Source: Halomonas caseinilytica
GTDB taxonomy: Bacteria; Pseudomonadota; Gammaproteobacteria; Pseudomonadales; Halomonadaceae
Direction: 5' to 3'
Length of the DNA: 64,000 nucleotides
Assembly (NCBI RefSeq): GCF_001662305.1
Contig: NZ_BDEP01000016.1
Location: 1-64,000 of the forward strand
The position numbers and the translations under genes were made by a program. The notes under the pieces are model-generated. The model saw only the letters and a program-made list of their open reading frames with translations. It did not search any database and was not told the origin of the DNA. Each line of letters opens with the position of its first letter. Position 1 is the first letter of the stretch. Shown in pieces: positions 1 to 64,000 of the stretch.

Positions 1-239
1 GTGTGGATGACGCTGACGCCTGCGCCCTGAAGGGGCTGTGTTCGGTGGCGCGGGGCTGGAGACAAGGCCCTGCCCATCGGGCCGATGGTGTGTGGTGCCT
101 CAGTCTCCGGAGGCGATGGCTTTGCGTCTACACTGAGTCAGACAGGGAGAAAGATGTCCTGCTCCCGGAAGGAGCCTCACGGGCCGGCGACCCATCCGGC
201 CACCGGCCGCTGTCCGACGGCTAAAGAGAGGGTTCCATT
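1..239. other. Left edge and leader of the DUF1326 gene
   Basis: No gene can be supported here. In frame 1 the first nine codons read VWMTLTPAP and end in TGA at 28-30, which could be the tail of a gene starting outside the window, but nothing identifies it. The rest is a short leader. AGAGAGG at 226-232 is a good ribosome binding site, 7 nt before the ATG at 240, and fixes the start of the next gene. Confidence 0.3.
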
Positions 240-872
240 ATGTCCCGCCAAGACTGGCGTCTCGAAGGAGACTGGCTCAAGAACTGCAATTGCGCCTTTG
301 GCTGTCCCTGTGACTTCCAGGCGCCTCCCACCGAGGGGGAATGCCAGGGTTTCCTGGGCATGCGCATCACCTCCGGCCATTTCGGCGATACACGCCTCGA
401 CGGCCTGGGGTTCTTCGTGGTGGTGAAGTTCCCGGGGCCGCTGCATGAGGGTAACGGGGATGCTCAGGTGTTGATCGACGAACGCGCCAGCCCTAACCAG
501 CTGGAGGCGCTGTCCGAGATTCTTTCCGGGGCGCATTCCGACGAAGGCACGCTCTTCCATATCTTCAGCCTGATCGTGGCTCGGCTGCACGATCCCGTCG
601 TCGCGCCGATCGAGTTCGAATTCGACCTGGCCGGGCGCACGGCTCGCATCGAAATTCCCGGTGCGCTGAGTTCCCGGGTGGCGCCGATCCGCAATCCCGT
701 GACCGATGAGCCTCATCGCATCCGGGTCGTGATGCCGGAAGGCTTCGAGCATCTCGAGGGTGAGGTGGCCTCGGCGGATATCGAGAGTACCGGTGAGCTG
801 GCCTTCACGACCCAAGGGTCTCACAGCACCTTGGCTCATGTGATCCAGACGCCTCAGGGAGTCGTCGCCTAG
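240..872 (+). CDS. DUF1326 domain protein, putative metal-binding
   Basis: A 210-residue soluble protein of the DUF1326 family; its biochemical role is not established. The N-terminus carries a dense cysteine cluster, Cys16-x-Cys18-x3-Cys22-x-Cys24, inside the family hallmark around NCNCAFGCPCDF, which would suit binding of a soft metal. The rest looks like a beta-rich single domain without signal peptide or membrane segment. The DUF2182 membrane protein follows after 11 nt. DUF1326 and DUF2182 genes are commonly found together, so the two probably act as one unit, a soluble metal-binding component with a membrane partner. Family assignment is firm; metal binding is inferred from the cysteines. 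Confidence 0.85.
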   Translation: MSRQDWRLEGDWLKNCNCAFGCPCDFQAPPTEGECQGFLGMRITSGHFGDTRLDGLGFFVVVKFPGPLHEGNGDAQVLIDERASPNQLEALSEILSGAHSDEGTLFHIFSLIVARLHDPVVAPIEFEFDLAGRTARIEIPGALSSRVAPIRNPVTDEPHRIRVVMPEGFEHLEGEVASADIESTGELAFTTQGSHSTLAHVIQTPQGVVA

Positions 873-883
873 AGGGTCGCGAC

Positions 884-1663
884 ATGGAAGCGAACCCGCT
901 TGAGCGGCTGTTACGCCACGATCGGCGCTGGGTGCTCGGCGGTCTGTGCCTGGTCATCGTTCTGTGCTGGGCTTACTTGATCACCGAGGCTGCCCTGATG
1001 GCGCGTGGCGGGAGCCTGCTGATGCCCATGACGGGGGGTGCCTGGTCGCTCCTCGATGCGGGGCTGATGTTGTTGATGTGGGCCTTGATGATGGCGGCGA
1101 TGATGCTGCCCAGTGCCGCCCCCATGCTTCTGCTGCATGCCACTATGACCCGGCGGCGTCGCGCCCGTGGAGAGGCTGCCGCGGCGACGGGCTTCTTCGC
1201 TGCCGGTTATCTGATCGTCTGGATGCTGTTCAGCCTGGCAGCGGTGCTGCTGCAGTACGGATTGCAGCGGGCGGCACTGCTGTCGCCGATGCTGGCGCTC
1301 ACCAGCCAGGGCGTGGCGGGGCTGGTGCTGATCGGTGCCGGGCTCTACCAGTGGTCGCCGCTCAAGGAGGCTTGTCTGCGCCATTGCCGTTCACCGCTGG
1401 AGTTTGTGCTCACCCGGTGGCGCGAGGGCAGGCGGGGCGCCCTGCTGATGGGATGGCACCACGGCGCCTATTGTCTCGGCTGCTGCTGGGTGCTGATGCT
1501 GCTGCTGTTCGTCGGCGGCGTCATGAGCCTGCTCTGGATTGCCGGGCTGGCGCTCTGGGTGCTGGTCGAGAAGCTGGCGCCGGCCGGGCACTGGCTGGGA
1601 CGACTCCTGGGCGGCGTGCTGGTGATCTGGGGCGGAGTGGTTCTATGGTCGGTCCTGACCTGA
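884..1663 (+). CDS. DUF2182 family predicted metal-binding membrane protein
   Basis: A 259-residue integral membrane protein with about six hydrophobic segments (roughly residues 18-38, 56-75, 102-124, 138-156, 197-228 and 241-257). Features typical of DUF2182 are the Met-rich MMAAMMLPSAAPM stretch (about 69-81) and the HGAYCLGCC motif (193-201), with Cys197, Cys200 and Cys201 beside a membrane segment. These Met, His and Cys residues suggest binding or movement of a soft metal, but no substrate is established. The gene is 11 nt behind the DUF1326 gene and probably cotranscribed with it. An AGAGGG ribosome binding site lies at the end of the upstream gene. Confidence 0.85.
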   Translation: MEANPLERLLRHDRRWVLGGLCLVIVLCWAYLITEAALMARGGSLLMPMTGGAWSLLDAGLMLLMWALMMAAMMLPSAAPMLLLHATMTRRRRARGEAAAATGFFAAGYLIVWMLFSLAAVLLQYGLQRAALLSPMLALTSQGVAGLVLIGAGLYQWSPLKEACLRHCRSPLEFVLTRWREGRRGALLMGWHHGAYCLGCCWVLMLLLFVGGVMSLLWIAGLALWVLVEKLAPAGHWLGRLLGGVLVIWGGVVLWSVLT

Positions 1664-1685
1664 GGCGTTCCCCATGGATGGGGAC

Positions 1686-2510
1686 TCATCCGCCCTGCTG
1701 GCGCGAGATCAGCGCCACGTGATCGAGGAACAGCCGGAACAGTTGCGACTGGCTGGAGACCTCGAGGCGCTGGTAGAGATGCTTGCGGTGGACCTTGACG
1801 GTGCCGTCGCTGATGCCCAGCTCGCGGGCCGCCGACTTGGTGGAGTGGCCGGCCAGCAGCAGGCGCACGATTTGCCGTTCGCGTGTCGTCAAGCTCTCCT
1901 GGCCGAAGCTGTCGAAGGCCTCTTCCACCGGTTCCCGTTCGTCGAGACACTGGTGGAAGCGGTGCTCCTGCCATTTCCAGTACTCGCCGAGCAGGACCTC
2001 CAGCACCGGCGCGATGTGCCGCAACGCCAGCAGGTCCCGGCGGGTGACCCGGGGAGCGTCTTCGCGAAACCCGAGCGACACCACCATGACCACGTCGGTA
2101 TCGACCCTGGCGAACAGGCCGATCTCGTCGGTGAGTCCCAGGGTGCGGTAATAGTGATGATAGTAGTCGCTGCTCTCGAAGCGGTCCGGCGCCAGTTCGC
2201 GCAGGCGGTACGCGCCACTCTCCAGGCCGTCGTACACGGCCTTGAAGAAGGGATCCAGCAGGTAGGCCTGGCTCAGATAGCGTTCGATGCCCTGTTCGCG
2301 GCACGTCGGCGGGTAATTGTCGTGAATCAGTAGTGGCCGCCGTTGTCCCTTGTAGGTGTTGATCAGGATGGTGTCGAAACCGACCAGTTCGCGCAGTGTC
2401 TGTTCCAGCAGGCTCGGAAAGCCGCTGCCGGCGGCGGCCTGGAACAGGCGGGCCAGCTGACGGTGCCAGGTCAGGCTGGTGGCATTGGCGAGATGCTCGG
2501 TAGGGGTCAC
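1686..2510 (-). CDS. LuxR-family transcriptional regulator
   Basis: A 274-residue regulator. The C-terminal 70 residues are a canonical LuxR/GerE helix-turn-helix (LTTRERQIVRLLLAGHS, then GISDGTVKVHRKHLYQRL). The N-terminal ~200 residues form an effector or sensor domain that I cannot assign; it has no REC-type phospho-acceptor pattern and no AHL-binding signature I can defend. The start is the GTG at 2510; the ribosome binding site is weak, so it may need revision. It is convergent with the DUF2182 gene and divergent from the TelA pair, with a 152-bp intergenic region in which I see no clear operator. Targets are unknown. Confidence 0.8.
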   Translation of the reverse strand: MTPTEHLANATSLTWHRQLARLFQAAAGSGFPSLLEQTLRELVGFDTILINTYKGQRRPLLIHDNYPPTCREQGIERYLSQAYLLDPFFKAVYDGLESGAYRLRELAPDRFESSDYYHHYYRTLGLTDEIGLFARVDTDVVMVVSLGFREDAPRVTRRDLLALRHIAPVLEVLLGEYWKWQEHRFHQCLDEREPVEEAFDSFGQESLTTRERQIVRLLLAGHSTKSAARELGISDGTVKVHRKHLYQRLEVSSQSQLFRLFLDHVALISRQQGG

Positions 2511-2662
2511 GAGAATAACCGTGCTGTTGGAGGACGAAACGCTCCCGGCAGCATATCACGGCGACGTTCGGTGAGCCGCCTTGCAATGCGGGGTGGCTAA
2601 GCGGCGCCCGGCACCGCATCATGATGGGGCCGAATGCGTAAAAGGGGAGGATCGACGACACC

Positions 2663-3589
2663 ATGCTGGAGTTTCTGCAGGGAGCGGCCTATGGCCTGTT
2701 CCTCACTTGCCCGCCGTGGTGCCTGGTCGGCCTGGTGAAGCCCGAACTGGCATTGCCCGTCGAGCATCCGCAGCGCTGGCGTGTGCTGGTGCGCTACGGC
2801 GCCGTGCTGCCCTTCATCAGTCTGTTGATGTGGCTGACATCGCTATGGGGCGGCTTCGGTCCCAGCCTTTGGGGCTGGCTGGCGGGCCTGGTCGCCATTG
2901 CCGTCGAGCTGCCCCTGGAGCGCCGTTGGCGCCGCTGGCGCTCGCGTCGTCAGCAGCGACGGCACGAGGCAGCGTTGCGGCGCGAGCGTGCACGTTCCGA
3001 GGCCGGTGTCGTCGAGCTCGAGCCGTCTCGCCCGCCGCTTGGCGCCGACGAGATTGTTCGGGCCCTGTGTCGCGTCAAGGGCGAGCTGCTGGATGTCGAT
3101 CGGTCCGAACTGGCGTCCCGAGTCGACCGCCTGCATGGCCGCTATCGGCACGTGAATGAAATACTGGAAGCGCGTTTCGAGCCTGGGGAGCTGGCCTTCG
3201 AGCGAGCGCGTTCGTTGATCGAGCAGGTCAGCCTGGGGGCGGTGGACGATTTCGACGCCATGGTCGATCGGGCGAAGGGGATTCGTGGCATGGATGTCGA
3301 CTATGTACGCCGTCGACTCGCCAAGGATGCCACGCGCCTGTCCGCCGAAGAGACCGAGGCCCTGCGGCGGCGGCTGGCGCTGATCGAGGAGACCGAGATT
3401 GCCTTGCGCCGTCTCGCGGCTCGCAACGAGGCGGCCCTGACGGCGCTCGACGATGCCGCGGTGAGGCTGTCCCGGGTGGTCACGGGCCGGCCCAAGGCAG
3501 CGCTGGGCGCGGAGCGCGCTTGCGACGAACTGCGGCGTTTCATCGAAGGCGCCGAACGTTATGGGCAGACGCCGCGCTCGTCTGACTGA
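2663..3589 (+). CDS. Membrane-anchored helical protein partnered with TelA
   Basis: A 308-residue protein without a recognised named family. The N-terminus has two to three hydrophobic segments (about 5-25, 42-63 and 67-86), followed by a very basic stretch (87-115, rich in Arg) and a long charged, mostly helical cytoplasmic region up to the end. The ribosome binding site GGGGAGG precedes ATG 2663. The TelA-family gene follows after 32 nt, so the two are very likely an operon. In Bacillus subtilis a membrane protein with N-terminal helices, XpaC, is paired with the TelA homologue YaaN; this gene occupies the same position and has a similar layout, but I do not see the XpaC sequence signature, so the analogy is inference. 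Confidence 0.7.
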   Translation: MLEFLQGAAYGLFLTCPPWCLVGLVKPELALPVEHPQRWRVLVRYGAVLPFISLLMWLTSLWGGFGPSLWGWLAGLVAIAVELPLERRWRRWRSRRQQRRHEAALRRERARSEAGVVELEPSRPPLGADEIVRALCRVKGELLDVDRSELASRVDRLHGRYRHVNEILEARFEPGELAFERARSLIEQVSLGAVDDFDAMVDRAKGIRGMDVDYVRRRLAKDATRLSAEETEALRRRLALIEETEIALRRLAARNEAALTALDDAAVRLSRVVTGRPKAALGAERACDELRRFIEGAERYGQTPRSSD

Positions 3590-3621
3590 GCAAGGTGCCT
3601 GGCTGACAAGGGAGAAACGCC

Positions 3622-4791
3622 ATGACTGACGCCTCCGCGGATAAACCGGGCAGCCGCCTGTCGCTGCCGCCGGTGGAGCGCATTGCCGAGGAGCTGGAAC
3701 GGGACGGGGCGGACCATCGAGAGCCCCTGGATCCCGAGCTCGAGGCGACGGCCGAGGCCTTCGTCGAGGAGATCCTGGGGGACAACGCCGGTGCCGCCGC
3801 CGAGCAGCGCCGGGCGGTGGACGAAATGGGACTGGACCTTCAGCGTCAGGCCGCCCATCAGAGCGAGATGCTCAAGACGCCACTGCACCAGCTGGCCCGT
3901 GAAGGCGAGGATGGCGGGCCGGTGGCCAAGGCGCTGGGCGAGTTGCGAGGCCGAATGAACTCGCTGGACCCGCGTCACCATCGCCTGGAGCCGGGGCCGC
4001 TGGACCGGCTGCGCCGCTTCATCCCGGGCATGGGCACTCGCTTGCAACGTTATTTCCAGCGCTTCGAGACGGCCCAGCAAGCGCTCGATGCCATCATTGC
4101 CGACCTGGAAGGCGGTCGGGACCGGCTGGCGCGCGACAACATCACCCTGAATGACGACCAGCAGGCCCTGCGCGAGACGCTCGATCAACTGGAGCGCCAG
4201 GTCGCCCTGGGGCGGGCGATCGACTCACGCCTGGAAAGCGCCTTGCCGGAACTCGATGAGCAGCGGCGTGGTTTCGTCGAGGAAGAACTGCTGTTCCCCC
4301 TGCGTCAGCGAATCCTCGATCTCCAGCAGCAGCAGGCGGTCAGCCAGCAGGGCGTGCTGGCCCTCGAGGTGATCATCCGCAACAATCGCGAGTTGATGCG
4401 GGGCGTGGATCGGGCGATCAACGTCACCGTCTCGGCGCTCAGCGTGGCGGCGACGGTGGCCCTGGCGCTGGCCAATCAGCGGTTGGTGCTGGAACGCATC
4501 GAGTCGCTCAATGCCGCCACCTCCGAGACCATCGCCGGCACCGCCGAGGCCCTGAAGCGCCAGGGCGTGGACATCCAGACCCGGGCGTCTTCGGCGACGC
4601 TGGACATGCAGTCGCTGGAACGCGCCTTTGGCGATGTCATGGGCGCGATCGACGACCTGGCGCACTATCGCCGCGATGCCTTGCCCCAGCTGGCGTCGCA
4701 GATCGAGCGGCTGGAAGGTCTGGCCCAGCGGGGGCGTTCGGCAACCGAGCGTCTGGATCGGGGCGAGTCGGCCAGCGACGAGACGCGTTAG
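3622..4791 (+). CDS. TelA-family (toxic anion resistance) protein
   Basis: A 389-residue, almost entirely helical protein of the TelA family. The family is associated with resistance to tellurite and other toxic anions or to membrane-active stress, though its molecular mechanism is unclear. The diagnostic segments are present: the ~130-160 region (LDRLRRFIPGMGTRLQRYF), a coiled-coil core, and QQGVLALEVIIRNNRELM (about 240-257) followed by ALSVAATVALALANQ. There is no signal peptide or true membrane span. Ribosome binding site GGGAGAAACGCC precedes ATG 3622. It lies 32 nt behind a membrane-anchored helical protein that could tether it to the inner membrane. Confidence 0.88.
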   Translation: MTDASADKPGSRLSLPPVERIAEELERDGADHREPLDPELEATAEAFVEEILGDNAGAAAEQRRAVDEMGLDLQRQAAHQSEMLKTPLHQLAREGEDGGPVAKALGELRGRMNSLDPRHHRLEPGPLDRLRRFIPGMGTRLQRYFQRFETAQQALDAIIADLEGGRDRLARDNITLNDDQQALRETLDQLERQVALGRAIDSRLESALPELDEQRRGFVEEELLFPLRQRILDLQQQQAVSQQGVLALEVIIRNNRELMRGVDRAINVTVSALSVAATVALALANQRLVLERIESLNAATSETIAGTAEALKRQGVDIQTRASSATLDMQSLERAFGDVMGAIDDLAHYRRDALPQLASQIERLEGLAQRGRSATERLDRGESASDETR

Positions 4792-4800
4792 GCGTCTGGC

Positions 4801-5088
4801 TCACTTGAAGCGAGAACTCGCCTTTTTCCACGCGTCCCGCAAGTGTTCCCAGGCCTCGTCAGCCCCCAGGCGCATGTCATCCCAGGCTTCCTCGCTCGAG
4901 GCCTGAAGCTCGTCGAGCCGGCGACGTGCCTCGTCGCGGCGCGCCTTCAGGCGGTCGATGTCTTCCTGATGGCGCTCGCGGGTCTGCTCGCCGGCCTGGC
5001 GCGCCCGCGCGGCCAGCGCCTCGATCTCGGCATTCCATTCGGCGAGGCTGTCCTTGAGGCGCTCGATAAAGGCGTCACGTTGATTCAT
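4801..5088 (-). CDS. Small charged coiled-coil protein
   Basis: A 95-residue hypothetical protein consisting of one long amphipathic helix or coiled coil (heptad-like pattern about 5-70) with very high Glu, Arg and Ala content and a tryptophan-containing C-terminal segment (EEAWDDMRLGADEAWEHLRDAWKK, written here only as a region, residues 66-90). No signal peptide or membrane segment. Similar short helical proteins are frequent in this type of genome and are often described as hypothetical; no function can be given. It is convergent with telA, only 9 nt from its stop codon. ATG 5088 is preceded by GGAGGACCCC. Confidence 0.7.
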   Translation of the reverse strand: MNQRDAFIERLKDSLAEWNAEIEALAARARQAGEQTRERHQEDIDRLKARRDEARRRLDELQASSEEAWDDMRLGADEAWEHLRDAWKKASSRFK

Positions 5089-5213
5089 GGGGTCCTCCGT
5101 CGGGCGTTGACTTCTTCATCTTGACGATCCCGAAGGTCGCCATGAGTTCCCTGAGCATGGCACGTTGCGCGCCAGGCCTGCTATCTTGAGCCTTTCTCGA
5201 CAGGGATGCCCTC

Positions 5214-6569
5214 ATGAGCGTAACGACCGCCGATGCCGCTGCGAAGCCCTGGGCCTCGCGCAAGGAGATCCTCGGCTGGGCAATGTTCGATTTCGCCAAC
5301 CAGGCCTATACCCTGCTGATCATCACGGTGGTGTTCGGCGAGCTGTTCACCACGGTGATCGTCGGGGATCGTGGCGATGACTATCGACTGGCCAACTTCC
5401 TGTGGAGCCTGGCGCTGGCGATCAGCTATCTGATGGTGGTGATCACCGGCCCGCTGTGTGGCGCCGTGATGGACTATCGGGCCGACAAGAAACGGTTTCT
5501 GTTCGCCAGCTATCTGGCCACCATCGGGGCCACCGCCATGCTCTACTTCGTGGCGCCCGGCTACGTGGTGCTGGGGCTGGTGCTGATCGTGGTGTCCAAC
5601 TATGCCTATTCGATGGGCGAGTCCTTCATCGCCGCCTTCCTGCCCGACCTGGGGCCGCCGGAAGCACTGGGCCGCATCTCGGGCTTCGGCTGGGCGCTGG
5701 GCTATGTGGGCGGGCTCTTCGCCGCCGGCTTCACGCTGGTAGCGCTGGGCGAGGCCACCGCCGCTAACTTCGACCGGATACGCTGGGTAGGGCCCTTCGC
5801 CGCCGCCTTCTTCCTTTTCGCCGCCATTCCCACCTTCCTGTGGCTGCGCGAGCGCGGCACGCCGCAACCGCCGGGGCTGCCCTATCATCGGATCGCCTGG
5901 CAGCGGGTCTCCACGACCCTGCACGAGCTGCGGCGGTTTCGCGACCTGGGCTTGTTTCTGGTCTCTCTGCTGTTCTCCATGGCCGGTGTCTACATCATCA
6001 TCGCCTTCGCCTTCATCTACGGGGCCCAGGTGATCGGCTGGGACGCCGCGATCCGCAATGTCATGTTCATCATCGTCCAGATCACCGCGGCCGCCGGTGC
6101 CCTGGGCTTCGGCGCCATCCAGGATCGCATCGGCACCCGGGTGACCTATCTGATCACCCTGGCACTATGGGTCGCGGCGATCCTGGCGATCTGGGCCACG
6201 CCCGAACTTACCGCCTGGCTCAACGCGCACCTCGGTCTCGGTTGGGAGGCACAGCACCTCTTTCTGGTGGTTGGCTGCCTGGCGGGCCTCAGCCTCGGCT
6301 CGAGCCAGTCTGCCAGCCGTGCCCTGGTAGGCCTGTTCTCGCCACGCCGCAAGGCCGCCGAGTTCTTCGGCTTCTGGGGGCTGGCCAACAAGCTGGCCGG
6401 CGTCGTCGGCATCATCGGCCTGGGCCTGCTGCAGTCGGTAGTCGGCCTGCAGGCCTCGATCCTGCTGTGCGCGGCGCTGTTCATCATCGCCATTGTGATC
6501 TGCCTGGGCGTGAGCCAGACGCGCGGCATGCAGGCCGCCAGAGACTGGGAAGCCCGTAATGGCGGGTAA
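5214..6569 (+). CDS. UMF1-type MFS transporter (Atg22-like)
   Basis: A 451-residue inner-membrane protein with about 12 transmembrane segments. The N-terminal WAMFDFANQAYTLLI motif (about residues 22-36) is characteristic of the UMF1/Atg22-like branch of the major facilitator superfamily. Members are related to yeast Atg22, a vacuolar amino-acid exporter, but bacterial substrates are mostly unknown. A charged loop DYRADKKR (about 84-91) sits where the MFS motif A is expected. The gene is monocistronic as far as can be seen and is convergent with the flavin reductase gene, with only 5 nt between the stops. Amino-acid or small-solute export is a guess from the family. Confidence 0.85.
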   Translation: MSVTTADAAAKPWASRKEILGWAMFDFANQAYTLLIITVVFGELFTTVIVGDRGDDYRLANFLWSLALAISYLMVVITGPLCGAVMDYRADKKRFLFASYLATIGATAMLYFVAPGYVVLGLVLIVVSNYAYSMGESFIAAFLPDLGPPEALGRISGFGWALGYVGGLFAAGFTLVALGEATAANFDRIRWVGPFAAAFFLFAAIPTFLWLRERGTPQPPGLPYHRIAWQRVSTTLHELRRFRDLGLFLVSLLFSMAGVYIIIAFAFIYGAQVIGWDAAIRNVMFIIVQITAAAGALGFGAIQDRIGTRVTYLITLALWVAAILAIWATPELTAWLNAHLGLGWEAQHLFLVVGCLAGLSLGSSQSASRALVGLFSPRRKAAEFFGFWGLANKLAGVVGIIGLGLLQSVVGLQASILLCAALFIIAIVICLGVSQTRGMQAARDWEARNGG

Positions 6570-6574
6570 CCCCT

Positions 6575-7186
6575 TTATCGGGGGCGCTCGAGCGAGAAGC
6601 GGTCGGTGGTGCGGCTGTAGTCGGCACCGGCGAGGCGGCCGATGGGGCGCAGCGCCTCGATGTTCACGTGGTGGCCATCCCAGACGTCGGCGTCGGCATG
6701 CACCACCACGACCTCGGCCAGCACGAGATTGCCCGAGCGCGGGCGGTCGCCGAAGCGAATCACATCGCGTACTCGGCAGCCGAAGGCCAGCGGTGCTTCG
6801 CTGATGCGCGGAACCTGCAATCCCGGCATGGCGGTCTTGGTCAGGCCGGCATGCAGGAACTCGTCATCGCCGCGGGGCAGGCTGGCGCTGGTGGCATTGA
6901 GCGGCTCGGCCAGTGCTTCTCCGCCGATGTGCACCACACATTCCGCCACCTCGTCGAGATTGTGCAGGGTATCCTTGGCCGCGCCCTGGCCGTCCAGCAA
7001 TGGCGAGAAGGCCAGCACGGGCGGGTCGACGCTGGCCACGTTGAAGAACGAGAAGGGGGCGAGGTTGGCGTTGCCGGCTGAGTCCAGGGTCGAGACCCAG
7101 GCGATGGGACGCGGCGCGATGGCGCCCGAGAACAATCGGTAGAGGAGGTCGGCGCCGAGTTCGCTGGCCTTCCGGGTAGCTGACAT
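6575..7186 (-). CDS. Flavin reductase-like (FMN-binding) protein
   Basis: A 203-residue protein of the flavin reductase-like/DIM6-NTAB family. Members use a split-barrel FMN-binding fold to reduce flavin with NAD(P)H or act as flavin-binding oxidoreductase components. Recognisable parts are the N-terminal LFSGAIAPRPIAWVSTLD (residues 18-35), NLAPFSFFNVAS (about 41-52) and the later HVNIEALRPIGRLAG segment near the C-terminus. The usual length for the family is about 200 residues. ATG 7186 has GGAG 6 nt upstream. No monooxygenase partner lies next to it, so the electron acceptor is unknown. It is convergent with the MFS gene. Confidence 0.85.
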   Translation of the reverse strand: MSATRKASELGADLLYRLFSGAIAPRPIAWVSTLDSAGNANLAPFSFFNVASVDPPVLAFSPLLDGQGAAKDTLHNLDEVAECVVHIGGEALAEPLNATSASLPRGDDEFLHAGLTKTAMPGLQVPRISEAPLAFGCRVRDVIRFGDRPRSGNLVLAEVVVVHADADVWDGHHVNIEALRPIGRLAGADYSRTTDRFSLERPR

Positions 7187-7301
7187 GTCGGTCTCCGCGG
7201 CGGTGGAAAGCCCTCATCCCAGCATGGGCCACGCCCCGGGTCCAGTGTCATAGTGGTGGGGGCGCTCATCGTGTCGGGGTGGCAAGGGCCGAGGAGGAAT
7301 C

Positions 7302-7832
7302 GTGGGGAACGAGCGACGTGAGGTGAGGCGATTCGGTCTCGGCATGATGCTGTTGTTCTGGGCGCTGTTGCTGGGTCTCGGCACCTGGTGGCTGCAGGGC
7401 ATGCTGGAGCGCCGTGAGAATCCGAATGCCCATCTGGTCAATGTCGAAGCCGGCGAAACGCTGACGCTCGAGCGCAACGCCTCGGGGCATTTCGTCGCCA
7501 CCGGGCGCATCAATGGCGAGCCGGTGCCCTTCCTGCTGGATACCGGCGCCACCTTCGTGGCGGTGTCCGGCTCTCTGGCCGAGCGACTCGACCTGGAGCG
7601 TCAGGGCGAGGCCTGGTTCTCCACGGCCAATGGTCGGGCGCGAGGCCATCTGACCACTCTCGACACGGTCAGCCTGGGTGGCCTGACCGCGCAGGAGGTT
7701 CGCGGCTCCATCAGCAACGGATTGGCGGGCGACAGGGCCCTGCTGGGCATGAGCTACCTGGGGCGCTTCGATATTGCGATCAGCGGAGACCGACTGACCC
7801 TGCGGGTGCCGGCCGACGTCTCCTCGGAATAG
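7302..7832 (+). CDS. Membrane-anchored retropepsin-like aspartic protease
   Basis: A 176-residue protein of the bacterial clan AA (TIGR02281-type) family. One N-terminal transmembrane helix (about 11-31) is followed by a periplasmic retropepsin-like domain with the catalytic Asp80-Thr81-Gly82 triplet in FLLDTGATFVAVS, a flap-like middle section and the closing GMSYLGRFDIAIS segment. Retropepsins of this type dimerise to build the active site, since one chain supplies only one Asp. The start is GTG 7302, supported by GAGGAGG just upstream. Physiological substrates of this bacterial family are not established. The next gene (VRR-NUC) begins 33 nt downstream. Confidence 0.85.
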   Translation: MGNERREVRRFGLGMMLLFWALLLGLGTWWLQGMLERRENPNAHLVNVEAGETLTLERNASGHFVATGRINGEPVPFLLDTGATFVAVSGSLAERLDLERQGEAWFSTANGRARGHLTTLDTVSLGGLTAQEVRGSISNGLAGDRALLGMSYLGRFDIAISGDRLTLRVPADVSSE

Positions 7833-7865
7833 AGCCGGTCGTGGTGAGCCTGTTATGCTGTACGT

Positions 7866-9545
7866 ATGAACAGCATCTCCTCCACTGAACGCGTCTCGGC
7901 ATCCCTCGATGACCCGCGCTACTACCTGAGCAACTTCCAGTTCGTGCTGGACTGGGTCGCCGCGCGGCACGATGACCTGCTGGACGACGCCGAGCGGGCC
8001 TTCCTCGCGACCTTTCCCCGGCTGCCGGTGGCGTCCCGAGCCTTGCTGGTGCGCATGGTGATGCGTCGCGGCGAGGTCTTTCGGCACTCGCGTCTTGAGT
8101 ACGCCGAGATCGGTGCGCTGGAGCCGGCCCTGTCGCCGCTGCTGGAAGCTGGCTTCGTCGAGGACGATCCCGAGTGCGATGTCGGGGAACTATTTCGCCA
8201 GTTGCGACTGCCCGAACTGCGTCAGGCATTGGCCGGGGAGATCGCGGCTGCCGGGCTGTCGCGCTCGCAGGGGAAGGCGGTGTTGCGAGAGGCGCTGGAA
8301 CCTCACCTGACCCGGTCGCGGCCGTTGACCGAGTGGTGGCCCGAGGCGCCGGATCGCCTGGTGCGTCTGGCGGTGATGCCGCTGTGCGACCGTCTGCGCC
8401 TGATGTTCTTCGGTAATATGCGCCAGGACTGGTCGGAATTCGTGCTGGCCGAGTTGGGCGTGCAGCGCTTCGAGACGGTGCCCTTCGATGCCGGCTCGCG
8501 GGCGTTCGGTTGCCGGGAGGAAGTCGATGATTACCTTGCCCTTCATCGGTTGCGCGAGCGCCTCGACGAGGGCGAGTGTCCGCTGGAGCTCGGGAAGCGT
8601 CTCGACGAGGCGCCGCCGCGCAACGCCTGGCTGGCGAGTCGGCGGGCGCGCTTGCTGGTGCGCCTGGGGCGGGAAGCCGAGCGCCGGGGAAATGTGGATG
8701 CGGCCCTGTCGTACTTTGAACGGGCTGGGGAGGGCGAGGGGCGCATTCGTCGGCTGCGCCTGCTGGAACGGCGTGGCGAGCACGCGCTTGCGCATGCCCT
8801 GCTCGAGCGGGCGGTTCCGGTCGGCGAGCACGAGGCCCAAGCCCTGTCGCGCCTTCGACCGAGGCTGTGTCGCCGGCTCGGGTTGACGCCGCCAGGCCGG
8901 AAGCCGGAAGTGCCCTCCGAACGCTTTGATCTGGCGTTGTCGCCCCACGCCAGCGGAGTGGAGCTGGCCGTGGCCGAGCATCTGGCCGGGCCCGAGGCGC
9001 CGGTCCATTTCGTGGAAAACGCCCTGATCTGCGGGTTGTTCGGCCTGCTGTGCTGGGACGCGATCTTCGCGCCATTGCCCGGCGCCTTCTTCCATCCCTT
9101 CCAGGTCGGGCCGGCAGACCTGGGGCGCGAGGACTTCGTGGCACGCCGCCGCGACCGGTTCGACGCCTGCCTGGCCGAGCTGGACGACGGGCGGTATCGC
9201 CGTAGCATCCTCGACCGCTGGCAGTCCAAGCACGGGCTGGCCGCGACCTTCGTCCATTGGGAGCGGCTATCGCGGCCGCTGGTCGAGCTCGCTCTGGCGC
9301 GCCTGCCGCCCACGCACCTGCGGGCCTGCTTCGAGCGGCTGCTGGCCGATCCCATGGCAAACCGTTCCGGGCTGCCCGACCTGATCCAGTTCCTGCCGGA
9401 TGGCGAAGCGCCGGGCTATCGGTTGATCGAGGTCAAGGGGCTGGGGGATCGTCTGCAGGACAATCAACGCCGCTGGCTACGCTTCTTCCAGGCGGAGGAC
9501 ATGCCGGCGGCGGTGTGTCATGTAACGTGGCGGGAGGCGCCATGA
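7866..9545 (+). CDS. FAN1-like VRR-NUC domain nuclease
   Basis: A 559-residue protein with a C-terminal VRR-NUC nuclease domain and a long helical N-terminal region, the arrangement seen in bacterial homologues of FAN1, a structure-specific nuclease that acts on DNA interstrand crosslinks and 5' flaps. The active-site residues are visible: Asp505 in PDLIQF, Glu522-Val-Lys524 in RLIEVKGLGD and Gln534 in DNQRRW. The N-terminal part (YLSNFQFVLDWV onward) matches the FAN1 DNA-binding and helical region in style. Its stop codon overlaps the helicase start (ATGA, 9542-9545), so the two are translationally coupled and likely act together. The ribosome binding site before ATG 7866 is weak. Confidence 0.85.
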   Translation: MNSISSTERVSASLDDPRYYLSNFQFVLDWVAARHDDLLDDAERAFLATFPRLPVASRALLVRMVMRRGEVFRHSRLEYAEIGALEPALSPLLEAGFVEDDPECDVGELFRQLRLPELRQALAGEIAAAGLSRSQGKAVLREALEPHLTRSRPLTEWWPEAPDRLVRLAVMPLCDRLRLMFFGNMRQDWSEFVLAELGVQRFETVPFDAGSRAFGCREEVDDYLALHRLRERLDEGECPLELGKRLDEAPPRNAWLASRRARLLVRLGREAERRGNVDAALSYFERAGEGEGRIRRLRLLERRGEHALAHALLERAVPVGEHEAQALSRLRPRLCRRLGLTPPGRKPEVPSERFDLALSPHASGVELAVAEHLAGPEAPVHFVENALICGLFGLLCWDAIFAPLPGAFFHPFQVGPADLGREDFVARRRDRFDACLAELDDGRYRRSILDRWQSKHGLAATFVHWERLSRPLVELALARLPPTHLRACFERLLADPMANRSGLPDLIQFLPDGEAPGYRLIEVKGLGDRLQDNQRRWLRFFQAEDMPAAVCHVTWREAP

Positions 9546-11806
9546 CGACGGGCGAGGGATATCGAGTGGCGGTGCGTGCGCTGTGCGAGTTCACCGCCCG
9601 TCAGGGCGATCTGGATCATCGGTTCACGCCCGCACCCAGCGCTCGCGAAGGCATCGAGGGGCATGCCCGGGTGGTCGCCCGCCGGGCGGCGGGCTATCGG
9701 GCCGAGGTGGCTGTCTCGGGACGCCTGGAGGGCTTGGTCGTCGCTGGGCGTGCCGACGGCTTCGACCCGCACCTTCGGCGAGTCGAGGAGATCAAGACCC
9801 ACCGTGGTGATCTGGCCCGCATGGGGGACAATCAGCGCGCCCTGCATTGGGCGCAGGTCTCGGTCTATGGTGCCTTGTTGTGCGAGGCCGAGGGGCTGAC
9901 ACGGGTGACCCTGGCGCTGGTCTACCTGGATATTGTCACCGGCACTGAAACGGTGCTGACCCGAGACGCCGAGGCCGGCGAGCTTCTCGGCTTCCTGGCG
10001 GGATTGTGCCGGCGCTTCCGGGCGTGGGCGGAGCGCGAGGCGAAGCATCGCGCGCGGCGTGACACGGCACTCGCTGGTCTCGCCTTTCCCCACGACGACT
10101 TTCGGCCCGGGCAGCGCGGGCTCGCCGAGGATGTCTACCGGGCGGCGGCGAGCGGCCGTTGCCTGTTGGTCGAGGCGCCCACCGGTATCGGCAAGACCCT
10201 GGGCGCGCTGTACCCCACCCTGAAGGCCATGCCACGTCGCCACATCGACCGGCTGGCCTTTCTGACCATGAAGACACCGGGGCGGCGGCTGGCGCTGGAT
10301 GCCCTGTCGTCGCTCGGTGCCGACACCAGGGATGAGACGCGCCTGCCACTGCGGGTTCTGGAACTGGTGGCCCGGGACAAGGCCTGCGAGTATCCGGACC
10401 GTGCCTGCCATGGCGAATCCTGTCCGCTGGCCCGCGGATTCTATGATCGACTGCCCGAGGCACGTCAGACCGCGGTCGAACGTGGCTGGCTGGACCGCGA
10501 GAGCCTGCGTGAGCTGGCGCTGGAGCACCAGGTCTGCCCCTACTATCTGGGCCAGGAACTGGCGCGCTGGTGCGATGTGCTGGTCGGCGACGTCAATCAC
10601 TACTTCGATGACGGCGCCTTGCTGCATGGCCTCGCCCAGGCCGACGACTGGCGGCTGGCGCTGCTGGTGGACGAAGCTCACAACCTGGTGGAACGGGCAA
10701 GGGGCATGTACAGCGCAGGCCTGTCCCAGCAGCGGCTCAATCGGTTGCATCGCGAGGCGCCACCGGCGCTGAAGCGCCCGCTGGGGCGCTTGGTACGGCG
10801 CTGGCGAGAACTGCTGCGCGACATGCCGGAGACCGAATGGCAGGCCCTGGCCACGATGCCCGACGGCTGGCTCGGTGTCCTGCAGCGAACGGTTTCGGCG
10901 GTCGGCGACTATCTGGCCGAGCACCCCGAGGGAGGCGATCCGGCCCTGCGCGACTTTCTGTTCGAGGCATTGGCCTTCGCTCGACTGGCAGAGCGTTTCG
11001 GCGATCATTCCCTCTGCGAGCTCCGTCGGCGCGGTCGTGGCCAGGCAGAGCTCGGGATTCGCAACCTGGTGCCGGCGGATTTCCTGGCGCCGCGTTTCGC
11101 CTCGGCATACGCGACGATACTGTTCTCCGCGACGCTGAGTCCGCCCGAGTATCATTGCGACCTGCTGGGCTTGCCGGCCGACAGCGTGGTGCGTCGGGTT
11201 CCGTCTCCCTTCGATGCCGAACAGCTGGAAGTGCGTTGCCGCGCCGATATCTCGACTCGCCTCAAGGATCGTGAGGCATCCCTGGGGCCGATCGTCGAGG
11301 AGCTGGCGGCCCAGTACCGTCGATGGCCGGGACATTACCTGGCCTTCTTCAGCAGCTTTGCCTATCTCGAGTCGGCCCGGGCGCGGCTCGAAGCCGAGCA
11401 CCCGAAGATACCGGTGAGAGCCCAGCGGCGTGGCATGAGCGAGCCGGAGCGCGAGGCCTTTCTGGCCGACTTCGCGCCCGGCGGCAGTGGCATTGCCTTC
11501 GCGGTGCTTGGCGGCGCCTTCGCCGAGGGTATCGACCTGCCGGGCGAACGCTTGGTGGGGGCTTTTGTCGTCACCCTGGGGCTACCGCCCCTGGACCCGA
11601 TCAACGAAGCGCTCAAGCATCGGCTTCAGGCCCGCTTTGGACGCGGGGACGATTATGCCTATCGGGTGCCCGGGATGATCAAGGTCGTGCAGGCCGCCGG
11701 GCGGGTGATTCGCGGCCCCGGTGACCGGGGCGTGGTGGTGCTGATGGACGACCGCTTCGCGCGGCGGGAGAATCGGGCGCTGTTGCCGGATTGGTGGCAG
11801 GTCTAG
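9542..11806 (+). CDS. XPD/DinG-family DNA helicase with N-terminal PD-(D/E)XK-like motif
   Basis: A 754-residue superfamily 2 helicase of the Fe-S XPD/DinG group. Walker A is APTGIGKT (212-219). The four cysteines of the Fe-S domain are Cys282, Cys289, Cys294 and Cys332, and the DEAH box is residues 377-380 in LLVDEAHNL. The C-terminal helicase motifs include GAFAEGIDLPGE and QAAGRVIRGPGDRG. Before the helicase lies a region with Asp72 and Glu83-Ile-Lys85 (VEEIKTHRGDL) followed by QVSVYGALL, which looks like a Cas4/RecB-type PD-(D/E)XK nuclease core. Starting at ATG 9542 instead of upstream in-frame codons is supported by the ATGA overlap with the nuclease gene. Together the genes form a crosslink- or flap-repair cassette. 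Confidence 0.85.
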   Translation: MTTGEGYRVAVRALCEFTARQGDLDHRFTPAPSAREGIEGHARVVARRAAGYRAEVAVSGRLEGLVVAGRADGFDPHLRRVEEIKTHRGDLARMGDNQRALHWAQVSVYGALLCEAEGLTRVTLALVYLDIVTGTETVLTRDAEAGELLGFLAGLCRRFRAWAEREAKHRARRDTALAGLAFPHDDFRPGQRGLAEDVYRAAASGRCLLVEAPTGIGKTLGALYPTLKAMPRRHIDRLAFLTMKTPGRRLALDALSSLGADTRDETRLPLRVLELVARDKACEYPDRACHGESCPLARGFYDRLPEARQTAVERGWLDRESLRELALEHQVCPYYLGQELARWCDVLVGDVNHYFDDGALLHGLAQADDWRLALLVDEAHNLVERARGMYSAGLSQQRLNRLHREAPPALKRPLGRLVRRWRELLRDMPETEWQALATMPDGWLGVLQRTVSAVGDYLAEHPEGGDPALRDFLFEALAFARLAERFGDHSLCELRRRGRGQAELGIRNLVPADFLAPRFASAYATILFSATLSPPEYHCDLLGLPADSVVRRVPSPFDAEQLEVRCRADISTRLKDREASLGPIVEELAAQYRRWPGHYLAFFSSFAYLESARARLEAEHPKIPVRAQRRGMSEPEREAFLADFAPGGSGIAFAVLGGAFAEGIDLPGERLVGAFVVTLGLPPLDPINEALKHRLQARFGRGDDYAYRVPGMIKVVQAAGRVIRGPGDRGVVVLMDDRFARRENRALLPDWWQV

Positions 11807-11865
11807 CTGGTGGGCTACGACCTGCCAGCATACTGCTCGTCTTATATCCCTTACCTCTTACCCCT

Positions 11866-13695
11866 TCAATGATGCGTATCCGGTGTATTGGTGCTTGGCG
11901 CTGGCGCTTCGGTGACCACGTCTTCGTCGGCTTCGAACAATTCTTCCAGTTCCTTGGCGGCCTGCTGCGCGGTCTGGATCTGCTGAGCCTCGTCGCCGAA
12001 GGTTTCCAGTTGGCGCATCAGGGTGGTCGTGTCGTGGTGGCGGAAGGTGTCCACGGTGTGCTGTGCACGCTGGCGGTCGATACCGAGTGCGACCAGCACT
12101 TCCCGGGTCAACTCGAGGCTGGCCGGCAGCAGGTCGCGGACGATGTCCTGGACGCCTGCGCGCATCAGCAGTTGGGCGTGATGGCGATTGCGGGCGCGGG
12201 CGAACAGCCGCAGCTGCGGGAAGCGGCGCTGGACGCGCTGGACGATGCGCAGCGATGCCTCGACATCGGAGATGGCGATCACCAGAATGCGGGCCCGGTC
12301 GGCGCCGGCGGCTTCCAGCAGGTCGAGCCGAGAGGCGTCGCCGAAGTAGATCTCGTTGCCGTAGCGGCGCACGAAGGCAACGTGCTCGGCATTGATGTCG
12401 AGGATGGTGTAGGGAATGTTCAGCCCCTGCAGCGTGCGTCCGATGACCTGACCAAAGCGGCCGAACCCGGCGATGATGATCTGTGGCGAGGTATCGGCGG
12501 GGCGGTCGTATTCGCGCTTCGGCGCGGGTGGTGCGAAGCGTGGCCGCACCACTCGGACATGAAGCTGGAAGAGTATCGGCGTGGCGGCCATCGACAGCGA
12601 GACGACTAGGACCAGCAGCCCGACCAGGTCGGGAGCCAGCAGGGTCGCGGCACCGGCGGCGGTAAGCAGGACGAAGGCGAATTCGCCACCCTGGGAGAGC
12701 AGCACGCCGAGATTCAGGGCATCCCGCCAGTCGGTACCGTAGGCACGGGCGGTGATCACCACGCTCGTCCACTTGGCTGCCAGCAGCAGCGCTGTGAGGC
12801 CCAGCACCAGGCCGGGACGTTCGGTCAGCAGGCCGATCTGGGCGGTCATGCCGACGGCCATGAAGAACAGCCCTAGCAATAGGCCGCGGAACGGTTCGAT
12901 ATCGGCCTCGATGCTGTGCCGGTACTCCGAATCGGCCAGCAGCACACCGGCAATGAAGGCGCCGAGCGCCATGGACAGGCCGGCCAGTTCCATCGACAGG
13001 GCCGCGCCGATCACGACCAGCAGCGAGGTGCCGGCGAACACCTCTCGGCTGCGGGTGGCTGCGGCAAAGCGGAAAAGCGGCCGCAGCAGGTAGCGCCCTC
13101 CGACGATCAGGGCGATGAAGGCGCCAGCGCCGACCAGGGCGTCGCGCAGCATGTTGTCCCAGCCGACTGCCATGGCGGCACCGCCGGCCAGCAAGGGAAT
13201 GGCGGCCAGCACCGGGATGGCGGCCATGTCCTGAAACAGCAGCAGGGCGAAGCCGAGACGCCCATGGCGTGTGGTCAGTTCTCCCTTCTCGCCGAGCAAC
13301 TGGAGCACCAGGGGCGTGGAGCACAGCCCCAGGCTGAAGCCTGCCACCAGGGCGGCGATTGGCGACAGTCCCAGCATCAGGGCAAGACCGCCCAGCACCA
13401 GGCTGGTGATCAGCATCTGCAGGCCACCGAACCCGAATACCGGCTTGCGCATCAGCTTCAGGCGAGCCGGCTTGAGTTCCAGTCCGATGACAAACAGCAG
13501 GAAGACGATACCGACCTCGGAGAACTGCAGTACCGCCTCGGCATCGGGCACCAGGCCCAGCACCGAAGGGCCGATGACGACGCCGGCGATCAGATAGCCG
13601 AGGACCTCGCCGAGCCCGAGGCGCTTGACCATTGGCACGATCAACACGGCGGCGGCGAGGAAGATCAGGCAGTTGTAGAACAGGTCGATGGCCAC
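11866..13695 (-). CDS. KefB/KefC-type CPA2 cation:proton antiporter
   Basis: A 609-residue monovalent cation:proton antiporter-2 family protein. The N-terminal ~390 residues hold about 12 transmembrane helices with the family segments GYLIAGVVIGPSVLG and LLLFQDMAAIPVL. They are followed by a cytoplasmic TrkA-N (RCK) nucleotide-binding domain (IIIAGFGRFGQVIGRTL, then DINAEHVAFVRRYG). KefB and KefC are glutathione-gated K+ efflux systems; this protein has the same architecture but glutathione gating cannot be read from the sequence. I place the start at GTG 13695, with GGAG 7 nt upstream, rather than the in-frame GTG at 13722. It is the last gene of a minus-strand run behind the DUF3565 gene. 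Confidence 0.87.
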   Translation of the reverse strand: MAIDLFYNCLIFLAAAVLIVPMVKRLGLGEVLGYLIAGVVIGPSVLGLVPDAEAVLQFSEVGIVFLLFVIGLELKPARLKLMRKPVFGFGGLQMLITSLVLGGLALMLGLSPIAALVAGFSLGLCSTPLVLQLLGEKGELTTRHGRLGFALLLFQDMAAIPVLAAIPLLAGGAAMAVGWDNMLRDALVGAGAFIALIVGGRYLLRPLFRFAAATRSREVFAGTSLLVVIGAALSMELAGLSMALGAFIAGVLLADSEYRHSIEADIEPFRGLLLGLFFMAVGMTAQIGLLTERPGLVLGLTALLLAAKWTSVVITARAYGTDWRDALNLGVLLSQGGEFAFVLLTAAGAATLLAPDLVGLLVLVVSLSMAATPILFQLHVRVVRPRFAPPAPKREYDRPADTSPQIIIAGFGRFGQVIGRTLQGLNIPYTILDINAEHVAFVRRYGNEIYFGDASRLDLLEAAGADRARILVIAISDVEASLRIVQRVQRRFPQLRLFARARNRHHAQLLMRAGVQDIVRDLLPASLELTREVLVALGIDRQRAQHTVDTFRHHDTTTLMRQLETFGDEAQQIQTAQQAAKELEELFEADEDVVTEAPAPSTNTPDTHH

Positions 13696-13722
13696 GCGGT
13701 CACTCCGTTGATGGGCAAGCAC

Positions 13723-13929
13723 TCAATGTCGGTCCCGGGGCTCGCCACGCTCGCACTTGCGACATGTCAGGGCGAGACCGAGCCGTGAGCGCCGTCCGTG
13801 TTCGGTCAGTACCCAGGGGCGTTCGGTCCAGGGTGGTTGATGCCGGACATGCTGGTCATGGCCGCAGGCGAGCTCGGCCACCCAATGGCCCTCCTCGTCG
13901 CGATGATAGCCGATGATCGCCTGTTGCAT
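13723..13929 (-). CDS. DUF3565 domain protein, putative zinc ribbon
   Basis: A 68-residue protein of the DUF3565 family, recognisable by IIGYHRDEEGHWVAELACGH and QPPWTERPWVLT. Cys22, His24, His27 and His30 together with Cys56 and Cys59 (TCRKC) could bind a zinc ion; this is inferred from their spacing. No function is known for the family. It sits 18 nt behind the Nudix gene and 27 nt before the antiporter gene, all on the same strand, so cotranscription is likely. No signal peptide or membrane segment is visible. Confidence 0.85.
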   Translation of the reverse strand: MQQAIIGYHRDEEGHWVAELACGHDQHVRHQPPWTERPWVLTEHGRRSRLGLALTCRKCERGEPRDRH

Positions 13930-13947
13930 CCGGTGGCTCGTGAAGCA

Positions 13948-14358
13948 TCAGGCCGCCGGAACGCCGGCACGGGGCAGTACCACGTCCCGGGTCAGGGGCG
14001 CCAGCGGCAATGTGGCGGCGTCGTCGGGCGAGACCCAGCGCAATTCGGCGATTTCCGCGGCAGCGCGGGGTGGGCCGTCCAGCTCGACACGAAACAGGTG
14101 GGCGCACAGCCAGTGGCCGGGCTCGTTGGCTGCCAGGGCGGTGAACTCGCCGAGTGGCTCGAGATGGCGCAGGCGGCACCCCAGTTCCTCGAACACTTCC
14201 CGCGACAAGGCATCGGCCGGCGACTCCTGTGGTTCGATCTTGCCTCCGGCTTGCATGAAGGCGGTGGTGTCACGCTTGCGGACCAGCAGCAGTCGCCCAC
14301 TTTCATCCTCGATCAGGGCGGCGGCGATATGCAGGGTGGGCGCGGTGGCGGCTGACAT
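13948..14358 (-). CDS. Nudix hydrolase
   Basis: A 136-residue Nudix hydrolase, which cleaves a nucleoside diphosphate linked to another moiety. The Nudix box is complete: Gly39-x5-Glu45-x7-Arg53-Glu54-Val-Phe-Glu57-Glu58-Leu-Gly60. The length and the position of the box suit MutT/ADP-ribose-pyrophosphatase-like small members, but the substrate cannot be told from the sequence. ATG 14358 is chosen because GGAG lies 6 nt upstream; an earlier in-frame start at 14409 would overlap the TetR gene. It follows the TetR regulator by 34 nt in the minus-strand run led by the RND genes. Confidence 0.87.
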   Translation of the reverse strand: MSAATAPTLHIAAALIEDESGRLLLVRKRDTTAFMQAGGKIEPQESPADALSREVFEELGCRLRHLEPLGEFTALAANEPGHWLCAHLFRVELDGPPRAAAEIAELRWVSPDDAATLPLAPLTRDVVLPRAGVPAA

Positions 14359-14392
14359 GGCGAACTCCAGGGATGACGATCGCGCCATTCTA

Positions 14393-15031
14393 TCATCGTC
14401 GATCGTCATGGCGGGCGTCGTAGAGGCTCAGGTGCGAGACGACGAGGTCTTCGATGGTGGCCAGGGTGTCGGTATCGAAGGTCTCGAGGGAAAGGCGCCG
14501 CAGCAAGGGCTCCCGGGCGATCAGAAAGAACACGATCTGGCCGACCAGGGTGTGGGTCTCGAGGGCGGTGACCGGGTCGTCGGCGGCGCGTCCGGTGAGG
14601 CGGGCGATCAGGTGGCTCAATGTCGCCTGGACCACGCCGAAGGCCTGGTTCTGCAGGATATCGAAGGCTTCGCTGGGATGCAGCTGTTCGCGCATCACCA
14701 TCAACAGCCAGTGGCGGCATTCGGTGTCGGTGGCAAAGGTGCGCACCATGCGCCGCACGATGGCTTCGAGGGTCGCGCGGGCGGTCTCGCGGTCGTCGGG
14801 CACGGTGATTGGCTCGTGGATGTCCAGGCGTTCGCGCAGGGCACCGGCGATGTAGCGTGCCGCGGCAAGGTAGAGACCGTGCTTGTTGTCGAAGTAATAG
14901 GCGATGGAGCCGATATTGGCCTGCGCCTCGTCGGCCAGCATGCGGGTGGTGGTGACCTTGTAGCCGTGTTCGCCGAACAACCGGATGCCGGCCTGGATCA
15001 GGCGGTTGCGGGTCGAGTCTTCGGTGGGCAT
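14393..15031 (-). CDS. TetR-family regulator of the RND efflux operon (CecR-like)
   Basis: A 212-residue TetR-family repressor. The N-terminal helix-turn-helix spans about residues 9-55 (RLIQAGIRLFGEHGYKVTTT, then IGSIAYYFDNKHGLY). The C-terminal ligand domain, with MVRTFATDTECRHWLLMVMREQ, resembles the CecR/YbiH (DUF1956) branch. Its ATG lies 3 nt after the RND permease stop, so it is translated from the same message and probably controls its own operon. The 7-bp palindrome between -35 and -10 upstream of the adaptor gene is the obvious candidate operator. The inducing compound is unknown. Confidence 0.85.
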   Translation of the reverse strand: MPTEDSTRNRLIQAGIRLFGEHGYKVTTTRMLADEAQANIGSIAYYFDNKHGLYLAAARYIAGALRERLDIHEPITVPDDRETARATLEAIVRRMVRTFATDTECRHWLLMVMREQLHPSEAFDILQNQAFGVVQATLSHLIARLTGRAADDPVTALETHTLVGQIVFFLIAREPLLRRLSLETFDTDTLATIEDLVVSHLSLYDARHDDRR

Positions 15032-15034
15032 GGC

Positions 15035-18000
15035 TCAGGTGGCTCCGTTGCGTTCGGTCGTGTCGATGCCGAAGAAAAGGGTGTAGAGCACCGGCACGAC
15101 GCCGAGGCTCATGATGGTACCGACCCCCAGTCCGAAGGCCATGGCGGCCGCCATGCCGTAGAACAGCGGGTCATGGCCGATGATCAACGGCAGAAAGCCC
15201 AGTACCGTGGTGATCGCCGACATCAGGATTGGCCTGAGTCGACGCGCCGAGGCGCGCACCACGGCATCGCGGGCAGAGGTCTCGGGAGCCAGGGTCCGGC
15301 GTTCGATGTCGATGCGGTCGATCAGCACGATGGCGTTGTTGATGATGATGCCGGCCAGACTGTAGAGGCCTAGCATCACCATGAAGCCGAAGTCGGCCCG
15401 GGTGGCCAGCAGTCCCAGTGCCACGCCGACGATCACCAGCGGAATGGTGGCGACGATCAACAGGGGGCGCTTGAAGGAGTTGAATTGGGCCACCAGCAGA
15501 ATGAAGATCAGGCCGAGACACAATGGCAGGTTGGCTTGTAGCGCTGCCTGGCCTTCTGCCGATTCCTTGACCACACCATCGAACTCGATCCAGTGACCGG
15601 GTGGCAACTCATCCTCGAGCGCTCGCAGGGCCGGCTCGACCCGGGACACCATGTCCTCGGCGGTGAAGTGGCGGTTGCGCCCCTCGATGGTGATGGTGCG
15701 TACCAGGTTCTCGCGGTCGATCCGGTAATAGCCGTTGTCCAGGCGCACGTCGGCGATCTGGTTCAGGAGGACGCCCTCGCCGGCGGCTTCCACGGGATAG
15801 ACCGTCAGAGATTCGAGGCGCTCGATGCTGGCGCGCTGCCGTTCGTCGTAGCGCATCATCACCGGGATGATGTCGTCGCCTTCGCGGTAGTGGCTGAGGT
15901 GGTAGCCGTCGATGGCGCCGCTCAGCGACTGGGCGACGTCCTCGGAGGTAATGCCGGCGTTGCGTGCCCGGGCCTGGTCGACGTCGATGGTCAGCGAGGG
16001 GATACGTGCTTCCCAACTCTGGCGAATGTCCAGGGCGCCCTCGACGCCGGCGAGGATGGATTCCACCCTCTTGGCCGCGCTGAACAGGGTCTCTCGGTCC
16101 GGTCCCTTGACCTGCACCTGCAGCAGGGAGCTGTCGGAGGGGCCGAGGAACATCCGGGTGACCTGGGGCGAGATGTCCGGGTAGTGAGTGGCCAGGTAGT
16201 GACGTGTGTCGTGGATCACATCATCGACACGGTCACGGTCGGCCACGTTGAGCACCATGAAGCCCTTGTTGGGCGCCGGGTCGATGGGCGTCAGCGAGAG
16301 AACGAAACGCGGGCCGCCGAAGCCCGAGTAGGCGGCGACGCTGGTGAGGTCGTCACGCAGCGAGGGGGCCTCGAGCAAGGCCTCGCTCAGCTCGCTGACG
16401 CGCCGGTCGGTAGCGTTGGCGGCGATGTCGGAGGGGAAGTCGATGGTCACCAGGACCTGGCTGCGGTCCGAGTCGGGAAAGAACTTCTGGGGCACCAGTT
16501 GCATCATCGCCACGCCGCCCACCATGGCAAGCCCCATGATGACCAGAAAGATCGCACGGTGATGCAGCACGCGCCGCAGCAGCCGGGCGTAGCGTTCCGA
16601 CATCCAGCGGAACAATCGGTCGGAGAGGCTCGGGGCGGTGTCGTCGCGGGCGACGCTCGGCAGCTTGAGAAACCGGTGGCACAGGGCCGGGGTGACCGTC
16701 AGCGACAGGAACCAGGAGCTGAGCAGGGTGATGGCGATGACGATCGAGATCGAGCGGGTGTACTCGCCGGCAACATGCTCGGCGAGCATCAGCGGCAGGA
16801 AGACCAGGATGGTGGTCAGGGTCGAGGAAAATAACGGCATGGCCAGCTCGCCGCCGGTCTCGGACAGTGCCTGATCGCGGGTGGCTCCGGCCTCCAGGCG
16901 CGTCTTGAAGTCTTCGGCGATGACGATGGCATTGTCCACCAGCAGCCCCAGGGCGATCACCAGGGTGGCCAGGCTGGCACGCTGCAGGGTCATCTCGGTC
17001 AGGCCCATGATGGCCAGGGTGACCAGCATTACCGCGGGAATGATCGAGCCGACGATCAGGCCGGTGCGCAGGCCGAGAAACAGCACTACCACGGCGAGCA
17101 CGATGACCAGTGTCTGCATGACACTGGACGTGACCCCGTAGACGGCGTTGGCGACCTGTTCGGGCTGGAAGGTCATGATGTCGAGGTCGTAGCCCGCCGG
17201 CAGCGTCTCGCGCAATTCGTCCAGACGTGCCTCGATGGAGTGGCCGTAGTCGAGCACGCTCTCGCCCTCGAGCATGGAGATCGCGAAGACGATGGCCGGC
17301 TTGCCGTTGAAGTAGGCGGTGCGGTTGGCGGGGTCCTCGTAGCCGCGCTGGATCTCGCCCAGGTCGCGCAGTCTCAGGGTGCCGCCCTCGGGTAGCTGGA
17401 TCTCGGTGTTGCCCAGGGCGTCGAGGCTCTTGAATTCGCCGGTCACTTCCAGGGCCAGGCGTTGCTCGCCGCTGTCCAGCACGCCGCCGGGCGGGTAGAT
17501 GTTGCGTCCCTGGATCTGGCTGGCCAGCTCGGAGGGCGACAGGTCGAGTTCGGCGAGGCGTGCCTCGGCGATGTCGATGAAGACACGCTGCTCCTGAACG
17601 CCGAGCAGTTCGACCTGCTTGGTGCCTTCGACACCGTACAGGGCGGCGCGGATGTGCTCGGCGATCTCCTGCTGATCGGCCTGGGGAAAGTCGTCGGCGG
17701 TCAGTGCCGCGGTGACGACCGCGACATCGCCGAAGTCATCGTTGATGACCGGGTCCTGGGTGCCCTCGGGCAGCTTCGGGGTTGCCGCTTCGACCTTCTT
17801 GCGCAACTCGTCCCAGATTTGCTCGAGATTGAAGTAACGGTCCTTGATTTCCACATGCAGGATCGAGCGGCCACGCATGGATGTCGAGCGGATGCGTTCC
17901 ACCTCGCCGATGGCACGGATGCTCTCTTCCAGGGGTTTGCTGATGTTCTGCTCCACCTGTTCCGCCGGCAGGCCCGGATAGGCGGTGGTCACCAGCGCCT

Positions 18001-18145
18001 CGCGGATGGTGATCTCCGGGTCTTCCCGAGCAGGCATGGCGAAATAGCTGAAGATGCCGTAGAGCATGGCCACCACGGTGGCCAGGTAGAGAACGGGACG
18101 GCGTCGATGGGCGAGCTGGCTGAGGTTCATGGAGGCCCTGGTCAT
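15035..18145 (-). CDS. RND efflux permease (inner-membrane pump)
   Basis: A 1036-residue resistance-nodulation-division permease, the proton-driven inner-membrane pump of a tripartite efflux complex. It shows the usual layout of 12 transmembrane helices with two large periplasmic loops. Diagnostic segments are MPAREDPEITIREALVTTAYPG near the N-terminus (residues about 36-57), GLLVDNAIVIAEDFKTR in the TM4 region with the proton-relay Asp, and SLAGIIINNAIVLIDRID in the second half. The start at ATG 18145 is chosen because it follows the adaptor stop by 7 nt; ATG 18130 is also possible. No outer-membrane channel gene is nearby, so a TolC-like protein encoded elsewhere would be needed. Confidence 0.92.
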   Translation of the reverse strand: MTRASMNLSQLAHRRRPVLYLATVVAMLYGIFSYFAMPAREDPEITIREALVTTAYPGLPAEQVEQNISKPLEESIRAIGEVERIRSTSMRGRSILHVEIKDRYFNLEQIWDELRKKVEAATPKLPEGTQDPVINDDFGDVAVVTAALTADDFPQADQQEIAEHIRAALYGVEGTKQVELLGVQEQRVFIDIAEARLAELDLSPSELASQIQGRNIYPPGGVLDSGEQRLALEVTGEFKSLDALGNTEIQLPEGGTLRLRDLGEIQRGYEDPANRTAYFNGKPAIVFAISMLEGESVLDYGHSIEARLDELRETLPAGYDLDIMTFQPEQVANAVYGVTSSVMQTLVIVLAVVVLFLGLRTGLIVGSIIPAVMLVTLAIMGLTEMTLQRASLATLVIALGLLVDNAIVIAEDFKTRLEAGATRDQALSETGGELAMPLFSSTLTTILVFLPLMLAEHVAGEYTRSISIVIAITLLSSWFLSLTVTPALCHRFLKLPSVARDDTAPSLSDRLFRWMSERYARLLRRVLHHRAIFLVIMGLAMVGGVAMMQLVPQKFFPDSDRSQVLVTIDFPSDIAANATDRRVSELSEALLEAPSLRDDLTSVAAYSGFGGPRFVLSLTPIDPAPNKGFMVLNVADRDRVDDVIHDTRHYLATHYPDISPQVTRMFLGPSDSSLLQVQVKGPDRETLFSAAKRVESILAGVEGALDIRQSWEARIPSLTIDVDQARARNAGITSEDVAQSLSGAIDGYHLSHYREGDDIIPVMMRYDERQRASIERLESLTVYPVEAAGEGVLLNQIADVRLDNGYYRIDRENLVRTITIEGRNRHFTAEDMVSRVEPALRALEDELPPGHWIEFDGVVKESAEGQAALQANLPLCLGLIFILLVAQFNSFKRPLLIVATIPLVIVGVALGLLATRADFGFMVMLGLYSLAGIIINNAIVLIDRIDIERRTLAPETSARDAVVRASARRLRPILMSAITTVLGFLPLIIGHDPLFYGMAAAMAFGLGVGTIMSLGVVPVLYTLFFGIDTTERNGAT

Positions 18146-18152
18146 GGTCGCA

Positions 18153-19277
18153 TCAGTTATAGCGTTCCGGACCCTGGCCAAGCAGGCTCACGGTCTGGCC
18201 CGGATCGACGAATTCGGTGCCCCTGGCGACGATCCGGTCGCCCGGGGCCAACTCGCCGCGCACCTTGGCGTGCCCCTCGCCGATGTCGACCACCGCCACC
18301 TCGACGCTTTCCAGGCGCTCGTCCTCGTCGATGCGCAGGACGTGAGTGCGTTGATCGTCGTCATAGACCAGGGCGGTAAGGGGAATGGGCAGAACGGAGG
18401 CGTCGCGAGCGGAACCGGCCAGCGATAGCTCGACCTCGGCGGTCATGCCGGCGTGTATCCCCTTGGGTGGCTCATCCAGGGCCAGGATGACGGGATAGTT
18501 GTTGGACGAGCGAGGCTGGGTGCCCAGCTGGGTGAGCGTGGCCGGGGCCGTGATGCCGCCCAGGGCGGGGAAGCTGACCTTGTGGTTGGAGCCGGTCGAG
18601 AGGGCATCGATGAGGGTCTCGGGCACACTGGTTTCCACCTCGAAGCCTTCTCGGTCGGAGATGACCTCGAGAATGGCCTGGTTAGCGGCGACCCGCTCCG
18701 ATGGCTCGGCCTGGCGCGCGCTGACCGAGCCATCGAAGGGCGCGGTCAAGGTCGTCTGCGCGAGATCGCGCTCGGCAAGCTCCAGGGCGGCGACCGCCGA
18801 GGCGTGGCGTGATTCGGCGGTGTCCAGCCCCGCTCGGGCAGTATCAAGCTGTGTATCGCTGACGTAGCCCTTCTCGGCGAGGCTCGATTGGCGCTGGTAG
18901 TCCTGGCGCTTCTCGATCAAGGAGGCCTCGGCCTCGCGTGCCTCGGCGCGACGCTGCTGTGCCACTAGACGATAGCGCTCGTCATCGAGGGTCGCCAGGG
19001 GCTCGCCAGCATTGAAAGGGTCGCCCACGTCGACCGCGACACGCTCTAGCTTGCCGGCGATCTCGAAGCTCAAGGTAGTGTGTTCGGCGGCCTTGACCCG
19101 GCCCGAAAGGCGGCTGATGTCGGTGGCGTTGCCGGCCTGGACCACGTGACTGTCCACCACGGTCGGTATCTCGGTGGCGGATGAAGTGTCCGGTGAACAA
19201 CCGGTCAGCAGCAAGGCGAGACCGGCGAGTCCGCACAGGAGCGTGGCAAGGGCCGACGGTCGATGCGTGGGGGGCAT
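18153..19277 (-). CDS. RND periplasmic adaptor lipoprotein (HlyD/MFP family)
   Basis: A 374-residue membrane fusion protein that links the RND pump to an outer-membrane channel. A lipoprotein signal ends in LLTGC with Cys27 as the lipid-attached residue. Then come a barrel-sandwich segment (SGRVKAAEHTTLSFEIAGKL), a helical hairpin of about 100-190, and the return of the lipoyl-like strand (APFDGSVSARQAEPSERV). Start ATG 19277 has GAGGA 8 nt upstream; an ATG-like start further out (19307) lacks support. It is the first gene of the efflux operon, and the predicted promoter and operator lie about 60-90 nt upstream. Confidence 0.92.
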   Translation of the reverse strand: MPPTHRPSALATLLCGLAGLALLLTGCSPDTSSATEIPTVVDSHVVQAGNATDISRLSGRVKAAEHTTLSFEIAGKLERVAVDVGDPFNAGEPLATLDDERYRLVAQQRRAEAREAEASLIEKRQDYQRQSSLAEKGYVSDTQLDTARAGLDTAESRHASAVAALELAERDLAQTTLTAPFDGSVSARQAEPSERVAANQAILEVISDREGFEVETSVPETLIDALSTGSNHKVSFPALGGITAPATLTQLGTQPRSSNNYPVILALDEPPKGIHAGMTAEVELSLAGSARDASVLPIPLTALVYDDDQRTHVLRIDEDERLESVEVAVVDIGEGHAKVRGELAPGDRIVARGTEFVDPGQTVSLLGQGPERYN

Positions 19278-19337
19278 GGTAGCGATCCTCGAGAGTGAAA
19301 CGGTCAAACGCCGTCAAGGCGGCCGACGTCTCGAGGT

Positions 19338-19366
19338 AGTGTATTAATCAAATGATTAAATCGCAA
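19338..19366 (-). promoter_or_regulatory. Promoter of the RND operon with TetR-type operator
   Basis: On the minus strand TTGCGA (19361-19366) and TACACT (19338-19343) are separated by exactly 17 nt, giving 4/6 matches to both -35 and -10 consensus hexamers. The spacer is filled by the perfect inverted repeat TTAATCA-TT-TGATTAA (19344-19359). A repressor bound there would block RNA polymerase, and the TetR gene in the same operon is the natural candidate. The stretch is also much richer in A and T than its surroundings. Confidence 0.6.
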
Positions 19367-19427
19367 GAAACAAAAGACTGCGGAAGTCCCCGCCAGACTC
19401 CGGTCGTTATCTCGGGGCGTCGGTATG

Positions 19428-19544
19428 TCAGCTGTCTTCCAGCTTCCGGTAGTGCCCAGGCACCGTGACACGGTCGCCATTGGGGGTTTGGCGCACGTGC
19501 GTGGGGACGTAGACGCGCTTGATGACGCTCTTGCGCTCACTCAT
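19428..19544 (-). CDS. 38-residue basic protein with VPTHVR / VPGHYRK motif
   Basis: A very short but credible gene. It encodes 38 residues with a strong ribosome binding site, AAGGAGG, 6 nt before ATG 19544 and a TGA stop at 19428-19430. The protein is basic and contains the repeated pattern V-Y-V-P-x-H-V-R ... V-P-G-H-Y-R-K, a style found in many short bacterial proteins with alternating Val/His/Arg motifs whose function is not known. No signal peptide or membrane span. It faces away from the SDR gene at 19779. I would not assign a function. Confidence 0.6.
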   Translation of the reverse strand: MSERKSVIKRVYVPTHVRQTPNGDRVTVPGHYRKLEDS

Positions 19545-19605
19545 GAGAACCTCCTTGCTTGCCATCAACGCCATGCTTCGACCGTACATTAGCCATAAAA
19601 GCGGG

Positions 19606-19626
19606 TGAGAATCAATATTGTTCTGA
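19606..19626. promoter_or_regulatory. Weak Fur-box-like sequence
   Basis: TGAGAATCAATATTGTTCTGA lies between the 38-residue gene and the SDR gene in an AT-rich patch; it is split here as TGAGAAT-C-AATATTG followed by TTCTGA. It partly matches the 7-1-7 Fur consensus TGATAAT-n-ATTATCA, and its inner CAATATTG is a perfect palindrome. The outer arms are out of register by one base. Treat it as a candidate only. Confidence 0.2.
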
Positions 19627-19695
19627 AAAAATGGACGGTACGTTGCTCGAAAGGGCATGGCACTCGTTCATGGATTGTTGGTGATGTCTGGATGC

Positions 19696-19710
19696 TGCTG
19701 TCAGACAGCA
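19696..19710. promoter_or_regulatory. Perfect 15-bp palindrome upstream of the SDR gene
   Basis: TGCTGTC-A-GACAGCA is a perfect 7+1+7 palindrome centred 76 bp upstream of the SDR start codon. It is too tight to act well as an RNA hairpin, so a dimeric regulator site is more likely. No regulator can be named. Confidence 0.4.
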
Positions 19711-19778
19711 TGAATTATCTTGTCGGTGAGGCCTTCTAGACTCGTTACCGTCATTGTTCGGTATAGAAAGGAGGCTTC

Positions 19779-20552
19779 ATGGTGGATCGTACGCTTGACG
19801 GCAAGGTGGTCCTGATCGCTGGCGGCGCCAAGAACCTGGGAGGCCTGCTGGCGCGGGATCTCGCGGAAAACGGGGCCGGTGCGGTGGCCATTCACTACAA
19901 CAGCGATGGCACGCGCCAGGCCGCCGAGGAAACCCGGGAGGCGGTCCAGGCGCTGGGCGCCGACGCTGAGCTGTTCCAGGGCGATCTGACCCGCGCCGAT
20001 AACGTCACTTCGCTCTTCGATGCGGTGTCCAGCCGGTTCGGCAAGGTGGATATTGCCATCAACACCGTGGGCATGGTTCTCAAGAAGCCGATGCTGGAGA
20101 TCAGCGAATCCGAGTACGACGCCATGTTCGATATCAACGCGAAGAGTGCCTTCTTCTTTCTCAAGGAGGCCGGTCGCGTGCTCGAGGATCACGGCAAGAT
20201 CGTGACGCTGGTGACCTCGCTGCTCGGCGCTTTCACGCCCTACTATTCCACCTATGCCGGTGGCAAGGCGCCGGTGGAGCATTTCACGCGCGCGGCGGCC
20301 CAGGAGTTCGGCGGGCGCGGCATCTCGGTGACGGCTGTCGGTCCGGGGCCCATGGATACGCCCTTCTTCTATGGCCAGGAGGGGGAGGATGCCGTGGCCT
20401 TCCACAAGAGTGCCGCTGCCCTGTCGGCGTTCAGCAAGACGGGGCTGACGGATATCGAGGATGTGGTGCCGTTGATCCGTCACCTGGTGACCGATGGCTG
20501 GTGGATGACCGGCCAGACCTTGCTGACCAACGGCGGCTATACCACCAAGTGA
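19779..20552 (+). CDS. Short-chain dehydrogenase/reductase (SDR)
   Basis: A 257-residue classical SDR oxidoreductase. The Rossmann glycine motif is G15-G16-xxx-L20-G21 (IAGGAKNLGG), Ser147 and the Tyr159-x3-Lys163 pair (STYAGGK) form the catalytic residues, and SVTAVGPGPMDTPFF is the usual cofactor-side loop. The family normally uses NAD(P)(H), and the substrate here is unknown. A strong AAAGGAGG ribosome binding site precedes ATG 19779. It is monocistronic, ending in a GC-rich hairpin (20560-20585). The sequence resembles members acting on small alcohols or ketones but I cannot narrow it further. Confidence 0.88.
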   Translation: MVDRTLDGKVVLIAGGAKNLGGLLARDLAENGAGAVAIHYNSDGTRQAAEETREAVQALGADAELFQGDLTRADNVTSLFDAVSSRFGKVDIAINTVGMVLKKPMLEISESEYDAMFDINAKSAFFFLKEAGRVLEDHGKIVTLVTSLLGAFTPYYSTYAGGKAPVEHFTRAAAQEFGGRGISVTAVGPGPMDTPFFYGQEGEDAVAFHKSAAALSAFSKTGLTDIEDVVPLIRHLVTDGWWMTGQTLLTNGGYTTK

Positions 20553-20559
20553 GTGGCAA

Positions 20560-20585
20560 GCGGCCGGGCCGGGAGGTCCGGCCGC
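20560..20585 (+). terminator. Terminator-like hairpin after the SDR gene
   Basis: GCGGCCGG (20560-20567) pairs with CCGGCCGC (20578-20585), and the T-rich TTTCTCTCT follows within a few bases. It begins 8 nt after the SDR stop codon. Confidence 0.5.
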
Positions 20586-20670
20586 GGTGTTTCTCTCTGC
20601 CCCTTCGGTACGTCTGACAGGATTCAACGACTAGGCTGGGAGAGGTGAGGTTGGCCTTCAGGGAGGACAG

Positions 20671-20928
20671 ATGCGCACCTTGTTGATCCTGTTGATAGGC
20701 ATCGTGGCCGTATGGCTGCTCGTCCGATACTGCCCGTCGGCACACCGGCGTCCAGCGGTGGTGGCGTTCGCGCTGGTCTGGCTGGTGGCCTGTGGCTGGA
20801 ATCTCGCCATCGGCCTCTCTCATGGCTATGCACTCGGTGAGGAGCTGGCGATTCATGCCGTGCTGTTCGGCATTCCTGTCGGGCTGGCATGGTGGCGTCT
20901 CTGGCGTCGTGTGCCGCCCTCGGCTTGA
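20671..20928 (+). CDS. Small membrane protein, unknown
   Basis: An 85-residue protein that is mostly hydrophobic, with two or three predicted membrane helices (about 3-18, 29-49 and 58-74). I do not recognise the family. ATG 20671 is preceded by GGGAGGACAG, a good ribosome binding site, and codon use matches the neighbours, so I regard it as a real gene. It lies between the SDR and ltrA, on the same strand as both, and ends 55 nt before ltrA. It could belong to the ltrA transcript. Confidence 0.6.
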   Translation: MRTLLILLIGIVAVWLLVRYCPSAHRRPAVVAFALVWLVACGWNLAIGLSHGYALGEELAIHAVLFGIPVGLAWWRLWRRVPPSA

Positions 20929-20983
20929 GACGCCTCCTTGCCGACGTGTGTCATGGTCGTTTTCGCAACGAGCAGGAGTCCGC

Positions 20984-22165
20984 ATGACATCGGAACGTCC
21001 CCATCCGCTGATGCGACCTCGTGACGGACACGAGGCCGCCGTCAGCTATGTCGAACTGTTGTTCGACCTGATCTACGTCTTTGCCATCATCCAGGTCTCG
21101 CACTTCCTGCTGGATAACCTGAGCCTGCTGGGCGCGGCCCAGGCGCTGTTGCTGTGGTTCGCGGTCTGGCTGGGCTGGCAGTACAGCGGCTGGATGACCA
21201 ACTGGTTCGACCCGGACACCACGCCCATCCGGCTGGTGCTGTTCGTCACCATGGCCCTGGCCTTGATGATGGCGGCAGCGCTGCCGGAGGCGTTCAGTGA
21301 GCGGGGCCTGATATTCGCCGGTTGTTTTGCAGCGATGCAGGTGGGGCGGTCGCTGTTTATCCTGTGGAGCCTCAAGGGGCATGGCCTCGCGGACTTGACG
21401 GCGAACTATCAGCGTATCCTGGGCTGGGCATGCATCGGTGCCGTGTTCTGGCTGGCTGGCGGCCTGGCGGAGGGGACGACACGTCTCATCCTGTGGGCGC
21501 TGGCAGTGGCGTGCGAGTATGTCTCGCCCATGTTCGGCTTCCGCCTGCCGGGGCTCGGCCGGTCATACACGCGGCACTGGACCATCGAGGGCGGCCATCT
21601 GATCGAGCGTTGCGCGCTGTTCATGATCATCGCGCTGGGCGAGACGATCCTGATCACCGGCGCCACTCTGGCGGGGGCCGGCGACTGGCGCCTCGGCACC
21701 CTGCTGGCTTTCGGCGTGGCCTTCCTGGAAACCGTGGCCATGTGGTGGGTGTATTTCCGCATCGCCATTCGCGATGCCTCCCGGGTGATCACTGAATCCG
21801 ACGATCCCGGCCGGATCGGTGCCTATTTCCACTATGTCCATGTCATCATTCTGGGCAGCGTGATTCTCTGCGCGGTTGGCAGCGAGCTGGTGATCGCCCA
21901 TCCCGTCGGGCACCTGACGGCCACGGTGACGAGCGTGCTGCTGGCCGGCCCGATGGCGTTCCTGGCGGGCATGGCGATCTACAAGTTCGTCGTCTATGGA
22001 CGGCCACCGTTGTCGCATCTGGTCGGGCTGGTGTTGATGCCCGCACTGCTGCTGCCCCTGACGGCATCCCACAGTGCGCTGCTGATGCAGGGGGGCAGCG
22101 CCATGCTGTTGTTGGGCGTGGGGTGCTGGGAAATGCTGTCGCGTCAGGGCGTGCTGCGGATCTGA
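20984..22165 (+). CDS. ltrA: Low temperature requirement protein A (LtrA) family membrane protein
   Basis: A 393-residue inner-membrane protein with about ten helices. The N-terminal signature EAAVSYVELLFDLIYVFAI is diagnostic of the LtrA family, first linked to growth at low temperature in Listeria; its molecular role is unknown. Further family segments are GWQYSGWMTNWFDPD and RCALFMIIALGETIL. ATG 20984, 8 nt after GCAGGAG, is the best start; upstream in-frame codons overlap the preceding small gene. The LysR gene follows after 5 nt and may be cotranscribed. Confidence 0.87.
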   Translation: MTSERPHPLMRPRDGHEAAVSYVELLFDLIYVFAIIQVSHFLLDNLSLLGAAQALLLWFAVWLGWQYSGWMTNWFDPDTTPIRLVLFVTMALALMMAAALPEAFSERGLIFAGCFAAMQVGRSLFILWSLKGHGLADLTANYQRILGWACIGAVFWLAGGLAEGTTRLILWALAVACEYVSPMFGFRLPGLGRSYTRHWTIEGGHLIERCALFMIIALGETILITGATLAGAGDWRLGTLLAFGVAFLETVAMWWVYFRIAIRDASRVITESDDPGRIGAYFHYVHVIILGSVILCAVGSELVIAHPVGHLTATVTSVLLAGPMAFLAGMAIYKFVVYGRPPLSHLVGLVLMPALLLPLTASHSALLMQGGSAMLLLGVGCWEMLSRQGVLRI

Positions 22166-22170
22166 CCGCC

Positions 22171-23091
22171 ATGGATAGAATCGATCAGTGGCAGGCCTTC
22201 ATCAGGGTGGCAGAGATGGGCAGCTTCACTCGGGCCGCCGCGGCGCTGGCCTGGCCTCGGGCGACCGTGTCGCTTGCCGTGCGGCGTCTCGAGGAAACGC
22301 TCGGTGTGCGGCTGCTGCACCGCACGACGCGCAAGGTGCGGCTGACGCCGGACGGTGAACGTTTCCTGCAGCGAGCCAGGACCCTGGTGGCGGAAGCGGA
22401 AGAGCTCGAACGCTTGTTCCGGCTACCGAGCGAGGAAGTGTCGGGGAGGCTGGTCGTCGATGTGCCGAGCCGCGTGGCCAGGCGACTCGTCGCGCCGGCG
22501 CTGGGGCAGTTGCTGGAACGGTATCCGCGCTTGCAGGTGGTGCTGGGGGCCTCGGATCGCCATGTCGATCTGGTGGCCGAGGGGGTCGATTGTGTCGTGC
22601 GTTTCGGTCCTCTGCAGGACAGTGATCTGGTCGCGCGCCGGCTGGGTCGGGTCGCCCTGGTCAACTGCGCCAGTCCCGACTATCTGAGACGCCACGGCAT
22701 GCCGCGCCAGGTCGACGACCTTGCCGCGGGGCATCTCATGGTGGGCTACGCCTCGCCGCATAGTGGGCGCGAGCAGGGCTTCGAGGTGGTCGAGCATGGA
22801 CAGGTTCGGGATATCGAGCTGGCAAGTCGGGTCGTAGTCAACAACGCCGAGAACTACATCGCCTGCTGCCGAGCCGGGCTCGGTCTCATCCAGGTGCCGC
22901 GCTTCGATATCGATGACTTGCTGCAAAGCGGCGAGCTGGTCGAAGTGTTACCCCAGCACCGGGCCGATGGCATGGAGGTCTCGCTGCTGTATCCGCATCG
23001 TCGGCACCGCGCGGTGCGTGTCGATGTCTTCATGGACTGGTTCGCTGCCATGATGGCGCCGTATCTCGAGACCTCCCTGCCGCGCGGCTAG
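22171..23091 (+). CDS. LysR-family transcriptional regulator
   Basis: A 306-residue LysR regulator of the short-helix-turn-helix type found near DsdC/CrgA-like members. The winged helix covers residues about 1-60 (AFIRVAEMGSFTRAAAALAW, then LLHRTTRKVRLTPDG), and a periplasmic-binding-protein-like effector domain follows. ATG 22171 is chosen because the MDRIDQWQAF start fits family length. It begins 5 nt after ltrA, whose expression it may accompany. Its TAG stop is shared on the opposite strand with the stop of ada through the palindrome CTAG (23088-23091). The target and ligand are unknown. Confidence 0.87.
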   Translation: MDRIDQWQAFIRVAEMGSFTRAAAALAWPRATVSLAVRRLEETLGVRLLHRTTRKVRLTPDGERFLQRARTLVAEAEELERLFRLPSEEVSGRLVVDVPSRVARRLVAPALGQLLERYPRLQVVLGASDRHVDLVAEGVDCVVRFGPLQDSDLVARRLGRVALVNCASPDYLRRHGMPRQVDDLAAGHLMVGYASPHSGREQGFEVVEHGQVRDIELASRVVVNNAENYIACCRAGLGLIQVPRFDIDDLLQSGELVEVLPQHRADGMEVSLLYPHRRHRAVRVDVFMDWFAAMMAPYLETSLPRG

Positions 23092-24164
23092 TTGGCCTCC
23101 CGTTCCAGTAGGGCTCGCTTGCGTTCGACGCCCCAGCGATAGCCGGAGAGCTCGCCGTCCTGGCGTACGATCCGATGGCAGGGAATCGCCACGGCCAAGG
23201 GGTTGGCCGCGCAGGCTCGAGCGACGGCTCGGGCGGCGGAGGGCGAGCCGATGCGCTCGGCAATCTCGGCGTAGCTTGCAGTGGTGCCGGCGGGAATCTC
23301 GCGCAGGGCCTGCCAGACGCGTTGCTGGAACGCCGTGCCGCGAATGTCCAGGGGCAGTTCGGTGCCCAGGGTGGGATCGTCGATCAGGCCGATCACCCGA
23401 GCAACCCAGTCCTCGAAGTCATCCGCGCCGGCACAGAGCTTGGCCTGTGGAAAGCGGTCCTGGAGGTCGCGGGCCAGGCTGTCGGGATCGTCGCCCAGCA
23501 GGATGGCGCAGATGCCGCGCGGGCTGCATGCCACCAGCACCGCCCCCAGCGAACATTCGCCGACGGCGAAGCGGATGACGGTGTCCGGGCCGCCGCGCTG
23601 GTAGGTCGTCGGCGTCATGCCGAGCATGGCATCGGCGTTTTCGTAGAAGCGGCCGCTGGAGCGGAATCCGGCGCCATGGATAGCCTGGGTGATGTCCATG
23701 CCCGGATCGCTCAACGCTTCGCGTACCCGGCGTGCCTGGTGCGCCCTGGCATAGGCTCGAGGCGTGAGGCCGGTGACGGCCTTGAAGCGATGGTGCAGGT
23801 AGGAAGGGCTCAAGCCGACCCGTTCCGCAAGCTCGAGCAGCCCGAGCGGCTCGTCGGCCTGCTCGATGATCCGGCAGACCCGCTCGACGAGTGCGGTGAC
23901 CGGGGTGTTGGCCGAAGCGGCGTTCGGCGCACAACGCTTGCAGGGGCGATAGCCCGCCGCTTCGGCGTCTTGCGGGCTGTCGTGGAAGGAGACGTTTTCC
24001 GGTTTTGCCCGGCGCGATGGACAGGAGGGGCGGCAATAGACGCCGGTGGTCAGCACCGCGTAGACGAAGCGGCCGTCTGCCGAGGCGTCGCGTTGCACGA
24101 CCGCCTGCCAGCGGCGGTCGCGTTCGGTGTCGATGGGACGCTGTGGTGCCATGATGAGATTCAT
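23088..24164 (-). CDS. ada: Ada: methylation-response regulator and O6-methylguanine-DNA methyltransferase
   Basis: A 358-residue bifunctional Ada protein. The N-terminal domain has the four zinc-binding cysteines Cys44, Cys48, Cys75 and Cys78, spaced as in E. coli Ada, where the first also accepts methyl groups from phosphotriesters. An AraC-type helix-turn-helix follows (about 90-185), and the C-terminal methyltransferase domain carries the acceptor Cys329 in AIPCHRIV. It repairs alkylated DNA and, once methylated, activates alkylation-response genes. The start is ATG 24164, directly after AAAGGA-CACCGGG. That ribosome binding site is inside one arm of a perfect inverted repeat. Confidence 0.93.
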   Translation of the reverse strand: MNLIMAPQRPIDTERDRRWQAVVQRDASADGRFVYAVLTTGVYCRPSCPSRRAKPENVSFHDSPQDAEAAGYRPCKRCAPNAASANTPVTALVERVCRIIEQADEPLGLLELAERVGLSPSYLHHRFKAVTGLTPRAYARAHQARRVREALSDPGMDITQAIHGAGFRSSGRFYENADAMLGMTPTTYQRGGPDTVIRFAVGECSLGAVLVACSPRGICAILLGDDPDSLARDLQDRFPQAKLCAGADDFEDWVARVIGLIDDPTLGTELPLDIRGTAFQQRVWQALREIPAGTTASYAEIAERIGSPSAARAVARACAANPLAVAIPCHRIVRQDGELSGYRWGVERKRALLEREAN

Positions 24165-24212
24165 CCCGGTGTCCTTTCATTGTGGGCCATGTGTCGAGTA
24201 AAGGACACCGGG
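24165..24212 (-). promoter_or_regulatory. 13-bp perfect inverted repeat in the ada leader, one arm containing the SD
   Basis: Read on the minus strand, CCCGGTGTCCTTT (24212-24200), a 22-nt spacer and AAAGGACACCGGG (24177-24165) are directly followed by the ada ATG. The arms are perfectly complementary over 13 bp. The second arm contains the AAAGGA ribosome binding site, so an RNA hairpin would hide it. As DNA, each arm contains AAAGGACA, 6/8 like the E. coli Ada box AAAGCGCA, so an Ada operator is an alternative. Confidence 0.6.
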
Positions 24213-24276
24213 AAGGGTGGCGCACTCCGCTGCTGGCTTTGCAATCTCACCCAGCGAAGCGTGCCGGGTCGTGCGG

Positions 24277-26334
24277 TCAGAAGGTCAGTTCCATCCCTGC
24301 GTAGACACTGCGGTCCGGCGCCGTGGAGAAGTAGCGCCCGCGCTGGTCGTTGATGACGATATTGTCGTAGTGTTCTCGGTCGAACAGGTTGCTGACGCCG
24401 ACATAGGCCTTGAGCAGGGTATCGTTGCCGAGCCGCCAGCCGTCGCCGGCGCGCAGGTTGGCCAGCCAGTAATCGTCCACGTTCACGCTGTTGGCGTCGT
24501 CGGCGTACATGGAGCCGACGTAACGGGTCTCCAGGGTGGCGAAGCGCTCGCCGACGCCCTGCCAGGTCAACTGGTTGACCCAGGTGCGCTCGGGCAGGCC
24601 GGGAATGCGGTTGTTGGCGTGATCGTTGCCGTCGTCGTCCACGTAGTCCTGGAACTCGTAGCGCGCCAGGGTCAGGGCGCTGTCGAGCCGCCAGTCATCG
24701 GCGAACTGCCAGCCCAGGGCCAGTTCCAGGCCGTCCTGGCGGCTGCGTCCGGCATTGCGATAGAAGTCGCGACCGTCGCTGTTCTTGTAGGCGATCAGCG
24801 AGTCGCGCACCCGGGTCGAGAACAGCGCGACGTCGTAGTCCAGGCCGCTGTCGGTGAAGTGACCGCGCAGGCCGATCTCGCGATTCCAGGCCTTCTGCGG
24901 CTCGATGTCGGGGTTGAAGCCGCCGACGCCGGCCGGGTTGGCAAACTCGGTGAAGGTCGGCGTCTCGTAGGCGGTGCCTACCGAGAGGTAGGCCTGGTGG
25001 TTGGGCAGGTAGCGATAGTTCACCCCGGCGCTGCCACTCCACTGGTCGAAGGTGCGATCGCCGCTGTTGTCGCCGTCGCTTAAGTAGTCATCGTCGATAT
25101 CGAAGTCGATGTGGTCGAAGCGGGTGCCCAGCGAGAGGGTCCAGCGGTCGGTCAGGTCGAGGTCGCCCTGGGCGAAGACACCCAGCGAGGAGGCCGTCTG
25201 GGTCTCGGCGGCGGCGCGGTTCTGATGGACGCCGTCGATGGTGACGTCGTCGCGGTAGCGATCGTCCTCCTGGCGGGCCACCTCGACCCCGGTGACATAG
25301 CTCAGCGGCAGTCCGCCGAGCGACAGCGACTGGCGATATTCGGCGTTGGCACCGTAGTAGTCGCGGTCATAGGCGACGAAGCTGTCGCCGGCATAGGCGA
25401 GCTGCTGCTCGAAATCGCGCTGCAGGTAGAAGCCGCGCAGGGTCAGCTCGCCGGGGCCGGCGGCGCGGTCCTCGTACTCGAGGCCGAGGACCTGCTGATC
25501 GACCGACTGGCCGGCGTCGATGCGGGTCGGCGAGTAGAAGTTGCTGTCGATCGTGCCTTCACGGTCCTTGGACACGGCCTCGGCGGTCAGGCCGCCGGGA
25601 TCTTCCGAGCGCGGGTTGTCGAGCAGGTTGACGATGGCGGTGAGAGAGCGGTCGGCGTCGAGCTCGCGCTTCAGCTTGGCGTTGAGCAGATACTTCTCGA
25701 CGCTGCTGTGGTCGCGATAGCCGTCCATGCCCAGCGCGGAGACGCTGACATGGTGCGACCAGGGGCCGTTGACGCCGCCGTGGCTGACGTTCAGCTTGCG
25801 ATAGCCGTCGCTGCCGCCCTCGACGCGCAGGCTGGTGCCGGGGTCGCTCTCGCCGTCGGCCGTGGTGACGTCGATCACTCCGCCGGCGGCGTTGCCGTAC
25901 TGTACCGCCGCCGGACCGCGCAGGACCTCGATGCGCTGGGCGCTGTCCAGGTCGATGGCGTCGAGCTGGGCCTGGCCGTCGGGCAGGGTGTAGGGAATGC
26001 CGTCGACCCGCACCCGGATGCCTCGCACGCCCCAGGGCGTGCGAGCGCCGAAGCCGCGGATCGATACCCGCTCGCCCTGGACGAAGTTGTGGCGATTCTG
26101 AAGGTAGAGGCCGGGCACGGTGGCCAGTGCTTCGTCGAGGCGCTCACGCTGCTGGCCCTGGGCGATCTTCTCGCGATCCACCACCGAGACGGCCGCCGGT
26201 GTGTCGTAGAGTTCTCGATCGAGACGCGGGGCAGTGACCTCGAGAGGGTCCAGCGTGGCCGGCTGGGCCAGGGCCATTCCTGACACGCTCAGGGTCCCGG
26301 CGACGAGAAGGGAGGACGCGGCGCGGTGGGGCAT
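24277..26334 (-). CDS. TonB-dependent outer-membrane receptor
   Basis: A 685-residue receptor for TonB-energised uptake, typically of ferric siderophores but also of other scarce ligands. A signal peptide (residues 1 to about 21, ending ALAQ) precedes a plug domain with LEVTAPRLDRELYDTPAAVSVV and IEVLRGPAAVQYGNAAGGVIDV, then a beta-barrel ending in the aromatic C-terminus YAGMELTF. ATG 26334 has GAGG 7 nt upstream; the longer in-frame reading upstream is not coding-like. No transport or siderophore genes are adjacent, and I see no convincing Fur box, so the ligand is unknown. Confidence 0.9.
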   Translation of the reverse strand: MPHRAASSLLVAGTLSVSGMALAQPATLDPLEVTAPRLDRELYDTPAAVSVVDREKIAQGQQRERLDEALATVPGLYLQNRHNFVQGERVSIRGFGARTPWGVRGIRVRVDGIPYTLPDGQAQLDAIDLDSAQRIEVLRGPAAVQYGNAAGGVIDVTTADGESDPGTSLRVEGGSDGYRKLNVSHGGVNGPWSHHVSVSALGMDGYRDHSSVEKYLLNAKLKRELDADRSLTAIVNLLDNPRSEDPGGLTAEAVSKDREGTIDSNFYSPTRIDAGQSVDQQVLGLEYEDRAAGPGELTLRGFYLQRDFEQQLAYAGDSFVAYDRDYYGANAEYRQSLSLGGLPLSYVTGVEVARQEDDRYRDDVTIDGVHQNRAAAETQTASSLGVFAQGDLDLTDRWTLSLGTRFDHIDFDIDDDYLSDGDNSGDRTFDQWSGSAGVNYRYLPNHQAYLSVGTAYETPTFTEFANPAGVGGFNPDIEPQKAWNREIGLRGHFTDSGLDYDVALFSTRVRDSLIAYKNSDGRDFYRNAGRSRQDGLELALGWQFADDWRLDSALTLARYEFQDYVDDDGNDHANNRIPGLPERTWVNQLTWQGVGERFATLETRYVGSMYADDANSVNVDDYWLANLRAGDGWRLGNDTLLKAYVGVSNLFDREHYDNIVINDQRGRYFSTAPDRSVYAGMELTF

Positions 26335-26445
26335 GAAGCAACCTCGGTAGTCGAAGAAGGATAGTGCGCGAATGATCTCACCGGAGCGCCTTGGCGACAA
26401 ATCGGGATGAATCGATTCGGTCTCGCCGACGTAACGAACGAGGGA

Positions 26446-26478
26446 CGCCACCGCCCCCTGGCATCGGGGGCGGTGGCG
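26446..26478 (-). terminator. Strong stem-loop after the 104-residue gene
   Basis: CGCCACCGCCCCC (26446-26458) and GGGGGCGGTGGCG (26466-26478) form a perfect 13-bp stem with a 7-nt loop. It begins 15 nt downstream of the stop of the minus-strand gene 26493-26807 and separates it from the TonB receptor gene. A T-run is poor, so termination strength is uncertain. Confidence 0.55.
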
Positions 26479-26492
26479 TGGTGACGGCAGGC

Positions 26493-26807
26493 TCAGTGGT
26501 AGCGCTGGGTCTCGGCCTCGAGGCGCGTGAAGCGCACCGGCGGGCTGTACTCTTCGCCTTCGGGGGCGCGTTCGGGCGCGGGACGGACGCGCCAGCCACG
26601 GTGGGTGGCCCACTCCTTGAGGCCTCGGTAGTCGAGCAAGGGGTATTCGCGGGTGTAGGGGTTCGGCGATGACGAGGGAAAGGCGTAGGCCACATGCGGG
26701 TAGAGGGCGAAGGCATCTTCGCCACCATGCGCGGCCAGGGCGCGATCCAGGGCCGACTGCCAGTCATGGGCGTCGCGTCGGGTGCCGTTAGCTTGGGATA
26801 CATGCAT
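26493..26807 (-). CDS. Hypothetical 104-residue protein
   Basis: A 104-residue soluble protein that I do not recognise. The N-terminal half (DWQSALDRALAAHGGEDAFALYPHVAYAF) looks helical, and the C-terminal half is rich in Pro, Tyr, Arg and Glu. There is no signal peptide or cysteine. ATG 26807 is chosen because GGAGGGC lies 6 nt upstream; a longer reading to 26906 runs into the nrd terminator region. It sits alone between the nrd terminator and a strong stem-loop of its own, so it appears to be a separate transcription unit. No function can be offered. Confidence 0.6.
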   Translation of the reverse strand: MHVSQANGTRRDAHDWQSALDRALAAHGGEDAFALYPHVAYAFPSSSPNPYTREYPLLDYRGLKEWATHRGWRVRPAPERAPEGEEYSPPVRFTRLEAETQRYH

Positions 26808-26893
26808 CGGTTTGCCCTCCATTGATACACCTGTGCCAGGGCCTTGCCCGGGCGGCGAACGTGCCGGTGGTGCCGAAGCCGCCGGGAGCCATG

Positions 26894-26927
26894 AAAAACG
26901 CCCCACCCAGCGAGGCCGGGTGGGGCG
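26894..26927 (-). terminator. Rho-independent terminator of the nrd operon
   Basis: On the minus strand CGCCCCACCC pairs with GGGTGGGGCG (10 bp, 26899-26908 with 26918-26927; 9-nt loop), followed by TTTTT (26894-26898). It lies 137 bp after the nrdB stop. Confidence 0.8.
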
Positions 26928-26930
26928 TCA

Positions 26931-27038
26931 TCATCGGAAAGGGGGCGGGCACTGAATGGCCCGTTCCCCATGCGACGGAGGCCGGTGGGTACGCACCGCA
27001 AGGTGCGGCCGCACGCTGAAGTTCGAGGTTGCCACCAT
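26931..27038 (-). CDS. Possible 35-residue ORF between nrdB and its terminator
   Basis: A small reading frame of 35 codons starts at ATG 27038 with GGAGG 7 nt upstream and stops at TGA 26931-26933, just before the nrd terminator. The product would be basic and rich in Pro, Arg and His, with no recognisable motif. Its position and ribosome binding site favour translation, but composition gives no support and I have no homologue in mind. It may instead be untranslated 3' sequence of the nrd message. Confidence 0.3.
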   Translation of the reverse strand: MVATSNFSVRPHLAVRTHRPPSHGERAIQCPPPFR

Positions 27039-27063
27039 GTTGCTACCTCCCGTCGCTCGTCGA

Positions 27064-28311
<1,248 letters not shown>

Positions 28312-28378
28312 GTGCTTTCTCGTTCCTCGGAAGTGAAGAGAGAAGAGGGAAGCGTCATCTTCCCTCTCGACTCCTGGA

Positions 28379-31285
28379 TTATTGGCAGGCCTCGCAGCCC
28401 AGCTCGTCCATTTCGCCCGCCGAGGGCGCCCGGGAACCGCTGCCGCTCTTGCCCTGCAGGAAGTCGTCGACGCCGCGCGGTTCCTGTGCCTGAGGCGAGG
28501 ATTCGGGACCCGGCGCCGGGGCAGCGGAGGGCGAGGCGTTGCTCACGGCGTTAAGGTTGCCGCGGTCGACCGTGGACTTCTCCACCGAGGTGGCGCCCAG
28601 GGCGCGCAGGTAGTAGGTGGTCTTGAGTCCACGGAACCAGGCCATGCGATAGGTCACGTCGAGCTTCTTGCCGGAAACGCCCTGGATGTAGAGATTCAGC
28701 GACTGCGCCTGGTCGATCCACTTCTGACGCCGCGCGGCGGCCTCCACCAGCCACTTGGGCTCCACCTCGAAGGCCGTGGCGTACTTGGCCTTGAGATCGT
28801 CGGGGACACGGTCGATGGCTTTCACCGAACCGTCGTAGTACTTGAGGTCGTTGATCATCACCTCGTCCCACAGGCCACGTTCCTTGAGGTCGTTGACCAT
28901 GTAGGCATTGACCACGGTGAACTCGCCCGACAGGTTCGATTTGACGAACAGGTTCTGGTACGTCGGCTCGATGGACTGTGAAACGCCGCAGATGTTGGAG
29001 ATGGTCGCGGTCGGGGCGATGGCCATGACGTTGGAGTTGCGCATGCCCTGAGCGGCGATCTTCTCGCGGATACGATCCCAGTCCTGGGTGGTGGAGGTAT
29101 CGACCTCGATGTATTTCTCGCCGCGCTCGGTCTTGAGCTTTTCGATGGAGTCGATGGGCAGCACGCCCTGGCTCCACAGCGATCCCTCGTAGCTCTCGTA
29201 GCGGCCGCGCTCGGCGGCCAGGTCACTGGAGGCCTCGATGGCGTGGTAGCTGACCTGTTCCATGGAGCGATCGGCGAAGGTCACGGCCTCGTCGGAGGCA
29301 TAGGCGATGTCCAGGGCATAGAGGGCGTCCTGGAAGCCCATGATGCCGAGTCCCACCGGGCGATGCTTGAAGTTGGAACGCTCTGCCTGGGGGACGGCGT
29401 AATAGTTGATGTCGATGACGTTATCGAGCATGCGCACGGCGGTGCGTACGGTCCTCTTCAGCTTGTCGCTGTCGAACTCGCCGTTCACCACATGCTGGGC
29501 CAGGTTGATGGAGCCCAGGTTGCACACCGCGACCTCGTCGACCGAGGTGTTCAGGGTGATCTCGGTGCACAGGTTGGAGCTGTGGACCACGCCGGCATGC
29601 TGCTGAGGGCTTCTCAGGTTGCACGGATCCTTGAAGGTGATCCAGGGGTGGCCGGTCTCGAACAGCATCGACAGCATCCGGCGCCACAGGTCCTTGGCGC
29701 GCACGCGCTTGAAGAGCTTGAGCTGCCCGGTGCGGGTCATTTCCTCGTACTCTTCGTAGCGCTTCTCGAAGGCCGCGCCGTAGAGATCGTGCAGGTCAGG
29801 GCAGGTGGCCGGCGAGAACAGTGTCCACTCGCCATCGTCGAACACACGCTTCATGAACAGGTCCGGCACCCAGTTGGCGGTGTTCATGTCGTGAGTCCGG
29901 CGGCGGTCGTCGCCGGTATTCTTGCGCAACTCGAGGAATTCCTCGATGTCGAGGTGCCAGGTCTCGAGGTAGGCACAGACCGCGCCCTTGCGCTTGCCGC
30001 CCTGGTTGACGGCCACGGCGGTATCGTTGACCACCTTGAGGAAGGGCACCACGCCCTGGGACTTGCCGTTGGTGCCCTTGATGTAGGAACCCAGGGCGCG
30101 CACCGGCGTCCAGTCGTTGCCGAGGCCGCCGGCCCACTTGGAGAGCAGGGCGTTGTCGCGGATGGCGCTGTAGATGCTGTCCAGGTCGTCCGGCACCGTG
30201 GTCAGGTAGCAGGAGGAGAGCTGGCTGCGCACGGTGCCCGCGTTGAACAGCGTCGGCGTGGAGGCCATGTAGTCGAAGCTGGAGAGCAGCTCGTAGAACT
30301 CGATGGCCCGCGCCTCGCGGTCGTCCTCGTTCAGCGCCAGGCCCATGGCGACCCGCATGAACATCACCTGGGGCAGCTCGTAGCGTACCTCGTCGCGGTG
30401 GATGAAGTAGCGGTCGTAGAGGGTCTGCAGACCCAGGTAGGTGAACTGGGCATCGCGGGTATGATCGAGGGCGTCGCCGAGGCGTTCGAGGTCGAATTCC
30501 GCCAGTCGCGGATCGAGCTGTTCGAATTCGATGCCGCGGGCGATGTAGGCCTGGAAGGCCGGCTTGTAGTAGTCGGCCATTTCCTGGTAGGTGGCCTCGT
30601 CGGCGATGCCGAGGAAGGAGAGCGCCTCGCGGCGTAGGTTGTCCTGCAGCAGTCGCGCGGTGACGTAGGTGTAGTTGGGGTCCTTCTCCACCAGGGTGCG
30701 GGCGGTCATCATCAGCGCCTGGGAGACGCCATCCACGGTTACGCCGTCGTAGAGGTTCTTCAGCGAATCCTCGACGATCTTGCCCGGCTCGACATGGGGC
30801 AGGTTCTCGCAGGCGTCGAACACCAGGGTCTCGACCCGGCCGAGGTCCAGCGGGCGGGTACTGCCATCGGGCGCGGTGACGTTCAGCGTGGGGTGAGGCT
30901 TGGTGATGTCGGCGCCGGATTCGGCTCGGGCCCGGGCATGCTCTTCGCGATAGAGCACATAGGCACGCGCCACTTTCTGCTCGCCGGCCCGCATCAGTGC
31001 CAGTTCGACCTGGTCCTGGATGTCCTCGATATGCAGGGTGCCGCCGTCGGGCATGCGGCGCTGGAAGGCTTGCTCGATGCTCTCCGAGGCGCGCTGGACG
31101 AAGTCGCGGACACGGGAGGACGTCGCGGCGTTGTCACCTTCCACGGCGATGAAGGCCTTGCTCAGGGCCACGGCGATCTTGCCGCCATCGAAGGGCACCA
31201 CATCGCCGTTGCGCTTGATGACACGCAACGTCTGCGGGGCGGTAACGGAGACGGACGGATGGTCCGGAGTAGCGGTGGTATCCAT
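28379..31285 (-). CDS. nrdA: Class Ia ribonucleotide reductase, alpha subunit (NrdA)
   Basis: A 968-residue catalytic subunit, longer than the ~760 residues of E. coli NrdA. The extra length is at the N-terminus: an ATP-cone ([26 protein letters not shown], about residues 20-115) and a second cone-like segment (about 135-225, beginning [22 protein letters not shown]), as described for Pseudomonas NrdA with duplicated cones. Catalytic-site cysteines are visible in [17 protein letters not shown] and CNLGSINL, and the C-terminal ELGCEACQ supplies the reducing pair. It makes dNDPs together with NrdB. The 19-bp inverted repeat upstream is the likely regulatory site. Confidence 0.94.
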
Positions 31286-31720
31286 GGCGCCGGGGTTCCC
31301 TACCTTAGGAGTTGAAAATGGGTGATGAAGACCGCCGTTGAGCGGTTGTTGACAGGATTTTTGAAAGTTGCTAAGGGCACACTATCTTGTGTTCCGGTTG
31401 AATTGGAACACAAGATAGTGTGCTTTTTTCGGCCCTTCAAGTGGATAAGCTGTGGAGGGGCTGTGAGCATTCAGGGGGTGATTTCGAGGGGCTCGACGAG
31501 CCCGCGTGGTTGAGCCGATCACGCGCTTTCGGGTCGTTTCCGGATAAAGCGAAAGAGGCCAATGTCGAGTATCCTTTCCACGGGACGGCCTTTTCCCGCC
31601 GGCGGACGCGACCGACCTGCACGTCATGCCGGGTTCTCGGGAGAAGGCATTTGTTCGGGGTGTCGTACCGACGACAACGCTCCGTTGACCGACCACTGCC
31701 TGTCGAGGTGACGACTGAGA
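31286..31720. other. 435-bp region between nrdA and the two-component genes
   Basis: This divergent intergenic region holds the 47-bp inverted repeat at 31377-31423 and a DnaA-box-like TTATCCACT on the minus strand (31440-31448). About 250 bp up to the response regulator contain no convincing gene; I see no clear promoter there. The nrdA message would have a leader of roughly 90 nt or more. Confidence 0.5.
31377..31423 (-). promoter_or_regulatory. Perfect 19-bp inverted repeat upstream of nrdA (NrdR-box-like pair)
   Basis: GCACACTATCTTGTGTTCC (31377-31395) and its exact complement (31405-31423) flank a 9-nt spacer. The inner ACACTATCTTGTGT and ACACAAGATAGTGT resemble the 16-bp NrdR box (aca-CwAtATaTwG-tgt) but are each two bases short in the middle. 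Two boxes separated by 15 bp, close to nrdA, is the arrangement expected for NrdR control. A plus-strand T6 follows the repeat. Confidence 0.55.
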
Positions 31721-32437
31721 ATGGAAGCTAGTGTGAACTCCCCTGACATGGAACATGTGCTGATAATCGAAGACGATGAGCGGCTGGCCGAACTGACCCG
31801 AGACTATCTGGTCGCCAATGGCTTTCGCGTGACGCTGGAGGCCGACGGCAACCGAGGGGCACAATGCATCCTCGACCTGCAACCGGACCTGGTGATTCTG
31901 GATCTCATGCTGCCGGGCGAGGATGGGCTGACGATCTGCCGGCGTGTGCGGGACGACTACGCCGGCCCGATCCTGATGCTCACCGCCCGTACCGATGACA
32001 TGGACCAGGTGCTGGGACTCGAGATGGGGGCGGATGACTATGTGGCCAAGCCGGTGCAGCCCCGTGTGTTGCTAGCGCGCATGCGTGCCCTGTTGCGCCG
32101 CAGTGAGCCATCGAATCTCGGGACTGCCGACGCTCGTCTGGTGTTCCGTGATCTCGAGATCGACAGTGGAACCCGCGAGGCCTGGCTGGGAGGCGCGCGT
32201 ATCGACCTGACCAGCGCCGAATTCGACCTGCTCTGGCTGCTTGCCAGTCATGCCGGGCGCGTACTGACTCGGGAAGAGATCTTCGCGCAATTGCGCGGCA
32301 TACGGTACGACGGGCAGGATCGCTCCATCGATGTCCGTGTATCGCGGATCCGGCCGAAGATCGGCGACGATCCGCATCATCCGCATCGCATCAAGACGGT
32401 GCGCAGCAAGGGCTATCTGTTCGTTCGGGATGCTTAA
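31721..32437 (+). CDS. OmpR-family response regulator (RstA-like)
   Basis: A 238-residue response regulator. The receiver domain has the acidic pocket IIEDDE (15-20), phospho-acceptor Asp61 in VILDLMLPGEDG, and the conserved Thr and Lys further on (LTART, YVAKPV). The DNA-binding domain is a winged helix of OmpR type ending SRIRPKIGDD ... KTVRSKGYLF. ATG 31721 is used, but GTG 31733 (after GGAAG) and ATG 31748 are possible starts. The stop codon overlaps the kinase start by one base (TAATG, 32435-32439), so the two are coupled. The regulated genes are unknown. Confidence 0.88.
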   Translation: MEASVNSPDMEHVLIIEDDERLAELTRDYLVANGFRVTLEADGNRGAQCILDLQPDLVILDLMLPGEDGLTICRRVRDDYAGPILMLTARTDDMDQVLGLEMGADDYVAKPVQPRVLLARMRALLRRSEPSNLGTADARLVFRDLEIDSGTREAWLGGARIDLTSAEFDLLWLLASHAGRVLTREEIFAQLRGIRYDGQDRSIDVRVSRIRPKIGDDPHHPHRIKTVRSKGYLFVRDA

Positions 32438-34065
32438 TGACATTGGCTCGCCTGCTGCCACGTACCCTGGTCGACAGTACCTTCCTGCGCGTCTATGCGT
32501 TGCTGGCCCTCGCCTTGGTGCTGGCCTTCGGGCTTTCCCTGTCGGCCATCGCTCTGGTCGACCAGGTGCGTCGCGAGCAGTATCAGGAACGGCTGGCCGA
32601 GGTGCCGATGACGCTGTTCGCGCAGCGTTTGGGAACGATGGCGCGGGCGCAGCGAGCTGCCTGGCTGGCCCGTCTCGGTGAACGGCTCGGCATCGATCTG
32701 TCCCTGCATGCGAGCGACAATTACCCGCTGGGCTATTTCGAACGCTTGCGCCTGTCTCAGGGACACACCCTGGTAAGTCGCACCTCGAGCGGGAACTGGG
32801 AGCTGCATCATCGGTTACCCGGCGAGTCCCGGTTGTTGCGGGCCGAACTGGGCGACGTGAGCGAAGCCCAACTGCTGGCGCTGGCGCGCGTACTGGGAGC
32901 CTGGCTGGGCAAGATGGATCCGCAAGCCCGGCAAGAGCGGCTCTCGGACCTGAGCAATCCAGCGGTGCCCTTGACGCTAGGCGGCGTGCCGCCAGACGTC
33001 GCGGAACGGTTCGAGCAGGTTCCCGAACTCGATGTCGTGGCGCGCTCGCATCCCGCGGATGGCGCGCTATCGCTGTATCTGAGAGGGCCGGGGGAGGTGC
33101 GCGAAACCGGTGGCCTGGCCGTCGGGCCCCTGCGAGCCTATCGGCCGCCATCGGTTCAGGTGTTGTCGCTCGTGGTGGTGATGGTGCTCGGCGTTCTGGC
33201 GGTGGTCATCTATCTGATCGTGCGAGGCGTGGAATCGCGTGTGACGCGTCTCGAGCAGGCGGCCACGCGGATCGCCGGCGGGCATCTGGATACCCGCGTC
33301 AAGGTGCACAGCGGTGACTTTCTCGGGCGCCTGGGGATGGCCTTCAACGGCATGGCGGAGCAGGTTCAGTCGTTGCTGAGGGCCCAGCAGGACATGACCC
33401 GTGCGGTCTCTCACGAGTTGCGCACGCCGGTGGCACGGATACGCTTTGCGGTGCAGATGGTCGAGGACATGACCGACGACCCGGCGGTGCGACGCCAGTT
33501 GCGCGGTGCGGATAGCGATATCGCCGAACTCGACGCCCTGGTCGATGAGATCCTCACCTATGCGCGGCTCGACAGTCATGCGGTCAATGGCGCGGGCTTC
33601 CAGTTCGAGCCAGTAGCGGCGCGCGCCTTGGCCGAGCGGGTCATCGCGTCCCTGGATGGTCTGCACGCCCATCTTACCATCGAGCTGGTCGACGGTCCTG
33701 AGGTCGAAGCCACCGCCGAGCCTCGATATCTGCAGCGTGCCTTGCAGAACCTGGTCTCCAACGCCTGTCGCCATGCGGTATCGCGGGTTCGCGTGAGCGT
33801 GGAGGGCGAGCCTGGTCTGGTGCGTTTCGATGTCGAGGACGATGGCCCGGGAGTGCCGGAACGTGCGCGCCACGAGATATTCAAGCCGTTCGCCCGCCTC
33901 GACGACAGCCGCGACCGACGGTCGGGCGGCTATGGCCTGGGACTGTCCATCGTGCAGAGGGTCATGGCCTGGCACGGCGGCAGCGTGGTGGTGGATACCA
34001 GCGCGGTGCTGGGCGGGGCGCGCTTCACGCTGTTGATTCCCTGGCAGGAAACATCCCATGGATGA
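32437..34065 (+). CDS. Sensor histidine kinase (RstB-like)
   Basis: A 542-residue membrane sensor kinase, partner of the upstream response regulator. Two transmembrane helices (about 18-40 and 241-263) flank a ~200-residue periplasmic sensing domain. Then come HAMP (about 264-316), the dimerisation domain with phospho-acceptor His327 in AVSHELRTPVARIRF, and the ATPase domain with NLVSNACRHA (N box), DDGPGVPE (G1) and GGYGLGLSIV (G2). Its overall layout and size class resemble RstB, but the periplasmic domain is longer and its stimulus cannot be predicted. It is convergent with the LysR gene metR. Confidence 0.88.
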   Translation: MTLARLLPRTLVDSTFLRVYALLALALVLAFGLSLSAIALVDQVRREQYQERLAEVPMTLFAQRLGTMARAQRAAWLARLGERLGIDLSLHASDNYPLGYFERLRLSQGHTLVSRTSSGNWELHHRLPGESRLLRAELGDVSEAQLLALARVLGAWLGKMDPQARQERLSDLSNPAVPLTLGGVPPDVAERFEQVPELDVVARSHPADGALSLYLRGPGEVRETGGLAVGPLRAYRPPSVQVLSLVVVMVLGVLAVVIYLIVRGVESRVTRLEQAATRIAGGHLDTRVKVHSGDFLGRLGMAFNGMAEQVQSLLRAQQDMTRAVSHELRTPVARIRFAVQMVEDMTDDPAVRRQLRGADSDIAELDALVDEILTYARLDSHAVNGAGFQFEPVAARALAERVIASLDGLHAHLTIELVDGPEVEATAEPRYLQRALQNLVSNACRHAVSRVRVSVEGEPGLVRFDVEDDGPGVPERARHEIFKPFARLDDSRDRRSGGYGLGLSIVQRVMAWHGGSVVVDTSAVLGGARFTLLIPWQETSHG

Positions 34066-34098
34066 AACGCATGAACATCGCCGGGCCTAGGACGGATC

Positions 34099-35013
34099 TC
34101 AGGCCGGCTTGATGCCTTCCAGTACCGCGAAGGAGGTTTCCCGGGCGGTACGCAGAAAATCCTCCATCCAGGGCGCTTCTCGGGCGTCCTCGCGGATCGC
34201 CGCGAACAAGGTGCTCCATACGCCACGTTCGCCTAGTCGCACGGCCTTGACGTAGTCGCGTTCCAGGTACTCGGTCAAGGCCCAATTGGGTAGCGCGCAT
34301 ACGCCTCGGCCACTGGCCACCAGCTGCATCATCATGATGGTCAACTCGGCGGTGCGGATTTCCTTGGGCTGTACACCGGCAGGGTCCAGGAACTGGGTGA
34401 AGACATCCAGGCGTGCATGCTCCACGGGATAGGTGATGAGGGTCTCGCAGGCGAGCGCCTCGGGCGTGACATGCGGCTTGCCGGCCAGGGAGTGCTGGCG
34501 GGAGACTGCCAGGAGCCCTTCGTAGCGGAACAGCGGCTCGTAATGGACACCGGGCAGTGGCTGGGGATCGGCGGTGATCACCAGGTCGAGCTGTTCCCGG
34601 GCCAGGGCCGGGAGTGGCTCGAAATGATGGCCGCCGGGGATGTCGACCTCCACTTCGGGCCAGTGGTCACGGAAATGGTCCACGGTTGGCATCAGCCATT
34701 GAAAGCAGCTATGGCACTCGATAGCCATGTGAAGCCGGCCCTGTTCGTTGCCGGCCAGGCGTGCCAGGTCGCGCTCGGCCATGCGGACCTGGGGCAGCAC
34801 CTGCTCGGCGAGGGCCAGCAGGCGCAAGCCGGCTCGCGTGAAGGTCACCGGCCGGGTCTTGCGGAGGAAGAGCGGGCTGCCCAGCCGCTCCTCCAGATCC
34901 TTGATCTGATGGGAAAGGGCGGACTGGGTCAGGTGCACGCGTTCGGCGGCTTCCACCAGGGAGCCGGCGTCACGCAGGGCAACGAGGGTGCGAAGGTGGC
35001 GCAGTTCGAGCAT
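34099..35013 (-). CDS. metR: MetR, LysR-family activator of methionine genes
   Basis: A 304-residue LysR protein. The N-terminal helix-turn-helix (LRTLVALRDAGSLVEAAERVHLTQSALSHQIKDLE) and effector-domain segments such as AIECHSCFQWLMPTVDHFRDHWPEVEVDIPGG match MetR, which uses homocysteine as coactivator and activates metE. The assignment is strengthened by divergent location next to metE with 103 bp between start codons. A 23-bp dyad lies in that gap (35025-35047) and overlaps the likely metR promoter, so autoregulation is probable. Confidence 0.9.
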   Translation of the reverse strand: MLELRHLRTLVALRDAGSLVEAAERVHLTQSALSHQIKDLEERLGSPLFLRKTRPVTFTRAGLRLLALAEQVLPQVRMAERDLARLAGNEQGRLHMAIECHSCFQWLMPTVDHFRDHWPEVEVDIPGGHHFEPLPALAREQLDLVITADPQPLPGVHYEPLFRYEGLLAVSRQHSLAGKPHVTPEALACETLITYPVEHARLDVFTQFLDPAGVQPKEIRTAELTIMMMQLVASGRGVCALPNWALTEYLERDYVKAVRLGERGVWSTLFAAIREDAREAPWMEDFLRTARETSFAVLEGIKPA

Positions 35014-35024
35014 TATCCTGAGCT

Positions 35025-35047
35025 TTATTCATGTTGAAGATTAATAA
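35025..35047. promoter_or_regulatory. 23-bp dyad between metR and metE (candidate MetR site)
   Basis: TTATTCATGTT-G-AAGATTAATAA, with the central pair positions, matches its own reverse complement at 9 of 11 base pairs, and its core TTCATGTTGAA is a typical LysR-type palindrome. It lies 12 bp from the metR start and about 70 bp before metE. The match to the textbook TGAA-N5-TTCA MetR box is not exact. Confidence 0.5.
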
Positions 35048-35116
35048 GTTTAGTTTGATTCAGTCGTGGTGGCTAGCGAGACTGGGCGGCATCGATCAAA
35101 CCGCTCGGGATTCACC

Positions 35117-37423
35117 ATGACGCTGACACACGTACTCGGTTATCCGCGCATCGGCGCGGACCGCGAATTGAAGAAAGCCACCGAAGCCTACTGGAAGGGT
35201 GAGCTCGATCGCCAGGCCCTCGAGGCCGAAGGGCGCGAGCTGCGCAGGCGCCACTGGGCGGCGCAGCGAGAAGCCGGCCTCGATCTGGTGACCGTGGGTG
35301 ACTTCGCCTTCTACGACCAGGTGCTCAATGTTTCGGTGCTGCTGGGGGCGGTGCCGGCGCGATTCGGCGCCGAAGACGAACTGGCCCGGGGCGAGGTGGA
35401 CCTGGACACGACCTTTCGCATGGCCCGGGGCCGAGCACCCAGCGGAGAGCCTGCCGCCGCCTGCGAGATGACCAAGTATTTCGATACCAACTATCACTAC
35501 CTGGTTCCCGAGCTGCATGCCGGACAACGCTTCCGGCTGGCCAGTTCGCGACTGTTCGACGAGGTCGAGGAAGCGAAAGCCGAGGGCCATGCGGTCAAGG
35601 TGGCGCTGACCGGTCCGCTGACCTGGCTGTGGCTGGGCAAGGCGCGTGGCGACAATGCCGAGGACGTCGATCGCCTCGCGTTGCTCGATGAGGTGCTGGC
35701 GGTCTATGGCCAGGTACTCACACGGCTCGCCGAGCAGGGCGTCGAATGGGTGCAACTCGACGAACCTGCCCTGGTGCAGGATCTGCCTGCGGATTGGCGG
35801 CAGGCCTTCGAGCGTGCCTATCATTACCTGCAGTCGGCGCCGGTCAAGCTGCTGCTGGCAACCTACTTCGGCGGGCTCGGGGACAATCTGTCGCTGGCCG
35901 TCGGCCTGCCGGTGGATGGCCTGCACCTCGATGCGGTCAGGGCGCCGGAGCAGGTCGACACGGTGGTGGATAGACTGCTGCCCCACAAGGTGCTGTCGCT
36001 GGGCGTCATCGATGGTCGCAACATCTGGCGGGCCGATCTGGTGGCGCTGCGCGAGCGCTTGGCGTCGGTCAAGGCGCGTCTGGGGGAGCGTCTCTGGGTG
36101 GCGCCGAGCTGCTCGTTGCTGCATGTGCCGGTGGATCTGGCCGCCGAGACCGAGCTCGATGCCGAGCTCAAGAGTTGGCTGGCCTTCGCCCGGCAGAAGC
36201 TCGACGAAACGGTGGTGCTGGGTCGCGCCCTGAGCGGTCGCCTCACGGCCAGCGACGAGGCCTTGCTCGCCGATGCCGCCGCGGCGCTGGCTGCACGCCG
36301 CGAGTCGCCGCGCATCCATCGTCCGGCCGTGGCTCAGCGTCTGTCGGCGGTGAGCCGCACCGACAGCGAGCGGGCGCATCCTTATATCGAGCGGGCACGA
36401 GCCCAGCGTCGGCACCTGGCGTTGCCGCTGTTTCCGACCACCACCATCGGCTCCTTCCCGCAAACCACCGAGATTCGCCAGACGCGTCGCGCCTACAAGC
36501 AGGGCGAGCTGTCCGCCGCCGACTATGAAGCGCGCATGCAGGCCGAGATCGCCGAGGCGGTGTCCCGCCAGCAAGCCCTGGGCCTCGATATGCTGGTCCA
36601 TGGCGAGGCCGAGCGTAACGACATGGTCGAGTACTTCGGCGAGCAGCTCGAGGGATTTGCCTTCACTCGCTTCGGCTGGGTGCAGAGCTATGGTTCTCGT
36701 TGCGTCAAGCCGCCGGTGCTGTTCGGCGATGTGGCGCGTCCCGAGCCGATGACCGTGCGCTGGAGCCGTTATGCCCAGTCGCTAACCGACAAGCCGATGA
36801 AGGGCATGCTCACGGGCCCGGTGACCATCCTGCAGTGGTCCTTCGTGCGCGATGACCAGCCCCGCGAGACCACCTGCCGGCAGATTGCCCTGGCCCTGCG
36901 TGACGAAGTGGCCGACCTGGAAGCGTCGGGCATTCGCGCCATCCAGATCGACGAGCCGGCGCTGCGCGAGGGACTGCCGTTGCGTCAGGCCGAGTGGCAG
37001 GGCTATCTCGACTGGGCGGTGGACTGCTTCCGGTTGAGCGCCGCCGTGGCCGATGATGCCACCCAGATCCACACTCACATGTGCTATTCGGAGTTCAATG
37101 ACATCATCGCTTCCATCGCCGCACTGGATGCCGATGTCATCACCATCGAGACTTCGCGGTCCGACATGGAGCTACTCGATGCCTTCCGCGATTTCGACTA
37201 TCCCAACGAGATCGGGCCGGGCGTCTACGATATCCATTCGCCGAACATTCCCGAGGTCGATTGGATGGTGCAACTGATGGAGAAAGCGGCCGAACGGATT
37301 CCCGTCGAGCGCCTCTGGGTCAATCCCGACTGTGGCCTCAAGACTCGTGGCTGGGCCGAGGTCGAGCCGGCCCTGGCCAACATGGTCGAGGCCGCACGGC
37401 AGCTGAGGCAGCGTCACGCCTGA
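35117..37423 (+). CDS. metE: Cobalamin-independent methionine synthase (MetE)
   Basis: A 768-residue enzyme that transfers a methyl group from 5-methyltetrahydropteroyl-triglutamate to homocysteine. The two-barrel architecture is complete: N-terminal [22 protein letters not shown], and C-terminal [30 protein letters not shown] and [11 protein letters not shown], which supply the zinc-binding His, Glu and Cys residues. The length fits E. coli MetE (753). ATG 35117 is used because [13 protein letters not shown] aligns with the family start. Regulation by MetR is likely. A perfect 9-bp hairpin (37449-37479) follows the stop. Confidence 0.95.
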
Positions 37424-37448
37424 GCGGCAGGGAAATGCATGACAACGC

Positions 37449-37479
37449 GCCGCCGGACGAGGGCAAGTCCTCCGGCGGC
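37449..37479 (+). terminator. Terminator-like hairpin after metE
   Basis: GCCGCCGGA (37449-37457) pairs perfectly with TCCGGCGGC (37471-37479) across a 13-nt loop. It lies 25 bp after the metE stop. The T-run is poor (TGTTATCCTGT). Confidence 0.4.
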
Positions 37480-37527
37480 TGTTATCCTGTAGATTCGATG
37501 GACTTCAACTCTACAAGGATATTTGCC

Positions 37528-38268
37528 ATGCCTCGCCTTCCCGCCGTTGCCTTGCGACATCTCGGTGCTTCTCTGCTGGTTCTTGGCCTGGCCGGCTGTG
37601 CCACGTCCGCTCACGAGTCTGGCGTCGCGCCGCCGGATTTCGGAGGCTCCGACGATACGGCCAAGGCACCCCTGTTGCCTTCGGCGCTGTTTCCCGGTGA
37701 TGCCGAGCATTTCGTCGGCTGGCGCTGCATGCCGGACCAGGAACTGGTGACCGCCCATGACGAGAAGACGCTTCGCCTGTGGTCGGCACATGGCGCCTAT
37801 CGTCTGAGTCCGGCCGTGGTGGCCAGCGGTGCCCGTTACGAGCAGGGGGATTTGAGCTTCTGGTCAAAGGGTGAGGGGGCCGTGGTCGAGAACGACCGAG
37901 GTCGCCTGGAATGCCAGCAGGACACCCGACACCGCGTCCTGACCCGGGCGTCGCACCCCGGCGTGATGTTCCGGGCCAGTGGCAACGAGCCGGGATGGCA
38001 CATCGAGCTGGCCAATGACACGCCACGGATTGCCATGACGCTGGACTATGGCGATCGCGAAGTCACCTTGCCGTATCGCGTGACCTCGCTCGACAACGAG
38101 ACGGGGAGTGTGACACTGGCCAGCGGTCAGGCGGCGCGGCCTTTCGAACTGCGCATCGAGGCGCGAGCCTGTTTCGACGACATGAGCGGGCAGCCCTGGC
38201 CGGCCCGGGTGACTCTGACGTTGAATGATCGGGTGTATCGGGGGTGTGGGCAAGGCATCGCCCCTTAA
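37528..38268 (+). CDS. Lipoprotein with MliC-type and COG3650 domains
   Basis: A 246-residue envelope protein. A lipoprotein signal ends in LAGC with Cys24. The first domain (about 67-130: WRCMPDQELVTAHDEKTLRLW to GRLECQQD) resembles MliC, the membrane-bound inhibitor of c-type lysozyme. The second (about 150-240, beginning FRASGNEPGWHIEL and containing CFDDMSGQPWPARV and RGCGQGI) is the COG3650 domain of unknown function. Defence against host or environmental lysozyme is a reasonable guess for the first domain only. The ATG at 37528 replaces a much longer in-frame reading that overlaps metE; AAGGAT lies just upstream. Confidence 0.8.
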   Translation: MPRLPAVALRHLGASLLVLGLAGCATSAHESGVAPPDFGGSDDTAKAPLLPSALFPGDAEHFVGWRCMPDQELVTAHDEKTLRLWSAHGAYRLSPAVVASGARYEQGDLSFWSKGEGAVVENDRGRLECQQDTRHRVLTRASHPGVMFRASGNEPGWHIELANDTPRIAMTLDYGDREVTLPYRVTSLDNETGSVTLASGQAARPFELRIEARACFDDMSGQPWPARVTLTLNDRVYRGCGQGIAP

Positions 38269-38418
38269 GATGTGGGGAAAGTGTCTGCGCTCGGTTATAC
38301 GGCGTTAAACATCAGCTCAGAGTGCTCATTTACGTCTTGCAACTCCGCCTCTTCGCTGATTTTTGCCTTGTCTAGCCTTCGCTCGCCGGCTTTTCGACAT
38401 TCCGCATGAGATACCTTG

Positions 38419-38483
38419 TTCGAATGTTTCGAAAGTTAGGTGCGGTTTTTCCCGCTTATCATCGACAAAAACGAACATATACT
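38419..38483 (+). promoter_or_regulatory. Candidate azoR promoter and repeat TTCGAA-TGT-TTCGAA
   Basis: TTATCA (38456-38461) and TATACT (38478-38483) are spaced by 16 bp and match -35 and -10 hexamers at 4/6 and 5/6 positions. About 22 bp upstream lies TTCGAA-TGT-TTCGAA (38419-38433), two palindromic hexamers 3 bp apart. This is a plausible regulator site for the azoR gene, whose start is 41 bp after the -10. Confidence 0.45.
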
Positions 38484-38524
38484 GGTGATCATTCTTCCAT
38501 GCCTGCTGTATGAAGGAGATCACC

Positions 38525-39127
38525 ATGACCACTCGCGTTCTCGTTCTGACGTCTTCCATCCTCGATGGCAATTCCCTGGCACTGGCCGAGCATTTCAAGG
38601 CTCAGCTTGCCGGGCGGGATGACGTTGCCATCACCACCCGCGACCTGATCGCCGATGAGCTGCCGCACCTGGGGCTGCCGGAGCTTTCCAGCTGGCAGGT
38701 GCCGGCGGACGAGCGCACGCCCGAGCAGCGTGAACTGGCGGCGCGTTCCGATGCCTTGATCGATGAGCTCCAGGCGCATGATGTCCTGGTGCTGGCGGTG
38801 CCACTCTACAACCTGGGCATTCCGTCACAGATGAAGGCCTGGTTCGATCGCATCCTGCGCGCTGGCGTCACTTTCCGCTATACCGAAGCGGGACCTCAGG
38901 GGCTGATCGAGGGCAAGCGAGCGGCAATCCTCGCGGCTCGTGGCGGCCAGTACGCCGGTACTGAGCTCGACAGTCAGACGCCGCATCTCAAGCACATGCT
39001 CGGACTGATCGGCATCACCGAGGTCGATACCGTATTCGCCGAGGGACTGGCCATGGGCGAGGCGCAGCGCGACGCTGCCATGGGTGAGGCACGTCAGGCG
39101 ATCGACGGGCTGGTGGCACGCCTCTGA
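38525..39127 (+). CDS. azoR: FMN-dependent NADH-azoreductase / NAD(P)H quinone oxidoreductase
   Basis: A 200-residue flavodoxin-fold reductase of the AzoR family, which reduces quinones and azo compounds with NADH and FMN, protecting against electrophile or quinone stress. The FMN-phosphate loop is TSSILDGNSLALAEHF (9-24). The segments LAVPLYNLGIPSQMKAWFDRI and AILAARGGQYAG are family hallmarks, and length is typical. ATG 38525 has GGAG 6 nt upstream, and a promoter-like pair sits 41 bp upstream. The 3' end runs into a bidirectional hairpin that lies inside the coding sequence of the convergent hydrolase gene. Confidence 0.87.
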   Translation: MTTRVLVLTSSILDGNSLALAEHFKAQLAGRDDVAITTRDLIADELPHLGLPELSSWQVPADERTPEQRELAARSDALIDELQAHDVLVLAVPLYNLGIPSQMKAWFDRILRAGVTFRYTEAGPQGLIEGKRAAILAARGGQYAGTELDSQTPHLKHMLGLIGITEVDTVFAEGLAMGEAQRDAAMGEARQAIDGLVARL

Positions 39128-39132
39128 GGCGT

Positions 39133-40266
39133 CTATCCCGGTTCGGAGGAGTCGGCGGGCGGTCTTTCGGCCGCCCGCCTTTCGTCATGTGGTGGTCGGC
39201 GGCACGGAGCCGGCACCTCGACGATCCATTCTCGGGGTACGAAATGACTGGTGCATAGCATGGGGTCCGGTGCCAGGATACGCCCGACGAGACGGCCCAT
39301 GGCGGCGCGGTCGTTGCCACGCGCTTCGGTCAGTTGGCGGGTCGTCGGCAAGACACGCCACGCGGAAGCCTGGCGGTCGGCAAGCGCGTAGCGAAACGGA
39401 TGAAAGCCCGGGAAGCCGAGCCTGAGATCGGTGGCCACCAGGCGTTCCCGGTCGCCTCGGGCGACGATGTCGTAGCGGAGGAACGGGCCGGCGAACCAGT
39501 CCAGGCGTTGCCCGGCCTGGCTGGTCAGGGCCGACGATTCCAGCGCGGCCCCGCGCGAGAAGGTTTCCAGCACCGGTGGATGATCGCCATCGAAGACGCC
39601 GATCAGTGCTTCATGATAATTGCCACCCTCGATGAGGGTGGCGCGCCACAGCAGAATGTTGAAAGGTGTCGGTTGCACCAGGCGCGGGGCGTCGGTGAGG
39701 CCGCGTTTGGCCAGAACCGGCGCCAGGCGATGCTCTACCAGCGTCTTGGCGCCCAGCGAGGCAACCAGGTAGGCACAGGACAAGGCCAGCCCCCAGGCTG
39801 GGGCGCGATATCCATTGCCGGTGACCAGCGCCACGATGATGCCAGCCAGCAACGGCAGGCTGTAGAAGGGATCGATGATGAACACCAGAGGCCACGCCGT
39901 GGGACGGATATCCAGGGGCCACCAGATCTGGGTTCCGTAGGTGGTCAGGGCATCGAGCAATGGATGGGTCATCAGGCAGAGGCCGAAGAACAGCAGCCAA
40001 CGACCGAGGCCGATCTCGAGCCGTGGTGCCAATCGTCGGGCGAGCAGGGCCAGGGCCGTTGCCAGGCCGGCGAGCACGAACAGCGAGTGGCTGAACCCCC
40101 GATGACGCGTGACATTGGCCACCGCATCGCCGTAATCGATGACCACATCCAGATCCGGCAGGGTTCCCAACACGGCACCGAACAGCACGGCCCGGCGTCC
40201 CAGGCGTCGGCCCAGCATGACGCCGCCGATGGCCGCCCCGAGGGCGGCTTGGGTCACCGAATCCAT
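39133..40266 (-). CDS. YdjM/DUF457-type membrane metal-dependent hydrolase
   Basis: A 377-residue inner-membrane protein with an N-terminal domain of about five helices. Conserved motifs are GTLPDLDVVID, TRHRGFSHSLFVL and MTHPLLDALTTYGTQ, whose His, Asp and Ser residues suit a metal-dependent hydrolase; the substrate is unknown. Members include YdjM of E. coli, which belongs to the SOS regulon. The C-terminal ~180 residues form a soluble domain, ending with an Arg/Glu/Pro-rich tail. It begins 7 nt after the tag stop codon, so the two are an operon. I see no LexA box upstream of tag. Confidence 0.82.
   Translation of the reverse strand: MDSVTQAALGAAIGGVMLGRRLGRRAVLFGAVLGTLPDLDVVIDYGDAVANVTRHRGFSHSLFVLAGLATALALLARRLAPRLEIGLGRWLLFFGLCLMTHPLLDALTTYGTQIWWPLDIRPTAWPLVFIIDPFYSLPLLAGIIVALVTGNGYRAPAWGLALSCAYLVASLGAKTLVEHRLAPVLAKRGLTDAPRLVQPTPFNILLWRATLIEGGNYHEALIGVFDGDHPPVLETFSRGAALESSALTSQAGQRLDWFAGPFLRYDIVARGDRERLVATDLRLGFPGFHPFRYALADRQASAWRVLPTTRQLTEARGNDRAAMGRLVGRILAPDPMLCTSHFVPREWIVEVPAPCRRPPHDERRAAERPPADSSEPG
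39154..39179. terminator. Bidirectional hairpin at the azoR/hydrolase junction
   Basis: GGCGGGCGG (39154-39162) pairs with CCGCCCGCC (39171-39179), 8-nt loop, then TTTCGTC. It terminates azoR on the plus strand but lies inside the 3' coding part of the convergent gene. Confidence 0.55.
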
Positions 40267-40273
40267 GACGCGC

Positions 40274-40813
40274 TCATGCCTCGCGACTCCAGGGCGGTGC
40301 GGCGGCGAGGATACGACGCTGTATCGGGCAATCGTCGCGATGGGCGCCGGGCAGATATCCCGTGCTCATCAGGAACTCGCCGACGATCTCGGGACCGGTG
40401 AAGCGGAAGGTTCGCTTGAACAGCTTTATCCAGTCGGCGTGGGGGAGCGGGTGGTGCCTGTCCAGCCAGGCACGGAAACTGCCATGTTCCTCGCGCAATG
40501 TCTGGATCACGCCGGCATTGTGGATCACGGCATCGACCTTCAGGCGGTTGCGGATGATGCCGGCGTCGCTCAGCAGGCGGGCCCGCTCCGCGTCACCGTA
40601 GGCAGCCACCCGGTCGATGGCGAAGCCCTCGAAAGCCGAGCGGAAAGCATCGCGCTTCTTCAGGATGGTGAGCCACGATAGTCCGGCCTGGTTGATTTCC
40701 AGGACCAGACGCTCGAAGAGGGTGTCGTCGTCTTCCACCGGGAAGCCATATTCGTGATCATGGTAGGGGCCATGAAACGGGTGGGCCGGTGCCAGGTCAC
40801 AATAGTCGCTCAT
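40274..40813 (-). CDS. tag: DNA-3-methyladenine glycosylase I (Tag)
   Basis: A 179-residue glycosylase that excises 3-methyladenine from DNA, a first step of base excision repair. The zinc-site residues of Tag are present: Cys5, His18, His158 and Cys162, with the same 4-residue spacing of the last pair as in E. coli. HDHEYGFP, LEINQAGLSWLTILKKRDAFR and the helix-hairpin-helix region around AGIIRNRLKVDAVIHNA are further hallmarks. ATG 40813 sets a normal family length. The hydrolase follows 7 nt downstream; gloA is divergent with 81 bp between. Confidence 0.93.
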   Translation of the reverse strand: MSDYCDLAPAHPFHGPYHDHEYGFPVEDDDTLFERLVLEINQAGLSWLTILKKRDAFRSAFEGFAIDRVAAYGDAERARLLSDAGIIRNRLKVDAVIHNAGVIQTLREEHGSFRAWLDRHHPLPHADWIKLFKRTFRFTGPEIVGEFLMSTGYLPGAHRDDCPIQRRILAAAPPWSREA

Positions 40814-40894
40814 GGGGCATCGATCTCGTCGCGGTGATGGCGGATCGGTGACAGAATGCCCCCATTCGCTCCCACTGTGAACAAGGAGATTCTC

Positions 40895-41335
40895 ATGCAA
40901 TACCTGCATACCATGGTTCGGGTCGCCGATCTCGACGCCTCCCTGCATTTCTATTGCGACCTGCTGGGGCTCAAGGAGGTGCGTCGCAAGGAGAGTGAAA
41001 AGGGACGCTTCACCCTGGTATTTCTCGCCGCTCCCGCTGACGAGTCGCGTTCGACGGAGCTGCAGGCCCCGGAGCTCGAGTTGACCTATAACTGGGACCC
41101 GGAAACCTATACCGGCGGACGCAACTTTGGCCACCTAGCCTATCGTGTCGATGATATCTATGCGCTGTGCCAGCACCTGCAGGACAACGGCGTGACCATC
41201 AACCGGCCGCCTCGCGATGGCCACATGGCCTTCGTGCGCAGCCCTGATGGCATCTCCGTCGAGCTGTTGCAGGCCGGTGAACCCCAGGAGCCGCGGGAAC
41301 CCTGGGCGTCCATGGAGAATACCGGCACCTGGTGA
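40895..41335 (+). CDS. gloA: Lactoylglutathione lyase (glyoxalase I)
   Basis: A 146-residue VOC-superfamily enzyme. The metal ligands of GloA are all visible: His5 (MQYLHTMVRV), Glu62, His80 (NFGHLAYRV) and Glu123 (SVELLQ), spaced as in E. coli GloA. It would convert the hemithioacetal of methylglyoxal and glutathione to S-lactoylglutathione. RBS AAGGAG lies 8 nt before ATG 40895. It has a slightly longer C-terminus than E. coli GloA (135 residues). Glyoxalase I is the best reading; other VOC members rarely keep all four ligands and this N-terminus. Confidence 0.85.
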   Translation: MQYLHTMVRVADLDASLHFYCDLLGLKEVRRKESEKGRFTLVFLAAPADESRSTELQAPELELTYNWDPETYTGGRNFGHLAYRVDDIYALCQHLQDNGVTINRPPRDGHMAFVRSPDGISVELLQAGEPQEPREPWASMENTGTW

Positions 41336-41403
41336 GGTGTCGCCTTCGGGCCGCCTTGCCACGCATGTGGCATCGGCCCGCTGGCGTTGCCTGTCGAGCG
41401 GTG

Positions 41404-41808
41404 TCAGTCGGGACGGACGGCCATGCGTCCGCTGCCGAGGAAGACCAGGGCCAGGGCACTGAACAGGAACATGCCTTGCAGCTCCAGCGCCCAGCCGCCG
41501 CTGTCCCCGAGCTGGAAGAGTTCGCCCATGTGCACCAGGACGATGGCGACCAGCATGTTGCCGGCCATCAGTAGTCCCGCCAGCCGAGTCTGCCAGCCGA
41601 GGATGGCCATCGCCGGGGCCAGCACCTCGCCGAGCAGCACGCCATACGCCAGCCATGACGGGAGTCCTTGATTGGCCAACAGGTTCTCGATCCACCCCAG
41701 GGTGCCGGGATCGAGCAGCTTGGCGATGCCATGGAGCAGAATCAGTCCGCCCACGGCGAGACGCAGGATCAGTTTGCCGAGGGCGTCGTTGCGCAGCGCG
41801 TCGAGCAT
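41404..41808 (-). CDS. DoxX family membrane protein
   Basis: A 134-residue inner-membrane protein with four predicted helices. LILRLAVGGLILLHGIAKLLDP near the N-terminus and VLLGEVLAPAMAILGWQTRLAGLL in the middle are typical of the DoxX family. DoxX-like proteins have been linked to redox or quinone processes and to oxidative stress in some bacteria, but no general function is known. ATG 41808 is preceded by GAGGAAGG. It is convergent with gloA and divergent from the META lipoprotein gene. Confidence 0.85.
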   Translation of the reverse strand: MLDALRNDALGKLILRLAVGGLILLHGIAKLLDPGTLGWIENLLANQGLPSWLAYGVLLGEVLAPAMAILGWQTRLAGLLMAGNMLVAIVLVHMGELFQLGDSGGWALELQGMFLFSALALVFLGSGRMAVRPD

Positions 41809-41932
41809 GAGGCCTTCCTCTCATCGAATTGGGTAGTACCAGCATTGTCCCGATTACCGTGCTGGGGCAAGCTGATGCGTCCATGCGGGATCTCCCTGAC
41901 CCGCATTCTCCAGCCGCAAGGAAGATAGCACG

Positions 41933-42376
41933 ATGACCATGACGTTACGCCGTATCCTGATGATGACCGCCATCGCCGCGGGGCTCGCCGGTTGTGCCAG
42001 CGGGCCGGACCCCGACGTCTCGCCGGACGGTGAGGTCTCGGGGGCAGTGGTGGGGCCGCGCTGGAATCTGTTGCTGGTAGGCACCAGCGAGCGGCTCGAC
42101 CTGTCGCCCACACCGCATTTCCGGATCACGCCCGATGGTCGGGTCAGCGGCCATGACGGCTGCAATCAGTTTGGTGGCAGCGTCGAGCTGGGCGACAAGA
42201 ATCGCATCGAGTTCGGCGAGCTCCGATCCACCATGATGGCGTGTCCGAACATGCAGGACGCCAAGCGTGTCACGGACATGCTCGATGAGGCTTACCGTTA
42301 TCTGATCGACCACGACAGGCTGGTGTTCTTCGGTCCCGATCAGCGCGTGCTGGGAGGTTTTCAGCGCGCCGATTGA
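41933..42376 (+). CDS. META/HslJ-type lipoprotein
   Basis: A 147-residue lipoprotein with signal peptide and lipobox LAGC (Cys21). The mature part is a META domain, seen in WNLLLVGTSERL, FRITPDGRVSGHDGCNQFGGSV and LRSTMMACPNMQDAKR, as in HslJ, a heat-inducible outer-membrane protein associated with novobiocin resistance. The precise role is not known. ATG 41933 has AAGGAAG 7 nt upstream; ATG 41939 is an alternative. The gene ends in a strong hairpin (42401-42425) shared with the convergent thioredoxin-like gene. Confidence 0.85.
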   Translation: MTMTLRRILMMTAIAAGLAGCASGPDPDVSPDGEVSGAVVGPRWNLLLVGTSERLDLSPTPHFRITPDGRVSGHDGCNQFGGSVELGDKNRIEFGELRSTMMACPNMQDAKRVTDMLDEAYRYLIDHDRLVFFGPDQRVLGGFQRAD

Positions 42377-42400
42377 CCGGTAACCGGCTGGCAGGAGTAC

Positions 42401-42425
42401 CTCGGCCGCCCTGGGGGCGGCCGAG
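42401..42425. terminator. Bidirectional hairpin between two convergent genes
   Basis: CTCGGCCGCC (42401-42410) pairs perfectly with GGCGGCCGAG (42416-42425), 5-nt loop. It lies between the META lipoprotein and the CnoX-like gene. There is no clear T-run on either side. Confidence 0.5.
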
Positions 42426-42441
42426 TGTGAGAGCCCGAAGC

Positions 42442-43380
42442 TCAGTAGAGCAGAGCGAACAGCTTGCGCCGATAGGCAACGGTCAGAGGATGGTCGGCGC
42501 CCAGGGCATCGAAGACGCGCAGAAGCGTCTTGCGGGCGGCATCGTCACCGTAGGCGCGATCCGAGCGCATCACTGCCAGCAGACCTTCGAGGCCGGCTTC
42601 GTACTGGCCATCGGCGACCTGGCGCAGGGCGCGCTGATAGCGGGCGTCACTATCGTCACGATCACCCAGGGCGGCAATCTCCTCGGCGGAAAGCGCCTGT
42701 TCACCAAATTCGATGCTGGCACGAACGCCTCGCGCCGGTGCGGCATCGCGTTCTTCCGGCGGCAGGGCCTCGAGCAGCTGCCGGGCTTGTTGTGGCTCGC
42801 CGTCGGCCACCAGAGCGCGGGCCAGTTCCACCTGATAGGCGGTATGGTCGGGCCATTGCTGTACCAACTCTTCATAGATGCGACGGGCTGTGGCGCTGTC
42901 CCCTGCCTCAAGGGCAGCGGCGGCCTGCTCTTCGGGCGTTTGCTGTGCACCCTCGGGCGCCTGGAAATACTTGCCGAGCCACTCGCGGACTTGCTGTTCC
43001 GGTTGCGCGCCCTGGAGCTGATCCACCAGGCCACCCTGGCTGACGAGCTTGACGTCCGGTACTGACTGGACGCCCAGTTGGCCCGCGATATCCGGGCTGT
43101 CGTCGATGTTGAGCTTGCCGAGGATGAAGGCGCCGCCGTGCTCCCGGGTGAGCTTCTCCAGCACGGGGACCTGCTGCTTGCTGGGCTCCGACGAGGGCGC
43201 CCAGCAGCACAGCAGCACGGGAACCTGCATGGAGGCCTCGAGCAACTGCTGGATATTGCCGCGGTCGACATCGATGATGATATCGGCGTCGGATGGCTGG
43301 CCCTGGGATGGGGCGGTGTTCTGTTCCGCGTCGCCGCTGGGAGTGAGCGGCTCGCCGGTGCGTGGGTCGACGATCGGCAT
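42442..43380 (-). CDS. cnoX: CnoX/YbbN-type thioredoxin-TPR protein lacking the CXXC
   Basis: A 312-residue protein with a thioredoxin fold (about 33-140) followed by tetratricopeptide-like repeats (about 150-310), the layout of CnoX (YbbN), a chaperedoxin that protects substrates and hands them to GroEL or DnaK. The redox motif is absent: where thioredoxin has W-C-G-P-C-K this one reads Ser64-Glu-Pro-Ser67-Lys68 after Trp60. So it cannot do disulfide chemistry at that site and must act as a holdase or adaptor. Cys58 and Cys59 lie just before. ATG 43380 gives the family N-terminus MPIVDPRTGEP. Confidence 0.82.
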   Translation of the reverse strand: MPIVDPRTGEPLTPSGDAEQNTAPSQGQPSDADIIIDVDRGNIQQLLEASMQVPVLLCCWAPSSEPSKQQVPVLEKLTREHGGAFILGKLNIDDSPDIAGQLGVQSVPDVKLVSQGGLVDQLQGAQPEQQVREWLGKYFQAPEGAQQTPEEQAAAALEAGDSATARRIYEELVQQWPDHTAYQVELARALVADGEPQQARQLLEALPPEERDAAPARGVRASIEFGEQALSAEEIAALGDRDDSDARYQRALRQVADGQYEAGLEGLLAVMRSDRAYGDDAARKTLLRVFDALGADHPLTVAYRRKLFALLY

Positions 43381-43570
43381 GATATTCAGGCCTTGAATGC
43401 GAGTGAGTTTGCCATGGAAGATGCGGGTGAAGCGGGTTGGATTCAAGGGGCGGAACGATACGACCTTGCTGGCCCTTGTCATCGAGGGGCCGATGTTGCT
43501 TCCTGGATGTTGGTTCGTTCTTTTTACTAATGGTGAGGCCGGAGTGTCCGTTCCCCTCATGACTCGCCTA

Positions 43571-43587
43571 TGAGCTGGCCCAGCTCA
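43571..43587. repeat. 17-bp perfect palindrome downstream of xylR
   Basis: TGAGCTGG-C-CCAGCTCA lies 12 bp after the xylR stop. It may be part of a weak terminator or a protein-binding site; neither is shown. Confidence 0.3.
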
Positions 43588-43598
43588 GGGCATCTGCC

Positions 43599-44798
43599 TC
43601 AGATGAGATCGCTGGGCCCATGGATGACGCTGGCGAGCACCTGAGCGGCGGCACCTCGGGCGGCAACGAATGTGGAGTCCTCGATCACGCGTAGGGGAGT
43701 CTGCTGCGTGGTGCCCAGAAGACGGTTCTGGTGAGCCGCGAAATACGACAGGGCCGGGTCAAGGAGCGGAGCGCCCAACTGGACCAGCGATCCCCCCAGG
43801 ACGAGCTCGGAAGGATTCTGGGTGTGGTGAAGATTGAGCAACAGGATCCCCAGAGCCTCGCCCGCGCGCCGCAGGGTGAGCTGGACGCTCTCTTCGTGCA
43901 TCCGGGGTTGCAGGGCTTCGATGAGCCCCTCTTCCTCGGAGATGCCCAGGGCCGCCCGGATCGACCAGCCGCTGACCAGTGTCTCCGCGCAGCCGCGATT
44001 GCCACAGTGGCAGTAGAGGCCGCCCGGTTGCAGAACGGTATGGCCGATTTCGCCAGCCAGCCCCTGGAAGCCCCGGGAAAGAAGGGGTTGATTGCCCTCG
44101 ATCATACCGCTGCCAATGCCGGTACCGGCACTGACGTAGACCAGCGAGTCGGGCACTTGGCCAGTGCGGAAGTAGAACTCTCCGAAGGCGGCCGACTTGG
44201 CCTCATTGTCCATCAGCCAGGCGCCGTCCTGCTGCGGCAGGTGGTGGCGGAGTAGATCGAGGAAGCGCACGTCCTTCCATCCCAGGTTGGGCGCCATGCG
44301 CAGGACGGCGTCCTTGGGGGCGACAGGACCGGGTAGGGCGACGCCGATGCCGAGAAGACAATAGCCTTCGAGTGCCGGGGATTGCGTCAGCGTTTGCAAC
44401 AGGTTGGCGAGCAACTCGGCCGTCATTTCAGGCGAAGAGGGAGAAAGTCGCTCGTGGTGAGAGGCCAGTACTTGCCCCGAGAGCGTGCAGGCCACCAAGC
44501 GCAGGCCATGAACACCGACTTCGGCGCCGAGAATCGCAAAGTGTTGCTCATCGAGATGCAGGGCGCGGCCAGGACGTCCTCCACTGCTTTTCTGCAGCTC
44601 CCCCTCGCGTAACCACCCCTGCTTGAGCAATGACTGCACCCCCGTTCCCACTGTTGCCTTTGTCAATTGGGCGTGGGTGGCAATATCGGCGCGCGTCAGA
44701 CCTGGAGAGCGGCGAATGAGCTCCAGAATGGCACTGCGATTGAGCCGTTTGAGGAAATGGAGATCGCCTGACCGGTGAGGCCGAAAGCTGGTGGACAT
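43599..44798 (-). CDS. xylR: ROK-family transcriptional regulator of xylan/xylose genes (XylR type)
   Basis: A 399-residue ROK repressor. The N-terminus is a winged helix (about 19-75, [28 protein letters not shown]), followed by the ROK sugar-kinase-like fold. The zinc site His253 (AGEIGH) and Cys263-x-Cys265-x4-Cys270 (CHCGNRGC) is intact, as are [11 protein letters not shown] and [10 protein letters not shown]. XylR of Bacillus, a family member, binds xylose and represses xyl genes. Divergent position next to xylB and the xylan-specific neighbours make that role likely here. Candidate operators are the TTAGT-N11-ACTAA sites at 45034, 54129 and 54277. The ligand (xylose, xylobiose or glucuronate) is not shown by sequence. 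Confidence 0.8.
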
Positions 44799-45000
44799 CG
44801 GGTATCCCTATTGTTTGCCGGTGTTGTTCGGGTCATTTCGGCTCGCCGGGTTGGATGTTTTGTGGCCGAGCTCGACGGCATGGCCTGGGCAGGACGAGGG
44901 ACGCCTTGAGCCGATGCAACAACGCCGTTACCGAATGATATGCCGACTATCGATGATACCGGGTTTCGCCGGGCGTTGCTGTACGTATACCAAAGTCTCA

Positions 45001-45029
45001 TTGAGTCAGGGGGTGCGGATGATCATTCT
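45001..45029 (+). promoter_or_regulatory. Possible xylB promoter
   Basis: TTGAGT (45001-45006), 17 bp, then CATTCT (45024-45029) is the best -35/-10 pair before xylB, with 4/6 and 3/6 matches. The XylR-like site begins 5 bp after it and would cover the transcription start, a position suited to repression. The hexamers are weak, so the promoter is tentative. Confidence 0.3.
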
Positions 45030-45033
45030 GCCA

Positions 45034-45056
45034 CTTAGTAAATAGATAAAACTAAG
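45034..45056 (+). promoter_or_regulatory. Candidate XylR operator 1 (CTTAGT-N11-ACTAAG)
   Basis: CTTAGT (45034-45039) and ACTAAG (45051-45056) form a perfect 6-bp inverted repeat with an AT-rich 11-bp spacer, 8 bp before the xylB start. The same form recurs at 54129. The Bacillus XylR operator also ends in TTAGT and ACTAA. Confidence 0.6.
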
Positions 45057-45064
45057 AGGTGAAG

Positions 45065-45835
45065 ATGAGTGAGGATGCGGGGCATTACCCCAGCCTGGAG
45101 CAGCGGGTGGTCTTCATTACCGGTGGCGGTAGTGGCATCGGTGCGGGGTTGACTCGTGCCTTTCACCGACAGGGCGCCCTGGTTGTCTTTGTCGATATCG
45201 ATGATGCCGCCAGCCAGGCGCTGGTCGAGGAGTTGAAGAGGGAAACCGGCAGGACGCCGCAATATCACCATTGCGACATTCGAGATGTGGCGGCCCTGCA
45301 GGCGGTCATCGATGACGTGGGGCGGACACTGGGGCCGATTCAGGTCTTGGTCAACAATGCGGCCAACGATGATCGGTATTCCTGGAAAGACATCGATGTC
45401 GAGTACTGGGACGAGCGCATGTCGCTCAATCTGCGACCGATGTTTTTCGCGGCACAGGCGGTGGCGCATCAGATGATGGAGGCCGACGGGGGCTCGATCA
45501 TCAACTTTGGCTCAATCAGCGTAAGGATGGCTCTTGGAGATCTGACCTCCTACATGACAGCGAAAGCAGCGGTACATGGCTTGACCCGAAGCCTGGCGCG
45601 TGACCTGGGGGTACACAATATCCGCGTCAACACCTTGGTGCCCGGCTCGATAATCACCGAACGGCAGCTTGAGAAGTGGATTGGCCCCGAAGAAGAGGCG
45701 TCGATCCAGGCTCGCCAATGCTTGAAATTCCGACTGGAAGCTCCTCATGTGGCGCCGGCCGTGCTGTTCCTGGCCAGTACCGCTAGCCAAGCGATTACTG
45801 GTCAGGAACTGGCCGTCGATGGTGGGTGGGGGTGA
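45065..45835 (+). CDS. xylB: D-xylose 1-dehydrogenase (XylB type, SDR family)
   Basis: A 256-residue short-chain dehydrogenase closely matching Caulobacter XylB, which oxidises D-xylose to D-xylono-lactone with NAD+. Shared segments include FITGGGSGIGAGLTRAF (glycine motif 20-26), LVNNAANDDR, YWDERMSLNLRPMFFAAQAVA and IRVNTLVPG. Catalytic Ser150, Tyr163 and Lys167 are present. Asp44 after the second strand favours NAD+. ATG 45065 has AGAGG 6 nt upstream; GTG 45059 is an alternative. It is the first gene of the plus-strand xylan operon. The name follows Caulobacter, not the unrelated xylulokinase gene of E. coli. Confidence 0.82.
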   Translation: MSEDAGHYPSLEQRVVFITGGGSGIGAGLTRAFHRQGALVVFVDIDDAASQALVEELKRETGRTPQYHHCDIRDVAALQAVIDDVGRTLGPIQVLVNNAANDDRYSWKDIDVEYWDERMSLNLRPMFFAAQAVAHQMMEADGGSIINFGSISVRMALGDLTSYMTAKAAVHGLTRSLARDLGVHNIRVNTLVPGSIITERQLEKWIGPEEEASIQARQCLKFRLEAPHVAPAVLFLASTASQAITGQELAVDGGWG

Positions 45836-45887
45836 TCGCTTTCAGCGGCCTAGAACTCATCCGACAAGCACAATCAAGGAGAACAAC

Positions 45888-47177
45888 ATGATCACATTCA
45901 ACAAGCGGGACGGGGCGCGGTTACGTCGAAGTTATCTGATGGCAGCGATGGCTGCTGCATCGTCACTGACTTCCGGTGTGGCCGTGGCAGATACCACTGT
46001 GAATGTGTTGCGGGTCGAAGTGAGCGACGCCGAAAAGCAGTATTACAACGAGGTCGTCGCGGAATACGAAGCCCGTCATCCGGATGTCAACGTCGAGTTC
46101 GACTACATCGCCAATGAGGCCTACAAGACGCGTTTGCCAACGCTACTACAGTCCGACCAACGTCCCGATATCTTCTACAGCTGGGGGGGCGAGGGCTTGC
46201 GTGACAAGGTGAACGCCGGCTTCGTGCGTGATCTGACCGAGCCTATGCAGGAGGGTTGGCAAGTGTTGTACCCCGACTCAGCGGTGAGTCCTTTCACTCT
46301 GGATGGTCGGATTTATGGCGCGCCTCTATATGCCACTGTGGTGGGCTTCTGGGCCAACACGGCCCTGACCGAACAGGCGGGGATCGACGTTGAAGCGATC
46401 GAGACGTGGGAGCAACTCGAAAACGCGGTGGTGACGCTGCGAGAGGCGGGCATCACGCCGGTGGTCGTCGGCGCCAAGGACGGCTGGCCCATGCACTTCT
46501 ACTGGGGATATCTGGCCACACGCCTGGCCGGCGGTAATGGAATCGAAGCCGCCAAGGCAGGTGAAGAGGGCGGCTTCACCAATGAGGATTTCGTTCGTGC
46601 CGGCGAAATGCTTCAGGAGTTCGCCGAACTGGACCCCTTTCAATCGGGATTCATGACGACGACCTACGAGCGTGCCAGCGGCATGTTCGGTGATGGCGAG
46701 GCGGCGCTGCATCTGATGGGAGATTGGGATTACCTGCCTTCCAAGGAGCGCTCGGTCAGCGGTGAAGGAGTGCCGGACGAGGACCTGGCGTTCATTCGCT
46801 TTCCCGAGATACCGGGAGGCGCGGGGAATGCGCATAGTTTCGGCGGCATGAACGGTTTTGCAGTCACCCAGGGCGCTCCCGACGAGGCCATCGATTTCCT
46901 GCGCTTTCTGCTCAATGAGGACAACCAGCGTGAGGCCGCGCGGCGGGGAATCTTCGTGCCGGTAGCCAAGGGGTCTGAAGAAGCGCTCATGACACCCTAT
47001 GCACGCAAGGTGGCCGATATCCTCGCTGACTCAAGCTTCCACCAGGTGTTTCTCGATCAGGCGCTGGGCACCTCGGTCGGTGCGACGGTCAACAATATCA
47101 GTACTGACCTTGCTCAGGGGGTGATCACGCCGGAAGAAGCGGTCGAGCGGATCGCTGAGGCCTGGCAGTTCCGGTAA
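45888..47177 (+). CDS. Sugar ABC transporter substrate-binding protein (xylo-oligosaccharide)
   Basis: A 429-residue periplasmic binding protein of ABC family 1 (MalE-like). The signal peptide covers residues 1 to about 32 (cleavage near AVA-DTT), and the mature part has the usual two-lobed pattern, with VEFDYIANEAYKTRLPTLLQSDQRPDIFYSWGG near the hinge. The ligand is most likely a xylo-oligosaccharide or a related sugar, judged by the surrounding GH43 and GH67 genes. RBS AAGGAG is 7 nt upstream of ATG 45888, and the gene starts 52 nt after xylB. Two permease genes and a separated ATPase gene complete the transporter. Confidence 0.87.
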   Translation: MITFNKRDGARLRRSYLMAAMAAASSLTSGVAVADTTVNVLRVEVSDAEKQYYNEVVAEYEARHPDVNVEFDYIANEAYKTRLPTLLQSDQRPDIFYSWGGEGLRDKVNAGFVRDLTEPMQEGWQVLYPDSAVSPFTLDGRIYGAPLYATVVGFWANTALTEQAGIDVEAIETWEQLENAVVTLREAGITPVVVGAKDGWPMHFYWGYLATRLAGGNGIEAAKAGEEGGFTNEDFVRAGEMLQEFAELDPFQSGFMTTTYERASGMFGDGEAALHLMGDWDYLPSKERSVSGEGVPDEDLAFIRFPEIPGGAGNAHSFGGMNGFAVTQGAPDEAIDFLRFLLNEDNQREAARRGIFVPVAKGSEEALMTPYARKVADILADSSFHQVFLDQALGTSVGATVNNISTDLAQGVITPEEAVERIAEAWQFR

Positions 47178-47249
47178 GCGTCGCTCATGCGCGTGCCGGT
47201 GACAGAACTGCCGGCACGCAACACGCCCGCCTTGGGATGGAAGTCCACC

Positions 47250-48182
47250 ATGTCAACATTGAATACCCCTACTATATACAAGCGAAATACAGCGGATCGC
47301 ATCAAGAAGAATGTGGTGAGCGGTAAACTATCTGCTGTTCTTATCCTGCTGCCACCGGCGTTGATTCTTTTTTCATTGTTCGTCATCTTGCCGCTGGTTG
47401 ATGCCGCTTACTACAGCGGATTTTCATGGAATGGCTATGGGGCGCCTTCCGACTTCGTCGGCGGGCAGAACTACCAGCGGTTGCTCGATCACTCGGTCTT
47501 CCATACAGCGCTGTGGAATACCGCGAAGTTGATGCTTGTCTCTCTGATCATACAGATGCCGCTGGCACTGGGACTGGCATTGCTGGTGTATCGCAAGACA
47601 CCGACCAACACCCTGTTTCGGCTGGTGTTCTTTCTCCCTTACATCCTGGCTGAGGTAGCTGCCGGCCTGATCTGGAGCTTCGTTTTCGACGGCGACTACG
47701 GTATTACGGCCTCAATACTTCAGTCGATGGGACAGGAATCCGTTTATGTGCTGGCCGATCGTCAGTGGGCCTTCCCGGCGATCATGACAGTCATCGTGTG
47801 GAAGTATTTCGGCTTTCACATGATGATCTATATCGCGGCATTGCAGAGTGTGCCCAAGGACCTGATCGAAGCGGCCAAGCTGGAGGGTGCCAAGCCACGC
47901 CAGGTTGCCTGGTTCGTGCAGATCCCGATGATCAAGCACGCTCTGGTGGTGAGCGGGTTTTTCGCCATCATCGGCTCTCTGCAGATCTTCGATATCATCA
48001 TCCCGATGACCAACGGTGGGCCGTCCAACACAACCCACACCATCGTGACCTATCTCTACACCTTCGGGCTTTCGCGACTGAACATCGGTTTCGGTAGTGC
48101 CGCGGCCGTCGTGCTCTTCGTGCTGGCCATCGGAATTGCCTTCTTCTACAAGCGCAGTACCGGCAAGGAGGACCAGGCATGA
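47250..48182 (+). CDS. Sugar ABC transporter permease (first)
   Basis: A 310-residue inner-membrane permease of the MalF/UgpA type, with about six helices. The EAA cytoplasmic loop that contacts the ATPase reads EAAKLEGAKPRQVAWFVQIPM, and the C-terminal segment IGSLQIFDIIIPMTNGGP is characteristic of this class. ATG 47250 has GGATGGAAG upstream. It lies 72 nt after the binding-protein gene and overlaps the next permease by 4 nt (ATGA, 48179-48182). With the partner it forms the channel for import of the oligosaccharide. Confidence 0.9.
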   Translation: MSTLNTPTIYKRNTADRIKKNVVSGKLSAVLILLPPALILFSLFVILPLVDAAYYSGFSWNGYGAPSDFVGGQNYQRLLDHSVFHTALWNTAKLMLVSLIIQMPLALGLALLVYRKTPTNTLFRLVFFLPYILAEVAAGLIWSFVFDGDYGITASILQSMGQESVYVLADRQWAFPAIMTVIVWKYFGFHMMIYIAALQSVPKDLIEAAKLEGAKPRQVAWFVQIPMIKHALVVSGFFAIIGSLQIFDIIIPMTNGGPSNTTHTIVTYLYTFGLSRLNIGFGSAAAVVLFVLAIGIAFFYKRSTGKEDQA

Positions 48183-49003
48183 ATGGGACTACCCGCAATA
48201 CACTGCGTGTGATACTGCTGATTCTGGTCGCCAGCCTGGTCATCGGTCCACTGCTGGCCGCCGTTTTCGGTGGATTCAAGACCAATCCCGAGTTGCGCAC
48301 GAATCCACTGTGGTTGCCGGAGAGCTGGAACCCGGAAAACTATATTGCCATCTTGCTCGATGGGAATTTCTGGCGCTATCTGGGCAACTCTTTTTTCATC
48401 TCCTCGATGACAGTGTTGCTGACCCTTGTGGTAGGAGCGGCAGCGGCCTATGTGTTCGCCCAGATTCGCTTTCTGGGTTCTAAGATGATCCTCTCCTATC
48501 TGTTGCTGGGACTGATGTTCCCCTTTGCAGCCGCCATTCTGCCTCTATTCATCAAGGTGAGGGATCTGGGGCTACTGGACACTTATTGGGGCGTCATTCT
48601 TCCCCAGACGGCTTTCGGATTGTCGTTGTCGATCCTGTTGTTCAAGGCATTTTTCGACCAGCTTCCCCGGGAACTTTTCGAGGCAGCCTACGTTGACGGT
48701 TGTAGCTACCTGCGATTCTTCTGGTCATTCACTCTGCCGCTGTCGACGCCCATTCTGGCGACTGTTGGTGTGTTCGTCTTCGTTCAAAGCTGGAATAACT
48801 TCCTGTTGCCATTGGTGGTGCTCAATGATCGTGCCCTTTATACCTGGTCACTCGGCATGATGCAGTTTCAAGGCGAGTATCTGACGCAATGGAACATGAT
48901 TCTGGCTTTCGTGAGCTTGACGATCATGCCGGCGGTGATCTTTTTTCTCGCTGCCCAGAAATACATCGTGGCGGGTCTCACTGGTGGCTCCGTCAAGGGT
49001 TAA
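48179..49003 (+). CDS. Sugar ABC transporter permease (second)
   Basis: A 274-residue permease of the MalG/UgpE type with about six helices. The EAA loop is FEAAYVDGCSYLRFFWSFTLPLS, and the C-terminal QKYIVAGLTGGSVKG is the usual end of this family. It overlaps the first permease by 4 nt, ensuring coupled translation, and the GH43 gene begins 12 nt after its stop. The two permeases form one heterodimeric pore, energised by the ATPase encoded at 50677. Confidence 0.9.
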   Translation: MNGTTRNTLRVILLILVASLVIGPLLAAVFGGFKTNPELRTNPLWLPESWNPENYIAILLDGNFWRYLGNSFFISSMTVLLTLVVGAAAAYVFAQIRFLGSKMILSYLLLGLMFPFAAAILPLFIKVRDLGLLDTYWGVILPQTAFGLSLSILLFKAFFDQLPRELFEAAYVDGCSYLRFFWSFTLPLSTPILATVGVFVFVQSWNNFLLPLVVLNDRALYTWSLGMMQFQGEYLTQWNMILAFVSLTIMPAVIFFLAAQKYIVAGLTGGSVKG

Positions 49004-49015
49004 GGGAGAACAAAG

Positions 49016-50623
49016 ATGGACAACGTGATTCACAATCCTATTTTGCGGGGCTTCAATCCTGACCCCTCCATTTGCCGGGTTGGCAAGGATTATTATATCG
49101 CCACCTCTACCTTCGAGTGGTACCCGGGGGTACAGATCCATCACTCTCGCGATCTGGTCAACTGGCAGCTGGTCTCACGCCCGCTGGCTCGGGAGACGCA
49201 GCTCGACATGCGAGGCAATCCCGATTCCTGTGGTATCTGGGCACCTTGCCTGAGCCATGCCGATGGCTTTTTCTGGCTGATATACACTGACATGAAGCGT
49301 TACGAAGGCAACTTCAAGGATGGCCACAATTATCTGGTCACGGCGCCTTCGATCGAAGGCCCTTGGAGCGATCCTGTCTACTTGAATTCCAGTGGTTTCG
49401 ACCCTTCTCTGTTCCATGATGAGGATGGTCGGAAGTGGTTGCTCAACTTGCAGTGGGATTACCGGCAGCGTGAGGGCGGTGACCGTTTCGGCGGCATCCT
49501 GCTTCAGGAATATGATGTCGAGCGGCAACGCCTGATGGGACCGATTCACAACATCTTCGCCGGGACCGAGCTGAAGCTCACCGAAGGCCCGCATCTCTAT
49601 CGGCGGGATGGTTGGTATCACCTGCTGGTGGCCGAAGGCGGTACCGGCTATGACCATGCCGTGACCATGGCACGTTCGCGAAAGATTACGGGGCCTTATC
49701 AAGTGCATCCCGACAATCCTGTGCTGACGTCTCGTCAGGATTCGGGCAATCCACTTCAACGTGCCGGCCATGCGGACCTGGTCGAAACAGCGAGCGGCGA
49801 AACCTGGATGGTGCACTTGTGTGGACGGCCTCTGCCTGGTACGCGACGCTCGCCACTGGGACGCGAAACGGCGATCCAGAAGGTCGAGTGGGGGGAGGAT
49901 GGCTGGCTGCGCCTGGCTCATGGCGGCAATGCGCCGGCCATTGAGGTTCCGATGGCTGGAGTCGAGCAGCGATCACCGGCTGTCGAGGAGGTCCATGACT
50001 TTGCTTCCGATGCTTTGCCTGCGGTCTTTCAGTGGTTGCGCTCGCCCCGGACCGAGCGGCTCTTTTCGTTGAGCGCGCGTCCTGGCTATCTGCGCTTGTT
50101 CGGTCGCGAGTCGGTGGGCTCCTGGTTCGAGCAGGCGCTCGTGGCGCGTCGCCAGGACAGTCTCCACTGCAGTGCCGAGACCACGCTGGAGTTCGAGCCG
50201 GAGGATTTGCAACAGTTCGCTGGCCTGATCGCCTACTACAACCGTTTCAAGTTCCATTACCTGGCGGTAACCCGTGGGGATGAGGGCGACAAGGTGCTCA
50301 GCGTGATGAGCTGCCACGATGCCTGGCCGAGCGGCAATCTGGAAATTGCCGATACCGGCGGGGTGGTGCTCGATCCCGAGCAGCCAGTACGCCTTGGTCT
50401 CGACATTCGAAAGGGCGAACTGCAATTCCGATACGCCCAGGACAATGCTCCCTGGCAGCCGGTCGGCCCGGTGCTTGATGCCAGTCTGCTTTCCGATGAG
50501 GGAAGCGGTCGCGCCCATGGCTATTTCACCGGCAACTTCCTGGGCATGGCGGCCCATGATATCAGCGGTCGCGGGATACCGGCGGATTTCGCCGACTTCC
50601 GCTATCGCCGTGAAGACGGCTGA
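49016..50623 (+). CDS. xynB: GH43 beta-xylosidase (cytoplasmic)
   Basis: A 535-residue glycoside hydrolase of family 43 that removes xylose units from short xylo-oligosaccharides. The five-bladed catalytic domain begins HNPILRGFNPDPSICRVG; Asp16 is the general base, Asp129 (SSGFDPSLF) the pKa modulator and Glu190 (LTEGPHLY) the acid, in the positions expected from Selenomonas XynB (14, 127, 186). The C-terminal ~200 residues are the beta-sandwich typical of this subfamily. No signal peptide is present, so it acts inside the cell on ABC-imported substrate. It sits between the permease and ATPase genes. Confidence 0.9.
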   Translation: MDNVIHNPILRGFNPDPSICRVGKDYYIATSTFEWYPGVQIHHSRDLVNWQLVSRPLARETQLDMRGNPDSCGIWAPCLSHADGFFWLIYTDMKRYEGNFKDGHNYLVTAPSIEGPWSDPVYLNSSGFDPSLFHDEDGRKWLLNLQWDYRQREGGDRFGGILLQEYDVERQRLMGPIHNIFAGTELKLTEGPHLYRRDGWYHLLVAEGGTGYDHAVTMARSRKITGPYQVHPDNPVLTSRQDSGNPLQRAGHADLVETASGETWMVHLCGRPLPGTRRSPLGRETAIQKVEWGEDGWLRLAHGGNAPAIEVPMAGVEQRSPAVEEVHDFASDALPAVFQWLRSPRTERLFSLSARPGYLRLFGRESVGSWFEQALVARRQDSLHCSAETTLEFEPEDLQQFAGLIAYYNRFKFHYLAVTRGDEGDKVLSVMSCHDAWPSGNLEIADTGGVVLDPEQPVRLGLDIRKGELQFRYAQDNAPWQPVGPVLDASLLSDEGSGRAHGYFTGNFLGMAAHDISGRGIPADFADFRYRREDG

Positions 50624-50676
50624 GCGGCTCCTGCGCACCCGACAACCACAAATATACGCAATGACGAGATGATCTC

Positions 50677-51714
50677 ATGGCTGAAGTATCGCTGGTCGAA
50701 ATCGAAAAGACCTTCCGTGGCAAGACCACGGTCATTCCCAACCTCAACCTGCAGATTGAGGATGGCTCCTTTACGGTGTTGGTAGGCCCATCCGGCTGCG
50801 GCAAGTCGACCTTGTTGCGCATGATTGCCGGGCTGGAGACGGTGACGCGTGGTGCGATCCGTATCGACGGCCATGACGTGACGACTGCGGAACCCAGCGA
50901 TCGTGACATCGCCATGGTCTTTCAGTCCTATGCGCTCTATCCGCATATGACCGTGGCACGCAACATCGATTTTGGCATGCGCTTGGCCAAGATACCCGCA
51001 CAAGAGCGACAGGCGAAGGTCGACGAAGCGGCCAAGCTGCTCAACCTGGAAGACCTGTTGCAGCGCAAGCCGTCCGAACTTTCCGGCGGTCAGCGTCAGC
51101 GCGTGGCCATCGGTCGCGCCATCGTGCGTAATCCTGGAGTGTTCCTGTTCGATGAGCCGCTCTCCAATCTGGATGCAGCTCTGCGCAACCGCATGCGTGT
51201 CGAGCTCGCCGAATTACACCAGCGACTCAAGGCCACCATGGTGTATGTCACTCATGATCAGATCGAAGCCATGACCCTGGCTGATCGTATCGTGGTCATC
51301 AATGCCGGCAAGATCGAGCAGGTGGGACCGCCCATGGAGCTCTACCAACGTCCCGAGACATTGTTCGTGGCCGGTTTCATCGGCTCGCCGAAGATGAACC
51401 TGATCACGGGGGCCGTTGCTGAAGCCTATGGGGCCACGACGCTGGGCGTTCGTCCTGAGCACATGGAGGTCGATCGCGATAGCGGAGAGTGGCATGGGCG
51501 CATTCGGGTGGTCGAGAAGTTGGGGTCCGATGCCTTCGCTTATGTGGATAGCGAGCAGGTGGGTGCCTTGACGGTTCGCCTGCCTGGCGATGTCGACGTG
51601 AAAAGTGGTGACACCCTTTATTTGACGCCTCACCACGAACGACTCCATCCCTTCGATCGGGAGGGAATGCGCTTACCGGATACGGTCCTGGCGAATGCCA
51701 GGGCCATTGCCTGA
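50677..51714 (+). CDS. Sugar ABC transporter ATP-binding protein (MalK/UgpC type)
   Basis: A 345-residue ATPase. Walker [10 protein letters not shown] (37-45), signature LSGGQRQR and Walker [13 protein letters not shown] are intact. The C-terminal regulatory domain (about 235-345, with [10 protein letters not shown]) marks it as a MalK/UgpC/MsmX type, which often serves one or more carbohydrate importers. Gene order with a binding protein and two permeases upstream makes it the partner of this importer. It follows the GH43 gene by 53 nt. Confidence 0.9.
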
Positions 51715-51717
51715 TTC

Positions 51718-51739
51718 CCCCCGAGAACTGTGTCGGGGG
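51718..51739 (+). terminator. Hairpin after the ATPase gene
   Basis: CCCCCGA (51718-51724) pairs with TCGGGGG (51733-51739), 8-nt loop, just after the ATPase stop. It has no T-run, so partial attenuation before the GH67 gene is possible. Confidence 0.35.
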
Positions 51740-51816
51740 CGGGGTGAGGGTGGGTACTTCTCTGCCACCCTGGCCTTCGTTTCTCCACACGAAAACAACG
51801 AAGGAGTCATGCTTCT

Positions 51817-53982
51817 ATGAAAAAGCGACGACGCGGTGCCTGCCTTGGCCTGGCGATTCTCCTGGCCATGTTGATGACATCTCAGGCATGGGCCGAAGAT
51901 GGCTATGATCTATGGCTGCGTTATCAACCCATCACTGATACCGAGGCGCTCGAGACTTATCGTGACGCCATCTCCGGTGTCTTGATCGAGTCTGATTCAC
52001 CGACCCTCGACATTGCCCGCGAGGAAATCTCGAGAGGCTTGAATGGGCTCCTCGGTAGTAACGTTCCCATGTTATCCGGAGCGCCGGAGGATGGAGCCCT
52101 GATCATCGGCACCCCGCAGGGGTCCGAGATGATCGCCGAGCTCGACCTGGAGGGCTTCGATCAGATCAACGACGACGGCTTCGTTATCCACTCCACGTCA
52201 GTGCGAGGTGAGCCCGCCACAGTGATCGCTGCCAATACGGATCAAGGGGTGCTCTATGGCGTCTATCACTTTCTGAGGTTGATCCAGACCCAGCAGCCGA
52301 TCGACGACCTGGCGCTCGTGCAGTCTCCACGGATCGAGCGTCGAGTACTCAACCACTGGGACAATCTCGATCGTACGGTGGAGCGGGGCTATGCTGGCTT
52401 CTCGTTATGGGAATGGCACAAACTGCCGGACTACCTGAATCCGCGCTATATCGACTATGCGCGTGCCAACGCTTCGCTGGGTATCAATGGCACGGTGCTG
52501 ACCAATGTCAATGCCGATGCCACCGTCCTCATGCCTCGCTACCTGGACAAGGTGAAAGCTCTTGCCGATCTTTTCCGTCCCTATGGGATTCGCGTCTACC
52601 TGACTGCCCGCTTCAGCGCGCCAATGGAGATTGGTGGCCTGGAAACGGCCGACCCGCTGGATCCTGACGTCCGGGCCTGGTGGCAGTCCAAGGTCGACGA
52701 GATCTATGAACGCATCCCTGATTTCGGAGGCTTTCTGGTGAAGGCGAACTCCGAAGGGCAGCCCGGACCAGGCGACTATGATCGTTCGCATGCCGAGGGA
52801 GCCAACATGCTGGCCGATGCGGTGGCTCCCCATGACGGCATCATCATGTGGCGAGCGTTCGTGTATTCTCCTGTGGCTGATGACCGGCACAAGCAAGCGT
52901 ACGACGAGTTCGTGCCACTCGACGGCGACTTCCGCGACAATGTGCTGGTGCAGGTCAAGAATGGCCCCATCGACTTCCAGCCTCGTGAGCCCTTCAATCC
53001 GCTCTTCGGTGCCATGCCGAGTACATCTCTGATGATGGAGTTCCAGATCACCAAGGAATATCTGGGACAAGGCACGCATCTGGCTTATCTGGCGCCACTG
53101 TTCAAGGAGGCATTGGACGCCGATACCTATGCTCAGGGCGAAGGGTCCACGGTTGCCAAAGTGATCGACGGAAGCCTGAGTGGTGATACGCTGACCGCCA
53201 TTGCGGGAGTGGCCAACACGGGGACAGACCGCAACTGGACCGGCTCTCATTTCAACCAGGCGAATTGGTACGCTTATGGTCGCCTCGCCTGGAATCATGA
53301 TTTGAGTGCTGAAGCCATCGCCGATGAATGGGTGCGCATGACGTATACCAATGATCCCGACTTCGTTGAACCGGTCAAGGCAATGATGATGGGGTCGCGT
53401 GAAGCCGTCGTCGATTACATGACCCCTCTCGGGTTGCATCATCTAATGGGGGAGAGTCATCACTATGGTCCTGCCCCTTGGATCGCTGACCGGGAGCGCG
53501 AGGATTGGACTAATGTGTACTACCATCGCGCCACGCGTGATGGAGTCGGGTTCGATCGTACCTCAGAGGGGACCAATGCCGTTGGGCAGTATGCTCCTCC
53601 AGTTCAGGAAATGTTCGAGGATGTCGACCGGACACCGGAAAAGTATTTGCTCTGGTTTCATCATGTCCCCTGGGATCATGAAGTGTCTTCTGGCCGTACC
53701 CTCTGGGACGAACTGGTGTACCGCTATAACCGAGGGGTCGAGTATGTTCGTGACATGCGGGATACGTGGGCTTCTCTCGAGGGCATGATCGACGAGCAGC
53801 GTTATCGTGACACCGAAGCTTACCTGGAGATTCAGGAGAAAGAAGCAATATGGTGGCGTGATGCCAGCCTGAGCTATTTCCAGACGTTCTTTGGCCAAGA
53901 AATCCCCGAAGAATATGAGTTACCCGCCCATACGCTGGAATATTATCAGAGCCTGAAGTTTCCTTTTGCCCCGGGTATCTGA
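51817..53982 (+). CDS. GH67 alpha-glucuronidase, exported
   Basis: A 721-residue family 67 enzyme that removes the (4-O-methyl) glucuronic acid from the non-reducing end of xylo-oligosaccharides. Residues aligned with the Cellvibrio enzyme are Glu313 (acid, NSEGQPGP), Asp386 (GPIDFQ) and Glu414 (ITKEYLG); their spacings of 73 and 28 residues match those of 292, 365 and 393. A signal peptide (about 1-26, ending AWA) directs it to the periplasm or envelope. AAGGAG lies 10 nt before ATG 51817; a 3-codon ORF (ATG at 51809) overlaps the start through ATGA. It completes removal of the uronic-acid cap before import. Confidence 0.92.
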   Translation: MKKRRRGACLGLAILLAMLMTSQAWAEDGYDLWLRYQPITDTEALETYRDAISGVLIESDSPTLDIAREEISRGLNGLLGSNVPMLSGAPEDGALIIGTPQGSEMIAELDLEGFDQINDDGFVIHSTSVRGEPATVIAANTDQGVLYGVYHFLRLIQTQQPIDDLALVQSPRIERRVLNHWDNLDRTVERGYAGFSLWEWHKLPDYLNPRYIDYARANASLGINGTVLTNVNADATVLMPRYLDKVKALADLFRPYGIRVYLTARFSAPMEIGGLETADPLDPDVRAWWQSKVDEIYERIPDFGGFLVKANSEGQPGPGDYDRSHAEGANMLADAVAPHDGIIMWRAFVYSPVADDRHKQAYDEFVPLDGDFRDNVLVQVKNGPIDFQPREPFNPLFGAMPSTSLMMEFQITKEYLGQGTHLAYLAPLFKEALDADTYAQGEGSTVAKVIDGSLSGDTLTAIAGVANTGTDRNWTGSHFNQANWYAYGRLAWNHDLSAEAIADEWVRMTYTNDPDFVEPVKAMMMGSREAVVDYMTPLGLHHLMGESHHYGPAPWIADREREDWTNVYYHRATRDGVGFDRTSEGTNAVGQYAPPVQEMFEDVDRTPEKYLLWFHHVPWDHEVSSGRTLWDELVYRYNRGVEYVRDMRDTWASLEGMIDEQRYRDTEAYLEIQEKEAIWWRDASLSYFQTFFGQEIPEEYELPAHTLEYYQSLKFPFAPGI

Positions 53983-53994
53983 TTGAAGCCTCTC

Positions 53995-54025
53995 TTTCGG
54001 GTCACTCGAAGCGAGTGACCCGAAA
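53995..54025 (+). terminator. 14-bp stem-loop after the GH67 gene
   Basis: TTTCGGGTCACTCG pairs perfectly with CGAGTGACCCGAAA over a 3-nt loop. No T-run follows, so it may stabilise the 3' end of the mRNA as much as terminate it. Confidence 0.5.
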
Positions 54026-54128
54026 TGGTCGGTTCAGCCCAGCCAATCCATCTAGTGAGACAGTCACCGTCCTTCAGCGAGGCTGTATGGAAGCTTCGTG
54101 GGCGGGGCGGTAGCGCCTTATCATTACT

Positions 54129-54151
54129 GTTAGTAAATTAAAAATACTAAC
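54129..54151 (+). promoter_or_regulatory. Candidate XylR operator 2 (GTTAGT-N11-ACTAAC)
   Basis: GTTAGT (54129-54134) and ACTAAC (54146-54151) form a perfect 6-bp inverted repeat with an 11-bp AT-only spacer. Arms, spacer length and the AAAT that opens the spacer repeat those of site 1. Confidence 0.6.
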
Positions 54152-54276
54152 TCTAAGCACGCTACCGAGGTGGTGAGTATATTGGTGTCGTCTGCGAACC
54201 ATGAATCGAAAGAAAGAGGCTTTATTTTCTACTAAGGTCGTGTTGCTGAATGTGTTCTTGGGGTCGACTATGCCTA

Positions 54277-54299
54277 TATAGTTTGATCATTTTACTAAG
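54277..54299 (+). promoter_or_regulatory. Candidate XylR operator 3 (TATAGT-N11-ACTAAG)
   Basis: TATAGT (54277-54282) and ACTAAG (54294-54299) have the same 11-bp spacing as sites 1 and 2, with one mismatch within the core TTAGT arm. Its spacer contains TGATCA. It lies about 150 bp before the porin start. Confidence 0.45.
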
Positions 54300-54446
54300 T
54301 GTCAAGCTATCCTCGGAAGATGTCGTGATGGATGAGGGTTAGCCTTCCGAGAAAGGGTCCGATCGGCTTCGCCGATAGAGAAATGAATGGGCCGCCAAAA
54401 CGACGTTATCACCATCGAACACAACAAGATGAATGGATGAGTTGGC

Positions 54447-55598
54447 ATGCAATTAGCTCGATACAAGAAGCTCTCTCTCGCAGTGATGCTTTCCATGGGA
54501 AGTGGTGCGCCGGCTATGGCGGATGTGACCTATGAAGGAGAAGCCGGAACGCTGAGCGTTGGTGGCGACGTGGAGCTGAATATTAATGCCTATAACGAAC
54601 ACGAAGGGGGAAGCTCCCTTTTCCGGACCCAGTCAGGAGAGCGACTGGGAAGGGATGACCGCTTCAACCAGGATGGCCGAATCCTGATAGACATCAATGG
54701 TGATCGGCAGACATCCCGACACTATGCGCGTTTCAAGCTTCAACCGCTATGGAATACCAGTGGCGATACAGGGGTTGACGATGCCTGGTTTGCGGTCGGC
54801 TCCCACGCCGGTAGCGAGCTGAAGGTAGGACGGTTCGAGGCGTTTGACCTGTTTCCACTGGGGCAGGATGTTTTCGTCCAGTATAGCGGAAGTACCTCGA
54901 ACAGCCTCTATAGCGATGGGCAAAGCTATGTCTATCAGGCGAGAGAAGGACGGGGGCGAGGCGATTCAGGGCAAATTGCCTTGAGCCATCGGTTCGGTGA
55001 CACGATGTACACCGAAGTTGCCACCCTGTTCGGGGATCGGTCCGATCTGTTCGATGGCGATACATACCACGGCTATGATATCGAAGATGACTCCAAGAGT
55101 GCCGCCATTGTACGTCCAGTGATTGCCTGGACGCCAGAATCTTGGACCTTTGCAGTGGGGATGGAAGCTAACTTGGTAAATGATTCCGTCATTGATGAGA
55201 GAGGAGAGGATATCGGCGATAGAACAGGGTATGGTGCGAGGGTTTCCTATGGGCATGAAGGTCTCGATTTCAACTTAAATTTTGCCCATATGGAGGCTCA
55301 TGAGGAAAGTAACTCCACTGTGGGTGTCAATACAGTATGGAATAATGTTGGAGTAGGGTATATCTATGCTGAGAACGATATCGATGATGTCAAGCCCGGC
55401 GCGAGCATGAAAGATATAACCCCGGCTGGGGTCAATAAGTCGAGCACATTATATTCGTCTTACCGGTTTGCAAATGTCCTGGGAATTAATCAGTTCGATA
55501 CCTATGTAGGTGCATACTACAGCGAGGTGGATCACGACAATGGCGCTACGGAAACAGACCGATATGGTGCCAGGGTGAGGTTAAAGTATCTTTTCTGA
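54447..55598 (+). CDS. Carbohydrate outer-membrane porin (RafY-like)
   Basis: A 383-residue outer-membrane beta-barrel protein. A signal peptide (1 to about 25, ending AMA) is followed by a segmented barrel with many aromatic, Gly, Asp and Ser-rich strands and the C-terminal motif VRLKYLF, ending in Phe as most porins do. Strands such as SELKVGRFEAFDLFPLGQDVFVQY and the overall length suggest the carbohydrate-porin (RafY-like) group. It most likely lets acidic xylo-oligosaccharides into the periplasm, where GH67 can act. It has its own upstream region with two candidate operators and is followed by a clear terminator. Confidence 0.78.
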   Translation: MQLARYKKLSLAVMLSMGSGAPAMADVTYEGEAGTLSVGGDVELNINAYNEHEGGSSLFRTQSGERLGRDDRFNQDGRILIDINGDRQTSRHYARFKLQPLWNTSGDTGVDDAWFAVGSHAGSELKVGRFEAFDLFPLGQDVFVQYSGSTSNSLYSDGQSYVYQAREGRGRGDSGQIALSHRFGDTMYTEVATLFGDRSDLFDGDTYHGYDIEDDSKSAAIVRPVIAWTPESWTFAVGMEANLVNDSVIDERGEDIGDRTGYGARVSYGHEGLDFNLNFAHMEAHEESNSTVGVNTVWNNVGVGYIYAENDIDDVKPGASMKDITPAGVNKSSTLYSSYRFANVLGINQFDTYVGAYYSEVDHDNGATETDRYGARVRLKYLF

Positions 55599-55633
55599 AG
55601 CCAGTCCTTTCTATGACTATCTTGTTCGTTCCT

Positions 55634-55659
55634 GGCGTCCATAACTGGACGCCCTTTTT
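55634..55659 (+). terminator. Rho-independent terminator after the porin gene
   Basis: GGCGTCC (55634-55640) pairs with GGACGCC (55647-55653), 6-nt loop, followed by CTTTTT. It lies 35 bp after the porin stop and before the symporter gene. Confidence 0.7.
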
Positions 55660-55673
55660 CAAGGAGATTGGAG

Positions 55674-57080
55674 ATGGAGGGTCGAAAGCCTCTGAGTCGT
55701 TCCGCCTATATACTCATCATATGCTGTATTGCTGCCATTGGTGGCTTTCTCTTCGGCTTCGATAGTGGCGTGATCAACGGCACGGTCGAAGGTCTTCAGA
55801 CCTCTTTCGATTCCGACAGCGTAGGCACCGGGTTCAACGTAGCCTCCATGTTGCTGGGCTGTGCCGTTGGTGCCTTCTTCGCGGGCCGCCTGGCGGACCG
55901 TTTCGGACGCCGTACCTTGCTGATTGTATCGGCGATATTCTTCCTGGTCAGTGCCTGGGGGTCCGGTATTGCCGATGCGTCCGTGGAATTCGTGATCTAT
56001 CGCATTCTTGGTGGCATGGCAGTAGGGGCTGCCAGTGTGATGACGCCAGCCTATATCAGTGAAGTGGCACCCTCGCGCTATCGTGGTCGGCTGGCGACCA
56101 TCCAGCAGGTGGCCATCATTGGTGGGTTGTTCATGGCATTTCTGAGCAACTACGTGCTGGCCTATATCTCGAGTTCGGCGGTCGCCGAGCTGTGGTTTGG
56201 GTTCGCTACCTGGCGTTGGATGTTCTGGATGGAACTGTTGCCGGCGGCGGTGTTCCTTGTGGCGTTGTTGTTCATTCCTGAGAGCCCGCGATATCTGATC
56301 AGTAGTGGGCGACAGTCGGAGGCTCGCCACGTGCTGGGCCTGGTGATGTCTGAGCACGAGGTCGGTGACAAGCTCGATGAGATTCATGCCACCCTGGTGC
56401 AGGACCACACGCCACGCCTGAGTGATGTGGTCAACCGCGTGGCCGGCAAGGTGCATGGCATCGTCTGGGTCGGGATCGGCCTGGCGGTGTTCCAGCAACT
56501 GGTGGGCATCAACGTGGTGTTCTACTACGGCGCAGTGCTATGGCAGTCGGTCGGGTTCTCCGAGGGGGATGCCCTGTTGATCAACGTGATTTCCGGTGCC
56601 GTGAGCATCGGGGCCTGCCTGTTGGCCATTGCCCTGATCGACAAGATCGGGCGCAAGCCGCTGCTGTGGGCCGGTTCGGTGGGCATGGCGGTGACGCTGT
56701 CCTGCCTGGTGTTCGCCTTCTCTACGGCGACCATGGTCGACGGTAGCCTGGACCTCAGTGATGACATGGGGGTGCTGGCCCTGCTGGCCGCCAATGTTTA
56801 CGTGTTCTGCTTCAATCTCTCCTGGGGGCCGGTGATGTGGGTGATGCTGGGAGAGATGTTTCCCAATCAGATGCGTGGTTCGGGGCTTGCCATCGCCGGG
56901 TTGTGTCAGTGGCTGGCCAACTTTGCCATCACCATGTCCTTTCCCGTCATGTTGGCCTCCATTGGGCTGGCGGGTGCCTATGGCTTCTATGCATTGTGTG
57001 CCGTGCTGTCGGCCTTTTTTGTACTGCGTTATGTCCGGGAAACCCGTGGCAAGGAACTCGAGGAGATGGCCTACGACTAG
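55674..57080 (+). CDS. Sugar:proton symporter of the MFS (XylE-like)
   Basis: A 468-residue transporter of the sugar porter family with 12 transmembrane helices. Diagnostic motifs are GGFLFGFDSGVINGT (TM1), GRLADRFGRRTLL (motif A), R-x-LGGMAVGAASVMTP, PESPRYLI and, in the second half, QQLVGINVVFYYG, DKIGRKPLL and PNQMRGSG. E. coli XylE shows the same set. Because xylose released outside the cytoplasm would need an uptake route, xylose is the likely substrate, but related proteins move arabinose, galactose or myo-inositol. ATG 55674 has AAGGAG 7 nt upstream; a terminator precedes it. Confidence 0.85.
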   Translation: MEGRKPLSRSAYILIICCIAAIGGFLFGFDSGVINGTVEGLQTSFDSDSVGTGFNVASMLLGCAVGAFFAGRLADRFGRRTLLIVSAIFFLVSAWGSGIADASVEFVIYRILGGMAVGAASVMTPAYISEVAPSRYRGRLATIQQVAIIGGLFMAFLSNYVLAYISSSAVAELWFGFATWRWMFWMELLPAAVFLVALLFIPESPRYLISSGRQSEARHVLGLVMSEHEVGDKLDEIHATLVQDHTPRLSDVVNRVAGKVHGIVWVGIGLAVFQQLVGINVVFYYGAVLWQSVGFSEGDALLINVISGAVSIGACLLAIALIDKIGRKPLLWAGSVGMAVTLSCLVFAFSTATMVDGSLDLSDDMGVLALLAANVYVFCFNLSWGPVMWVMLGEMFPNQMRGSGLAIAGLCQWLANFAITMSFPVMLASIGLAGAYGFYALCAVLSAFFVLRYVRETRGKELEEMAYD

Positions 57081-57108
57081 CGGGTCGATCATATCGCGCT
57101 TTATACGC

Positions 57109-57137
57109 GACGCGCCGACTTGCGGTCGGGGCGTCGC
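57109..57137 (+). terminator. Hairpin after the symporter gene
   Basis: CGACGCGCCGAC (57109-57120) pairs with GTCGGGGCGTCG (57126-57137), one mismatch and a 5-nt loop. CCCCTT follows. It ends 39 bp before the lactonase start. Confidence 0.4.
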
Positions 57138-57176
57138 CCCTTGTGGCATCACCATCGGAAATGAACAGGGGTGAGC

Positions 57177-58073
57177 ATGGAGACGGAGACTGGCATGAAA
57201 GTGGCGGTCGAGCTGGACATGAGTCTGGGTGAGAGCCCGTTATGGTCGGTGGCGCGGCAGACGCTCTATTGGTTGGATATCAATCGTGGCGCGATCTACG
57301 CGTGGCAGCCCGAGCGGGAGGCGGCGCCTTCGCGTATCGAGCTGGACGAAAAGGTCGGCTGCATTGCGCTGTGTGAGGCAGGCCTGCTCGCCGCAACGGC
57401 CTCGGGCATTGTCAGGCTGCATTGGCCGTTCGATGGTCGGAGCGAACGCCTGGCGGACAACCCTGAGTGGCGAGAAGACGAGGGCAACCGCTTCAACGAC
57501 GGCCGCTGCGATAGCATGGGGCGCTTCTGGGCGGGAACGATCGCCGCCGATGAGTCTACCCCGTCTGCGGCCCTCTATTGTTTTGAGGAGGGAGAACTGG
57601 TGCGGCGCTGGTCTGGCCTTGGCATTGCCAATGGGCTGGCCTTCAGTCCCGATCGGCGCTGGTTATATCATACCGACTCGCTGACGCGGCAGATTCTACG
57701 CTATCCCTTCGATATGGAGAGTGGGACCACCGGCAAGCCTCAGGTCTGGGTGGATCTGGAGGCTCAAGGTTTGCCGGGAGTGCCGGATGGTGCGGCCGTG
57801 GATAGTGAGGGCTGCTATTGGAGCGCCCTCTATGGTGGAGGGCGTATCGTGCGTTTTTCGCCTCGGGGCGAGTTGATGGGTAGCGTCGAGGTACCTTGCC
57901 CGCATCCCACCATGGTGGCTTTTGGGGGGGCTGACCTTAAGACTCTTTATATCACCACGGCCACCCAGCATCTGAAGGCGCCAGAGAGAAGGCGCTGGCC
58001 TGCTGCCGGTAGCCTGCTCCGCATGCCCGTATCCACCGCCGGGCTGCCTGAACCCGTGGCCTCTTACTCTTAG
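57177..58073 (+). CDS. xylC: SMP-30/gluconolactonase-type xylonolactonase (XylC-like)
   Basis: A 298-residue six-bladed beta-propeller of the SMP-30 family. The metal-binding residues are visible: Glu19 (LGESPLW), the Asn in IANGLAFSPD and the Asp in VPDGAAVDSEGCYWSAL. Blocks such as LYHTDSLTRQILRYPFD, GRIVRFSPRG and FGGADLKTLYITTA match Caulobacter XylC, which hydrolyses D-xylono-lactone to D-xylonate. With xylB in the same locus, this is the expected second step of oxidative xylose breakdown. ATG 57177 is chosen, with AGGGG upstream; GTG 57171 is the alternative. It is the last gene of the locus. Confidence 0.78.
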   Translation: METETGMKVAVELDMSLGESPLWSVARQTLYWLDINRGAIYAWQPEREAAPSRIELDEKVGCIALCEAGLLAATASGIVRLHWPFDGRSERLADNPEWREDEGNRFNDGRCDSMGRFWAGTIAADESTPSAALYCFEEGELVRRWSGLGIANGLAFSPDRRWLYHTDSLTRQILRYPFDMESGTTGKPQVWVDLEAQGLPGVPDGAAVDSEGCYWSALYGGGRIVRFSPRGELMGSVEVPCPHPTMVAFGGADLKTLYITTATQHLKAPERRRWPAAGSLLRMPVSTAGLPEPVASYS

Positions 58074-58253
58074 GCAGGTCGGTAGCGTGGCGCGCCATGC
58101 CGTGTCTCAGGCGTTCGCCGCTTGCGGGCCGCAACCACAGGTTGTCTTGGTGTGTGAAAGCCGTGCCGGGAACTGCTGGCGGGCAGGTTTCTGTCGGTTG
58201 GCTGGACGCAAAGAAAAAGCCGGTTCCCTCAGGGAACCGGCTTTTTCGATATT
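58074..58253. other. Gap between the lactonase gene and the tRNA
   Basis: About 140 bp downstream of the lactonase hold no gene I can support. The segment ends in the strong bidirectional terminator at 58213-58247. Confidence 0.4.
58213..58247. terminator. 16-bp perfect bidirectional terminator
   Basis: GAAAAAGCCGGTTCCC and GGGAACCGGCTTTTTC are perfectly complementary across a TCA loop. Read in either direction the stem ends in a T-run, so it stops both the lactonase transcript and the tRNA transcript, whose gene ends 7 bp away. Confidence 0.9.
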
Positions 58254-58330
<77 letters not shown>

Positions 58331-58519
58331 TCAACGTGGGGCGTATTCTACACATCGTGAGCGCCGCGTCAACCACGGGTTTCGCTGGCACTTTCGTTCG
58401 TGCCGCGTTGGTCCATAATCTCAAGTGTCACATGGATGACCGCGCAGGGAGTGACACTGTCAGCAAGGCTCGCAATGGCATCATTCGAGCAAGGTGTGAA
58501 CTGGAAAGGGAGCTGCCTT

Positions 58520-59266
58520 ATGACAACAGAAACGTCTGTCGCTTGGGTGACGGGAGGAACTGGGGGAATCGGAACGGCGATCTGCCGTGCGCTGGCCGAT
58601 GATGGGTATCGTGTGGTAGCGGGGTATCGCAGTCCCGACAAGGCTCGAGCCTGGCTGGAAGCTCAGCGGAATGACGGCTATACGAACATCGCGCTCGCGG
58701 GGGTTGATCTTTCCAGCCACGAGGATTGTGTGAAAGGCGCCCGGGAAATCCGCGATGCCCACGGGCCGGTCAGTGTGCTGGTCAACTGCGCGGGCATCAC
58801 CCGCGACGGCACCCTGAAGAAAATGACGTCCGAGCAGTGGCACGAAGTGCTCGATACCAATCTCAATAGTGTGTTCAACACCTGTCGCAGCGTGATCGAG
58901 GACATGCTCGAACAGGGTTATGGACGCATCATCAATATCTCGTCGATCAACGGGCGCAAGGGACAGTTCGGTCAGGTCAACTATGCGGCGGCCAAGGCGG
59001 GGATGCATGGGCTGACCATGTCGCTGGCGCAGGAGACGGCCACCAAGGGCATTACCGTCAATACGGTGTCGCCAGGCTATATCGGCACCGATATGATCAT
59101 GGAGATCCCCGACAAGGTTCGCGAGGCGATTCGTGAATCGATCCCGATGAAGCGCTTCGGAACCCCGGAGGAGATCGGGCGGCTGGTGACCTTCCTGGCC
59201 GACAAGGAGTCCGGCTTCATCACCGGTGCCAATATCGACATCAACGGCGGGCAGTTCATGGGCTGA
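58520..59266 (+). CDS. phaB: Acetoacetyl-CoA reductase (PhaB)
   Basis: A 248-residue NADPH-dependent SDR that makes (R)-3-hydroxybutyryl-CoA for polyhydroxybutyrate synthesis. The glycine motif GGTGGIG (12-18), the family motif NCAGITRDGTLKKM (89-102), Tyr155-x3-Lys159 (NYAAAKAG) and TVNTVSPGYIGTDM are typical of PhaB. ATG 58520, after GGGAG, gives the usual 246-250-residue length. No phaA or phaC lies nearby. It is followed by a hairpin (59285-59309) shared with the convergent DUF349 gene. Confidence 0.9.
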   Translation: MTTETSVAWVTGGTGGIGTAICRALADDGYRVVAGYRSPDKARAWLEAQRNDGYTNIALAGVDLSSHEDCVKGAREIRDAHGPVSVLVNCAGITRDGTLKKMTSEQWHEVLDTNLNSVFNTCRSVIEDMLEQGYGRIINISSINGRKGQFGQVNYAAAKAGMHGLTMSLAQETATKGITVNTVSPGYIGTDMIMEIPDKVREAIRESIPMKRFGTPEEIGRLVTFLADKESGFITGANIDINGGQFMG

Positions 59267-59284
59267 GGGCCAGCAACTGCAGCT

Positions 59285-59309
59285 CCCGCGCCAGCTTCCA
59301 TGGCGCGGG
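59285..59309. terminator. Hairpin after phaB
   Basis: CCCGCGCCA (59285-59293) pairs with TGGCGCGGG (59301-59309), 7-nt loop, then TTCCCTTC. It lies between the convergent phaB and DUF349 genes. Confidence 0.6.
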
Positions 59310-59315
59310 TTCCCT

Positions 59316-62096
59316 TCAGGGAGGCGGGAGCTGGGTCAGGCTTTCCAGGCTACGATCCAGCTCGCCCACTTCCCGATCCCACAAGGCCGGCGGGATTGGC
59401 CCGGTGGCGAGCAACTCGCACAGCACATCGCGCAGTTCCTCCGCCCGCGAGGGCGCCTGCCCCAGGTTGTCATTCAGGCGCTCCACCTGGATGGCGAGCC
59501 GCAGGGGATCGTCCCGTTGAGCGACCTGTCCGCCGGCGAGCAGCGCCAGATGGACGCGCACGCGCGCCAGGCGTTCCTCGACTTCCGTGCGTTCCGGTGG
59601 GCTGCGGCGGGCGTCGTTGCGCCGCTTGTGGGCGTATTCCAGGTCGCTCGACAGCGCAGGCTCGCCGCTATGCTGGACATCCTGCGGCGATTCTCCTTCC
59701 AGGCTGGCCGCGTCGGCTCGCAAGTGAGCATCGAGCAGTGACCGCACCCGGTGCCAGCGATGAACTTCTTCAGCCAGGGCAAGGCGCGCCAGGCGCTCGC
59801 GCCGCGCACGGATGATGCCCGACCAGCGTTTCCGCATGCCCTCGCTGCGCCGGCCATGAGGCAGCGGCTCGAGTGCCAAGGCCTCGTTGATGGCCTCATC
59901 GAGACGGGAGGCGTCGTCACTGGAAGTGGGGTGCCAGGCGTCCCAGCGCTCGATCAGGGCCTGCATGGCCTCGAGTTTTGCCTTGTTGCTGCTGTCGTGC
60001 TGCTTGCGGGCGGTATCCCGGCTGGCGAATATCTCGTCGCAGAGGTGGCGGAACTCGCGCCATAGGGTCTTCTCTTCATGGCGCGGCGCGCGCCCGAGGG
60101 CGCGCCAGCGTTTCTGCAGCGACTTGGCCTGTTCTGCTTGTCGTGCCGCCGGCTGTTCGCTGTCGCGCAGTTGGCGTGCCTCATCGATCAACTGGCGCTT
60201 GGCATCAGCAACCTCGCTGGCACGGCGTTCGATCAGGGCCTGGAGGGCATGCCGAATACGTCCAAAGCGGCGGCCGATGGCCTCCGCCTGATCGCGAGGG
60301 ACCGGCGAATGGCGTCGCCATTGCTGACGGGCTCGGTCGCGGATTTCGCGCAGGGCATCGGGATCTGCCTGGTTCGATGGTTGCTCGAGCAGGGTTTCCA
60401 GTTGCTCGCAGAGCGCCTCCCGGGCTTCCAGGTTGCGCTGTCGTTTCGCCTGCTGTTGCTGACGCCATGGCGCCAGGCGTTCGTGGATGCGGTCCGAAGC
60501 GGCGCGGAACCGAGTCGATTGCTCGCGGTTGGCGGCGGCATCGCCGAGGTCCTTCCATTCCTTGATCAGTCGGCGATGGTGACGGTCGAGTTCGGCATCA
60601 CCGAGCGTGTCGTCGTCGGCGAGTGCCGTGATGTCCTGGCAGAGCTGATCGCGCTTGGGCCCTGCCACGAAGCCTCGCCAATCGCGTAGCTCGGCGAGCC
60701 GGGCGCCCAGGCGCTTGAGCCGGGCGGTGTCGATGCGCTGGCGGGGAAGTTCGTCGGCCTGCTGGCGCAGGCGCTGATGAAGGCGGCTGGCACCCTTGAA
60801 GGCACCGCTTTCCAGTAGCTGCTCGAGTTGAGCCAGATCGTCGCTGAAGCGGGCCAGGCGCGCTTCGAGGTCGTCATCCGCCGGCGCTTGCTGTTGCCGT
60901 GCGAGCTGGTCGCGGGCTCGCTTCAGCAGTGGGGAAGGCGGGAGCTCGTCGGGCCAGCCGCAAGCATCGACCAGGGCGGCGAGACGTTCGTCGTCACCGT
61001 CCTTCAGGGCCTGCTGGAGGGCGTCGGCACGTTCGTCCAGGCGCACGCGGGCCTGGACGATGCGGTCATAGCTTGCCAGGGCCGCGTCGTAGCGCTGGCG
61101 GAGCGCATCATCGGCGAGGTGCTTGTCGGAAAGCGCCTGCCAGCGGCTGGCCATCAGCTGCTTCTGCGATTTCAGGCTGGCGATGTCCTGATCGGCGAGG
61201 CGCTCGCCGTGACGCAGGCCGTCGAGGCTTTCCTCCAGCGCCTCGACCAGGGATTCGCGGGCCTGGTCGGCATCCTCGCGCTGGCGGTCGGCGGCGTCCT
61301 GGGCGTGTTCGTGGGCTTCGTGGTCACTGATGACCTTGCGGCAGCGTAGACAGGCGTCCTGGTAGCGACGTTCCTGGTCGGCCTCGGGGGTGTCTTCCAG
61401 TTGCGTCCATTCGCGTACCAGATGACGGAATCGTCCGGCATATAACGGTTCCCAGGCGCTGTTGGCGTGCGCCTCCAGCTTTTCCAGCAAGTCCCGGCGG
61501 CGTTCCCGGGCCGCCGCCAGGGAGGCCGCATCGGTGCGCAATCGGTTGAGGCGTTCGCGAGCGAGACGTGTCACGCGGCGATCCCGCCGAGCCTCGTTGA
61601 CCAGGCGCGTCAGGCCTGCCTCGCTGGTGACCCGTTCGGCGGCGGCATGACGAACCGCCGCGATGCCGTTCTCGCAGGCTTGCCGAATCAGGGCGGGTTC
61701 GGTGTCGAGCCGTGCCAGGGCGGCAAGGCGCAATTGCTGGTTGTCGCCTTCCAGGGCAAGCCGCTCGAGCATCGCCGGATCGTCGAGCGTTTCGGCCAGG
61801 GCGATGCGGTGGCCCAGGTCGTGATGGCCCGCCCGACCGATGAGCAGCATGACCAGGCGTTCGCGCAGCTCCGCTGACTCGCCTTGCTCGGCGCGCAGGG
61901 TCAACAGGCGATCCGGGTCATCCAGCCGTTCCAGGGCGGCGTGACGCACGCTGCTGTCCTCGTCGACGGCGAGCCGCTCCAGCGCCTGGCGCTGGTCGTC
62001 GCGCTCGGGGTCGAGTCGTAAGGTGGCCTGGCGGCGGACCTCGGGGTCCGGGTGCCGCCAGCGTGGGGCGAACAATCGGCGAATCAGTCCTGACAT
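59316..62096 (-). CDS. HEAT-repeat and DUF349 domain protein
   Basis: A 926-residue cytoplasmic protein. The N-terminal ~190 residues are HEAT-like repeats, seen as repeated DPEVRRQA / DSSVRHAALERL / NQQLRLAALARL units. The remaining part consists of DUF349 repeats (for example WTQLEDTPEADQERRYQDACLRC, and later units with a Trp, a charged helix and DxxxxRF) and long charged helices. DUF349 proteins have no established function. It is divergent from minC with about 240 bp between. ATG 62096 is chosen because it yields the conserved MSGLIRRLFAPRWRHPDP start. Confidence 0.85.
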   Translation of the reverse strand: MSGLIRRLFAPRWRHPDPEVRRQATLRLDPERDDQRQALERLAVDEDSSVRHAALERLDDPDRLLTLRAEQGESAELRERLVMLLIGRAGHHDLGHRIALAETLDDPAMLERLALEGDNQQLRLAALARLDTEPALIRQACENGIAAVRHAAAERVTSEAGLTRLVNEARRDRRVTRLARERLNRLRTDAASLAAARERRRDLLEKLEAHANSAWEPLYAGRFRHLVREWTQLEDTPEADQERRYQDACLRCRKVISDHEAHEHAQDAADRQREDADQARESLVEALEESLDGLRHGERLADQDIASLKSQKQLMASRWQALSDKHLADDALRQRYDAALASYDRIVQARVRLDERADALQQALKDGDDERLAALVDACGWPDELPPSPLLKRARDQLARQQQAPADDDLEARLARFSDDLAQLEQLLESGAFKGASRLHQRLRQQADELPRQRIDTARLKRLGARLAELRDWRGFVAGPKRDQLCQDITALADDDTLGDAELDRHHRRLIKEWKDLGDAAANREQSTRFRAASDRIHERLAPWRQQQQAKRQRNLEAREALCEQLETLLEQPSNQADPDALREIRDRARQQWRRHSPVPRDQAEAIGRRFGRIRHALQALIERRASEVADAKRQLIDEARQLRDSEQPAARQAEQAKSLQKRWRALGRAPRHEEKTLWREFRHLCDEIFASRDTARKQHDSSNKAKLEAMQALIERWDAWHPTSSDDASRLDEAINEALALEPLPHGRRSEGMRKRWSGIIRARRERLARLALAEEVHRWHRVRSLLDAHLRADAASLEGESPQDVQHSGEPALSSDLEYAHKRRNDARRSPPERTEVEERLARVRVHLALLAGGQVAQRDDPLRLAIQVERLNDNLGQAPSRAEELRDVLCELLATGPIPPALWDREVGELDRSLESLTQLPPP

Positions 62097-62338
62097 GATG
62101 GTCCCGGCGAGGTCGCGGCTTGGCGGCGACACAGTAGGATGAACAGGGGCGGGCGAAATTGGCCCGACAAGTATCTAAGCATGCGTCGGCGCGGCAGAAA
62201 AGGGCGTCGAGCAGGAGTGTTGCCGTTACGAGACACTGACACGAAGGGGGCGTTGGGCTTATGATCAGTTGCAGGGTCCGGGGCTCTCGCTTAGCTTGGG
62301 AGCTGTATCCCGACCATCACCCGACGTGGAGTTCGGCA

Positions 62339-63085
62339 ATGAGTCTCAAAGTGGAAAGAGACGGCATGGCATTCACCTTCAAGGGCGGTATGTTGCCGAT
62401 GACGGTCATGGAGTTGGCCAGTGCCGATCCAGAGCACATTCGCGAGCAACTCGCTGGCAAGCTCAGTCAATCTCCGGCCTTCTTCCATCATACCCCGGTG
62501 GTGCTCAACGTCGAGCACCTCGATGAGCCGCATCTGGCGCTCGAACGGATCTGCGCGGTATGCCGCGCCCACAAGCTGCTGCCGGTGGCCGTGCGCGGCG
62601 GCCCGGATCCTGTCAAGCAATCGGCCTGGGCTCTGGGGCTCGGCTGGTTCCCGCCCCAGGAGGCGGATCGGCCTCGTTCCCTGGAGAGCGTGCCGGTAAG
62701 CGAGGCACCGGTGCCTGATGCTGAGGACGACGCGCCCCCCGTGGCCGATGAGATGGCGGGAGGCCGCATCTTTCGCGGTACGGTGCGCTCGGGCCAGCAG
62801 ATCACCTCGCCCGAGGGCGATCTGGTCGTGGTCGGCGCGGTCAATGCCGGCGCCGAGGTGCTGGCCGGTGGCAGCGTGCATGTCTACGGGCCTCTGCGCG
62901 GTCGCGCCCTGGCCGGTATCCACGGTAACACCCAGGCCGGCATCTTCTGCCGCGAGCTGCGCGCCGAGCTGCTGTCCGTGGCCGGCAATTACAAGCGGCT
63001 CGAGGATATCGATCCGCGCCTGCTGGGTACCGCGATCCAGGTGCGCCTGAGCGAGGCGCAACTGAGTATCACGCCGTTGGACTGA
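62339..63085 (+). CDS. minC: Septum site-determining protein MinC
   Basis: A 248-residue inhibitor of FtsZ assembly. The N-terminal domain (about 1-105, LKVERDGMAFTFKGGMLPMTVMEL) and the C-terminal beta-helix (about 145-248, GRIFRGTVRSGQQITSPEGDLVVVGAVNAGAEV, then AGIFCRELRAELLSVAGNYK) are both complete and are linked by an acidic, Pro-rich spacer. MinD recruits it to the membrane to prevent polar division. ATG 62339 is used; 26 further in-frame codons upstream are not conserved-looking. It leads the minCDE operon. Confidence 0.95.
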   Translation: MSLKVERDGMAFTFKGGMLPMTVMELASADPEHIREQLAGKLSQSPAFFHHTPVVLNVEHLDEPHLALERICAVCRAHKLLPVAVRGGPDPVKQSAWALGLGWFPPQEADRPRSLESVPVSEAPVPDAEDDAPPVADEMAGGRIFRGTVRSGQQITSPEGDLVVVGAVNAGAEVLAGGSVHVYGPLRGRALAGIHGNTQAGIFCRELRAELLSVAGNYKRLEDIDPRLLGTAIQVRLSEAQLSITPLD

Positions 63086-63159
63086 CACGGCCACACAACG
63101 ACGATTCGGTGGCGCGTGGCGCCGCCCTTTCTCCCAACATGACAAACAGGATGTGACAC

Positions 63160-63978
63160 TTGGCAAAGATCATCGTTGTGACCTCCGGCAAGGGTGGGGT
63201 CGGCAAGACAACCAGTGCAGCTGCCGTCGCCACGGGCCTGGCCCTGCGCGGGCAGAAGACCGTGGTGATCGACTTCGACGTCGGATTGCGGAATCTCGAC
63301 CTGGTCATGGGCTGCGAACGTCGTGTGGTCTATGACCTGGTCAACGTCATTCAAGGCGAGGCGGGACTCAATCAGGCCTTGATCCGCGACAAGCGGATCG
63401 ACAACCTGCATATCATGCCGGCCTCCCAGACGCGGGACAAGGACGCGCTGACCCTGGAAGGCGTGGAGCAGGTGCTCGAGACCCTGAACAAGGATTTCGA
63501 TTACATCATCTGCGATTCTCCCGCCGGCATCGAGCGTGGAGCGCAGCTGGCCATGTACTTCGCCGACGAGGCGATCGTGGTCACCAATCCCGAGGTGTCC
63601 TCGGTGCGCGATTCCGATCGCATCCTTGGCCTGCTGTCCTCCAAGACGCGTCGTGCCGAGCGTGGCGATGACCCGATCAAGGAACACCTGCTGATCACCC
63701 GCTATAATCCGAATCGTGTGGATCGAGGCGATATGCTCAATCTCGAGGACATTCGCGAGATCCTGGCCATCAATCTGGTGGGCTTGATTCCGGAGTCCGA
63801 AGCGGTGCTGCGGGCCTCCAACCAGGGCGTTCCGGTCACCCACGACGATGCCAGCGATGCCGGTCAGGCCTATGCCGACACGGTTTCCCGGTTGCTCGGC
63901 GAGGAGGTTCCCCTGCGTTTTCATGAATACCAGAAGAAGAGTCTGTTGAGCCGCATGTTCGGAGGAGGCCGCCGGTGA
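63160..63978 (+). CDS. minD: Septum site-determining protein MinD
   Basis: A 272-residue membrane-associated ATPase that oscillates between cell poles under MinE control and recruits MinC. The deviant Walker A is GKGGVGKTT (10-18), with IIDFDVGLRNLDL and ICDSPAGIERGAQLAM as the other nucleotide motifs. The C-terminal amphipathic helix KKSLLSRMFGGG is the membrane-targeting sequence. The start is TTG 63160, an uncommon codon. The gene lies 74 nt after minC and overlaps minE through GTGA. Confidence 0.96.
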   Translation: MAKIIVVTSGKGGVGKTTSAAAVATGLALRGQKTVVIDFDVGLRNLDLVMGCERRVVYDLVNVIQGEAGLNQALIRDKRIDNLHIMPASQTRDKDALTLEGVEQVLETLNKDFDYIICDSPAGIERGAQLAMYFADEAIVVTNPEVSSVRDSDRILGLLSSKTRRAERGDDPIKEHLLITRYNPNRVDRGDMLNLEDIREILAINLVGLIPESEAVLRASNQGVPVTHDDASDAGQAYADTVSRLLGEEVPLRFHEYQKKSLLSRMFGGGRR

Positions 63979-64000
63979 AGCTACTCGATTTCCTGAAGCG
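63975..64000 (+). CDS. minE: MinE, first 8 codons (cut by window edge)
   Basis: GTG 63975 overlaps the minD stop codon (GTGA). The visible residues, VKLLDFLK with V read as Met, match the start of MinE, the topological regulator that stimulates MinD. The rest lies outside the window. Confidence 0.85.

Follow-up and report, generated by a model that had tools for sequence, protein, structure and literature searches.

GH67 alpha-glucuronidases are known for acting on glucuronoxylan fragments, and Cellvibrio-type GH67 loci are generally described as using TonB receptors. In Paenibacillus sp. JDR-2, an aldouronate cluster groups an ABC importer with GH67 and GH43; the available portion of PMC4765114 describes its GH67 as intracellular and places a GH10 enzyme in the cluster. 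The xul locus of Vibrio sp. EA2 joins ABC and MFS transporters and GH43 with beta-1,3-xylanases, an isomerase pathway and an activator (PMC12125979, in the part available). The Caulobacter-type oxidative pathway consists of an SDR, an SMP-30 lactonase, an IlvD/Edd dehydratase and an FAH-family dehydratase (PMC9795676, in the part available). Within Halomonas, HL-48 and HL-93 carry a xylose cluster with a xylose dehydrogenase, oxidative entry of xylose and no isomerase route; the available text of PMC5507952 reports that none could be identified for xylonolactonase or xylonate dehydratase, and the word "glucuronidase" is absent from its main text. A literature search for Halomonas with GH67 and xylan returned nothing beyond a rice-straw consortium study.

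Here we describe a locus at 43599..58073 of a 64,000-nt stretch of the Halomonas caseinilytica genome (the window). It is probably a ROK/XylR-like locus for xylo-oligosaccharide import and xylose oxidation that has been retooled for fragments decorated with glucuronic acid. Like the Paenibacillus cluster it unites an ABC importer, GH67 and GH43, but its GH67 is predicted to be exported, no GH10 gene was found in the genome, and the locus also includes genes for xylose oxidation and a porin of the outer membrane. It shares with the Vibrio locus the closest solved binding protein and the ABC, MFS and GH43 genes, and has GH67, oxidative enzymes and a ROK regulator where that locus has beta-1,3-xylanases, an isomerase pathway and an activator. 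The Caulobacter-type enzymes all have predicted counterparts by family, spread over at least three places (the window and contigs C17 and C23). As in HL-48 and HL-93, entry of xylose would be oxidative; unlike in that report, candidates for both later enzymes can be named.

Every gene family listed in the preliminary description was located by Pfam: ROK, SDR, substrate-binding protein (SBP), two permeases, GH43 with GH43_C2, ABC ATPase, the N, M and C domains of GH67, Porin_8 (RafY type), Sugar_tr and SGL. The ROK-family regulator (XylR-like, 43599..44798; ROK and MarR_2 domains) lies on the reverse strand, and all other genes are on the forward strand. The first unit begins with an SDR, a predicted D-xylose 1-dehydrogenase (45059..45835, with an alternative ATG at 45065), followed by the xylo-oligosaccharide-type SBP (45885..47177; the open reading frame as called is overlong, with 45885 a likelier start than 45747). 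Next are two BPD_transp_1 permeases (47187..48182 and 48179..49003), a GH43 beta-xylosidase (49016..50623), a UgpC/MalK-type ATPase (50677..51714; above the NF008653 cut-off) and, closing the unit, GH67 (51817..53982). The GH43 domain match begins at residue 5, so this enzyme is probably cytoplasmic. A perfect 14-bp stem with a 3-nt loop, seen by eye on the forward strand 3' of GH67 (53995..54025), possibly marks the end of the first transcript; it has no T-run and does not appear in the terminator scan output. The second unit contains a RafY-type outer-membrane porin (54447..55598), a XylE-like symporter of the sugar porter family (55668..57080; above the TIGR00879 cut-off) and an SMP-30 lactonase, a predicted xylonolactonase (57171..58073), and is followed by a terminator-like hairpin found by the terminator scan on the same strand (58213..58247). 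Among the 11 proteins, Pfam detected no TonB-dependent receptor, with Porin_8 present instead, and no xylanase family. The proposal that outer-membrane entry, an exported GH67, ABC import, a cytoplasmic GH43 and the start of a non-phosphorylative route are joined in one unit is supported by the predicted families.

Gene order was compared in related genomes, as had been suggested. Of 275 genomes of the family, 36 encode the SBP, and it stands together with the two permeases, GH43 and the ATPase in all 35 relatives (G243 and L202 are partly broken or rearranged). An SDR of more than 60% identity precedes the SBP in 33/35, the others being L183, where a contig end truncates the locus, and the rearranged L202. 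Several relatives hold a more complete locus than the present genome. A ROK regulator, dehydrogenase, ABC importer, GH43, symporter and oxidative xylose enzymes are therefore the usual family locus, and the combination of import with xylose oxidation, which had been put forward as the distinguishing feature, is not one. This genome stands apart instead by its extra gene for GH67 and by having exchanged LamB for a RafY-type porin. None of nine flanking proteins of the window has an orthologue in 29 relative stretches compared (SDR matches reach only ~30%), so the locus is placed elsewhere in those 29 genomes.

GH67 was found in 1/275 family genomes and in 0/35 relative stretches. The protein belongs to its family by all three domains, each above the Pfam cut-off, in an intact 721-aa frame, and it keeps the glutamate that is replaced by alanine in 1h41, which we take to be the catalytic acid; alpha-glucuronidase activity is accordingly a prediction from conserved sequence. 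It aligns with 1gqi, presumably the Cellvibrio enzyme, at 910 bits from residue 27 (EDGYD...), matching that exported type in family and in mature N-terminus, and its own N-terminus appears signal-peptide-like by eye. A Gram-positive-type aldouronate system, with import of the branched sugar and a cytoplasmic GH67, is thus not what the sequence suggests. When 80 GH67 loci of other groups were compared, a gene resembling the xylose dehydrogenase (45-54% identity) lay within 10 kb of GH67 in five, and no match to the SBP, permeases or porin was found (E 1e-15, >80 bits). A 37-row tree was built from the window and 36 of these 80 loci, hand-picked for spread. In it, GH67 of the window falls beside Salinivenus with support of 94/90, which is under the starred level, and a branch of 0.54; we therefore claim no donor.

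The RafY-type porin occupies the position that LamB holds in the closest relatives; L128-L130 have LamB in this gap and an otherwise identical gene order. The single LamB-family gene of the genome (C16:288950) is only 27% identical to the relatives' LamB and is thus not that gene relocated. The closest relatives of the new porin (68-71%) belong to other sugar loci, which counts against the reading that we favor. Upstream, the gap 5' of the porin and the gap 5' of LamB show no clear homology, so the operator in front of the porin was not merely retained with the old sequence.

This operator is the palindrome TTAGT-N11-ACTAA. Exact copies stand directly 5' of the dehydrogenase gene (TTAGTAAATAGATAAAACTAA, 45035..45055) and, from a genome pattern scan, at 54130..54150 (TTAGTAAATTAAAAATACTAA); copies with one mismatch lie at 54278..54298, 148 nt upstream of the porin start, and at 43510..43530, ~69 nt beyond the ROK stop codon. 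With at most one mismatch, these are the only four sites in the 3.57-Mb genome, all within 43510-54298, and two of them precede the new porin; the reversed pattern, used as a control, gave 35 matches per strand. Two mismatches gave a less striking result, with 6 matches in the window against a shuffle mean of 2.42 (3/100 shuffles reach 6). Among relatives, the operator lies 5' of the SDR in 18/18 loci with an adjoining ROK gene and in 0/15 without one, and 5' of LamB in 16/16 LamB genes. Presence of the ROK regulator thus tracks the palindrome, with the exception of L202, where a ROK orthologue (72%) sits in the rearranged locus beside an SDR that is 49% alike and has no operator upstream; one site with one mismatch lies beyond its ATPase gene. 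The unit had been called regulated, and this co-occurrence now backs that view, with DNA binding itself predicted. The site at 43510..43530 may be what remains of an operator that served a KDX-dehydratase-like gene since lost: L128-L130 carry an FAH-family (XylX-like) gene at the matching position, and the intergenic sequences are partly alignable, although only L130 has a site with at most one mismatch near that gene. Sigma-70 consensus matches in the region showed no excess (8 versus 6.6 in shuffles), and none lay upstream of the SDR or porin. The operator may resemble the Bacillus XylR site, a likeness that is not used here as evidence. The available text of PMC2873477 does not print that site and contains no TTAG.

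Dehydrogenase and lactonase families are both present and clustered. The labels "XylB-type" and "XylE-like" do not reach the NCBIfam equivalog thresholds (330.7 of 400 bits to NF053674 for the SDR, 381.9 of 608 bits to NF007484 for the symporter), so the substrates of these two proteins are predictions. The best solved relative of the lactonase is 7plb (152 bits), a Caulobacter xylonolactonase (PMC9795676, in the part available). No xylose isomerase had been seen in the locus, and this extends to the whole genome (0 matches to TIGR02630, which matched in 6/14 control genomes), leaving the XylA-xylulokinase pathway without its isomerase. Absence of a xylulokinase applies to the locus only; C17:85813 scores 554 bits against a cut-off of 380. 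Within the locus, the predicted pathway ends at xylonate; possible genes for the subsequent steps are located on other contigs. A putative dehydratase at C17:341878 is 87% identical to the one adjoining the locus in L132 and scores 824 bits to 5oyn, a Caulobacter xylonate dehydratase (PMC9795676, in the part available). It scores higher (884 bits) to 7m3k, labelled galactonate dehydratase; this score and its position in an arabinose-type locus both count against our main reading. C23 holds FAH-family and aldehyde-dehydrogenase-like genes that match, at full length, genes adjoining the locus in 12/35 (60-78% identical) and 8/35 relatives (72-75%), respectively. These C17 and C23 candidates for xylonate dehydratase, KDX dehydratase and semialdehyde dehydrogenase may instead be arabinose enzymes.

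In the proposed scheme, GH67 would have been added at the end of the first operon in this lineage, and LamB, the head of the second operon in close relatives, would have been exchanged for the RafY-type porin, with that direction of exchange assumed; together, these changes would widen the diet to glucuronic-acid-branched fragments. Such fragments would pass the porin, periplasmic GH67 would clip terminal (4-O-methyl)glucuronate, and the neutral oligosaccharide would enter through the ABC importer and be cut to xylose by cytoplasmic GH43. The SDR and lactonase would then yield xylonate, which the dehydratase, FAH-family and aldehyde-dehydrogenase genes on the other contigs may carry to 2-oxoglutarate. 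Xylose or a product would release ROK from the sites 5' of the dehydrogenase and porin, which presumes repression over activation. In broader terms, it is plausible, at somewhat less than even odds, that this is a non-TonB, porin-plus-ABC system for glucuronoxylan oligosaccharides in a Gram-negative bacterium, formed when a RafY-type porin replaced LamB and an exported GH67 was appended within a ROK regulon that was already there, whose operator would also serve the new porin.

The imported linkage is the point on which a different account would turn. Glucuronoxylan as substrate had been proposed earlier; GH67 alone speaks for it, and the SBP is nearest to a protein that prefers beta-1,3-xylo-oligomers. 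Its best solved relatives are 8xba (401 bits; 45% identical over 408 positions) and the xylo-oligosaccharide-binding protein 3zkk (182 bits), and its pocket keeps 12/16 contact residues of Vibrio XylC versus 4/16 in BlAXBP, a beta-1,4 binder. The available part of PMC12125979 gives the beta-1,3 preference of XylC, describes an ABC, MFS and GH43 locus for beta-1,3-xylan, carries the code 8XBA, and names 16 contacts that all match the expected letters of the 8xba chain. The import core could thus take up xylo-oligosaccharides of algae, with beta-1,3 or mixed linkage, in the manner of Vibrio sp. EA2, and GH67 would be a recent side addition having its own substrate. We consider this unlikely, since among solved structures GH43 matches beta-xylosidases best, led by the xylan beta-1,4-xylosidase 1yrz (618 bits), the locus proteins include no xylanase family, and GH67 is generally associated with glucuronoxylan fragments. 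The Vibrio locus, moreover, relies on an isomerase, a kinase and an activator (PMC12125979, in the part available).

It is less probable still that the locus only scavenges neutral beta-1,4-xylo-oligosaccharides, with GH67 and the new porin as passengers of little natural effect. Relatives carry the same core without GH67, and GH10, the xylanase family searched for in the genome, was not found; against this, the GH67 frame and its glutamate are intact, and the locus operator also precedes the new porin. A similarly small chance attaches to the SDR and lactonase having L-arabinose or D-galactose as their main aldose and oxidizing xylose as a side activity. The SDR score below the xylose-dehydrogenase cut-off would fit, as would its three best solved relatives (SDRs of other kinds, including a sulfoquinovose dehydrogenase) and the galactose role proposed for a Halomonas enzyme in the available part of PMC5507952. 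The lack of a xylose isomerase and the position of the SDR ahead of the SBP in 33/35 relatives argue otherwise. If the retooling of a xylo-oligosaccharide locus is correct, a sugar operon can shift its diet through a channel exchange and one enzyme while regulator and core stay unchanged. Candidates can now be named for the xylonolactonase and xylonate dehydratase missing from the Halomonas account in PMC5507952 (in the part available), and the short operator makes the whole regulon testable.

Two further ideas about the origin of the locus were rejected. A mobile plasmid island was not supported by megablast against plasmids, where no record covered 80% of the locus; the best SBP match (77%) was on a 1.8-Mb record of Halomonas sp. 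PA16-9, and matches there were weaker for the porin (<60%) and GH67 (at most 61.9%). Nor does low GC single out GH67 as foreign: GC is low across the locus (0.51-0.60) apart from ROK and lactonase (0.63-0.64), and in L129 the same genes are also lower than the high-GC flanking genes of the window (0.66-0.68). The first gene to the right of the locus has a GC of 0.59. The porin has the lowest GC3 (0.54), and LamB of the relatives is also low (0.64).

Judged by its genes, the locus at 43599-58073 would be a Halomonadaceae xylo-oligosaccharide operon of a known kind, in which a different porin and an added, predicted exported glucuronidase are new. It opens with the XylR-like ROK regulator on the minus strand and continues on the plus strand, to 58073, with genes for a predicted D-xylose 1-dehydrogenase (SDR), an ABC substrate-binding protein (SBP), two permeases, GH43, the ABC ATPase, GH67, the porin, a symporter and a lactonase, in that order. 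ORF and family searches bore out every gene family named in the preliminary description across this span. The SBP ORF was overlong as first called, with a likely start at 45885. GH67 matches 1gqi (910 bits) in an alignment running from residue 27, where the 1gqi chain begins, and keeps the glutamate for which entry 1h41 has alanine. GH43 matches are beta-xylosidases, among them 1yrz, a xylan beta-1,4-xylosidase (618 bits). The best solved relative of the lactonase is 7plb, given in a portion of PMC9795676 as a Caulobacter xylonolactonase.

SBP relatives occur in 36 of 275 family genomes, including this one (E 1e-60), and the stretches around SBP were fetched for all 35 others. Gene order in related genomes, one of the checks put forward at the outset, is conserved in the core: SBP, both permeases, GH43 and the ATPase lie together in 35/35 relatives. 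An SDR of >60% identity adjoins this core in 33; of the other two stretches, L183 ends at a contig edge and L202 is rearranged. In L203 (genome G243, 4426-10065) the ATPase, GH43 and SBP genes are each broken into fragments lying in different frames, a picture that decay or poor assembly would give. The three closest relatives (L128-L130), whose core genes are 82-95% identical, have the order ROK, SDR, importer, GH43, ATPase, LamB, symporter, lactonase, which is that of the window except that LamB takes the place of GH67 and the RafY-type porin. Later-step genes also border the locus in the 35 relatives, with FAH-family, KGSADH-like and L132-like dehydratase genes in at least 12 each and a lactonase (>55%) in at least 8, all lower bounds since the stretches end. 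L136 carries a dehydratase, a lactonase-like gene (34%), GntR, FAH-family, KGSADH, ROK, the core, a mutarotase, LamB, the symporter and a second dehydratase. Because relatives such as L136 hold more later-step genes alongside, the window locus is best read as a reduced version of the family locus.

Neither GH67 nor a RafY-type porin was found in any of the 35 relatives' stretches. GH67 is present in one of 275 family genomes, and in one of 58 in an earlier genus and order search. Outside the family, the best 80 of 305 GH67 loci were fetched, many with flanks limited by contig ends. The preliminary description had singled out the combination of functions, and this stands only in part. An SDR at 45-54% occurs in five of these 80 loci (L005-L008 and L064), with a lactonase at 34-36% also in L005 and L064, and GH67 near oxidative xylose genes is thus an already known arrangement; GH67 together with this importer and porin was seen in none of the best 80 of 305 loci and their flanks, where the window SBP, permeases and porin had no match at the limits used.

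Porin relatives occur in 24/275 family genomes (E 1e-10), the five closest (68-71%) belonging to another genus. Inspection by eye of porin loci L172, L173 and L176 places the porin after an ABC set, and in L171 it adjoins another; the sole neighbour tested in L176 matches arabinofuranosidase ArfA over cut-off (852.8 bits). Because its closest relatives sit in such settings, a different sugar locus is the probable source of the window porin. The one LamB-family gene of the genome (C16:288950) shares 27% identity with the LamB found in the relatives' locus, and no operator (defined below) lies near it. A hairpin and T-run at 55634-55653, between porin and symporter, could leave the porin at a higher level than the products of the downstream genes. 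GC is 51-61% in 44000-58000 and 63-69% in the rest of the window, with the porin lowest (GC3 0.54). A tRNA-Met gene (58254-58330, minus strand) forms the right border, just past the lactonase terminator; such tRNA-gene borders are frequent seats of inserted blocks.

The remaining xylose steps were sought in the whole assembly (3.57 Mb, 38 contigs; the window is C16:1-64000). Of the proposed absence of xylose isomerase and xylulokinase, the former extends to the genome by profile search, and the latter is true of the locus and not of the genome, which has a xylulokinase at C17:85813; a search of the assembly returned no GH10. The xylulokinase probably serves polyols, since the adjoining gene hits the models for fructuronate reductase and D-arabinitol dehydrogenase, though under the cut-off of each. 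The surrounding stretch (L093, G000:C17:77000-95000) is a polyol-type cluster with the xylulokinase and a D-arabinitol-dehydrogenase-like enzyme. Among five IlvD/Edd genes, the one at C17:341878 shares 87% identity with the dehydratase adjoining the locus in L132 and scores 884 bits to 7m3k (labelled galactonate dehydratase) and 824 bits to 5oyn, a Caulobacter xylonate dehydratase according to a portion of PMC9795676. On C23, an FAH-family gene (400 bits to 9kkt) adjoins an aldehyde-dehydrogenase-like gene, the latter named by its first residues and neighbours, with no NCBIfam match at the limit used. A second pentose block there (L148, G000:C23, 109-7372) comprises GPH-type symporter, GH43-like, aldehyde-dehydrogenase-like and FAH-family genes, then a GntR-like regulator; several of these have relatives bordering the xylose locus in other genomes. 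Passages of PMC5507952 report xylonolactonase and xylonate dehydratase candidates as not identified in Halomonas; candidates for each come from the window locus and from its relatives.

Alignment of the ROK-SDR intergenic regions of the window and 16 relatives revealed one strongly conserved palindrome, TTAGT-N11-ACTAA, immediately before SDR (the operator). Scored at ≤1 mismatch within 200 bases upstream, it precedes SDR in all 18 loci that have a ROK orthologue close by and in none of the 15 that lack one, and it also precedes 16 of 16 LamB genes. The exception is L202, where a ROK orthologue (72%) lies beside an SDR of 49% with no operator between them and a one-mismatch site past the ATPase. 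An exact operator of a second SDR copy (72%), which comes after the symporter, lies at 12986-13006 in L139 and 19178-19198 in L140. The own genome holds four operator places at ≤1 mismatch, all within 43510-54298 (the chance of four random points falling within such a span is ~1e-7); the reversed pattern gives 35 matches per strand, a rough yardstick, as its stop-codon content differs. With two mismatches allowed, the window has six sites versus a shuffle mean of 2.42, and 3/100 shuffles reach six.

Because two of the four sites precede it, the new porin appears to be wired to the locus regulator; sequence comparison of the gaps upstream of porin and LamB found no clear homology. Another of the four, at 43510, comes directly after ROK, at the place of an FAH-family gene in L128-L130. 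Intergenic sequences there can be aligned in part, with a ≤1-mismatch site in L130 and not in L128 or L129, and the site is possibly a relic of a lost gene's operator. The FAH-family step may have left the regulon, since the 20 kb of C23 holding the FAH-family gene contain no operator. A perfect 14-bp hairpin directly after GH67 suggests that transcription is split into two units, one from SDR to GH67 and one from porin to lactonase; promoter consensus matches across the region are about as many as chance would give (8 vs 6.6).

As to the imported linkage, the nearest solved relative of SBP is 8xba, a code that appears in PMC12125979, sections of which describe XylC as preferring beta-1,3-xylo-oligomers. 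All 16 XylC contact residues named in those sections fit the 8xba chain; the window SBP keeps 12/16 and BlAXBP, a beta-1,4 binder, 4/16. Part of this match reflects general kinship, because SBP and XylC are 45% identical overall. GH67 speaks for glucuronoxylan fragments. SBP thus resembles a beta-1,3-preferring protein and GH67 points to glucuronoxylan, and the imported linkage may be either beta-1,3 or beta-1,4.

Elsewhere in the window, the ORF called for a helicase (9257-11806) shares positions with the gene of a FAN1-like VRR-NUC nuclease (7866-9545); translation of the helicase probably begins later than called.
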